25,019 nucleotides of DNA from a virus. The notes under the pieces were generated by a model, which saw only the letters and a program-made list of their open reading frames with translations, was not told the DNA's origin and did no database searches. Both the position numbers and the translations under genes were made by a program. Location of the stretch: positions 1 through 25,019 of IMG/VR virus record IMGVR_UViG_3300044949_001034. One strand, given 5' to 3'. Positions 1-25,019 of the stretch are shown one piece after another (positions within the stretch are counted from its first letter, which is position 1; every line of letters begins with the position of its first letter).

Positions 1-19
1 TGACTAATTGAGGAGAACC

Positions 20-244
20 GTGGATAAGCAAATAGAAAATAAATTTTTGCCTGTTTTGTGGAATTACGACCATGGTCGTGTAGTTGGTCGAGCAATACTT
101 CAGAATGGCAGTTTAACTATGGAAATCACCGATCCAGACGTTATTTCCGCCATTCAAGGAAATGGTTTTCTCCGAGGGTTTTCAATCAGCCCCACGGCAT
201 CCATAGTAGCCGGAGAGTCGACAAACAAGGAGAAAAATGAGTGA
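20..244 (+). CDS. Hypothetical 74-aa protein, weakly prohead-protease-like
   Basis: A GTG start at 20 is chosen because an AGGAG ribosome binding site lies 4 nt upstream; a TTG at 8 in the same frame lacks one. The gene ends in a short overlap with the next. I do not recognise a named family. The segment LPVLWNYDHG...VGRAILQNG followed by GFSISPTAS resembles in layout the beta-barrel part of the HK97-type protease encoded at 20099 (VPLVWQH...LGHAILQN). It is too short to be a full protease. It could be a stray barrel fragment or a convergent sequence. The gene itself is well supported by ribosome binding site and spacing; the similarity is weak. Confidence 0.7.
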   Translation: MDKQIENKFLPVLWNYDHGRVVGRAILQNGSLTMEITDPDVISAIQGNGFLRGFSISPTASIVAGESTNKEKNE

Positions 245-536
245 CCTGAGTAACGATAAAAACAAAGACCGAAAGAAGGAATTCTTTAGTCGACTAGACA
301 AGTTGATTCTCGAGTACCCGGAACTTACTACTCCGTATCACACACCAGACTGCGATCATGAGGACGCAGACCCCGACTTCGATCCCTCAGCTCCGAAAGT
401 GATCACGGGCGTTATTCTTCTTGTCACCACATGCGACTTGAACAACTACGAAGGTATGTTCCTGGAGAAGCCCTACGAGCAGTCTCATTTTCACACGCTC
501 GGTATGGTTCATGCCGCTTTAGAACGGATACTATAA
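237..536 (+). CDS. Hypothetical 99-aa acidic protein
   Basis: ATG at 237 overlaps the end of the upstream gene and follows AAGGAG, so the two are translationally coupled. The N-terminal third is charged and probably helical (SRLDKLILEYPEL). A run of Asp/Glu/His residues (CDHEDADPDFDPS) follows, and the C-terminal half, with VITGVILLVTTCDLNN, looks like a small folded domain. No family was recognised. It is the second gene of an apparent operon that continues at 545. Confidence 0.75.
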   Translation: MSDLSNDKNKDRKKEFFSRLDKLILEYPELTTPYHTPDCDHEDADPDFDPSAPKVITGVILLVTTCDLNNYEGMFLEKPYEQSHFHTLGMVHAALERIL

Positions 537-544
537 GGAGAACA

Positions 545-682
545 ATGGGTGTTGAAAAAGAGCGGGAAGCAGTAAAAAAGATTGGCTTATTTCCAAACCA
601 ATGGAAAGAAAAAGTCAACAACATGCCCGAAAATCAGGTTTTGGCTATTTACCTTAGACTGAAAAGTCAGGGTAAACTTTAG
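545..682 (+). CDS. Hypothetical 45-aa helical protein
   Basis: An ATG at 545 follows AAGGAG with 4 nt spacing, 8 nt after the upstream stop. The 45-residue product starts MGVEKEREAVKKIG and is highly charged (about a third Lys/Glu/Arg). It is predicted by eye to be mostly helical and has no membrane segment. The reading frame is open further upstream, but only this start carries a ribosome binding site. Function unknown. Confidence 0.65.
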   Translation: MGVEKEREAVKKIGLFPNQWKEKVNNMPENQVLAIYLRLKSQGKL

Positions 683-848
683 CCAAAAATCTTCCACATT
701 AATGTTTTGCCAGAGGTCATAGTGTGGAAGCAATGAAACTTCTGGAGCGTAATAGGTCAAAGTCGTGGCTCCCCCGGCCATTGATTTCCTGGAAATGTAC
801 GTGAGCTAGGGGATACACCTAAGCCCTAGCACCATCAAAGGAGAGACA
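683..848 (+). other. Structured intergenic leader with a possible 23-codon ORF
   Basis: This 166-nt gap contains two perfect hairpins. CTTCCACA at 691-698 pairs with TGTGGAAG at 723-730, and GCTAGGG at 805-811 pairs with CCCTAGC at 824-830. Between them lies a possible peptide of 23 codons at 733-804 (MKLLERNRSKSW...), rich in Arg/Trp/Pro, with no clear ribosome binding site. Neither hairpin has a T-tract, so they do not look like terminators. The second hairpin ends just before the ribosome binding site of the gene at 849. The stretch may be a leader or small RNA; no known riboswitch family was recognised. Confidence 0.35.
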
Positions 849-1073
849 ATGAAAGCAATAAAAATCACAGAAAAAAACATTGACTACCTGGTAACGAAAT
901 TCGCGGTGGACCCTCTAGACAAAGCGGATCGGTTCCCACTAGGGTACTACGTAGTCACGGACTTCGGTAACGATGAAACGTTTGAGGTTCTTACTGAAGC
1001 AAACTACTTGGCGTATCTTACGGTCACTGAGCCGGAGCTCAAAAACGGTTGGGTTGGAGTCAGGCTTACCTAA
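849..1073 (+). CDS. Hypothetical 74-aa protein, possible relative of two cassette genes
   Basis: ATG at 849 follows AAAGGAGAGACA. The product begins MKAIKITEKNIDYLVTKF and has alternating hydrophobic segments (GYYVVTDFG, WVGVRLT) typical of a small alpha/beta fold. Its opening and layout resemble the products at 6571 and 7133 (M-K/R-x-x-I-x-[IV]-x-x-x-T/N...), so it may be a third, more diverged member of that set. The similarity is by eye and weak. No known domain was recognised. Confidence 0.7.
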   Translation: MKAIKITEKNIDYLVTKFAVDPLDKADRFPLGYYVVTDFGNDETFEVLTEANYLAYLTVTEPELKNGWVGVRLT

Positions 1074-1087
1074 TGGAAGGAGGAAAC

Positions 1088-1228
1088 ATGGAACCGACAA
1101 ACTTTACAAACCCTTTACGGGATATTGTCTTTCGGACGGCTTATTACGCTGTTCTTGGTTTGCTCGTCGCACAGAGTGTTGACAGCTCACGTCGAACGGT
1201 TGACTGGGTTTTCAAGAAGTTGAAGTAA
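1088..1228 (+). CDS. Hypothetical 46-aa small membrane-associated protein
   Basis: ATG at 1088 follows the strong site GGAAGGAGGAAAC and lies 14 nt after the upstream stop. The product, MEPTNFTNPLRDIVF... ending in WVFKKLK, has one hydrophobic stretch (AYYAVLGLLVAQSV, about residues 18-31). A basic segment SSRR and a Lys-rich tail follow. This suggests a short membrane-anchored or amphipathic peptide with its C-terminus inside. The evidence is the ribosome binding site, tight packing and the membrane-protein pattern shared with the cassette genes. Function unknown. Confidence 0.6.
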   Translation: MEPTNFTNPLRDIVFRTAYYAVLGLLVAQSVDSSRRTVDWVFKKLK

Positions 1229-1233
1229 AGATC

Positions 1234-1290
1234 GTGGGTGCTACGTCGACGAGACCGTACAGTCTGGTAAAAAACAGTCAGACCACCCAC
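1234..1290 (+). ncRNA. Putative structured RNA, tRNA-like geometry
   Basis: GTGGGTG at 1234-1240 pairs perfectly with CACCCAC at 1284-1290. GTCTG at 1262-1266 pairs with CAGAC at 1279-1283, stacking directly on the outer stem. TACG at 1242-1245 can pair with CGTA at 1256-1259. The result is a 7-bp closing stem, a 4-bp arm and a 5-bp arm stacked on the closing stem. This resembles acceptor, D and T arms without an anticodon arm. It ends 4 nt before the real tRNA at 1295. It could be a degenerate tRNA, a processing element, or chance pairing. Confidence 0.3.
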
Positions 1291-1294
1291 ACAC

Positions 1295-1377
1295 GCCTGG
1301 CTGGCGAAATGGCAGACGCAGGGGACTTAAAATCCCTCGATCATATGATCATCCGGGTTCGAGTCCCGGGCTAGGCA
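1295..1377 (+). tRNA. tRNA-Leu (UAA anticodon)
   Basis: The sequence folds as a class II tRNA. GCCTGGC at 1295-1301 pairs with GCTAGGC at 1370-1376, with one G-U pair. A leucine-type D-arm follows (GGCGAAATGGCAGACGC), then the anticodon stem-loop GGGACTTAAAATCCC with loop CUUAAAA, giving anticodon UAA. There is a long variable arm around GATCATATGATC and a T-arm CCGGG/TTCGAGT/CCCGG. The 3' CCA is not encoded: the discriminator A1377 is followed by CTG. UUA-type leucine codons are rare in GC-rich actinobacteria, so a phage copy would help decode this AT-rich genome. Confidence 0.93.
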
Positions 1378-1403
1378 CTGGCACTAATCACAAGGAGAAA
1401 TAA

Positions 1404-1550
1404 ATGATTACCAAAATAGAAGTTTTGTTTGAGTCAAAAAACCGAATTGTTATTTTTTGGTTTGAAGATTTTAACTGGGAATGTCTTGAGTTCGACAACG
1501 AAAAAGCAGCAAAACTTAAGGTTGTCGAACTCGTGTTGAAAATGGGGTGA
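1404..1550 (+). CDS. Hypothetical 48-aa protein
   Basis: ATG at 1404 follows CAAGGAGAAATAA. The product begins MITKIEVLFESKNRIVIFWF. It reads as a short beta-hairpin followed by a helix (NEKAAKLKVVELVLKMG), without a signal peptide or a convincing membrane segment. It is the first gene after the tRNA and runs into the next gene 5 nt downstream. No family was recognised. Confidence 0.65.
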   Translation: MITKIEVLFESKNRIVIFWFEDFNWECLEFDNEKAAKLKVVELVLKMG

Positions 1551-1555
1551 AGATA

Positions 1556-1774
1556 ATGAGTCTTGAAACAAGAGGGCTAAGACCTCGTCCTGAACAAAGA
1601 GGCGAGTTAGCCAAATTTCTACATGTTGAGTTTTCTCGTATGTTGCGCACTGAAATCTCAATAGCAATGATTCACGGAAACAGTTGGTCCGGTTGGTTTG
1701 AAAATGGTAATCCTCACGGAAAACATCGCCCAGGACCGATTTTTAAACTTGAAGGAATTTCGTTATTGGAATGA
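1556..1774 (+). CDS. Hypothetical 72-aa protein
   Basis: ATG at 1556 is preferred over a GTG at 1547 because GGGGTGAAG lies at a workable distance only from the ATG; even so the ribosome binding site is weak, consistent with coupling to the gene ending at 1550. The product is basic (MSLETRGLRPRPEQRGELAK...) with a Gly/Trp/His/Pro-rich middle (GNSWSGWFENGNPHGKHRPG) suggesting an exposed loop. No known domain was recognised. Confidence 0.6.
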   Translation: MSLETRGLRPRPEQRGELAKFLHVEFSRMLRTEISIAMIHGNSWSGWFENGNPHGKHRPGPIFKLEGISLLE

Positions 1775-1775
1775 T

Positions 1776-1790
1776 TCGAGAAGTTCTCGA
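1776..1790. repeat. 15-bp perfect palindrome TCGAGAA-G-TTCTCGA
   Basis: TCGAGAA at 1776-1782 and TTCTCGA at 1784-1790 are exact inverted copies around a single G. It lies between two genes, 30 nt upstream of the start at 1820. A one-base loop cannot form an RNA hairpin without opening base pairs, so a dimeric protein operator is the more natural reading. No promoter is obvious next to it. Confidence 0.4.
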
Positions 1791-1819
1791 TTCAATGTGA
1801 CTAATCAAAAGGAGAAATA

Positions 1820-2089
1820 ATGACACCAGAAAAGAAAGAAAAGATCAAGAACTTTGTCATGAAGCACCAGACAAAGATTGTTTACGGTTTTTTCGCAGCT
1901 GTTGGAATTGGACTGTTGGCGAACAAATCTAAGGAAAATCGGTACCCTTATGGGTCCGCTGCAAAGCCTTTGGGCGAGTCGTATGACATGTTCTACGTGG
2001 TTATCGAAACCAAAAAAGTTCCGGAGTTCAAACCTCGCTTGATGGAACTCTGTTCCGAGTTCGAAATTCCGGAAAACGGTTTGAAATAG
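1820..2089 (+). CDS. Single-pass membrane protein with RYPYGS motif, 89 aa
   Basis: ATG at 1820 follows AAAAGGAGAAATA. The protein has a Lys-rich N-terminus (residues 1-19), one membrane helix (IVYGFFAAVGIGLLAN, about 20-35) and a soluble C-terminal domain (FYVVIETKKVPEFKPRLMEL...). Residues 41-46 are RYPYGS, the same six residues found at the N-terminus of the RNA polymerase-like protein encoded at 10784. This gene is followed directly by the first copy of the repeated promoter. Function unknown. Confidence 0.75.
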   Translation: MTPEKKEKIKNFVMKHQTKIVYGFFAAVGIGLLANKSKENRYPYGSAAKPLGESYDMFYVVIETKKVPEFKPRLMELCSEFEIPENGLK

Positions 2090-2092
2090 TTA

Positions 2093-2121
2093 CGCAAAAA
2101 ATACAACTCTTATAATGAGGA
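2093..2121 (+). promoter_or_regulatory. Promoter P1 of the repeated family
   Basis: CGC at 2093, ATACA at 2101-2105, 5 nt, TATAAT at 2111-2116, then GAGGAG. The ATACA-N5-TATAAT layout matches eight other sites in the window. There is no TTGACA-like hexamer 17 nt upstream of TATAAT. Confidence 0.75.
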
Positions 2122-2143
2122 GTTAACCAACCCAAGGAGGAAC

Positions 2144-2323
2144 ATGAACCAGTACAAAGCAGAACTCAAAGCTGCATGGATGGCCGCGATGCACCAGATT
2201 TACCCAACCCTGAGCCCCCAGAAGCTCGAGCTTGAGTATTACAAGACCGTCGGCAGGCTCAAGACCATCGGCTTTGCCGGCCTTGCACTGACCGTAGGTT
2301 ACTTCGCCGGAAAGCGTAAGTAA
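2144..2323 (+). CDS. Cassette 1: 59-aa small membrane protein
   Basis: ATG at 2144 follows CCAAGGAGGAAC. The product has a soluble N-terminal helical region (MNQYKAELKAAWMAAMHQIY). It ends in a hydrophobic segment, TIGFAGLALTVGYFAG, followed by KRK, as expected for a tail-anchored protein with the basic C-terminus inside. The gene sits alone between promoter P1 and terminator T1. Its codons are much richer in C/G at third positions (AAG, CTC, GAG, ACC) than those of flanking genes, a trait shared by all the cassettes and the capsid gene. Function unknown. Confidence 0.75.
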   Translation: MNQYKAELKAAWMAAMHQIYPTLSPQKLELEYYKTVGRLKTIGFAGLALTVGYFAGKRK

Positions 2324-2327
2324 CTCC

Positions 2328-2368
2328 AAAAAAGCCTCTAGCACCCTAAACAAGTGCTATGCTTTTTT
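2328..2368 (+). terminator. Terminator T1 of the repeated family
   Basis: AAAAAAGC ... TAGCAC, an 8-nt loop, GTGCTA ... GCTTTTTT. The stem has a small internal loop (CTC against T) and ends in six T residues. The A-tract on the left arm would allow some termination in both directions. Confidence 0.85.
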
Positions 2369-2386
2369 CTATTTTAAAGGAGAACA

Positions 2387-2617
2387 GTGACCGAGGAATA
2401 CACAACCGTTCAATCATCGCCATGTATGGTGTGTAATACGGTTAAGAAATACACAGTTACTGTTAAGCAGGCCGACGCCTGGCGAAAGGGTAAACGACCC
2501 TCGTTTGCATTTCCACAGTTAACTGCGATGGAAATAGAATCGCTTATTAGTAGTGTCTGCAGCGATAAGTGTTGGGATAGTCTTTTCAACAAAGATCAAA
2601 AGGACCAAGGAGAATAA
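2387..2617 (+). CDS. Zinc-binding small protein, 76 aa
   Basis: GTG at 2387 follows AAAGGAGAACA. CMVC at residues 13-16 and a C-terminal CSDKCWDSLF form two metal-binding pairs, separated by a region with WRKGKRPSFAFPQLTAMEIE. Similar small proteins (CxxC, then a Trp/Gly/Pro segment, then a Cys-Trp-Asp ending) are common in actinobacteriophages; their role is unknown. It begins an operon of small genes downstream of terminator T1 with no promoter of the repeated family. Its stop overlaps the next ATG as TAATG. Confidence 0.8.
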   Translation: MTEEYTTVQSSPCMVCNTVKKYTVTVKQADAWRKGKRPSFAFPQLTAMEIESLISSVCSDKCWDSLFNKDQKDQGE

Positions 2618-2775
2618 TGAATCAATTTAACCCAGATATGCTTGACTATGAGGTGTATAGTGCAACGAACACAATACGCGCAATAACAAATCAGGCACGT
2701 AAGAATTTGAACCTGCCAGAAAAGTCATATCCACTCGTCCTTCTTGGGGTTCCCGAAACCGGGGAGACATACTAA
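2617..2775 (+). CDS. Hypothetical 52-aa protein
   Basis: ATG at 2617 overlaps the upstream stop (TAATG) and follows CCAAGGAGAATA. The product begins MNQFNPDMLDYEVYSATNTI and ends SYPLVLLGVPETGETY. The N-terminal two thirds are probably helical. Its stop overlaps the following ATG in the same TAATG manner, so translation through these genes is coupled. No family was recognised. Confidence 0.65.
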   Translation: MNQFNPDMLDYEVYSATNTIRAITNQARKNLNLPEKSYPLVLLGVPETGETY

Positions 2776-2951
2776 TGCCTGCGTATGTCATTTTCTCAAC
2801 TGGTTTTGGCGGAGAAAACATAATACTAAAGCTTTCGCCAGGCAAAAAATACTACAACAAAATTGCCGTATGCAATAATTTTGTTGACGCTTCGGAAGTC
2901 TTAAGGGCTCTACTTGAATTCGAAAATAAGGAGGAAGATAGTGATCAGTGA
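2775..2951 (+). CDS. Hypothetical 58-aa protein
   Basis: ATG at 2775 overlaps the preceding stop. The product (MPAYVIFSTGFGGENIILKL... ending ENKEEDSDQ) looks like a compact beta-rich N-terminal half, then a helix (DASEVLRALLEFENKEE). It has no ribosome binding site of its own beyond coupling. Its 3' end carries the AAGGAGGAAG that serves the next gene, which starts inside it. Function unknown. Confidence 0.6.
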   Translation: MPAYVIFSTGFGGENIILKLSPGKKYYNKIAVCNNFVDASEVLRALLEFENKEEDSDQ

Positions 2952-3099
2952 GTTATGGTGCACTGACTGTAACGTCCGTAGTGGTCGTTTGGAGATGACA
3001 GGTCAAGTGTTGTGCTGGCTCTGCCGCTGGCGACGGAGTACGTGGCATTACGAAACGTTAACGCATATGGGGGCCCGTCGTGATCGTTCCAGCCGCTGA
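2941..3099 (+). CDS. Two-CxxC zinc-ribbon-like protein, 52 aa
   Basis: GTG at 2941 follows AAGGAGGAAGATA and overlaps the upstream gene by 11 nt. CTDC (residues 7-10) and CWLC (25-28) are spaced as in a zinc ribbon. The segment after them, CRWRRSTWHYE, recurs in the next gene as CRW...STCTWHYE, and the N-terminal ELWCTDC resembles that protein's C-terminal ELWCPAC. The two genes therefore share rearranged modules. Codon use is more GC-rich than in the surrounding operon, suggesting recent acquisition. Confidence 0.7.
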   Translation: MISELWCTDCNVRSGRLEMTGQVLCWLCRWRRSTWHYETLTHMGARRDRSSR

Positions 3100-3379
3100 C
3101 AAGTTGCGTCCTGCCCTGGTGCGCTATTGCCGCTGGAGTGAAGAGCATATGGGCTACTGTGGGAGTACCTGCACCTGGCATTACGAACTATTAGTGTATG
3201 AAGACGTACTCAATGCGGCCGATTTGCTTGACAGTATCGACGCACTGCACCAGCCGAAAGAGGGGTTTGACGAGTACCTCTGCACCGAACTGTGGTGCCC
3301 AGCGTGCGCTAATCCATGGCCCTGCCCAACCGCACTTCTGCTTCACCCTGAGGAGGGACGCCGTGGCAATCGGAAGTAG
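3080..3379 (+). CDS. Cys/Trp-rich protein, 99 aa, related to its neighbour
   Basis: GTG at 3080 lies inside the end of the previous gene, after a G-rich GGGGG site. The product contains CRW, CGSTCTWHYE, an acidic helical middle (EDVLNAADLLDSIDALHQ) and a C-terminal ELWCPACANPWPC probably binding metal. It shares two modules with the 52-aa protein upstream, and the 12-nt stretch TGGCATTACGAA is identical in both genes (3043-3054 and 3176-3187). Base composition is GC-rich compared with neighbours. It may act as a nucleic-acid- or protein-binding adaptor; function not known. Confidence 0.7.
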   Translation: MIVPAADKLRPALVRYCRWSEEHMGYCGSTCTWHYELLVYEDVLNAADLLDSIDALHQPKEGFDEYLCTELWCPACANPWPCPTALLLHPEEGRRGNRK

Positions 3380-3527
3380 TCCAGAAATAGGAAGTGTCTT
3401 CAGAGTGTTCGGTCAAATGACTCGAGAGGAAAAAGACAAATGGTTTAACTGGCTTCGTAACGCCCCATCAGTTGGAACTATCGTTGAACGCAATCAAATA
3501 ATCATTAAGGAGAACGATGAACACTAA
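3363..3527 (+). CDS. Hypothetical 54-aa protein
   Basis: GTG at 3363 follows GAGGAGGGACGCC and overlaps the upstream gene by 17 nt. The product (VAIGSSPEIGSVFRVFGQMT...) has a charged helical centre EEKDKWFNWLRNAPS. The frame is open further upstream, but only this start has a ribosome binding site. Codon use returns to the AT-rich style here. No family was recognised. Confidence 0.65.
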   Translation: MAIGSSPEIGSVFRVFGQMTREEKDKWFNWLRNAPSVGTIVERNQIIIKENDEH

Positions 3528-3825
3528 CCCATTCAAAGAATACAAGAGTCAAATTGTTGAACTCGAGCGTTCATACCTTTACGAGATAAAAAAACTTAAC
3601 GCACATATTGAAACTCAAAAAGAGCAGATCTTTGCTTGGACGCAATTAGCCCAAACTGCTGTGAATGATATTCGTAGCGCAAATGACCAACTCGAGAGTC
3701 TTAAAGCGGCTCTTGCGATGGCTTCTGGTATTATTTCTACTCTTCCCGAATACAAAGATAAGCATCCGGAAGAGATCATGAAAATGCTCATCGAATACGG
3801 ACATAATAGCACAAAAGAAGGATGA
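3517..3825 (+). CDS. Coiled-coil protein, 102 aa
   Basis: ATG at 3517 follows AAGGAGAACG. The protein is almost wholly helical with heptad-like spacing of hydrophobics (residues 8-70: IVELERSYLYEIKKLNAHIE ... LESLKAALAMA), so it probably forms a coiled coil. The C-terminus (HPEEIMKMLIEYG) is a further helix. It overlaps both neighbours, which places it within the translationally coupled operon 2387-4628. Function unknown. Confidence 0.75.
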   Translation: MNTNPFKEYKSQIVELERSYLYEIKKLNAHIETQKEQIFAWTQLAQTAVNDIRSANDQLESLKAALAMASGIISTLPEYKDKHPEEIMKMLIEYGHNSTKEG

Positions 3826-4034
3826 TGAGTAGCAAACCGATCCAAGGCACCTGCGATAATTGTATATTTTCATCCACATCTACAGCAACGGGACTACGTA
3901 TTTGTCGAAGACACGCGCCAAAGCCGGTAGAAATGACACCAAATTATGTTACCGCAGTTAATTATACACAAACTTCAACAAAGTGGCCGGTTGTTCATAA
4001 TTTTGATTGGTGTGGAGAATGGAGGGGCCTCTGA
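3822..4034 (+). CDS. Cysteine-rich zinc-binding small protein, 70 aa
   Basis: Two consecutive ATGs at 3822 and 3825 follow AAGAAGG; the first is used here. CDNC (residues 11-14), a later CRRHAPKP and a C-terminal FDWCGEWRG give four cysteines in the order CxxC...C...C. This resembles a widespread phage small-protein pattern in which a proline-rich centre and a terminal WCGE segment are conserved. It probably binds one zinc ion. Role unknown. Confidence 0.75.
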   Translation: MMSSKPIQGTCDNCIFSSTSTATGLRICRRHAPKPVEMTPNYVTAVNYTQTSTKWPVVHNFDWCGEWRGL

Positions 4035-4036
4035 TA

Positions 4037-4237
4037 ATGGAACCGAACAATTGCCGACCTTGCCCGTCGTGTAAGCGTGAGACAAGAGAGGTTTGCTTTC
4101 ACCCAAAACCACATCAGTTCACATGGTTTTTAACGGAGTCTATTCTGTTAGAAGAAATTACAGTTACTTGTCCGAATTGCTGTGGTCATAAAACACACAA
4201 CGTGAGGGATAATGCAGACGTTCATACCTTACGGTAG
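4037..4237 (+). CDS. Zinc-ribbon protein, 66 aa
   Basis: ATG at 4037 is chosen because GGAGGGG lies about 10 nt upstream; the frame is open earlier but without such a site. CPSC at residues 9-12 and CPNC at about 49-52 form a classic zinc ribbon around a beta-rich core (SILLEEITVT). It overlaps the following gene by 26 nt. It could bind nucleic acid or protein; no specific family was recognised. Confidence 0.75.
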   Translation: MEPNNCRPCPSCKRETREVCFHPKPHQFTWFLTESILLEEITVTCPNCCGHKTHNVRDNADVHTLR

Positions 4238-4628
4238 TGATTTCGAGATGAACGCATTTTGTCTCGATACGAAGAGGCTCGGTAAACAGCGTGTCGAAAC
4301 GTATCAGATTCTGAATGCGATGAATGGAACTGGTGGTTGGAGAAATCATCCAGCCACTAAGATGTGGGAGCCTTATCCTGAGGCTCTCATATGGTATGGT
4401 ATCGCAATATGTCAGGAGTGGATTGACCGTGGCTATAAAGACAGTATGCTGTCAAGATTCGCTGACATGTTTGGTGATCACCGACCAGAAATAATTTTAC
4501 CCCCGTGGATTGATAATGAAGATATTGTTGTCAGTCACAGGAGTAATCTAATCAGAAAATATCCGGAGCGTTATGGTTTACTATGGCCAGACATTCCAAA
4601 TAACATTCAATACGTTTGGCCTACATAA
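4212..4628 (+). CDS. Pyr_excise family (MSMEG_6728-like) protein, 138 aa
   Basis: The N-terminal motif MQTFIPYGSDFEMNAFCLD, then KRLGKQRVETYQIL, GGWRNHPATKMWE and YGIAICQEWIDRGYKD, match the conserved core of the family annotated as pyrimidine-dimer DNA glycosylase-like (Pfam Pyr_excise; MSMEG_6728-like in actinobacteria). The T4 endonuclease V relatives excise UV pyrimidine dimers. Whether this actinobacterial branch has that activity is not established. The length is typical. It ends the run of overlapping small genes that starts at 2387. Confidence 0.88.
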   Translation: MQTFIPYGSDFEMNAFCLDTKRLGKQRVETYQILNAMNGTGGWRNHPATKMWEPYPEALIWYGIAICQEWIDRGYKDSMLSRFADMFGDHRPEIILPPWIDNEDIVVSHRSNLIRKYPERYGLLWPDIPNNIQYVWPT

Positions 4629-4653
4629 CACCAACTAACAAAAAGGAAAAGAA

Positions 4654-4878
4654 ATGACAACAGCAAAGAAGCCTAGTCGGAAGAAGCTCGACCAGGAGAA
4701 AGTAGTTGTACCAGAGGCCCAGGAAGGCCCTTGGTTGTATAACATCCCCATCAAACACGCGGTGACGTTGAAGGAACCGACAGATACCGAAATTGGTCTT
4801 GGGTTGTTTTTCCTTGAGGACGGGAGTGTCCGATGGTCTACGGTAACCCGAACGCCGCCGGCCGAAGGAAACGAGTAA
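4654..4878 (+). CDS. Hypothetical 74-aa protein
   Basis: ATG at 4654 follows AAAAAGGAAAAGAA. The first 20 residues are strongly basic (MTTAKKPSRKKLDQEK). The rest (WLYNIPIKHAVTLKE, GLGLFFLEDGSVRW) has the alternating pattern of a small beta sheet. It lies 3 nt upstream of the transglycosylase gene and is probably co-transcribed with it. No domain was recognised. Confidence 0.7.
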   Translation: MTTAKKPSRKKLDQEKVVVPEAQEGPWLYNIPIKHAVTLKEPTDTEIGLGLFFLEDGSVRWSTVTRTPPAEGNE

Positions 4879-4881
4879 GAC

Positions 4882-5310
4882 ATGAAATACTTTACATCGC
4901 TAGTTTTATCCTTAACCTTATTCGTTACAACGTTGGGTTTTTCTACTCCAGCATCAGCCACCAAAGATCGTTGCATAGACTTTAAAGACGAGGCTCTTGC
5001 TGCGGGATGGTCGGAATCAGACTGGCCAATTCTCGACAAAATTATATGGCGAGAAAGTAGATGTAAACCAAACGTCAGAAACAAACGCGGACGAGACGAC
5101 TCATACGGTCTCATGCAGCTTAACATGAAAGCTCATAGAAAGTGGGTCCGACCGTTAGTTACTGACGAAAACGGCTTTGCTGACTTTGACCGTTTATACG
5201 ATCCCCTCACAAATCTCACAATTGCTCGTGTCCTGTACGAGAAAGCTGATGATATGTGGGGATGTGGATGGCGACCCTGGCATACAAGAAAAACTAAGTG
5301 GTGTAAGTAG
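4882..5310 (+). CDS. Secreted SLT-type lytic transglycosylase, 142 aa
   Basis: The protein starts with a Sec signal peptide (hydrophobic LVLSLTLFVTTLGF, cleavage expected after ASA at residue 26). A small SLT/goose-lysozyme-type domain follows. The catalytic glutamate is probably E58 in IIWRESRCKP, with the supporting motif SYGLMQLN at 74-81. Such enzymes cleave the MurNAc-GlcNAc bond of peptidoglycan. Four cysteines (near 31, 61, 133 and 141) could form disulfides outside the cell. It is separate from the endolysin at 14340 and lies in the small-gene block, so it may remodel the wall during infection rather than lyse the cell. Confidence 0.88.
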   Translation: MKYFTSLVLSLTLFVTTLGFSTPASATKDRCIDFKDEALAAGWSESDWPILDKIIWRESRCKPNVRNKRGRDDSYGLMQLNMKAHRKWVRPLVTDENGFADFDRLYDPLTNLTIARVLYEKADDMWGCGWRPWHTRKTKWCK

Positions 5311-5348
5311 ATCTAGTCACCTGGGCATGTGAATAAAAGGCCCCCCTT

Positions 5349-5378
5349 CGCAAGAAATACACACGGTATAATAGGAAT
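5349..5378 (+). promoter_or_regulatory. Promoter P2 of the repeated family
   Basis: CGC at 5349, ATACA at 5357-5361, 5 nt, TATAAT at 5367-5372, AGGAATC. No -35 consensus is visible. The 5311-5348 stretch before it has no terminator of the repeated family. Confidence 0.8.
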
Positions 5379-5399
5379 CAACCAACAACAGGAGGACCC

Positions 5400-5558
5400 A
5401 TGTCCATTCTCAACAAGAAACAGAACGACTTGACCGTCGGAGAGAACATCATCTACACCGCAGTCGCCGCAATTGTGGCGTTCGGAGCGACGATGCTCCC
5501 ATTCATCGGTCTTGGCGCCTGGGCCAAGTACAAAGAGAAGAAGAACAAGATCGACTGA
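5400..5558 (+). CDS. Cassette 2: 52-aa small membrane protein
   Basis: ATG at 5400 follows CAGGAGGACCC. A polar N-terminus (MSILNKKQNDLTVGEN) is followed by a long hydrophobic stretch from about residue 17 to 41 (IIYTAVAAIVAFGATMLPFI) and a Lys-rich tail (KYKEKKNKID). This fits a single membrane pass with the C-terminus inside. It is the only gene between promoter P2 and terminator T2, and uses C/G-ending codons heavily. Function unknown; a role in host membrane takeover or exclusion is conceivable but unproven. Confidence 0.8.
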   Translation: MSILNKKQNDLTVGENIIYTAVAAIVAFGATMLPFIGLGAWAKYKEKKNKID

Positions 5559-5572
5559 CCAAGTCGATTCCA

Positions 5573-5612
5573 CAAAAGCCTCTGGCACTCATACAAGTGC
5601 TATGCTTTTTTT
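5573..5612 (+). terminator. Terminator T2 of the repeated family
   Basis: AAAAGC, CTCTGGCAC, loop TCATACAA, GTGCTAT, GCTTTTTTT. The inner stem carries a G-U pair (GGCAC against GTGCT). Just upstream, ATCGACT pairs with AGTCGAT around the stop codon at 5556-5558, a further small hairpin. Confidence 0.87.
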
Positions 5613-5616
5613 CCTT

Positions 5617-5646
5617 CGCATCTAATACAACTGTTATAATAGGAAT
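5617..5646 (+). promoter_or_regulatory. Promoter P3 of the repeated family
   Basis: CGCATCTA, ATACA at 5625-5629, 5 nt, TATAAT at 5635-5640, AGGAATC. It begins only 5 nt after terminator T2. Confidence 0.8.
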
Positions 5647-5661
5647 CTAACAAGGAGAGAA

Positions 5662-5919
5662 ATGAAACCCAACGAAGACAGACCGAACAACACGCTTGCC
5701 GTCATGGCTGCATGTGGAGCAGGAGTCCTCTACCTCATCGAACGCTCGCGTAGACGCTACAACGAGGCCCATTACCGGCGGCAGATGCTGCTGGCTCAGG
5801 CCAAGAACGAAGCGCTACACAAGTACGTTTTCGATGAAGTCCGGAACCCCAATGCCATGAAGAACATGATCGTGGACGCGAAGTTCATTCAAATCGTCGA
5901 GAGGAACAACATCGACTGA
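5662..5919 (+). CDS. Cassette 3: 85-aa membrane-anchored protein
   Basis: ATG at 5662 follows CAAGGAGAGAA. A short polar N-terminus leads into one hydrophobic segment (LAVMAACGAGVLYLI, about residues 12-26). A strongly basic stretch (ERSRRRYNEAHYRRQ) and a helical cytoplasmic domain follow (LLAQAKNEALHKYVFDEV ... FIQIVERNNID). This is an N-out, C-in anchor with a larger soluble domain than the other cassette proteins. Own promoter and terminator; GC-rich codons. Not recognised. Confidence 0.82.
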   Translation: MKPNEDRPNNTLAVMAACGAGVLYLIERSRRRYNEAHYRRQMLLAQAKNEALHKYVFDEVRNPNAMKNMIVDAKFIQIVERNNID

Positions 5920-5925
5920 CAGATC

Positions 5926-5965
5926 CAAAAAGCCTCTGGCACTCATACAAGTGCTATGCTTTTTT
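5926..5965 (+). terminator. Terminator T3 of the repeated family
   Basis: AAAAAGC, CTCTGGCAC, loop TCATACAA, GTGCTAT, GCTTTTTT. Its T-tract abuts the CGC that begins promoter P4. Confidence 0.87.
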
Positions 5966-5998
5966 CGCGTAAAAAACAACTCCTATAATGAGGAATCA
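5966..5998 (+). promoter_or_regulatory. Promoter P4 of the repeated family, one-base variant
   Basis: CGCGTAA, AAACA at 5974-5978 in place of ATACA, 5 nt, TATAAT at 5984-5989, GAGGAATC. It is the only member lacking the exact ATACA. Confidence 0.75.
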
Positions 5999-6027
5999 AC
6001 CCACCAAACTATGAAGGAGAAGGAATA

Positions 6028-6165
6028 ATGAACCCATATCGTTTCCGCAATTTCGTCGTAGATGTGTTGTTGTTTGCTGTATTTGCAGCGATCAGCAACA
6101 CTCTCGCGATCCTGTGGGTCGTGTGGATCGGCATTCGGACGTACCAGAGGTACGGACGGGCATGA
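6028..6165 (+). CDS. Cassette 4: 45-aa small membrane protein
   Basis: ATG at 6028 follows AAGGAGAAGGAATA. The product is mainly one or two hydrophobic stretches (VVDVLLFAVFAAISNTLAIL, then WVVWIGI), ending RTYQRYGRA. The basic C-terminal tail favours a C-in orientation. It stands alone between promoter P4 and terminator T4. At 45 residues it is the second shortest cassette product. Its holin-like size is notable, but it is far from the endolysin gene and nothing specific identifies it as a holin. Confidence 0.78.
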   Translation: MNPYRFRNFVVDVLLFAVFAAISNTLAILWVVWIGIRTYQRYGRA

Positions 6166-6167
6166 TC

Positions 6168-6206
6168 TCAAAGCCTCTAGCACTCATACAAGTGCTATGC
6201 TTTTTT
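6168..6206 (+). terminator. Terminator T4 of the repeated family
   Basis: CAAAGC, CTCTAGCAC, loop TCATACAA, GTGCTAT, GCTTTTTT. It starts 2 nt after the stop codon of cassette 4. Confidence 0.87.
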
Positions 6207-6211
6207 GTCTT

Positions 6212-6242
6212 CGCATGAAATACACGTGGTATAATAGGAATC
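6212..6242 (+). promoter_or_regulatory. Promoter P5 of the repeated family
   Basis: CGCATGAA, ATACA at 6220-6224, 5 nt, TATAAT at 6230-6235, AGGAATC. It begins 5 nt after terminator T4. Confidence 0.82.
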
Positions 6243-6262
6243 TAACAACAGAAGGAGAATCC

Positions 6263-6451
6263 ATGTCATTCAAAGACTACTTCAGCAAGGAAGAGAAAGA
6301 GAAGCGTGAACAGAATCTGCTCGAACACAAGCGCGAAAACACGAAGCAACTCAAGGTTGTTGCGTGGGTCGCCACTGCGTTCATTGCAGGCGCCACACTT
6401 CTCGGATACGGAGTTGCCAAAAGTATCGGAGAATCATTGGACACTGACTGA
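6263..6451 (+). CDS. Cassette 5: 62-aa small membrane protein
   Basis: ATG at 6263 follows GAAGGAGAATCC; the open frame extends upstream across the promoter, but this is the only start with a ribosome binding site. The N-terminal 30 residues are a highly charged helix (SKEEKEKREQNLLEHKREN). A membrane segment follows (VVAWVATAFIAGATLLGYGV, about 32-51), then a short acidic tail. By charge the N-terminus is likely cytoplasmic, the opposite orientation to the other cassette proteins. Own promoter and terminator. Confidence 0.8.
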   Translation: MSFKDYFSKEEKEKREQNLLEHKRENTKQLKVVAWVATAFIAGATLLGYGVAKSIGESLDTD

Positions 6452-6464
6452 ACAGAGTCGGTTC

Positions 6465-6505
6465 CAAAACCCTCTAGCCCCTTAAACAGGGGCTATGGTT
6501 TTTTT
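6465..6505 (+). terminator. Terminator T5, stem changed with covariation
   Basis: AAAACC, CTCTAGCCCC, loop TTAAACA, GGGGCTAT, GGTTTTTTT. Compared with the other copies, both arms change together (GC/GC to CC/GG and AGCAC/GTGCT to AGCCCC/GGGGCT), so pairing is preserved. Confidence 0.9.
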
Positions 6506-6517
6506 GACTTTTATACT

Positions 6518-6548
6518 CGCATGAAATACATCTCATATAATAGGAATC
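6518..6548 (+). promoter_or_regulatory. Promoter P6 of the repeated family
   Basis: CGCATGAA, ATACA at 6526-6530, 5 nt, TATAAT at 6536-6541, AGGAATC. The segment TTGACTTTTAT before it is shared with P7, but it lies too far upstream to act as a normal -35 box. Confidence 0.82.
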
Positions 6549-6570
6549 AACCTACCAAAAGGAGAACATC

Positions 6571-6795
6571 ATGCGATACTTCGCAATCCCAGTCAACGAG
6601 CAGACCGCTTCCTTGATCTATCAGTTGGGCGTGTTCGACGACCTCATCCCGAACGAGTGTTTGGAAACCCCACACACTTACGTTCTTGGGATTGGTCCGA
6701 GAAGAACGTCTACTCATATCGTCGAGGACTCGGAGTTCGAGAACCTGTACAAGACGAACGGATCGTTTGAGATCAAACTCGTATCGGAAATCTGA
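6571..6795 (+). CDS. Cassette 6: soluble 74-aa protein, paralogue of cassette 8
   Basis: ATG at 6571 follows AAAGGAGAACATC. The product begins MRYFAIPVNEQTASLIYQLG and continues with a beta-rich core (HTYVLGIGPRR, THIVEDSEFENLYK). There is no membrane segment. Its opening matches cassette 8 (MKNVVIPINNNTIHLVTALL), and the two have nearly equal length, so they look like diverged duplicates. A more distant relative may be encoded at 849. It is alone between P6 and T6 with GC-rich codons. Function unknown. Confidence 0.82.
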   Translation: MRYFAIPVNEQTASLIYQLGVFDDLIPNECLETPHTYVLGIGPRRTSTHIVEDSEFENLYKTNGSFEIKLVSEI

Positions 6796-6805
6796 TCCCA
6801 AAACC

Positions 6806-6847
6806 AAAAGCCTCTGGCACCTTAAACAAGTGCTATGCTTTTTTTTT
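6806..6847 (+). terminator. Terminator T6 of the repeated family
   Basis: AAAAGC, CTCTGGCAC, loop CTTAAACAA, GTGCTAT, GC followed by nine T residues. The loop sequence is a hybrid of the T1 and T5 types. Confidence 0.88.
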
Positions 6848-6859
6848 GACTTTTATGCT

Positions 6860-6890
6860 CGCATGAAATACATCTCCTATAATAGAACTA
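6860..6890 (+). promoter_or_regulatory. Promoter P7 of the repeated family
   Basis: CGCATGAA, ATACA at 6868-6872, 5 nt, TATAAT at 6878-6883, then AGAACTA instead of AGGAATC. The core is intact. Confidence 0.8.
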
Positions 6891-6907
6891 CTACACAGGA
6901 GAAACCC

Positions 6908-7030
6908 GTGAACTACACAGAAATGTCCATCATCGAAATGACAATCACGAACGGCATCTTGCTGGTGTCGGCTTTGGCCGTCATCGCAGGCTACCACGTG
7001 GTTCTCAACAAGATGAACAAGAAGAAGTAA
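6908..7030 (+). CDS. Cassette 7: 40-aa small membrane protein
   Basis: GTG at 6908 follows ACAGGAGAAACCC. The product, MNYTEMSIIEMTITNG... then ILLVSALAVIAGYHVVL and a Lys-rich end (NKMNKKK), is a minimal single-pass membrane protein with the C-terminus predicted inside. It is the shortest gene of the array and the only cassette starting with GTG. It stands alone between P7 and T7. Function unknown. Confidence 0.78.
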   Translation: MNYTEMSIIEMTITNGILLVSALAVIAGYHVVLNKMNKKK

Positions 7031-7047
7031 CGAGAACCCAAGTAATT

Positions 7048-7084
7048 CAAACCCTCTAACACCCTAACAAGTGTTATGGTTTTT
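7048..7084 (+). terminator. Terminator T7, covarying stem
   Basis: CAAACC, CTCTAACAC, loop CCTAACAA, GTGTTAT, GGTTTTT. The inner stem AACAC/GTGTT and outer ACC/GGT both differ from T1-T4 on the two arms at once. Its final T residues overlap the start of P8. Confidence 0.88.
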
Positions 7085-7115
7085 CGCATGAAATACAACT
7101 CTTATAATAGGAATC
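7085..7115 (+). promoter_or_regulatory. Promoter P8 of the repeated family
   Basis: CGCATGAA, ATACA at 7093-7097, 5 nt, TATAAT at 7103-7108, AGGAATC. It follows terminator T7 with no spacer at all. Confidence 0.82.
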
Positions 7116-7132
7116 AGCCGACCAGGAGGAAT

Positions 7133-7351
7133 ATGAAAAACGTTGTAATCCCAATCAACAACAATACCATCCACCTCGTAACTGCTTTACTCAATGGACA
7201 CACGCCGAGTATTGACGAAAAAGAACCAACGTTCTTGATCTTCGATGACTCCGATAACGTCTGGGAAGTGATGAGCAGCCATGAGTTTTGGATGATACGA
7301 AACACTGAGAGAGGATGGATCAAATCAACCATCGAACTCTGGCATAACTGA
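7133..7351 (+). CDS. Cassette 8: soluble 72-aa protein, paralogue of cassette 6
   Basis: ATG at 7133 follows CAGGAGGAAT. The protein begins MKNVVIPINNNTIHLVTALL, close in pattern to cassette 6, then has a beta/alpha core (PTFLIFDDSDNVWEVMSSHE) and ends STIELWHN. No membrane segment. Codon use is less GC-rich than in the other cassettes, so it may be the more recent arrival. It is the last cassette of the array, ended by T8. Confidence 0.82.
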   Translation: MKNVVIPINNNTIHLVTALLNGHTPSIDEKEPTFLIFDDSDNVWEVMSSHEFWMIRNTERGWIKSTIELWHN

Positions 7352-7352
7352 T

Positions 7353-7394
7353 CAAAACCCTCTAACACCCTAACAAGTGTTATGGTTTTTTTTT
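7353..7394 (+). terminator. Terminator T8 of the repeated family
   Basis: AAAACC, CTCTAACAC, loop CCTAACAA, GTGTTAT, GG followed by nine T residues. It is nearly identical to T7, with a longer A- and T-tract. It closes the array. Confidence 0.9.
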
Positions 7395-7413
7395 ATTTAA
7401 CAAAGGAGAAACC

Positions 7414-7698
7414 ATGAGTTCAACTGTTCCCAGCATAACAACACATGAGTATTGCGGTTATATTCTAGAAAGTTCTATAACATCTAAGACAATGTGTGTC
7501 TTAGCCAGATACCACGATGGTGGTCATATCTATGGTACATTTGAAATACCTTTAGTGACCGTTACACTAGAAAAAACAAACCTTGCAGTTGACCACATAA
7601 AGTTCATTCTAACCGCATACGACTTATGGGGGGAAGACGAAACATATACCATGCCGGACGGTACGGTTTACACAAAAAATCAAACTAAAGGCGGATAA
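7414..7698 (+). CDS. Hypothetical 94-aa protein
   Basis: ATG at 7414 follows AAAGGAGAAACC; there is no repeated-family promoter before it, so its transcript must start elsewhere or come from read-through of T8. The product looks beta-rich ([30 protein letters not shown]). It has a helical part ([16 protein letters not shown]) and a tail with [11 protein letters not shown]. Its stop overlaps the helicase start, so the two are coupled. No family was recognised. Confidence 0.75.
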
Positions 7699-8900
7699 TG
7701 GTAACACTAATGCCGCACCAAATCGACGCGGTCTCAAAATTGAGTAATGGTAAAGTTCTGTTCGGTGGTGTGGGTACGGGTAAGTCTCTTACGGCTTTGG
7801 CGTATTATATGGAGAAGGAGTCACCAAAAGATATATACGTCATCACCACTGCACGCAAACGCGATGAGCTTGATTGGGAAGGCGAAGCTGCTAAGTTTGG
7901 TATTGGTACCGTTCCTGGTGCGACCCTTGCCGGCCTGTTGACAATTGACAGCTGGAACAACATTGGGAAATACACAGAGACTGAGGACGCATTCTTTATA
8001 TTCGACGAGCAGCGTTTGATTGGCACTGGGGCTTGGGTTAAAGCTTTCCAGAAGATCGCAAAGCGAAACAGCTGGATTATGCTTACGGCTACTCCTGGAG
8101 ATACTTGGTTGGATTACGCCCCATTATTCATTGCTAATGGTCTGTATAAGAACATAACCGAGTTTAAGCGAGAGCATGTGGTATATGCGCCCTTCTCGAA
8201 GTTCCCAAAGATCATTCGCTACATGGGTGTAAGGACTTTGGAGCGTTGGCGTAACCTTCTACTTGTAGAGATGCCATACTTAAAACACACCGAGCGAGTC
8301 ATTCACGAAATACCAGTTACTTATGACGAGACGTTGTTTGACAAAGTTAAGCGTAAGCGTTGGAACGTGTACGAGGACGCGCCGTTAAAGGATGTGTCCG
8401 AAATGTTTCGAGTTATGCGCAAAGTTGTGAATACGGATCCTTCTAGACTGGAGGCGTTGAGAGATCTTATGGTCTTTGGCGCAAACAATAAGATTATCGT
8501 ATTCTATTGGCACAACTATGAGCTCGAGATACTACGTACACTTAAAGACGAAGTTACAGTTGCTGAATGGAATGGTCACAAAAAAGAACCCATTCCAAAC
8601 ACTGATAGATGGGTGTATCTAGTTCAGTATGTTGCCGGCGCTGAAGCGTGGGAGTGTATTGAAACAGATTGTATGGTGTTCTATTCCTTGTGTTATAGCT
8701 ACAAGAACTTTGAGCAAGCGCAGGGTAGAATAGACCGTTTGAATACTAAGTTCAACAAACTACACTACTACATGTTGATCTCTTCATCGATGATAGACCA
8801 GGCTGTTAAGCGTAGTTTGGACAGTAAAAAGACATTTAACGAACTTGCATTCTTTCGGGAAAACTTGTCAAATCCGTTGTCAAATCTGCCAGATTTTTGA
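7698..8900 (+). CDS. SF2 (SNF2-like) DNA helicase, 400 aa
   Basis: ATG at 7698 overlaps the preceding stop. Motifs in order: a Q-like MPHQIDAV at residues 5-12, Walker A GGVGTGKS at 23-30, motif Ia region [12 protein letters not shown], motif II FDEQR around 102-106 (DEQR in place of DEAH), motif III LTATP at 129-133, and motif [10 protein letters not shown] at 340-347. This is the layout of compact phage superfamily 2 helicases related to SNF2/RapA, which couple ATP hydrolysis to movement on DNA. A replication, recombination or remodelling role is likely. The following 430 bp lack genes and hold large inverted repeats. Confidence 0.88.
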
Positions 8901-9050
8901 GAAGTTTGAAAACTGGTTGATTTTCTTGTGTGATAAATGTTGGAATCTGCTGAGGACGGCCTTTCATAAAAAGGTTAGATTCAGCAGATTCCAACATGCA
9001 CAAAATATACAATTTCTATTTTTTTTTCAAAAATGACAGGATTTGACAAG
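8864..9050. repeat. 12-bp inverted repeat pair spanning the helicase 3' end
   Basis: CTTGTCAAATCC at 8864-8875, within the end of the helicase gene, is exactly inverted as GGATTTGACAAG at 9039-9050. A second TTGTCAAATC occurs at once after the first. The pair encloses the hairpin at 8937-8997. It may be part of the same control or origin region. Confidence 0.4.
8937..8997. repeat. Perfect 17-bp hairpin after the helicase gene
   Basis: ATGTTGGAATCTGCTGA at 8937-8953 is exactly complementary to 8981-8997. Within the loop, CCTTT at 8960-8964 can pair with AAAGG at 8970-8974. A run of nine T residues starts about 20 nt after the stem, too far for a standard intrinsic terminator, though termination or RNA 3'-end protection remains possible. 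It is the most stable short hairpin in the gene-poor region. Confidence 0.6.
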
Positions 9051-9141
9051 GCTTTTTGACTAGTTTCTTGGTCTTTGTGGGTAGTAAAAACATACTCTGA
9101 CCAGGGCTTTTGTGTTTTCTTTGGTTAACAATTTACTTCAT

Positions 9142-9299
9142 GTCAAAAATTTAAATTTTCGATTAAAAACTTTTTCAAAATCTCTAAGTTTATACTCTCT
9201 TATATACGCGCGATAAAAAATATATAGAGTATAAGAGTTTAGAGAGTATAAACTTCACGATTTTAAAAAAGTTTTTAAGCGTTTTTTTAAATTTTTGAC
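9142..9299. repeat. 158-bp imperfect inverted repeat, possible origin or control region
   Basis: Two 59-bp arms (9142-9200 and 9241-9299) are inverted copies with about 50 of 59 positions matching, around a 40-bp AT-rich centre containing CGCGCG. The innermost 15 bp (AAGTTTATACTCTCT and its complement) are perfect. GAGTATAA occurs three times here in one or other orientation. No gene overlaps it. AT-richness, iteron-like repeats and the nearby helicase fit a replication origin or a complex operator, but neither is shown. Confidence 0.6.
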
Positions 9300-9334
9300 A
9301 AGTACACATTCGAGACAAAAATGGCGGTAAAATC

Positions 9335-9865
9335 ATGGAAGATGAGATTTGGGAACACATTGAGGAATTTCCAAACTATGCGGTAAGTAATTACGGTAGG
9401 GTTATGAATCTTACATCACAAACGGTTATGCAACCAAGCCTAACAAAACAGGGAGCTCTAAAAATATCACTAGTAAATGACTTTGGGCGGAAGACTAGAT
9501 CGGTTAAGGTTTTAGTTGCTGACGCTTTCGTCGAGGGGAAAACTGATATTTTTAATACCCCCATCCATTTAGACATGGACCAAAGGAATGTTTGTGCATA
9601 CAATCTTGTTTGGAGACCTAGATGGTTTTCTTGGGTCTACACATATCAAGACCGAGAGCCGGAAGAGGATCGAAACACAAGGTATGGGCGAGGACCAATT
9701 ATTGATATTGATTCTGGGGACTTATATACAGACATATATCATGCGTCTAGAGTAAATGGTTTGATCTGGTGGCATGTCTATGTGTCGCTTCATTCCGATA
9801 ACAACCTAAAAGGCGTTTTCCCGACAGGGCAAAGGTTTTCATTTCTATATTCGGTAAACTCATGA
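9335..9865 (+). CDS. NUMOD4/HNH-like protein with degenerate nuclease site, 176 aa
   Basis: The N-terminus EIWEHIEEFPNYAVSNYGRV (residues 4-23) is a NUMOD4 motif, found in front of HNH homing-type endonucleases. The expected HNH core is recognisable but eroded: IHLDMDQRNVCAYNLVW (77-93) keeps one His, N85, N90, L91 and W93 but lacks the paired histidines. A NUMOD1-like segment (IIDIDSGDLYTDIYHASRVN) follows. It may have lost cleavage and act as a DNA-binding protein. ATG at 9335 has no clear ribosome binding site. The gene lies between copies of a 14-bp repeat (9242-9255 and 9877-9890). Confidence 0.75.
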   Translation: MEDEIWEHIEEFPNYAVSNYGRVMNLTSQTVMQPSLTKQGALKISLVNDFGRKTRSVKVLVADAFVEGKTDIFNTPIHLDMDQRNVCAYNLVWRPRWFSWVYTYQDREPEEDRNTRYGRGPIIDIDSGDLYTDIYHASRVNGLIWWHVYVSLHSDNNLKGVFPTGQRFSFLYSVNS

Positions 9866-9876
9866 TTAACGATTTT

Positions 9877-9890
9877 GAGAGTATAAACTT
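9877..9890 (+). repeat. Third copy of the 14-mer GAGAGTATAAACTT
   Basis: The same 14-mer occurs at 9242-9255, and inverted at 9186-9199 in the large inverted repeat. This copy ends one base before promoter P9 begins, where an activator or repressor would bind. The flanking ACGATTTT is also shared with the origin-like region. Confidence 0.6.
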
Positions 9891-9891
9891 T

Positions 9892-9921
9892 CGTACAAAA
9901 TACATATGTTATAATAGGAGA
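9892..9921 (+). promoter_or_regulatory. Promoter P9 of the repeated family
   Basis: CGTACAAA, ATACA at 9900-9904, 5 nt, TATAAT at 9910-9915, AGGAGAG. Unlike P1-P8 it heads a long operon: two nucleases and the RNA polymerase-like gene. It has no paired terminator nearby. Confidence 0.75.
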
Positions 9922-9929
9922 GAGGTAAA

Positions 9930-9995
9930 ATGTCACGACAATTCCTTTCTTTTTTGGAGGAATCGTGTCTGAGAACCAGTACCAACAAAAATTGA
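9930..9995 (+). CDS. Possible 21-aa leader peptide
   Basis: ATG at 9930 follows GGAGAGAGGTAAA, a good ribosome binding site 15 nt downstream of the P9 -10 box. The short frame (MSRQFLSFLEESCLRTSTNK...) ends at 9995, overlapping the start of the next gene in another frame. It could be a real micropeptide or a leader that couples translation to the nuclease gene. There is no independent evidence for a function. Confidence 0.35.
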   Translation: MSRQFLSFLEESCLRTSTNKN

Positions 9996-10258
9996 TAAAG
10001 AAAATTAAGGTTATGTTTCCTGGTTGCTACGTTTTAAAAAACGATCCGAGCTATAACCAAGGTATACCAGACCTTATTGTTTTGTTTAAAGATAAATGGG
10101 GCATGTTAGAAGTAAAGATAAAAGCTAATGCTACGGAACAACCAAACCAACGTTACTATGTTGAACAATTGTCCGACATGTCTTTTGCCGCATTTATATC
10201 TCCAGACAATGAAGAGGAAGTATTAAATGAACTTCAACGTGCATTCGGAGTTATCTAA
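9965..10258 (+). CDS. VRR-NUC-type PD-(D/E)XK nuclease, 97 aa
   Basis: GTG at 9965 follows TTTGGAGGAATC. The core GIPDLIVLFKDKWGMLEVK gives the PD-(D/E)XK triad D36, E49 and K51, preceded by PGCYVLKNDPSYNQ. The later QPNQRYYVEQL is typical of compact VRR-NUC domains. Phage members are structure-selective nucleases in replication or recombination, cutting flaps or junctions. The gene overlaps the next by 32 nt, and both probably belong to the P9 transcript with the polymerase-like gene. Confidence 0.88.
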   Translation: MSENQYQQKLIKKIKVMFPGCYVLKNDPSYNQGIPDLIVLFKDKWGMLEVKIKANATEQPNQRYYVEQLSDMSFAAFISPDNEEEVLNELQRAFGVI

Positions 10259-10787
10259 AAAACACGCCTTTTTAAGCCCAAGCCAACATCACTGGGTTAA
10301 TTATAATGAACAGAAGCTAGAGGCGAGATTTGTTTCTTGGGCGGCTTCAGTTCGAGGTACAGATCTACACAATTTAGCTCACGAAGCAATACGGCTTGGA
10401 GTAAAACTTTCTTCGTCAAACAAGACGCTTTCGATGTACGTCAACGACGCAATAAATTACAAGATGACTTGCGAACAAACCTTGTATTATTCAGATAATT
10501 GTTTTGGTTCGGCAGATACTATATCTTTCCGAAAGAACAAACTAAGAATACACGATTTGAAAACCGGAATTACGGCCGCTCACCATCGTCAACTTGAGAT
10601 TTATGCTGCGCTTTTTTGTTTGGAATACTCTGTTGACCCATTAGACATTGACATTGAGTTAAGAATTTATCAAAGTGGCGAAGTTCGGATCTACGATGCC
10701 GACCCAGAAGTTATAATAAACATCATGAATACAATTATCGATTTTGACATGAAAATTCAATTTATGAAGGAGCGGGGGATTGTATGA
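10227..10787 (+). CDS. RecB/Cas4-like PD-(D/E)XK exonuclease, 186 aa
   Basis: The N-terminal part has LSPSQHHW and RGTDLHNLAHEAI (helix with a conserved His), as in RecB-family nucleases. The catalytic core is GSADTISF (D97), LRIHDLKTG (D110, K112) and RQLEIYAAL (Q122), the canonical motifs II to IV of this family. No C-terminal iron-sulfur cysteine cluster is evident, unlike Cas4. It probably processes DNA ends during replication or recombination. The start overlaps the upstream nuclease, and its end overlaps the next gene by 4 nt (ATGA). Confidence 0.85.
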   Translation: MNFNVHSELSKKHAFLSPSQHHWVNYNEQKLEARFVSWAASVRGTDLHNLAHEAIRLGVKLSSSNKTLSMYVNDAINYKMTCEQTLYYSDNCFGSADTISFRKNKLRIHDLKTGITAAHHRQLEIYAALFCLEYSVDPLDIDIELRIYQSGEVRIYDADPEVIINIMNTIIDFDMKIQFMKERGIV

Positions 10788-13453
10788 TAATTGATGAAGA
10801 TGATTACCTGGCGCACTATGGAACTCCCCGAAAGAGTGGTAGGTATCCTTACGGTTCTGGTGGAGACCCGGCGCAGAGAAACAGAGAGTTTCTTGATATC
10901 GTAGACCAACTCAAGCGAGATGGTTTAAGTGATGTCGAAATTGCTGAAGCGTTTGAAATTAAAACCACGCAACTTCGTGCAAGACGAACCATTGCGAATA
11001 ACGAACGCAAAAGAGAACAAATTGCAGAAGCAGAAAAGTTAAAAGAAAAAGGTTGGTCTAACTCTGCGATTGGTAGACAAATGGGAATTAACGAATCTTC
11101 GGTTCGTGCCCTTTTGGCACCAGGTGCTAAGGAAAAGTCCGAAGCTCTTCTTTCGACAGCGAACATGTTAAAAGAACAGGTTGACATTCATAAGTACGTT
11201 GACGTTGGTCGCGGTGTTGAAAACTATATAGGTGTTACAAAAGAGCGACTTCGTTCAGCGATTGCTATTTTAAAAGAAGAAGGCTACCGAATCCACTACA
11301 CTGCCGAAAAAGGTCTTGGTACAGGAAAAGATGTTTCTAAGATAGTTTTAACTGGCGCTGAAACAACTGGAAAAGAAGTCTACGCCAATCGAGATAAGAT
11401 AATGATCCCGACAGTGGAAACTTCTGATTATGGGAAAACCTTTTCAAACACTTTAGGAATGCTTCCGCCAATTTCGGTAGATCCGAAAAGGGTAGGTATT
11501 TTGTATGCAAAAGATGGAGGCGCTCAAGCGGATGGTGTTATTTACGTTCGTCCGGGAGTTCCAGATGTATCCTTGGGTAATAACAAATATGCACAAGTTC
11601 GAATTCTTGTCGACAAGACGCATTATTTGAAGGGTATGGCGTTATACAAAGACGACCTTCCAAAAGGTATCGATCTTTTGTTTAATACGAATAAAGAAGA
11701 CACGGGTAATAAACTCGATGCACTAAAGCCTATTACAGATGTTCCAGACAATCCATTTGGCGCAATTGTTAGACAACTTAGGCAGGAGCTCCCAGATGGT
11801 ACTAAGGGCAAACTTACCTCGGCTATGAACCTTGTTAATGAAGAGGGTGACTGGGAAAAATGGTCTAGAACTCTTTCCAGACAAGTACTCTCGAAACAAT
11901 CACCGTCCTTGGCTAAGGAACAACTAGACATTAATTATGAAAACCGAATAGCCGAATATCAGTCTATTATGTCGATGACAAACCCAACAGTTAGGCGAAA
12001 ACTACTTCAAGAGTTTAGTGACTCAACGGATTCTTCTGCTGTGCATTTAAAAGCCGCATCAATGCCAAGACAGGCAACAAAAGTTATTCTTCCCGTTAAT
12101 TCATTAAAACAAAACGAAGTGTATGCGCCAGGGTTTAAAGACGGTGAATTGGTAGCTTTAATACGGTTCCCTCATGGTGGAACGTTTGAGATCCCAGAAT
12201 TAACGGTTAATAACCGACACGCCCCTGCACGTAAACTTTTAGGTGACACAAAAGATGCGATTGGCATTAACAGTCGCGTTGCAGAAAGACTTTCTGGTGC
12301 CGACTTTGACGGGGACACGGTTTTAGTGATTCCGAATAACAACAAAAGAATTAAAAGCACCCCTGCGCTTGAGGATTTAAAAGACTTTAATCCTAGAGAA
12401 AAGTATAGACAGTACGATGGTATGAAAGTCATATCAGAACAACATATGCAAAAACAGATGGGTGACATTACTAACTTAATCACCGATATGACGATTAGGA
12501 AAGCGACTGCATCTGAATTGGCGCGTGCTGTTAAACACTCTATGGTTGTTATTGACTCACACAAACACAAACTCGATTACAAACAGTCGGCTAAAGACAA
12601 TAATATATCACAGCTTAAACTAAAGTATCAGGGTTCTGCTGATAGTGGTGCTACTACTATCTTCTCACTTGCTGAGTCGCAAGCGCAAACCCTCGACAGA
12701 AGGCCTAGGCGTGCTGCTGACGGTGGTCCCATTAATAAATTGACTGGCGCACTAGAGTATGAGTATACTGGCGCTACCTACACGGACAAAAAGGGTAGGG
12801 TTAAAGCCAAGCCGGGACCAAAGTCTGTTAAACTTGCCGAAACACGGGATGCAAGTACGCTTTCTTCTGGGACCCCTATAGAGCGGGTGTATGTAAGCTA
12901 CTCTAACAACATGAAGGCGTTAGCCAATCAGGCTAGATTAGACATGATTAACACCCCCCGTATAGTCAGATCCCCAAGTGCGGCTAAAGTGTACTCAACA
13001 GAGGTGAGTCAGCTAAAAGCTAGCCTAACTATTGCTCTAAGAAACGCCCCCCTCGAAAGAAAAGCCCAGTCCCTGGCTGGTACACAGTCGAGAGCGATCA
13101 TAGAGGCAAATCCAGGAATGGATAACACACAAAGAAAGAGAATTGAAGCACAATCCCTTTCTGAAATGCGTATAAGAGTTGGTGCCAAGAAGATTAAGAT
13201 AGAGATAACTCCTAAACAATGGGAGGCTATACAAGCTGGTGCTATTGCTGATAGTGTGTTGAAGTCTATACTAGACAACGCTGACATGGAAATAGTTAGA
13301 TCTCTCGCTTTACCAAAGACAGAATCTATTATGTCTAGCTCAAAGATTAGACAGGCAAAGAGAATGCTTGATAATGGATACACTCGAACAGAAGTAGCCG
13401 ACCAGCTTGGTGTTTCAGTTAAGACATTAGATCGTGCCACAGTCGATTCGTGA
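10784..13453 (+). CDS. Single-chain RNA polymerase-like protein (double-psi barrel, DFDGD), 889 aa
   Basis: Residues 503-515 read RLSGADFDGDTVL, with D507, D509 and D511 in the metal-binding DxDxD of multisubunit-type RNA polymerases (NADFDGD in beta-prime). Upstream, LIRFPHGGTFEIPELTVNN and the IGIN segment mirror the barrel strands leading to that loop. Downstream, VVIDSHKHKLD (about 588-598) resembles the VD-x-x-K segment of YonO/RNA-dependent-polymerase relatives. The N-terminus has HYGTPRKSGRYPYGSG (11-26) and two helix-turn-helix-like segments (about 43-70 and 83-113); another ends the protein (861-889). The family occurs in other actinobacterial and Firmicutes phages, usually as hypothetical. 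Polymerase activity is inferred. It may be packaged in the virion. Confidence 0.75.
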   Translation: MIIDEDDYLAHYGTPRKSGRYPYGSGGDPAQRNREFLDIVDQLKRDGLSDVEIAEAFEIKTTQLRARRTIANNERKREQIAEAEKLKEKGWSNSAIGRQMGINESSVRALLAPGAKEKSEALLSTANMLKEQVDIHKYVDVGRGVENYIGVTKERLRSAIAILKEEGYRIHYTAEKGLGTGKDVSKIVLTGAETTGKEVYANRDKIMIPTVETSDYGKTFSNTLGMLPPISVDPKRVGILYAKDGGAQADGVIYVRPGVPDVSLGNNKYAQVRILVDKTHYLKGMALYKDDLPKGIDLLFNTNKEDTGNKLDALKPITDVPDNPFGAIVRQLRQELPDGTKGKLTSAMNLVNEEGDWEKWSRTLSRQVLSKQSPSLAKEQLDINYENRIAEYQSIMSMTNPTVRRKLLQEFSDSTDSSAVHLKAASMPRQATKVILPVNSLKQNEVYAPGFKDGELVALIRFPHGGTFEIPELTVNNRHAPARKLLGDTKDAIGINSRVAERLSGADFDGDTVLVIPNNNKRIKSTPALEDLKDFNPREKYRQYDGMKVISEQHMQKQMGDITNLITDMTIRKATASELARAVKHSMVVIDSHKHKLDYKQSAKDNNISQLKLKYQGSADSGATTIFSLAESQAQTLDRRPRRAADGGPINKLTGALEYEYTGATYTDKKGRVKAKPGPKSVKLAETRDASTLSSGTPIERVYVSYSNNMKALANQARLDMINTPRIVRSPSAAKVYSTEVSQLKASLTIALRNAPLERKAQSLAGTQSRAIIEANPGMDNTQRKRIEAQSLSEMRIRVGAKKIKIEITPKQWEAIQAGAIADSVLKSILDNADMEIVRSLALPKTESIMSSSKIRQAKRMLDNGYTRTEVADQLGVSVKTLDRATVDS

Positions 13454-13489
13454 TACAACGTATAGATCAATAAGTAGGTGAGTATAGTA

Positions 13490-13747
13490 ATGATACGTTC
13501 AATGTTGACGACAATAGATAATCCATACGATCCGTTTGATCAGTTTGAAGAATGGTATACTTGGGACTTCAATTCAAACTACCACACCCCCTCCTTCCTG
13601 GCTAGGGTGGCAAACACTTCAGAATCTTTAACTGAAAATCTACAGTCAATAGAGATTGATAGAGCTATAGATGAAATTTTAAAAGAAAATGTTCTTGGTA
13701 TCTATAGAAAAGTAAGTCGAGAAGTAGAAGAATCGGAATTGGGTTAG
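13490..13747 (+). CDS. Conserved phage protein upstream of packaging genes, 85 aa
   Basis: ATG at 13490 follows TAGGTGAG; a GTG at 13478 in frame is less favoured. The opening MLTTIDNPYDPFDQFEEWY...YHTPSFLARVANTSE and ending LGIYRKVSREVEE match a small acidic family very common in actinobacterial and Firmicutes phages near the lysis and terminase genes. Its role is not known to me. The gene follows the polymerase-like gene by 36 nt and precedes the GC-rich repeats. Confidence 0.85.
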   Translation: MIRSMLTTIDNPYDPFDQFEEWYTWDFNSNYHTPSFLARVANTSESLTENLQSIEIDRAIDEILKENVLGIYRKVSREVEESELG

Positions 13748-13768
13748 ATTAGGTTACTAAAGATGTTG

Positions 13769-13805
13769 GAGGGGGGGAGGGGTCCCGCGAATCATACCCC
13801 CCCTC
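13769..13805. repeat. G7/C7 hairpin, possible G-quadruplex
   Basis: GAGGGGGGG at 13769-13777 pairs perfectly with CCCCCCCTC at 13797-13805. The G-rich arm continues AGGGG. Such a strong GC hairpin is out of character with the AT-rich surroundings and sits next to the cos-like repeat. Confidence 0.7.
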
Positions 13806-13812
13806 TGCATCG

Positions 13813-13862
13813 CCCGCCTCCCAAAAATATCCCCGGGGGGACTTTTACATTAATGTGTTTGG
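13813..13862 (+). repeat. cos-like GC-rich direct repeat, copy 1
   Basis: CCCGCCTCCCAAAAATA, then CCCCGGGGGG, then TTTTACATTAATG. It is closely matched by the copy at 14094. C-rich/G-rich cores of this sort upstream of the terminase genes of HNH-type phages often mark the cohesive-end site, but cleavage here is not shown. Confidence 0.65.
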
Positions 13863-13867
13863 TTTAA

Positions 13868-14134
13868 ATGGAGAAGCAGGCTGGTATGACTGACGAACGT
13901 GCCCGGATTATCGTAGCAATGCGCCAACGCTTTGCCGCCTACTGGGCGCTGACGCAGCAGGAGCGTGACTTGCTGGACGACGGGCGACTCATCCCGGTCA
14001 AAGAAACCGAGGAACTGTTCGAGCAGGCAATGGGCGGTGATGAGTTAACAACATGGCCGAAACGAAGTTTCCGCGTGGTCGCATGGCAGGCCCCCCGCCT
14101 CCCAAAAATAACTCCGGGGGAAATTTTACATTAA
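13868..14134 (+). CDS. Hypothetical 88-aa GC-rich gene between cos-like repeats
   Basis: ATG at 13868 lacks a clear ribosome binding site; an alternative ATG at 13886 (MTDERARIIVAMRQRFAAYW) is possible. The product is helical and charged (TQQERDLLDDGRLIP). Its last dozen residues (RLPKITPGEILH) are encoded by the second cos-like repeat, so the repeat supplies the stop codon. Its base composition is clearly more GC-rich than the neighbouring genes. It looks like an inserted gene carried with a duplicated flanking repeat. Not recognised. Confidence 0.6.
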   Translation: MEKQAGMTDERARIIVAMRQRFAAYWALTQQERDLLDDGRLIPVKETEELFEQAMGGDELTTWPKRSFRVVAWQAPRLPKITPGEILH

Positions 14135-14146
14135 TGAGTTTTTTGG
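14094..14146 (+). repeat. cos-like GC-rich direct repeat, copy 2
   Basis: CCCGCCTCCCAAAAATAAC, then CCGGGGG, then TTTTACATTAATGAG. It lies 281 bp after copy 1 and encodes the end of the intervening gene. The palindromic C/G core is shorter here than in copy 1. Confidence 0.65.
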
Positions 14147-14152
14147 AGCGGG

Positions 14153-14353
14153 ATGAAGCGTAAACCTAGTTTTACTTTTGGGATGACGAAGGAAGAGCAC
14201 GACAGTCTTGCTGCTCTGTCCAACAGACCCCTAACGCAAGGTCCAATCCAACTAAGAGACATCTCACAAACCCAAACTATTCTTAACAAGAAAAGTTTCA
14301 TGGATTCGTTATTTGACGAGTACACTAAAAGGAGTAACGATGACAATCGCTAA
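14153..14353 (+). CDS. Hypothetical 66-aa protein upstream of endolysin
   Basis: ATG at 14153 follows GGAGCGGG. The product (MKRKPSFTFGMTKEEHDSLA... ending DEYTKRSNDDNR) is basic at the start, then polar and probably helical, with no membrane segment. It therefore does not look like a holin. It overlaps the endolysin start by 14 nt. Codon use is AT-rich again. Not recognised. Confidence 0.7.
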   Translation: MKRKPSFTFGMTKEEHDSLAALSNRPLTQGPIQLRDISQTQTILNKKSFMDSLFDEYTKRSNDDNR

Positions 14354-15047
14354 GGAATTTACAGATTGGCAGAAGAAAGGTAAATCTGCTTTTGCTCAGT
14401 TTAATAGAGAGTCACCCGCGCTTAGCTCGCTTCGAAACTATCTTATACCAACCTATGGTGGAGCAGACTTAGGAATTTACGGCGTTCGTAGAGTTAGAGG
14501 TAGTTTTCTTTCATGGTCAAGCCATTCGTTTGGGTCGGCTTGGGACTATTCATATCGTGGACTTCCAAGGGAGGTCGCGATTAAAATTATTGAGTTTCTT
14601 ATTAGTAACTCTGAAGAACTTGGCGTTCAGGCTATCCACGATTACGTTGGTGGTCGTATCTGGCGCGCTAACCGATCTGGAGATAAGAACGGTGGTTGGA
14701 AGAAGCAACGCAAAAACAAAGAGGGCATGGGTCAAACTTGGGGTGACTGGTTACATATCGAAGTTAATGAGCGCAAGTGGGCTGATGGTCGTAGCGTTTT
14801 GGAAAAGCTTGGTTCGGACACTCGACGAGTTCTTCGTCGTGGAGACTCTGGAGACGATGTAAAAACCGTTCAGTTTGTTCTTCGTGACAAAGCCGGTCAG
14901 ACCATAACTGTTGATGGTAAGTTTGGTTCACAAACTGAAATGGCCGTCCGAAACGTTCAGGCATTTATAAGTGGTGGTAAGGGACCAGTCACGGGTATCG
15001 TTGACGCCGAGTTCTGGAAAGTTATTGACGTTTTAAACCAAAGTTAG
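14340..15047 (+). CDS. Endolysin: M15-type peptidase plus peptidoglycan-binding domain, 235 aa
   Basis: ATG at 14340 follows AAAAGGAGTAACG. The catalytic domain carries SSHSFGSAWDY (H62, D69) and GDWLHIEVN (H139, E141). These match the SxHxxGxAxD and HxE zinc-binding pattern of M15 D,D- or L-Ala-D-Glu peptidases that cut peptidoglycan stem peptides. Residues about 165-230 (LRRGDSGDDVKTVQFVL ... VDGKFGSQTEMAVRNVQAF) form a PG_binding_1 repeat that anchors the enzyme to the wall. No signal peptide, so release would need a holin, which was not recognised nearby. Confidence 0.88.
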   Translation: MTIAKEFTDWQKKGKSAFAQFNRESPALSSLRNYLIPTYGGADLGIYGVRRVRGSFLSWSSHSFGSAWDYSYRGLPREVAIKIIEFLISNSEELGVQAIHDYVGGRIWRANRSGDKNGGWKKQRKNKEGMGQTWGDWLHIEVNERKWADGRSVLEKLGSDTRRVLRRGDSGDDVKTVQFVLRDKAGQTITVDGKFGSQTEMAVRNVQAFISGGKGPVTGIVDAEFWKVIDVLNQS

Positions 15048-15061
15048 AAGGCGGAGTTTTT

Positions 15062-15301
15062 GTGGATTTAAAGTGGAAAGAAAAAGCTGCGTGTAAGGGT
15101 ATGGATCCCGCAATATTTTTTCCAAAACGTGGGGAGGATTCAAGGCCTGCCAAAAAAGTTTGCGCTTCGTGCCTCGTTTCCAACGAGTGTCTTGAGTATG
15201 GATATTTATACGGCGACAGGAATGGAATTTGGGGTGGGAAGAGCGAAAGACAAATGCGACAGGAACGCCGAATCCGAAGGTTGAGTTTGACCGCGGCATA
15301 A
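15062..15301 (+). CDS. WhiB-like iron-sulfur regulator, 79 aa
   Basis: GTG at 15062 follows AAGGCGGAG. The WhiB signature is complete: C11, then CASC at C34/C37 and C43 for a [4Fe-4S] cluster. The turn GIWGG (55-59) and a basic C-terminal tail (RQMRQERRIRRL) that contacts DNA follow. WhiB proteins bind the primary sigma factor and adjust promoter choice; phage versions such as mycobacteriophage TM4 WhiB are known to repress host whiB genes. It sits between the endolysin and packaging genes and is strong evidence of an actinobacterial host. Confidence 0.93.
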   Translation: MDLKWKEKAACKGMDPAIFFPKRGEDSRPAKKVCASCLVSNECLEYGYLYGDRNGIWGGKSERQMRQERRIRRLSLTAA

Positions 15302-15327
15302 CCAGTTTTATATTGGGAAGGAGAAAC

Positions 15328-15672
15328 ATGGCTTCGCAAAAAAGAGACACAACAAAGCGGCCGGTAACTCGCCCAGCTACAACAGTTGAAGGTCGTGAGA
15401 ATCAGCTTATAGCTCATGCCATAGATTTAGCAGAGCGACAACTAAAAGATGGAACCGCGTCCTCACAAGTTATAAGTCATTATTTAAAACTCGGTTCCAC
15501 AAGAGAGCGTTTAGAGCAAGAGCGACTACAAAAAGAGAACGAACTCTTAAGTGCTAAAGTCGAACAACTAGCCTCAGCAAAGAGAATTGAAGATCTATAC
15601 AAGACTGCGCTTAACGCAATGCGATCCTATGCTGGGCAAGAAACTATGGATGATGAAGACGATGATGACTAG
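15328..15672 (+). CDS. Likely small terminase subunit, 114 aa
   Basis: ATG at 15328 follows GGGAAGGAGAAAC. The protein has a basic disordered start and a helical centre (ENQLIAHAIDLAERQLKDGT, SSQVISHYLKLGSTRERLEQ). A coiled-coil stretch comes next (about 60-95), then AMRSYAGQE and an acidic tail of Asp/Glu. This is the pattern of a conserved family found immediately upstream of HNH and large terminase genes in phages of Gram-positive bacteria. The TerS assignment rests on position and family pattern; DNA binding is not shown. Confidence 0.65.
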   Translation: MASQKRDTTKRPVTRPATTVEGRENQLIAHAIDLAERQLKDGTASSQVISHYLKLGSTRERLEQERLQKENELLSAKVEQLASAKRIEDLYKTALNAMRSYAGQETMDDEDDDD

Positions 15673-16072
15673 AACCTACACAGAACTAACAAATTTTAGT
15701 TCCTTTGAGGATAGGTATAACTATTTAAAACTCGGCGGTCGCGTTGGGGAGTCGACGTTTGGGTTTGACCGTTATATTAACCAATCTCTCTACCATTCTC
15801 GAGAGTGGAAAACTGTAAGGAATCATGTAATTATTAGAGATCTTGGGTGTGATCTTGGTGTTTCTGGCTACGAAATAAATAGCACTCTTTTAGTTCACCA
15901 CATGAACCCTATAAATGTTCATGACATCTTAGGTGGAGAAGATGATATTTTAGATCCTGAGTTTTTGATAACAACAACTAGTTTAACACATAATGCAATT
16001 CACTATGGAGATCCTAAACTTCTTCTTACCGCTCCAAAGGTTCGAACTCCAGGCGATACAAAACTCTGGTGA
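15662..16072 (+). CDS. HNH endonuclease of the packaging module, 136 aa
   Basis: The start is one of two adjacent ATGs at 15662 and 15665, overlapping the upstream gene by 11 nt. The beta-beta-alpha metal site is visible as LLVHHMNPINVHD (H79, H80) with the distal SLTHNAIHYGD (N111, H114). Upstream, YINQSLYHSREWKTVRNHVIIRD is the usual lead-in. HNH proteins next to HK97-type terminases are needed for cos cleavage and packaging in several phages. This location, after the TerS-like gene and downstream of the cos-like repeats, fits that role. Confidence 0.85.
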   Translation: MMTRTYTELTNFSSFEDRYNYLKLGGRVGESTFGFDRYINQSLYHSREWKTVRNHVIIRDLGCDLGVSGYEINSTLLVHHMNPINVHDILGGEDDILDPEFLITTTSLTHNAIHYGDPKLLLTAPKVRTPGDTKLW

Positions 16073-16104
16073 TATTCTATTATACTTAAGAAGGGAGACC
16101 ACCA

Positions 16105-16449
16105 ATGGAACAAAGCATATTAATAAGTACTAAAAAAATTTTAGGGCTTTCTGAAGAGTACACGGCGTTTGATTTGGATATTATAACCCATATAAACTCA
16201 GCATTTGCGACACTGTCGCAACTTGGCGTTGGTCCAACAAACGGGTTTATGATTGAAGACGCATCAGACGTTTGGTTAGATTTTATTCCAAATAGCAGCA
16301 TTCTTAGTTTAGTAAAAACTTATGTGTTTCTAAAAGTTAGAATGTTATTTGACCCACCAGCAACTTCATTTTTAATTACAGCTATGAACGAACAGATAAA
16401 AGAGTATGAGTGGCGTATAAGCACACTGAGAGAAAGTTCAATTTTATGA
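16105..16449 (+). CDS. Head-tail connector (gp6-like adaptor), 114 aa
   Basis: ATG at 16105 follows AAGAAGGGAGACCACCA. The sequence ILISTKKILGLSEEYTAFDLD...INSAFATLSQLGVGP, then KTYVFLKVRMLFDPPATSF and MNEQIKEYEWRIS, matches a widespread all-helical connector family of siphoviruses that docks under the portal. The length is typical. It is encoded before the large terminase rather than after the capsid gene as in HK97; this rearranged order is shared with many Gram-positive phages. Confidence 0.82.
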   Translation: MEQSILISTKKILGLSEEYTAFDLDIITHINSAFATLSQLGVGPTNGFMIEDASDVWLDFIPNSSILSLVKTYVFLKVRMLFDPPATSFLITAMNEQIKEYEWRISTLRESSIL

Positions 16450-16964
16450 CAAATCAAAAAGAACTACTCAATAGTCTTTCAAACATGAGCGGTAATTCGT
16501 TGGCTATTGGTAAAGAATTTGTTAGTGAAACAATTTCACACGTCGGAGTTCGTGGAATGCGTTGGGGCGTTCGTCGATCTCGGTCCGCAAAGTACGCGGC
16601 TAAAGCAGAGCGAAAAGCAGAGCGTAAAAATATAGAAGGAAAAGCAAACGTTAAAACCATGACGGATGCTGAAATGAAAACCATTATTAATCGGATAAAA
16701 CTCGAGCAAGAGTATAAAAAACTTACAACTAAGCCAACTAAGTTAGACGCTGGTAAAAAGATTGCTGGAAAAATTTTAGTCACGGCCGTTACTACTGGTG
16801 GTTCAAAAATAGTTGAGTCGTATCTTGGTCCGATTGTTCAAAAAGCCATGCTCGACAAGGCAAATACTAAAAAGTTAGTTTCACTACCCAACTCTAAAGC
16901 TATATTACCCAAAGGCTCGCCTTTACCGCCTCCTCCGCGTATGCCACCTCGACCAAACATTTAA
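16446..16964 (+). CDS. Phage protein with HxGxxGMRWGVRR motif, 172 aa
   Basis: ATG at 16446 overlaps the previous stop (ATGA). Residues about 36-47 read HVGVRGMRWGVRR-like, a tag found in many phage virion-associated proteins. A basic helical segment follows (AAKAERKAERKN). Then comes a domain with TMTDAEMKTIINRIKLEQEY (also common in such proteins), a hydrophobic stretch near AGKILVTAVTTGG and a proline-rich tail (PLPPPPRMPPRPNI). A minor head or internal virion protein is plausible. The exact function is unknown. Confidence 0.75.
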   Translation: MTNQKELLNSLSNMSGNSLAIGKEFVSETISHVGVRGMRWGVRRSRSAKYAAKAERKAERKNIEGKANVKTMTDAEMKTIINRIKLEQEYKKLTTKPTKLDAGKKIAGKILVTAVTTGGSKIVESYLGPIVQKAMLDKANTKKLVSLPNSKAILPKGSPLPPPPRMPPRPNI

Positions 16965-16980
16965 AAGGTTAGTTTTTTAA

Positions 16981-18726
16981 ATGACTCTATCAAATACGGC
17001 AACTCCAAAATATTATAGTGAATTTCGTGATTCGGTTCTTCGCGGCGACATCCTTGTAAATCGTGAAGTCTCATTAGAGATGAATCGAATTGATGATTTA
17101 ATTCGCAACCCAAATATTTATTATGATGACCAAGCCGTTGAGGGGTTTGTTAAGTACTGCGAAAAAGAACTAACTTTAACAGACGGTAGCGATCTAATTC
17201 TTCTACCCTCATTTAAAGTTTGGGCCGAACAACTTCTTGGTTGGTATTACTTTGTTAAAAGAACCGTTTATAAACCAGGGAAAAACGGGGCTAAAGGTTC
17301 CTATGTAACAAAAGAAATTAAAAAGAGGCTGGTAACAAAACAGTATTTGATTGTTGCCCGAGGCTCAGCCAAATCGATGTATGCTATGTGTATACAGGCA
17401 TACTTCTTAAATGTCGACACTGCGACAACACATCAAATCACAACGGCGCCGACGATGAAACAAGCCGAAGAAGTGATGTCGCCATTCCGAACGGCAATAA
17501 CAAGAGCAAAAGGACCTCTATTTAAGTTTTTAACTGAAGGGTCCATACAAAACACTACTGGATCTAAAGCCAATAGGGTTAAACTCTGGCCGACAAAAAA
17601 GGGTATTGAAAACTTTTTAACTGGTTCGTTGCTTGAAATTCGACCGATGTCAATCAATAAACTTCAGGGTTTAAGACCTAAAGTTTCAACGATAGACGAA
17701 TGGTTGTCGGGAGACATTCGGGAAGATGTTGTCGGTGCAATTGAACAAGGCGCATCGAAGTTAGATGACTATTTGATTGTCGCTATAAGTTCAGAAGGAA
17801 CTGTAAGAAACGGTTCTGGCGACACAATCAAAATGGAACTTGCTAGCATTTTAAAAGGCGACTATGAGGCGCCGCACATCTCCATCTGGCATTATAAGTT
17901 GGATGACATATCAGAAGTTGCCGACCCGTCTAAATGGATAAAGGCAAATCCGAACATTGGATTAACCGTTACTTATGACGTTTATCATCTCGATGTCGAA
18001 AGAGCCGAAAAAGCTCCGGCGTCAAGAAATGATATTCTAGCTAAACGATTCGGAATACCTACCGAGGGTTTTACATACTTCTTCACATATGAAGAAACAA
18101 TGGTACACAGACCTAGAGATTTTTGGGGACTACCTTGTTCTTTGGGTCTCGATCTATCCCAAGGTGACGACTTCTGCGCTTTTACCTTCTTATTCCCTCT
18201 GGGTAACGGGTCTTTTGGTGTAAAGACTAGAAGTTATATAACAACTTTGACTTTGATGAAACTTCCTGGTGCCATGCGAGCAAAGTATGAACAATTTCTA
18301 TCTGAAGGAAGTTTACATGTTTTAGAGGGAACTATTTTAGATATGATGACTGTTTATGATGATTTAGATGCGTTTATAATACAGAATGGGTATGACGTAC
18401 GCTCGGTTGGATTCGATCCGTATAATGCGAAAGAATTTATAACTAGATGGGAAACAGAAAACGGCCCGTTTGGTATCGAAAAAGTTATACAAGGCGCAAA
18501 AACTGAGTCAGTTCCACTTGGAGAACTAAAAATACTAAGTGAAGAAAGAAAACTCATATTTGATCAAGATCTTATGAGTTTTGCTATGGGAAACGCAATA
18601 ACATTAGAAGACACTAATGGGAACAGAAAACTTCTAAAAAAAAGAGCGCAAGAAAAAATCGATAATGTTTCTGCTTTGATGGATGCTTACGTTGCCTATA
18701 AATCCAATAAAGATTCATTCGAGTAA
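16981..18726 (+). CDS. terL: Terminase large subunit, 581 aa
   Basis: The N-terminal ATPase has an atypical Walker A VARGSAKS (125-132, K131) and Walker B VSTIDEW (D239, E240). The RNase H-like nuclease domain has acidic residues D391 (LGLDLSQGDD), D479 (VGFDPYNAKEF) and D568 (SALMDAYVA). The 581-residue length and the motif order are those of HK97/Gram-positive-type terminases. The enzyme pumps DNA into the prohead and cuts concatemers, together with the TerS-like and HNH proteins. The ribosome binding site is weak (AAAAGG far upstream). Confidence 0.95.
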   Translation: MTLSNTATPKYYSEFRDSVLRGDILVNREVSLEMNRIDDLIRNPNIYYDDQAVEGFVKYCEKELTLTDGSDLILLPSFKVWAEQLLGWYYFVKRTVYKPGKNGAKGSYVTKEIKKRLVTKQYLIVARGSAKSMYAMCIQAYFLNVDTATTHQITTAPTMKQAEEVMSPFRTAITRAKGPLFKFLTEGSIQNTTGSKANRVKLWPTKKGIENFLTGSLLEIRPMSINKLQGLRPKVSTIDEWLSGDIREDVVGAIEQGASKLDDYLIVAISSEGTVRNGSGDTIKMELASILKGDYEAPHISIWHYKLDDISEVADPSKWIKANPNIGLTVTYDVYHLDVERAEKAPASRNDILAKRFGIPTEGFTYFFTYEETMVHRPRDFWGLPCSLGLDLSQGDDFCAFTFLFPLGNGSFGVKTRSYITTLTLMKLPGAMRAKYEQFLSEGSLHVLEGTILDMMTVYDDLDAFIIQNGYDVRSVGFDPYNAKEFITRWETENGPFGIEKVIQGAKTESVPLGELKILSEERKLIFDQDLMSFAMGNAITLEDTNGNRKLLKKRAQEKIDNVSALMDAYVAYKSNKDSFE

Positions 18727-18773
18727 TTTTTTTAATTATTTGCCGGATCTAAAAAGTAAAGAAGGGTAATATA

Positions 18774-18833
18774 ATGAAAAAAAAGTTTTTTATTATGGAG
18801 GTGAATCGGTTTGGCAATAATCCAAAAACTTAA
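18774..18833 (+). CDS. Possible 19-aa leader peptide overlapping the portal start
   Basis: ATG at 18774 follows GAAGGGTAATATA. It encodes MKKKFFIMEVNRFGNNPKT and ends at 18833, 23 nt inside the portal gene in a different frame. Its fourth and later codons contain the GGAGGTGA that serves the portal TTG start, so ribosomes reading it would uncover or occlude that site. It may tune portal synthesis; it could also be chance. Confidence 0.3.
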   Translation: MKKKFFIMEVNRFGNNPKT

Positions 18834-20043
18834 AAATAGTTGGAACGCGTTTAAAGCTTCGGAGAAAGACAACTTCCCAACTAGTTACACTTATGGCCCA
18901 AGCGCTAATCACGACCCGCAGCGACCAAGACTCACATATTATAACGAACGATCAATCGTTTCTTCAATCTATACCCGACTTGGCATGGATGTTGCCGGCG
19001 TTAAGATTCGACACGTAAAACTCGATGAGTTTGACCGTTATTCTGGAGATGTCAAAAGTTCTTTAAATATGTGCTTTCGATTGGAGCCAAATCTCGACCA
19101 AGGCCCAAGAGCATTCCAACAAGACATTGCTATGACGCTATTTGATAAAGGCGTTGCGGCAATTGTCCCAGTAGACATGGTTATGGATGCTAATAACTCT
19201 AACATAAGCGATATTTACACACTTAGAGTTGGCGAAATAGTTGAATGGTTTCCAAAACACGTTCGTGTTCGTTTGTATAATGAAGAAAAAGGTATTCGAC
19301 AAGATATTGTTTTAGAAAAAAAAGTTGTTGCTATTGTTCAAAATCCTTTATACAGCGTAATGAACGAACCGAGCTCGACATTACAAAGATTAACGCGAAA
19401 GTTACAACTTCTCGACGTTGTCGACGAACAGTCTAGCTCTGGGAAAATGGATATCATCATACAACTTCCCTACGTTATAAAGTCTGAAGCACGAAGAGCC
19501 GAAGCAGAGCGTCGTAGAAGCGAAATTGAGTTCCAACTTAAGGGTAGTCAGTATGGCATCGCCTATACCGATGGAACCGAAAAGATAACGCAGTTAAACC
19601 GACCAGCAGAAAACAATCTTTTGAAACAAGTTGAGTTCTTAACTGGAATGTTATACAGCCAACTTGGTATTACCGTAGAGGTTATGAATGGTACTGCCGA
19701 TGAAAAGACTATGACGAATTATTATAGTCGAACCATTGAACCCATTTTAGATTCAATAGTTGAAGCTATGCAAAAAACTTTTGTTGGGTTGTCCGGAACA
19801 AAAGATCAACAAAGTATAAAATACTTTAGAGATCCGTTTAAACTTGTTCCGATTTCCCAGATTGCTGAAATTGCAGATAAGTTCTCTAGAAACGAAATTC
19901 TAACACCTAATGAGGTTAGAAGTTTCATAGGTATGGCACCTTCTGCAGAGCCAAAAGCAAATCAACTTCAGAACAGCAACATGCCTAAGACCGAAACTAC
20001 AGACTCTCAGCAATTAACAGACGGAGCCAATAAAGGTCAATAA
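18811..20043 (+). CDS. Portal protein, HK97 family, 410 aa
   Basis: The start is a TTG at 18811, chosen for the strong GGAGGTGA 7 nt upstream. Conserved portal features include the N-terminal SIVSSIYTRLGMDVAGVKI, the DIYTLRVGEIVEWFPKHVRV barrel region and the LGITVEVMNGTADEKTMTNY segment. The C-terminal LTPNEVRSFIGMAPSAEPKA is typical of the family. Twelve copies form the ring at the capsid vertex through which DNA passes. At 410 aa it is of normal length. The rare TTG start with an overlapping leader peptide may hold its level low compared with the capsid protein. Confidence 0.92.
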   Translation: MAIIQKLKNSWNAFKASEKDNFPTSYTYGPSANHDPQRPRLTYYNERSIVSSIYTRLGMDVAGVKIRHVKLDEFDRYSGDVKSSLNMCFRLEPNLDQGPRAFQQDIAMTLFDKGVAAIVPVDMVMDANNSNISDIYTLRVGEIVEWFPKHVRVRLYNEEKGIRQDIVLEKKVVAIVQNPLYSVMNEPSSTLQRLTRKLQLLDVVDEQSSSGKMDIIIQLPYVIKSEARRAEAERRRSEIEFQLKGSQYGIAYTDGTEKITQLNRPAENNLLKQVEFLTGMLYSQLGITVEVMNGTADEKTMTNYYSRTIEPILDSIVEAMQKTFVGLSGTKDQQSIKYFRDPFKLVPISQIAEIADKFSRNEILTPNEVRSFIGMAPSAEPKANQLQNSNMPKTETTDSQQLTDGANKGQ

Positions 20044-20098
20044 TGTTTTTAAAAACCATTAATAATCAAACAGTTAAAAGTGAAAGGAAAACGTCAAA

Positions 20099-22129
20099 AT
20101 GAAACCAGATTTTACTGAACTTTTGGCAAAAGCAGACTTTAGTGGCTACGCAACAAAAGCCGGACTTAAGTGCACTGATGGTCGCGTGATAATGCAAGAC
20201 GCGTTTAAACATCAGGATGGTACGCAGGTCCCTCTTGTTTGGCAGCACGGTCATACCGATCCCGAAAATGTTTTGGGTCATGCCATTTTACAAAACCGAG
20301 AAGACGGCGTTTATGCCTATGGGTTCTTCAATCGAACCGCAAAGGCTACGCACCTTAAGGAAGCGGTCGACCACAAAGACATTAAACACATGTCGATATG
20401 GGCAAACGACTTAATTCAGCGGGCTAGCAACGTTCTTCATGGTGCAATTCGAGAGGTTAGTTTGGTTCTTTCCGGGGCTAATCCGGGAGCACTTATTGAG
20501 AACGTCTCAATTCGCCACTCTGACGGTGATGAAATCGCTCTCGAAGATGAAGCAATTATTTATACCGGGTTAGAATTATCACACGCAGCAGTAACTGTTG
20601 ATAGTACTACCAATAACAAGGAAAATGATGCCGATAATGAGGATCGGGTTGAAACTGTCCAGGATATATATGAATCCATGACAGATAAGCAGAAAGATGT
20701 TCTGCATTATATGCTTGGGGAGCTCATTGAAGCAAACAATTTAGACTCAACCTCTTCAGATAATACCGATAGTACCGATAATTCATCGGAAATGAAACAA
20801 GACAATTTAACAGATAACACTAATCCGGAAGGAAAAGAAGAAATGACTCGCAACGTCTTCGAAGGCAACAACAAAACCGACAGCAAAGTTCTGTCACACG
20901 CACAGCTCCAGGAAATTGTGGCTTCGGCTGTCAAGACTGGCTCGCTCCGAGATGCGGTTGATCAGTACGCCCTTCAGCACGGCATTACCGATATCGACAC
21001 GCTGTTCCCGGACGCTACTGCTGTCGATGCCGCCCCCGAGTGGCTAAAGCGTCGCACCGACTGGGTTGACCGTCTGCTCATGGCTACTCGAAAGAGCCCG
21101 TTCAGCCGCATTAAGACCCTCTACGCTGATATCACTATGGATGATGCTCGCGCAAAGGGTTACATTAAGGGCGACTTCAAGAAGGAAGAGTTCTTCAGCG
21201 TTGCAAAGCGTGTGACGACTCCCACCACCATCTATAAGAAGCAGAAGCTTGACCGCGACGACATGGTCGACATCACAGACTTCGATGTTGTTTCGTGGCT
21301 CAAGAGCGAGATGCGTCTGATGCTCGATGAGGAACTGGCTCGCGCCATTCTTATTGGCGATGGCCGCGACATTGCAAGTGATGAGAAGATCAATGAGGGT
21401 AACATTCGCCCGATTGCTAAGGATCATGAGCTTTACACGATCACACTCACCGCAAACGTCGACGATGCAAACTCGAGCGCAATGGAGGTCATTGACCTGA
21501 TCATCTCTAACCGGTGGCGGTATAAGGGTACTGGTCAGCCGACCCTCTTCACCACGGAGACCCAGATTGCTCGTTTCATGCTCCTCAAGGACACCACTGG
21601 CCGTCGCATCTACAAGTCATTGGCCGAAATTGCAGCAGACCTTCGTGTCGCTGAGATTATCCCGGTCGAGGTCATGGAAGATGAGCCAAACATCATCGGT
21701 ATCCTTGTGAACCCCGTCGACTACGTCGTCGGCGCCGACAAGGGCGGTCAGGTCAGCATGTTTGACGACTTCGACATCGACTACAACCAGCAGAAGTACC
21801 TCATCGAAACCCGCGTTTGCGGTGCTTTGGTGAAGCTTAAGTCTGCAATGGTTATCCGTAAGACGGCGTCTACGAACGTTCTGGTTACGCCGAACATGCC
21901 CACATTCAACCACGTCACTGGTGTTCTTTCGATCACCAACCAGACTGGCGTTGTTTACACGCGCACAAACCTCAATGGCTCGAACCCGACCGTTGTCAAC
22001 GCTGCTGGTTCGCCATACGCTGCCATCGCAGCCGGCGCTTCTATTGTGGTCACCGCAACTCCCGCCGCAGGTTACTACTTCTCGAGCAGCGACGACGACA
22101 GCTGGACGTTCACTCGCGACCAGGCCTGA
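20099..22129 (+). CDS. Fused prohead protease and HK97-type major capsid protein, 676 aa
   Basis: Residues 1-140 are an S78-type prohead protease (VPLVWQHGH with H50, HMSIW with S99, REVSLVLSGANPGA from 119). An acidic, Ser/Asn-rich helical linker (about 170-245) may serve as scaffold. From residue 249 the sequence is an HK97-fold capsid protein (WLKRRTDWVDRLL, SRIKTLYADIT, LDEELARAILIGDGRD, SMFDDFDIDYNQQ). Residues 600-676 form a beta-rich domain also present on the tail-tube protein. Codon use turns GC-rich at about 20845. An internal ribosome binding site and ATG at 20843 could make capsid protein independently. Confidence 0.92.
   Translation: MKPDFTELLAKADFSGYATKAGLKCTDGRVIMQDAFKHQDGTQVPLVWQHGHTDPENVLGHAILQNREDGVYAYGFFNRTAKATHLKEAVDHKDIKHMSIWANDLIQRASNVLHGAIREVSLVLSGANPGALIENVSIRHSDGDEIALEDEAIIYTGLELSHAAVTVDSTTNNKENDADNEDRVETVQDIYESMTDKQKDVLHYMLGELIEANNLDSTSSDNTDSTDNSSEMKQDNLTDNTNPEGKEEMTRNVFEGNNKTDSKVLSHAQLQEIVASAVKTGSLRDAVDQYALQHGITDIDTLFPDATAVDAAPEWLKRRTDWVDRLLMATRKSPFSRIKTLYADITMDDARAKGYIKGDFKKEEFFSVAKRVTTPTTIYKKQKLDRDDMVDITDFDVVSWLKSEMRLMLDEELARAILIGDGRDIASDEKINEGNIRPIAKDHELYTITLTANVDDANSSAMEVIDLIISNRWRYKGTGQPTLFTTETQIARFMLLKDTTGRRIYKSLAEIAADLRVAEIIPVEVMEDEPNIIGILVNPVDYVVGADKGGQVSMFDDFDIDYNQQKYLIETRVCGALVKLKSAMVIRKTASTNVLVTPNMPTFNHVTGVLSITNQTGVVYTRTNLNGSNPTVVNAAGSPYAAIAAGASIVVTATPAAGYYFSSSDDDSWTFTRDQA
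20829..20845 (+). promoter_or_regulatory. Internal ribosome binding site and start for the capsid part
   Basis: GAAGGAAAAGAAGAA lies directly before an in-frame ATG at 20843 (residue 249, MTRNVFEGNN). This point coincides with the change in codon usage and the predicted N-terminus of the capsid portion. Initiation here would yield a 428-residue capsid protein without the protease. Confidence 0.55.
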
Positions 22130-22147
22130 TAATATAAAGGGGTTTTT

Positions 22148-22477
22148 ATGGCACGATTTTACGGTGAAGTCGGGTATGGTTCGACTGTTCAAACTCCAGC
22201 CAACTCTGGAATTTGGAAAGACACAATAACCGAGCGTCAGTACTATGGCGATATAATTAGGAACATTAGGAGACTCGAAGACGGGGAAGGTCTAAACAAT
22301 GACATAACCCTTGGGAATTCTATAAGTGTTCTTGCCGATGAATATGCCAATAACAACTTCTTTGATATCAAGTATGTAAGATTGGCGGGGACTCTCTGGA
22401 CTGTTACATCAGTCGAGGTTAAGAGTCCCCGCTTAATCTTAAGCTTAGGGAGTGTTTACAATGGCCCAACGGCTTGA
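22148..22477 (+). CDS. Head-closure-type protein, 109 aa
   Basis: ATG at 22148 follows AAAGGGG. The sequence opens MARFYGEVGYGSTVQTPANS and continues with ERQYYGDIIRNIRRLEDGEG, LGNSISVLADEYANNNFFDI and a C-terminal SVEVKSPRLILSLGSVYNGP. It matches a conserved siphovirus family placed between capsid and tail genes (DUF7253-like), thought to form the head-tail interface. The length is typical. It overlaps the next gene by 17 nt. Confidence 0.8.
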   Translation: MARFYGEVGYGSTVQTPANSGIWKDTITERQYYGDIIRNIRRLEDGEGLNNDITLGNSISVLADEYANNNFFDIKYVRLAGTLWTVTSVEVKSPRLILSLGSVYNGPTA

Positions 22478-22766
22478 TCTACAAGCTACTCTTGTTAATC
22501 TTCTTGGTTCTGGAAACGTCTACTTTCAACCACCTCCTAGTTTAAAAATGCAATATCCATGCATCGTCTACAATCGAGAGGATGCTATTACTGATTTTGC
22601 AGGTAATAAACCGTATAGTTATCGAAAACAGTATTTGGTTACGGTTATCGACTCAAACCCAGATAGTTTGATTCCAGATAAAGTAGCAGCTTTACCGCTT
22701 TGTGTCTTTGACAGATTTTATACGGCCAACAATCTAAATCACGATGTTTACAAAATTTTCTTCTGA
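22461..22766 (+). CDS. Tail terminator/completion-type protein, 101 aa
   Basis: ATG at 22461 follows AGGGAGTG within the previous gene; a further in-frame start at 22452 is less favoured. The opening DLQATLVNLLGSGNVYFQPP, the core MQYPCIVYNREDA and the RKQYLVTVIDSNPDS strand fit the small alpha/beta proteins that cap the tail tube beneath the head. The gene order (head closure, this gene, tail tube) supports that. The sequence itself is not decisive. Confidence 0.75.
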   Translation: MAQRLDLQATLVNLLGSGNVYFQPPPSLKMQYPCIVYNREDAITDFAGNKPYSYRKQYLVTVIDSNPDSLIPDKVAALPLCVFDRFYTANNLNHDVYKIFF

Positions 22767-22778
22767 AAGGAAATCAAA

Positions 22779-23669
22779 ATGGCAGTTCTTTCTTGGGACC
22801 AGACTGGTCAGCGATTCTATGAAACCGGTGTAGATCGCGCAGTTCTTTACATTCCGGATGCCGGTGGCGTCTATACAAACGGTGTTGCTTGGAATGGTAT
22901 CACCGCAATTACCGAGTCGCCTGGTGGCGCAGAGACAAACCCGATGTTTGCCGACAACATCAAGTATCTTAACCTCTTCTCGCTTGAAGAGTATGCTATG
23001 ACGCTTGAGGCTTACACGTTCCCCGACCAGTTTGCTCAGTTTGATGGTACGTGGATTGCCTCGCAGGGCGTCTATGTCGGCCAGCAGAACCGAACTCCGT
23101 TTGGTTTGTCGTATCGTACCCGTCTGGGTAACGATCTTTTAAGCGACGACTTCGGGTATAAGCTCCATCTCGTTTACAACTGCTTAGCAAGCCCTTCTGA
23201 GCGAGCCTATAGCACAGTTAACGACTCTCCGGAAGCAATTACCTTTAGTTGGGAAATCGCAACAACTCCTGTTCCGGTTACCGGCAGGAAAGCAACGTCG
23301 ATTATTACAATCGACACAACTAAGGTCATGTCCGCAAACCTCACTGCGCTTACAAACGCTCTTTGGGGTACCGGTGGTACGGATCCTCGTCTTCCGTTCC
23401 CGGATGAAGTGATTGCGATGTTTGCTGGCAGCCTTACCACAGTCACGACTACTGCTCCCACTTTCGTTTCGACAACTGGCGTCATTACGATTCCGACCAT
23501 TACTGGTGTTCGTTACCGTCGTGCCGATACCGGCGCAACCGTAACTGGTACAGTCACGATTTCGGGTGGCGCAGGTGCGTACTTGACTATCACAGCGGAA
23601 CCGACAAACGGTACGTACATTTTCTCAGCACAGAGTGATGACGACTGGACATTCGTCCGTACAGCCTGA
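22779..23669 (+). CDS. Major tail (tube) protein with added C-terminal beta domain, 296 aa
   Basis: ATG at 22779 follows AAAGGAAATCAAA. Residues 1-220 have tail-tube features (WDQTGQRFYETGVDRAVLY, WNGITAITESPGGAE, YAMTLEAYTFPDQFAQFDG, LVYNCLASPSERAY, SWEIATTPVPVTG). Residues 226-296 form a short beta domain ending YIFSAQSDDDWTFVR, closely resembling the end of the capsid protein (YYFSSSDDDSWTFTR). Codons are GC-rich, as expected for a very abundant product. A large hairpin follows the gene at once. Confidence 0.9.
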   Translation: MAVLSWDQTGQRFYETGVDRAVLYIPDAGGVYTNGVAWNGITAITESPGGAETNPMFADNIKYLNLFSLEEYAMTLEAYTFPDQFAQFDGTWIASQGVYVGQQNRTPFGLSYRTRLGNDLLSDDFGYKLHLVYNCLASPSERAYSTVNDSPEAITFSWEIATTPVPVTGRKATSIITIDTTKVMSANLTALTNALWGTGGTDPRLPFPDEVIAMFAGSLTTVTTTAPTFVSTTGVITIPTITGVRYRRADTGATVTGTVTISGGAGAYLTITAEPTNGTYIFSAQSDDDWTFVRTA

Positions 23670-23672
23670 TGT

Positions 23673-23741
23673 ATTCTGGAACAAAGTTTGAAGGGGATTA
23701 AAAGTTTAAAGCTTCAATCCCCTTCAAACTAGTTCTAGAAT
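23673..23741 (+). terminator. Long hairpin after the tail-tube gene
   Basis: AGTTTGAAGGGGATT at 23685-23699 pairs perfectly with 23716-23730. Outside a small bulge, ATTCTGGAAC at 23673-23682 pairs with GTTCTAGAAT at 23732-23741 with one G-U. The 25-bp stem starts 3 nt after the stop codon. A run of eight T residues lies about 15 nt after it. It may end most transcripts after the tail-tube gene or protect the 3' end of the abundant message. No similar hairpin follows the capsid gene. Confidence 0.75.
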
Positions 23742-23798
23742 AACTATATATGTTTATTTTTTTTGTTAAAAGTTAACTTTATAAATTAGGAGAATAGA

Positions 23799-24227
23799 AT
23801 GTCTAAAGGAAACACCTTTGAAAACGATTTTGTTAAATTGATATTCAACGGAACTGCAATTCCAAACATTGCCGATAATGCCTCTACTTCACCATTGACT
23901 AATTTGTTTTTAAGTCTGCATACAGGAGATGTTGGTGAAGCCGGTGATCAAACAACTAGTGAAGCAAATTACACTGGGTATGCAAGAGTTGCTGTTTCTC
24001 GAAACTCTACCGGCTTTAGCATTACAAATAACACAGTCACATTAGTTTCGAATACAGAGTTTCCTGCTTGTACTGGTGGTTCTAGTACAATTACTCATTT
24101 TGCTATTGGCACAGCATCAACAGGAACAGGTAAAGTTTTATACAAAGGTTCGGTGTCACCAACTATTACAGTAACAAATGGCGTGACTCCAAGAATCAAC
24201 AGCGGCACAATTGTGACGGAAGACTGA
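23799..24227 (+). CDS. Virion-associated beta-rich protein, 142 aa
   Basis: ATG at 23799 follows TTAGGAGAATAGA. The opening SKGNTFENDFVKLIFNGTAI, then LTNLFLSLHTGDVGEAGDQT, TSEANYTGYARVAV and the closing TPRINSGTIVTED match a widespread phage structural family found near tail genes in actinobacteriophages. It is Thr/Ser/Gly-rich and predicted to be nearly all beta. It is probably a tail or baseplate accessory protein; the precise place in the virion is not known to me. Confidence 0.75.
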   Translation: MSKGNTFENDFVKLIFNGTAIPNIADNASTSPLTNLFLSLHTGDVGEAGDQTTSEANYTGYARVAVSRNSTGFSITNNTVTLVSNTEFPACTGGSSTITHFAIGTASTGTGKVLYKGSVSPTITVTNGVTPRINSGTIVTED

Positions 24228-24231
24228 TTTT

Positions 24232-24660
24232 ATGTCAGATAACGTCATATTGCCAGGTAATGGAACTTCTGTTGCTGCTGATAACATCGCTGGTGTTCTT
24301 TACCAAAGAATAAAACCAACTTTCGGTGATGACGGCAGTGCAATAGACGTTTCAAATAAAAATCCACTTCCAACCGAGTCGGCAACAACAGTTAACCTTC
24401 TAGTAATGTTAAACCGACTTGTGAAACTTCTAGAGTCAAATGCCGTCGTTGACTCAGCGCAAAGGCAAAGAATAACAATTGATGCGGGCACATTGCCCGC
24501 GGTTACTACAGTCAGTACAGTTACTACTGTTACGACGGTTTCGACTGTTACTACAGCAAACAACCTTGTTGCTGTAGCAGGTATGGATCGTGAACAATAT
24601 ATAAATATAGCCAAGCAAACTTACGCAAATTCTATCCGTCAAAATCTCATTTTTACGTAG
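24232..24660 (+). CDS. Virion-associated protein with Thr/Val repeats, 142 aa
   Basis: ATG at 24232 lies 4 nt after the upstream stop, with only a weak GGAAG. The N-terminal half (ILPGNGTSVAADNIAGVLYQ, VSNKNPLPTE) and the helix LVMLNRLVKLLESNAVVDSA resemble phage structural proteins encoded beside tail genes. Residues about 90-107 are a low-complexity run of TTVSTV-type units, likely an extended beta linker, followed by a C-terminal helix (REQYINIAKQTYANS). The repeat units in the DNA (24500-24560) could expand or contract by slippage. Confidence 0.75.
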   Translation: MSDNVILPGNGTSVAADNIAGVLYQRIKPTFGDDGSAIDVSNKNPLPTESATTVNLLVMLNRLVKLLESNAVVDSAQRQRITIDAGTLPAVTTVSTVTTVTTVSTVTTANNLVAVAGMDREQYINIAKQTYANSIRQNLIFT

Positions 24661-24669
24661 GAGAAATTA

Positions 24670-25019
24670 ATGCCAGCTTTAAGTTCCAACAACCTTACAA
24701 AACAAGTCGATCTTCCAACTTGGGAATGGACTCGTTTCGCCCCTGCTGTTTCTTCAGCGGTGTCATCCACTTGCTCGGCAGACAACCCTGACTTCTTGCA
24801 GACCGAACACGGTCGATACCTCTACTACCTGATCTCTGCTACACAGTTCGTCAGGTACGACACGTGGACGGACATGTACCAGCAGTTGTCGTCGCCGCCA
24901 GTGTCACCTTTCAACGTGTCAGCAATGAAACTCGCTGGTGCATACGGCCCAGAGGGGAAGGTGATTGCTGCCACCAGCACGACGCTAACCTTGCCCTCCA
25001 TTTCGATGGAAGCAATGCG
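24670..25019 (+). CDS. Structural protein, 5' part only (at least 116 aa)
   Basis: ATG at 24670 follows GTAGGAGAAATTA. The frame stays open to the window edge, so the C-terminus is missing. The sequence (MPALSSNNLTKQVDLPTWEW... then YLYYLISATQFVRYDTWTDM, LAGAYGPEGKVIAATSTTLT) resembles actinophage tail-region structural proteins, but I cannot assign it more closely. Codons become GC-rich after about residue 35, as in the capsid and tail-tube genes, which suggests an abundant virion component. Confidence 0.75.
   Translation, partial: MPALSSNNLTKQVDLPTWEWTRFAPAVSSAVSSTCSADNPDFLQTEHGRYLYYLISATQFVRYDTWTDMYQQLSSPPVSPFNVSAMKLAGAYGPEGKVIAATSTTLTLPSISMEAM

Follow-up and report, generated by a model that had tools for sequence, protein, structure and literature searches.

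Arrays of predicted one-gene transcription units with a shared promoter motif in a large phage clade

Introduction

Compact phage genomes usually express their genes in operons. Morons, single genes with their own promoter and terminator, are inserted in phage genomes. Part of the pattern described here has already been noticed in Gordonia phages of cluster DJ, where an intergenic TATAAT motif of 50 bp or 43 bp was described in Vardy and Conley (PMC9671010, PMC10868162), with five copies near membrane-protein genes reported for Vardy in 2022; an earlier mention for ReqiPepy6 is possible. The accessible part of another report places clusters of small transmembrane genes at the genome centre in clusters CC, AM, AW, AU and DJ (PMC13313380). 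Among single-chain two-barrel RNA polymerases, the promoter recognised by YonO was left unsettled (PMC5467207).

Here we analyse a 25,019-nt stretch of viral DNA (IMG/VR record IMGVR_UViG_3300044949_001034, positions 1 to 25,019), hereafter the window. It belongs to a large phage clade that includes Streptomyces phage Bing, Gordonia phage Nithya, Rhodococcus phage ReqiPepy6 and Arthrobacter phages Circum, Michelle and Qui and, distantly, Lactococcus phage P162.

Cassette array and terminators

The initial annotation described an array of one-gene cassettes, and all eight units are indeed present, at 2091-2368 and 5347-7392 (Table 1). Each promoter is followed by one gene, a hairpin and a T tract, and the units look insulated from one another.

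Table 1. Positions of the cassette elements and of two further features in the window
Feature	Position	Strand	Remarks
Promoter, solitary cassette	2091..2119	+	PWM match, alignment; TATAAT at 2111
Solitary cassette gene, 59 aa	2144..2323	+	Borderline C-terminal hydrophobic segment
Terminator hairpin, solitary cassette	2330..2368	+	Bipartite
Promoter, array cassette 1	5347..5375	+	TATAAT at 5367
Cassette 1 gene, 52 aa	5400..5558	+	Membrane protein
Terminator 1	5573..5611	+	
Promoter, cassette 2	5615..5643	+	TATAAT at 5635
Cassette 2 gene, 85 aa	5662..5919	+	Short hydrophobic segment (borderline)
Terminator 2	5927..5965	+	
Promoter, cassette 3	5964..5992	+	TATAAT at 5984; adjoins terminator 2 T tract
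Cassette 3 gene, 45 aa	6028..6165	+	Membrane protein
Terminator 3	6168..6206	+	
Promoter, cassette 4	6210..6238	+	TATAAT at 6230
Cassette 4 gene, 62 aa	6263..6451	+	Membrane protein
Terminator 4	6466..6504	+	Stem variant GCCCC/GGGGC
Promoter, cassette 5	6516..6544	+	TATAAT at 6536
Cassette 5 gene, 74 aa	6571..6795	+	Soluble
Terminator 5	6806..6844	+	
Promoter, cassette 6	6858..6886	+	TATAAT at 6878
Cassette 6 gene, 40 aa	6908..7030	+	Membrane protein; GTG start
Terminator 6	7048..7085	+	T tract overlaps TTCGCA of cassette 7 promoter
Promoter, cassette 7	7083..7111	+	TATAAT at 7103
Cassette 7 gene, 72 aa	7133..7351	+	Soluble
Terminator 7	7354..7392	+	
Ninth promoter of the class	9890..9918	+	Outside array; upstream of VRR-nuclease/exonuclease/RNA polymerase genes
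Two-barrel (DFDGD) RNA polymerase-like protein, 889 aa	10784..13453	+	PHROG 4291, E=0

All eight terminators adopt the same two-part stem when folded (z-scores from -2.4 to -4.7), and the stable hairpin is followed by five or more T residues, the sequence signature of an intrinsic terminator, at which termination is predicted. In the stem alignment 98% of the cells are paired, three pairs are altered on both sides in a compensatory manner, and the covariation score lies above those of all 500 shuffles. The stems differ from genome to genome, and in Lactococcus P162 the promoters are without strong hairpins upstream.

Promoter motif and its conservation

The promoter consensus, TTCGCAnnAWWWACA-N5-TATAATRR, has fixed spacing and lacks the sigma-70 -35 hexamer; the pattern CGCANNAAANACANNNNNTATAATNRA matched the window nine times on the forward strand, with no match on the reverse strand or in the control. 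The promoters are alike across cassettes, as initially annotated, but they are not of the sigma-70 type: a sigma-70 consensus scan of the window recovered 0 of the 8 cassette promoters, no TTGACA-like hexamer lies 16-18 nt before TATAAT, and the conserved bases fall at -33 to -18.

A matrix (PWM) scan of 21 related contigs yielded 200 sites against 1 in reversed controls, all on one strand within each contig. The named phages carry 16 (Pepy6), 9 (Circum), 10 (Bing), 13 (Count), 12 (Michelle), 33 (Qui) and 9 (Vardy) sites, on one strand in every phage, and in Qui about 22 cassettes stand in a row. These sites avoid the structural region and lie in the non-structural one. One ORF fills the interval in 115 of the 157 adjacent promoter pairs (the other 42 are not filled by a single ORF), and a hairpin with a T tract precedes the next promoter in 97 of the 157. 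Tandem single-gene units, which had been called unusual, are so among phages in general but common within this clade. Relatives that keep the gene order but lack conserved promoters, which would count against the cassette interpretation, were looked for and the opposite was found, the promoters being conserved.

Some promoters have no clean single gene or hairpin after them.

In an unbiased test, the upstream element searched on its own gave 140 matches on the coding strand versus 4 on the other strand, with the -10 hexamer exactly 5 nt 3' of the element in nearly all matches. The near-perfect TATAAT and the strong ribosome binding sites would be in keeping with ordinary host sigma-A promoters in which the upstream element is an ancestral sequence carried with recently duplicated cassettes, as would the closer resemblance of leader copies within a genome than between genomes. 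We regard this as improbable, given that a -35 hexamer is lacking and that the element and its 5-nt spacing are kept in phages whose hosts belong to different genera, and also at single promoters that lie outside the arrays, whereas the surrounding sequence is not. The -10 hexamer is substituted at position 2 in 17 of the 140 matches and at position 3 in none, a pattern unlike sigma-A usage; this invariance at position 3 and tolerance at position 2 weaken the host-polymerase part of the explanation that we favour below. The motif is rare in bacteria at large, occurring on 6 contigs among 257 Gb of bacterial genome sequence, and, judged by this distribution, is not a general host element.

A different repeat, ACATTAATG, present at 696, 13847 and 14128, was considered as a late promoter and rejected, as it is not conserved in relatives.

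Cassette loss, exchange and relocation

Modular gain and loss through the repeats, another proposal of the initial annotation, gains support from alignment of related genomes at the locus, in which whole cassettes are lost or replaced as units. DoctorPepper and Djungelskog, the clearest case, differ by exactly one 298-bp cassette, and the junction falls inside the terminator repeat, within AAAGCTAGGACCC. The cassette is kept in 11 of the 13 near-identical phages and is missing from Shiba and DoctorPepper; in Shiba, an allele swap is restricted to one cassette. Closer to the window, the cassette at 2085-2326 is absent from the nearest relative (G001), in which the terminator and the next gene are conserved; the hairpin orthologous to that of the solitary cassette (L063, about 7428-7466) is retained there without the promoter and gene. 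Relocation is seen as well, the homologue of the gene of array cassette 1 being the last cassette of G001. These comparisons support movement of whole cassettes by recombination between repeats, which would proceed by homologous recombination or strand annealing: because neighbours carry near-identical terminators and promoters, whole cassettes could be deleted, duplicated or exchanged with the neighbours undisturbed.

That one indel junction and one allele exchange respect the cassette limits might also be expected if the repeats were mainly recombination or mobility sites, akin to the cassette boundaries of integrons, with transcription signals secondary. This we consider very improbable, because the compensatory changes preserve hairpin pairing and T tracts, the stems are not constant between genomes, and no integrase or attC-like site was noticed among the window ORFs read. 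Integron cassettes, furthermore, consist of a promoterless gene and attC with an integrase nearby, unlike the present units, every one of which has its own promoter.

Cassette proteins

With a Kyte-Doolittle 19-mer score of at least 1.6 as the threshold for a membrane protein, the six membrane proteins claimed among the eight products resolve into four clear cases (genes at 5400, 6028, 6263 and 6908) and two borderline ones (2144 and 5662); none of the 29 other window ORFs passes. Across the 117 cassette proteins, 55% pass the same threshold. The remaining two products, encoded at 6571 and 7133, had been taken for paralogues, a claim that was not confirmed: BLASTP gave no alignment between them, and the Smith-Waterman comparison against shuffles gave p = 0.018, uncorrected for the 28 pairs, so that paralogy is not established. 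Homologues of the cassette 3 protein sit in cassettes of two relatives (G016 and G019). Pfam and PHROGs searches returned no functional assignment for cassette proteins. Of 13 genomes, 9 show a higher GC3 in their cassette genes than in long ORFs, which is consistent with strong expression.

Recognition of the promoters

We think it probable that the cassettes are autonomous one-gene units whose promoter is read by a phage-encoded factor and whose repeats let whole cassettes recombine. Each transcript would start about 7 nt past the clade-specific promoter, a ribosome binding site roughly 10-40 nt further on would drive synthesis of one small, often membrane-associated protein, and the hairpin and T tract would end the transcript ahead of the next promoter. 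A phage-encoded reader is implied by the fixed upstream element (roughly -33 to -18), its constant distance to the -10 hexamer and the lack of a -35 hexamer. The location of the units in the non-structural region suggests a role that probably precedes the expression of late genes, for instance in altering the host envelope or excluding rivals. The reader would most likely be a putative DNA-binding appropriator that cooperates with the RNA polymerase of the host, as MotA of T4 does, and, less likely, the two-barrel polymerase. No phage-encoded appropriator was identified; a WhiB-like regulator (15062-15301) was rejected as a general reader of the motif, being present in just 2 of 29 genomes.

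The polymerase-like protein of the window (Table 1) is a candidate reader. SGADFDGD is invariant in 27 homologues, and the AF2 model resembles QDE-1 and the phage P74/P23-45-type RNA polymerases (Foldseek E=1.1e-8 to QDE-1 and 8e-7 to P74 gp62, with low TM-scores of about 0.3). With DFDGD and a predicted double-barrel fold, the protein has the features of a single-chain two-barrel RNA polymerase. The motif might accordingly be the promoter of this QDE-1/YonO-like enzyme, possibly carried in the virion, rather than of the host RNA polymerase, a reading that we find rather unlikely. It draws on the length, rigidity and bacterial rarity of the motif, on the invariant T3 and relaxed A2 of the hexamer, on the motif core preserved from actinophages to Lactococcus P162, and on the enzyme itself, which contains HTH segments, shares its fold class with known two-barrel polymerases and has a homologue in Lactococcus phage 1706 that the Pepy6/Poco6 annotators called a structural protein. 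The polymerase was found in 29 of 30 large contigs picked by the motif alone and on 3 of the 6 contigs from bacterial genome bins that carry the motif; in the same motif-picked contigs, however, the motif is accompanied just as regularly by terminase (29/30) and helicase (28/30), which indicates association with the clade and not with the polymerase, the polymerase-motif link proving no stronger than clade membership. Further against it, the enzyme occurs without any such motif in Lactococcus 1706 and FP_oengus, TATAAT is the host -10 consensus, and YonO of SPbeta serves late genes (PMC5467207), whereas cassette sites avoid the structural region. No copy of the motif is present in SPbeta. If the phage polymerase were nevertheless the reader, a YonO/QDE-1-like enzyme of this type would for the first time have a promoter sequence assigned to it, and it would drive insulated single-gene cassette arrays evolving as exchangeable modules.

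Significance and comparison with known systems

A whole clade appears to give over a region of the genome to one-gene units that are independent of one another and reuse one promoter and one terminator. Near-identical isolates with lost or swapped cassettes offer a natural, countable system for the acquisition of accessory genes with neighbours undisturbed. In metagenomes the promoter motif serves as a marker of the clade, and it provides a concrete sequence for discriminating between a two-barrel polymerase and a modified host polymerase as its reader.

A close match is the cluster DJ motif: the window likewise has TATAAT upstream of small genes, membrane-rich products and interspersed terminators, and the window motif matches nine sites each in Vardy and the window, the patterns being nearly identical, which points to the same promoter class. 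The setting is shared too: in both, predicted terminators accompany small genes in mid-genome whose products carry membrane or signal segments (PMC9671010, PMC10868162). The Vardy report, however, describes five copies in one cluster; the rigid spacing of the upstream element, the tandem arrays of one-gene units, the occurrence in several clusters and hosts, and recombination at the level of cassettes are not part of it. The clusters with central transmembrane genes comprise the same phages and the same genome region, promoters and terminators not being described in the accessible part of that report (PMC13313380).

The SAS/ESAS elements of cluster K mycobacteriophages are likewise repeats specific to a genome that precede many of its small non-structural genes, but SAS is tied to translation starts, ESAS consists of DNA inverted repeats without RNA-pairing support, and tandem terminators are lacking (PMC3203893), whereas the window promoters lie upstream of the start and the hairpins keep RNA pairing. 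In T4 middle promoters (sigma appropriation by MotA/AsiA), too, a phage box near -30 replaces the -35 hexamer next to a near-perfect -10; the MotA box, however, lies 12 +/- 1 bp from the -10 (PMC2988021), whereas the ACA end of the cassette element is 5 bp away and the sequence differs. YonO and QDE-1-like single-chain two-barrel RNA polymerases (PMC5467207) have a counterpart encoded in the window. Finally, the cassettes resemble morons in being autonomous units, with a promoter and terminator recognisable around one gene from sequence, which one genome has and another, otherwise similar, lacks; unlike morons, many of them stand head to tail, about 22 in Qui, with homogenised signals and in a recurring region.

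One-gene cassettes in the window

The window, 25,019 bp long, is an entire virus record. The initial annotation described a tandem array of one-gene cassettes with an eighth lying apart, and all eight units could be located, each with a promoter, a single gene and a hairpin. A TTCGCAnnAAAnACA-like element precedes the TATAAT hexamer of every cassette promoter, and its ACA always lies exactly 5 nt from the hexamer. A pattern search of the window for this motif yielded nine forward matches, none on the reverse strand and none in the control, the ninth copy lying upstream of the nuclease and polymerase genes. A sigma-70 consensus scan of the window recovered none of the eight cassette promoters because none has a -35 hexamer where one would normally lie.

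The eight hairpins are built alike: the lower stem ends in AAAAGC/GCTTTT or AAAACC/GGTTTT, and a 3x1 internal loop (CTC/U) separates it from the upper stem. In their alignment, both sides have changed in three pairs, 98% of cells are paired, and the covariation score exceeds that of all 500 shuffles; sliding the partners, as a control, abolished the pairing. Single-sequence folding z-scores range from -2.4 to -4.7, and at least five T residues follow the hairpins, which, by their predicted structure, are intrinsic terminators.

Coordinates of cassettes and other features in the window and its relatives
Feature	Genome	Position	Strand	Remark
Solitary cassette	window	2091-2368
Tandem cassettes (seven)	window	5347-7392
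TATAAT, solitary cassette	window	2111	+	59-aa product
TATAAT, array cassette 1	window	5367	+	52-aa product
TATAAT, array cassette 2	window	5635	+	85-aa product
TATAAT, array cassette 3	window	5984	+	45-aa product
TATAAT, array cassette 4	window	6230	+	62-aa product
TATAAT, array cassette 5	window	6536	+	74-aa product
TATAAT, array cassette 6	window	6878	+	40-aa product
TATAAT, array cassette 7	window	7103	+	72-aa product
Ninth promoter copy	window	9890-9918	+
Cassette missing in G001	window	2085-2326
Inverted repeat	window	9141-9300		60 nt, 85% complementary, 40 nt apart
Stretch from polymerase gene to terminase region	window	13453-16981
Direct repeat	window	13813-13860 / 14094-14141		48 nt, 90% identical
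WhiB-like regulator	window	15062-15301
Polymerase-like fragment	G001 (L063)	7200-7430
Long inverted repeats	G001 (L063)	~14340-14530
Promoter without ORF	ReqiPepy6 (L096)	14296-14551

Cassette products

By hydropathy, a crude test of membrane location, a transmembrane segment is clear in four of the eight products and borderline in two, and none of the 29 other ORFs in the window passes the same cut-off; the suggested six membrane proteins comprise four clear cases and two borderline ones. A proposed pair of paralogues was not confirmed on protein comparison, and no family assignment was obtained for the window products. Across the clade, the median length of 117 cassette proteins is 68 aa, and clear hydrophobicity is seen in 55% of them. 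The first cassette in many genomes encodes the same membrane protein of 91-99 aa (PHROG 5818), which is absent from the window. GC3 of cassette genes exceeds that of long ORFs in 9 of 13 genomes, which fits, rather than proves, strong expression in a GC-rich host. One cassette in ReqiPepy6 drives a tRNA, as does, by appearance, one each in Nithya and P162. After the tRNA cassette of ReqiPepy6, a promoter of the same class is followed by a stretch that lacks an ORF and may encode a small RNA.

A clade-wide promoter motif

Judged by its 889-aa polymerase and its helicase, the window belongs to a clade that includes Streptomyces phages Bing and Rima, Arthrobacter phages Circum, Michelle and Qui, Gordonia phage Nithya and Rhodococcus phage ReqiPepy6, with Lactococcus 1706/P162 and Faecalibacterium FP_oengus as distant members; the helicase search retrieved 52 related viral loci. 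A matrix trained on the window promoters and iterated over 21 related contigs gave 200 matches, confined to a single strand per contig, versus one in reversed controls. The motif is found across the clade, the opposite of the case that would have told against the initial annotation, namely relatives with the gene order kept and the promoters not conserved. The number of sites in named actinophages ranges from 3 to 33, in each case on a single strand (Qui 33, Pepy6 16, Poco6 14, Count 13, Michelle 12, Bing 10, Vardy 9, Circum 9, Nithya 7). When the upstream element was searched alone, with TATAAT not required, 140 copies were found on the coding strand versus four on the other, and in nearly all of the 140 a TATAAT-like hexamer follows after 5 nt. 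In P162 the form TTTACA-N5-TATAATG is retained (12 matches with this spacing vs 0-3 with others); motif searches of the 1706 and FP_oengus genomes showed that it is not kept there.

Cassette arrays likewise recur across the clade. One ORF bridges 115 of 157 adjacent promoter pairs, and a hairpin with a T tract precedes the next promoter in 97, both called by simple rules. Qui has about 22 consecutive cassettes spaced roughly 300 bp apart.

An exact form of the motif occurs in at least 120 stretches of a viral collection and on six contigs from a genome collection that covers 84,980 species; the polymerase is also present on three of the six, and another, a 4.1-kb fragment, has several sites. 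Among 30 large contigs picked by the motif alone (metagenome contigs may be incomplete or mis-assembled), the polymerase and the terminase are each encoded by 29 and the helicase by 28. Because terminase and helicase accompany the motif about as often, it marks the clade and not the polymerase specifically.

Several other features of these genomes were noted. Among 29 related genomes, the WhiB-like regulator is found only in the window and G001, its nearest relative. The polymerase gene lies near the right end in Pepy6 and many relatives; in the window and G001 the terminase region comes next, and therefore either the gene order is rearranged or the window record spans the end of a genome. G001 also contains a fragment resembling the polymerase N-terminus joined to the tail of another gene, either a partial duplication or an assembly chimera. 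The inverted repeat of the window, located where an A+T-rich gap separates the helicase from a NUMOD4-domain gene, is a candidate replication origin; G001 has long inverted repeats at the equivalent position. The direct repeat, which includes TTTTACATTAATG, is not conserved in relatives.

Exchange of cassettes

Terminator stems are similar inside one genome and differ from genome to genome. The loop CYAACA[AC]G recurs despite the differing stems (window, L063, L096 and two further relatives, L127 and L131). In this region the Arthrobacter phages Djungelskog and DoctorPepper share about 99% identity, but a single 298-bp cassette distinguishes them. At the junction in DoctorPepper, which lies inside AAAGCTAGGACCC, one terminator copy contributes its left part and the following copy its right part. 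This cassette is present in 11 of 13 such phages and missing, with an identical junction, in Shiba and DoctorPepper. In Shiba, another cassette gene is represented by a diverged allele, with the divergence confined to that cassette between near-identical flanks. One window cassette is missing in G001, with its terminator and the next gene conserved, and the first cassette of the window array matches the last of G001 (41% identity over 34 aa). Judging from these genome comparisons, cassettes evidently move as units; the modular turnover through repeats envisaged earlier agrees with both the presence or absence of whole cassettes and the DoctorPepper junction.

Recognition of the promoter and known systems

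Parts of this arrangement have been described. A 50-bp motif containing TATAAT was reported to occur five times in Gordonia phage Vardy, along with six terminators and, in the same region, thirteen genes whose products have membrane or signal segments (PMC9671010). The motif is shared by Conley (PMC10868162), and a 2026 survey reports small transmembrane genes clustered in CC, AM, AW, AU and DJ (PMC13313380). In the literature covered, which did not include the 2011 ReqiPepy6 paper, we found no description of arrays of one-gene cassettes in tandem, of the fixed upstream element, of the host spread or of the recombination evidence.

The upstream element might be read by the phage's own two-barrel polymerase. 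The motif is long and rigid, position 2 of the hexamer varies in 17 of 140 copies and position 3 never does, and the window enzyme is of the two-barrel type by motif and fold class, the model matching the class only because TM-scores are low. The related enzyme YonO transcribes late genes, its promoter having been left undetermined (PMC5467207). We nevertheless regard this reading as rather unlikely. Most likely, the host polymerase, working together with a phage factor, reads the element: the host's own -10 is TATAAT, and the same logic operates in the middle promoters of T4 (PMC2988021).

What the first reader, a model, noticed from the sequence alone, without database searches (positions are those of the whole stretch)
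10784..13453. Single-chain RNA polymerase-like protein with helix-turn-helix ends
The GADFDGD loop, the barrel-like sequence before it, and the downstream VVIDSHKHKLD segment together resemble the catalytic beta-prime half of double-psi barrel polymerases. Among single-chain polymerases, YonO of SPbeta and crAss-like phage gp66 are established relatives of this class. The helix-turn-helix-like segments at both ends could give promoter recognition without a sigma factor. Proteins like this are generally left as hypothetical, so an actinophage polymerase family may be unrecognised.
Basis: partly seen in the sequence, partly recalled or inferred. Interest (0 to 1): 0.85.

Follow-up and report, generated by a model that had tools for sequence, protein, structure and literature searches.

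The report
Phage RNA polymerase and its promoters
The gene encodes a one-chain virus RNA polymerase of the same deep class as cellular RNA polymerases, and sequence comparison suggests that its own built-in DNA-reading domains recognise a conserved 29-base start signal in front of the virus's early genes, so no separate sigma factor would be needed.

Summary
Window 10784-13453 encodes an 889-residue protein with GADFDGD (D507/D509/D511) and three helix-turn-helix (HTH) segments. The aspartates, and the lysines K283 and K304 of the other barrel, are invariant in 26 relatives fetched without using those motifs. A core model (pLDDT 91, pTM 0.82) matches QDE-1 (E 3e-11), phage P74 gp62 and P32 gp64, and RDR2: a single-chain two-barrel RNA polymerase. 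The family is not unrecognised. It is PHROG 4291, misnamed "RNA-dependent RNA polymerase", in 250 phage records including Lactococcus and Faecalibacterium phages. It is distinct from YonO by sequence.

New here: a 29-bp promoter, TCGCrnrAAwTACA-N5-TATAATGAGA, multi-copy and co-oriented. It occurs in 12 of 12 genomes examined (some as variants) and 21 of 21 contigs picked only for encoding the polymerase. It is absent from same-host phages without it. Its spacing is conserved across hosts of three bacterial classes, although the -10-like hexamer changes. A weak copy usually precedes the polymerase operon. The two genomes whose second HTH lost conserved E and R are the two that lost the TCGC box. 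The polymerase therefore probably reads its own promoters. Untested: catalysis, start sites, source of the first enzyme, late genes.

The parts
10784..13453 (+). single-chain two-barrel RNA polymerase, 889 aa (PHROG 4291)
10883..10999 (+). HTH1 (about residues 34-72)
   Evidence: helices H36-45, H50-56, H61-88 in the model; Pfam HTH hits; alignment
11015..11131 (+). HTH2 (about residues 78-116), recognition helix NESSVR with E104 and R108; proposed reader of the TCGC promoter box
   Evidence: Sigma70_r4_2-like; E104 and R108 invariant in A1; covariation with the promoter box
11581..11713 (+). stretch of the first barrel (DPBB-B) with putative active-site lysines K283 (11630-11632) and K304 (11693-11695)
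   Evidence: invariant in A1 and in 12 genomes; strands in the model
12071..12343 (+). second barrel (DPBB-A, about residues 430-520) with RFPHGG and GADFDGD (D507/D509/D511 at 12302-12316)
   Evidence: Pfam RdRP weak match to residues 498-596
12542..12577 (+). conserved post-barrel helix segment MVVIDSHKHKLD
   Evidence: invariant residues in A1; helix in the model
13337..13435 (+). HTH3 (about residues 852-884), C-terminal, resolvase-like
   Evidence: HTH_23 1.3e-8, HTH_7 1.4e-6
13478..13747 (+). companion ORF, 89 aa, PHROG 4303, unknown function; found in the same number of phage records with the same genus tallies as the polymerase (250)
9965..10258 (+). VRR-Nuc nuclease, first gene of the polymerase operon
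   Evidence: homologous to annotated VRR-Nuc genes
10227..10787 (+). Cas4-like exonuclease (PHROG 3953), overlaps the polymerase start
9891..9919 (+). polymerase-operon promoter, weak variant TCGTACAAAATACATATGTTATAATAGGA, 46 bp before VRR-Nuc
   Evidence: same position in most relatives
2092..2120 (+). promoter copy ACGCAAAAAATACA-N5-TATAATGAGG
5348..5376 (+). promoter copy TCGCAAGAAATACA-N5-TATAATAGGA
5616..5644 (+). promoter copy TCGCATCTAATACA-N5-TATAATAGGA
5965..5993 (+). promoter copy TCGCGTAAAAAACA-N5-TATAATGAGG
6211..6239 (+). promoter copy TCGCATGAAATACA-N5-TATAATAGGA
6517..6545 (+). promoter copy TCGCATGAAATACA-N5-TATAATAGGA
6859..6887 (+). promoter copy TCGCATGAAATACA-N5-TATAATAGAA
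7084..7112 (+). promoter copy TCGCATGAAATACA-N5-TATAATAGGA
2330..2368 (+). first of eight similar hairpin plus T-run terminator-like elements in the early region (others start near 5573, 5927, 6168, 6466, 6806, 7047, 7354); several stand directly before a promoter copy

Best explanation
The protein is a single-chain DNA-dependent RNA polymerase of the two-barrel (double-psi beta-barrel) class, made by one old lineage of tailed phages of Gram-positive hosts. One barrel supplies D507/D509/D511 for the metal ions and the other supplies K283 and K304. Its own HTH domains take the place of a sigma factor. HTH2 (recognition helix NESSVR) reads the upstream TCGC box of a 29-bp promoter, TCGC-N7-ACA-N5-(TATAAT-like)-GAGA, other parts of the enzyme read the ACA box and the initiation region, and RNA starts shortly after the last element. 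Multi-copy promoters of this type head the early operons, several of them just behind a terminator-like hairpin. A weaker copy heads the VRR-Nuc/exonuclease/polymerase operon, giving a damped positive feedback loop. Shown computationally: fold class, residue conservation, the promoter family, its tight link to the polymerase, and box/HTH2 covariation (two independent events). Inferred: catalysis, DNA template, HTH2-box contact, start site, feedback. Unknown: the source of the first polymerase (virion, or weak host transcription) and what transcribes the late genes, which lack the motif.
For: Polymerase: D507/509/511, K283 and K304 invariant. Core model pLDDT 91.1, pTM 0.82; Foldseek best hits QDE-1 3.4e-11, P32 gp64 1.7e-7, P74 gp62 2.8e-7, RDR2 about 1e-6, P23-45 gp96 2.4e-4. 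Promoter: 9 copies in the window, all +, with 6 matches to a strict pattern against 0 in 100 shuffles; weight matrix from 101 sites; spacing almost exclusively N5; one strand only in each annotated genome. 21 of 21 contigs chosen by polymerase protein alone carry the motif. 31 of 50 contigs chosen by motif alone match the polymerase profile, and 22 of 23 of those of at least 40 kb. No copies in phiC31, R4, ReqiDocB7, sk1, TP901-1, SPbeta or phi14:2; only 104 stretches in 257 Gb of prokaryote genomes, none of the listed ones actinobacterial. The same layout with a changed -10-like hexamer in Faecalibacterium (12 copies, one spacing only) and a changed upstream box in Lactococcus. Operon promoter: 43 of 76 loci against 1 of 76 reverse strand and 3 of 76 shuffled. 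HTH2/TCGC covariation: P162 (SPGSVT) and L133 (TSTYK) lost TCGC; the other 31 genomes, with E..R, keep CG.
Against: No biochemistry and no mapped start site. In most members the last element is TATAAT followed by GAGA, which a host sigma-A could also use. The motif heads early genes, yet the polymerase gene sits in a delayed position behind a weak copy, so the first round of transcription is unexplained. There is no copy in the late region, although the related YonO works on late genes. P162 has no copy near its polymerase. L123 (HTH2 helix DTTVG) keeps ACGC in its weak operon site, which does not fit a simple E/R-to-TCGC code. The whole lineage is co-inherited, so motif and polymerase could be linked through another lineage protein.
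Confidence: 0.72

Rival explanations
1. The protein is a real two-barrel polymerase, but the 29-bp motif is an early promoter for the host sigma-A polymerase; the phage enzyme transcribes the late genes from an unrelated promoter, as YonO does in SPbeta.
For: In most genomes the last element is TATAAT plus a GAGA discriminator; motifs head early genes that need transcription before any phage protein is made; YonO transcribes late genes (PMC5467207); no motif copies in the late region.
Against: No -35 element at 17 bp. An upstream TCGC/TTACA block at fixed spacing is kept, in whole or part, in phages of Actinobacteria, Bacilli and Clostridia. Non-sigma-like -10 sequences in some genomes: CTTTAT in FP_oengus, TGTAAT in G096, TAGAAT in G098. 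Absent from other phages of the same hosts. The TCGC box changes when HTH2 of the phage polymerase changes. No shared late motif was seen at the genome ends compared.
Confidence: 0.15
2. Another lineage protein, for instance the 89-aa companion of PHROG 4303 or a small HTH protein, binds the motif and recruits either polymerase; the polymerase's own HTHs do something else.
For: PHROG 4303 is found in 250 phage records with the same genus tallies as the polymerase. Short proteins resembling the polymerase's HTH region occur in some related contigs.
Against: None of ten conserved or companion proteins tested has a recognised DNA-binding or sigma domain. The box covaries with a recognition helix inside the polymerase.
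Confidence: 0.1
3. It is a true RNA-dependent RNA polymerase, as databases name it.
For: Database names, a weak Pfam RdRP match, best fold match to QDE-1, which copies RNA and DNA.
Against: dsDNA phages, three DNA-binding-type HTHs, and a promoter-like DNA motif that covaries with one HTH. YonO, a phage enzyme of the same class, is DNA-dependent (PMC5467207).
Confidence: 0.02
4. It is a catalytically dead relative kept as a DNA-binding protein, as 'helix-turn-helix DNA-binding protein' annotations imply.
For: Many phage records name it only for its HTH.
Against: All catalytic residues are invariant across deep divergence.
Confidence: 0.01

Closest known systems
PHROG 4291 (annotated RNA-dependent RNA polymerase)
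   Same: Full-length match, E 0, residues 3-885; this is the family.
   Different: The family name is probably wrong as to template; its promoters are not part of any description I could read.
QDE-1, RNAi polymerase of Neurospora
   Same: Single chain, two barrels, best fold match (E 3.4e-11).
   Different: Eukaryotic, no HTH promoter readers known to me, about 11-14% identity.
Thermus phage polymerases gp64 and gp62 (P23-45 group)
   Same: Single-chain two-barrel phage polymerase (E about 2e-7); P23-45 gp64 acts on early genes (PMC10770324), the class of gene that carries the motif here.
   Different: About 592 residues in the solved chains against 889, and no detectable sequence match by phmmer or profile search.
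YonO of SPbeta
   Same: Single chain, FDNDGD aligned with ADFDGD and the RxPH barrel motif; an exonuclease gene nearby.
   Different: Profile comparison not significant (probability 1.7%); late genes; promoter unknown in the 2017 paper; SPbeta has no copy of this motif.
crAss-like phage gp66 (phi14:2)
   Same: Single-chain two-barrel phage polymerase according to PMC10770324.
   Different: 2180 residues against 889; not compared by alignment here; its genome has no copy of this motif.

Membership tests
Two-barrel (double-psi) RNA polymerase superfamily, single chain | DxDxD metal triad in one barrel | tested here: met
   D507/D509/D511 invariant in A1 and in 12 genomes
Two-barrel (double-psi) RNA polymerase superfamily, single chain | conserved lysines in the other barrel | tested here: met
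   K283 and K304 invariant in A1 and in 12 genomes; their placement at the active site was not measured on coordinates
Two-barrel (double-psi) RNA polymerase superfamily, single chain | predicted fold with both barrels, matching solved members | tested here: met
   Model pLDDT 91, pTM 0.82; best hits span nearly the whole core. TM-scores modest (about 0.32-0.46 by query), limited by domain placement; barrel-to-barrel geometry not inspected
Two-barrel (double-psi) RNA polymerase superfamily, single chain | RNA synthesis activity | not testable with these tools
   needs protein
PHROG 4291 | full-length profile match | tested here: met
   1231.7 bits, residues 3-885 of 889
YonO family | significant profile similarity | tested here: not met
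   hhalign probability 1.7%, E 0.03, though the catalytic motif is aligned
YonO family | transcribes late genes | not testable with these tools
   motif copies are in the early region only
Eukaryotic RdRP (Pfam PF05183) | score above the curated cut-off | tested here: not met
   17.5 bits against 23.8 for the window protein; 19 of 26 members give a match at E up to 1, best 2.1e-5
Host sigma-A type promoter (for the 29-bp motif) | -35 TTGACA about 17 bp before the -10 | tested here: not met
   positions upstream of TCGC carry at most 0.2 bits each
Host sigma-A type promoter (for the 29-bp motif) | -10 TATAAT-like hexamer | tested here: inconclusive
   met in most genomes, not in FP_oengus (CTTTAT), G096 (TGTAAT) or G098 (TAGAAT)

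The most novel reading that the evidence does not exclude
A sigma-free, single-chain relative of cellular RNA polymerase that carries its own promoter-reading domains, with a readable code: HTH2 sets the TCGC box (TAAC or none when HTH2 changes), and HTH1 may set the ACA box (in L042/G097, HTH1 and the ACA box are both altered; one case). The code has been kept across phages of Actinobacteria, Bacilli and Clostridia, which would make it, as far as I could check, the first promoter defined for this phage polymerase family.
Probability: 0.62. Interest if true: 0.87.

Novelty: new variant of a known kind. Interest (0 to 1): 0.72.

Why it matters
How a single-chain two-barrel polymerase finds its start sites is open: the YonO paper states that its promoter, and any need for helper factors, remain to be determined. 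Here a family found in hundreds of phage records comes with a predicted promoter sequence, a predicted reading domain and natural variants (TCGC versus TAAC) that make short bench tests possible. If right, it shows how a sigma factor's job can be built into the catalytic chain of a relative of cellular RNA polymerase, and gives compact T7-like expression tools for Actinobacteria and other Gram-positive bacteria.

Tried and rejected
The repeat CCCGCCTCCCAAAAATA..TTTTACATTAATG (13813 and 14094) was first taken for a late promoter. Comparison with phage genome ends shows it is the left side of the cos site, and ACATTAATG is not clearly enriched. Sequence search of the PDB with the protein or its profiles gives no polymerase hit of note; only the fold search does. 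A generic de novo repeat scan is swamped by codon bias in GC-rich Scap1; the weight matrix solved this. The first FP_oengus scan seemed negative; reading its upstream regions showed the changed hexamer, confirmed by the spacing test. The one motif contig of at least 40 kb without the polymerase (G047) has five motif copies and ends inside an early region, so it is probably cut off. Plasmids: no relative. Papers: no description of this promoter found, but several key papers (Iyer and Aravind 2012, Ruprich-Robert 2010, Drobysheva 2021, Summer 2011) are not held, so prior mention cannot be excluded.
Full report
1. What is there. GADFDGD is residues 505-511. Two HTHs lie in tandem near the N-terminus and one lies at the C-terminus. 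The first ~30 residues carry an unrelated, very conserved SGRYPWGSG motif.

2. Is it a polymerase? The protein matches PHROG 4291 end to end, and 250 public phage records hold a relative. In 26 aligned sequences, fetched by peptides outside the catalytic site, D507, D509, D511, K283 and K304 are invariant. They remain invariant when Lactococcus P162 and Faecalibacterium FP_oengus (about 38-43% identity) are added. The larger set A2 includes sequences fetched by GADFDGD itself, so its D conservation is not counted. A full-length model (pLDDT 78.9, pTM 0.62) and a core model of residues 225-845 (pLDDT 91.1, pTM 0.82) both find QDE-1 first (2.6e-8 and 3.4e-11). The core model next finds the P32/P74 phage polymerases, plant RDR2 and P23-45 gp96. 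TM-scores are modest (0.32-0.46 for the best hits), as expected for shared barrels with different clamps. I had no coordinates, so barrel-to-barrel geometry was not measured.

3. What it is not. Profile comparison with a 17-sequence YonO family gives probability 1.7%, though the single alignment pairs ADFDGD with FDNDGD and RFPH with RSPH. It is the same superfamily by fold and motif but another family by sequence. Nothing here supports 'RNA-dependent' as the template. No plasmid record carries it.

4. The lineage and neighbourhood. Relatives belong to one lineage with shared terminase, portal, capsid, DNA polymerase, helicase, VRR-Nuc, Cas4-like exonuclease, polymerase and an 89-aa protein. 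In the cos phages the polymerase is the last large gene before cos, and the 89-aa protein (PHROG 4303) is found in 250 records with the same genus tallies. The window is a 25-kb IMG/VR fragment that runs from the early region through the polymerase and across cos (about 13819) into the late genes.

5. A promoter family. The window's early region holds nine copies, all on the + strand, of a motif close to TCGCATGAAATACA-N5-TATAATAGGA; several stand just behind a terminator-like hairpin, and ribosome-binding-like sequences usually follow. A weight matrix from 101 sites in the window and relatives gives T-C-G-C-r-n-r-A-A-w-T-A-C-A-N5-T-A-T-A-A-T-G-A-g-A with no -35 element. At ACA-N5-TATA the counts per genome are 2 to 27 (0 in FP_oengus), at other spacings mostly 0 (ReqiPepy6 also has 9 at N3, a by-product of its ACACAC sequences), and the reverse strand is near 0. 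Scap1 carries a TATAGT variant and Lactococcus P162 a TTTTAAGTTTTACA-N5-TATAATG variant. FP_oengus carries ACGCGAAAAATACA-N5-CTTTATGG: 12 copies at one spacing, none at neighbouring spacings, none on the other strand. The layout is thus conserved over hosts of three bacterial classes while the -10-like hexamer drifts, which is not what a host sigma-A promoter would be expected to do.

6. Link between promoter and polymerase. Forward test: 21 of 21 contigs chosen only because they encode the polymerase carry the motif, almost always multi-copy (one has a single copy) and on one strand apart from one stray hit, against a single hit for the reversed pattern. Reverse test: of 50 contigs chosen only for the motif, 31 match the polymerase profile, including 22 of 23 of at least 40 kb. 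Controls on the same hosts without it (phiC31, R4, ReqiDocB7, sk1, TP901-1), SPbeta and phi14:2: none; YonO-family phages: chance singles. Prokaryote genomes: 104 stretches in 257 Gb. The polymerase operon itself has a weak copy, often the lowest scoring of the genome, 46-87 bp before VRR-Nuc in most genomes. In 43 of 76 loci fetched by protein alone a copy scores at least 5 bits, against 1 of 76 on the reverse strand and 3 of 76 in shuffles.

7. Which protein reads it? Co-inheritance alone cannot tell. But the recognition helix of HTH2 is ES-S/T-V/I-R in nearly all (E and R in 94 of 97). The two examined genomes that lack both residues, P162 (SPGSVT) and L133/G073 (TSTYK), are the two whose promoters lost TCGC; G073 has TAACA or AAACA in ten of eleven sites and TCACA in the other. 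All 31 others keep CG. Counting genomes, p = 0.002, uncorrected for kinship, with two independent changes. L088, with E and R kept, keeps TCG[CT] in its early promoters. L123 (DTTVG) does not fit, on one weak site only. In L042, HTH1 is altered (TVSELK for TTTQLR) and the ACA box is altered too: one case. Ten other conserved or companion proteins tested have no recognised DNA-binding domain.

8. How it works, and what is open. Most likely the enzyme binds the upstream boxes with HTH1-HTH2 and starts RNA just past the TATAAT-like element, driving early operons and, weakly, its own. Open: who makes the first polymerase, and how late genes are read. They have no copy. Nearly all genes run the same way and the polymerase operon is the last before cos, so read-through across joined ends is possible but untested.

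9. Literature. PMC5467207: YonO is a DNA-dependent enzyme for SPbeta late genes, promoter unknown. PMC10770324: 23 two-barrel families, with phage single-chain enzymes and RNAi polymerases in one clade, and P23-45 gp64 reading early genes. Whether this family is one of the 23 could not be checked.

Noticed in passing
13813-13860 and 14094-14141: Left cos side is present twice, 281 bp apart, in the window; the cos core (GGGGAGGGG..TCGCA..CCCCCC..CTGCATCGCC | CC..AAAAAT..CCCCGGGGG) is conserved in related phages, in part even in Lactococcus P162.
   Followed up: partly
13478-13747: 89-aa PHROG 4303 protein found in the same number of phage records (250), with the same genus tallies, as the polymerase; candidate partner or cos-proximal protein.
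   Followed up: partly
G024:C1:27211-27378 and G049:C1:5406-5573: Separate short ORFs resemble the polymerase's HTH region (residues 65-120); possible promoter competitors or repressors.
   Followed up: no
about 8936-8998: Long near-perfect inverted repeat (TGTTGGAATCTGCTGA / TCAGCAGATTCCAACA) after the helicase gene.
   Followed up: no
9185-9260 and 9875-9890: AT-rich stretch with repeated AGAGTATAAACTT-like words before the HNH gene and again just before the operon promoter.
   Followed up: no
1295-1378: tRNA-Leu (anticodon TAA) in the early region.
   Followed up: no
Rima genome end (L368), about 55.9-56.1 kb of the record: Long imperfect hairpin (GTGACTCGGAGTCAGCC-type arms) between the companion ORF and cos.
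   Followed up: no
10784-10864: First residues carry an almost invariant SGRYPWGSG motif (SGRYP then GSG) that the full-length model leaves unstructured; function unknown.
   Followed up: no
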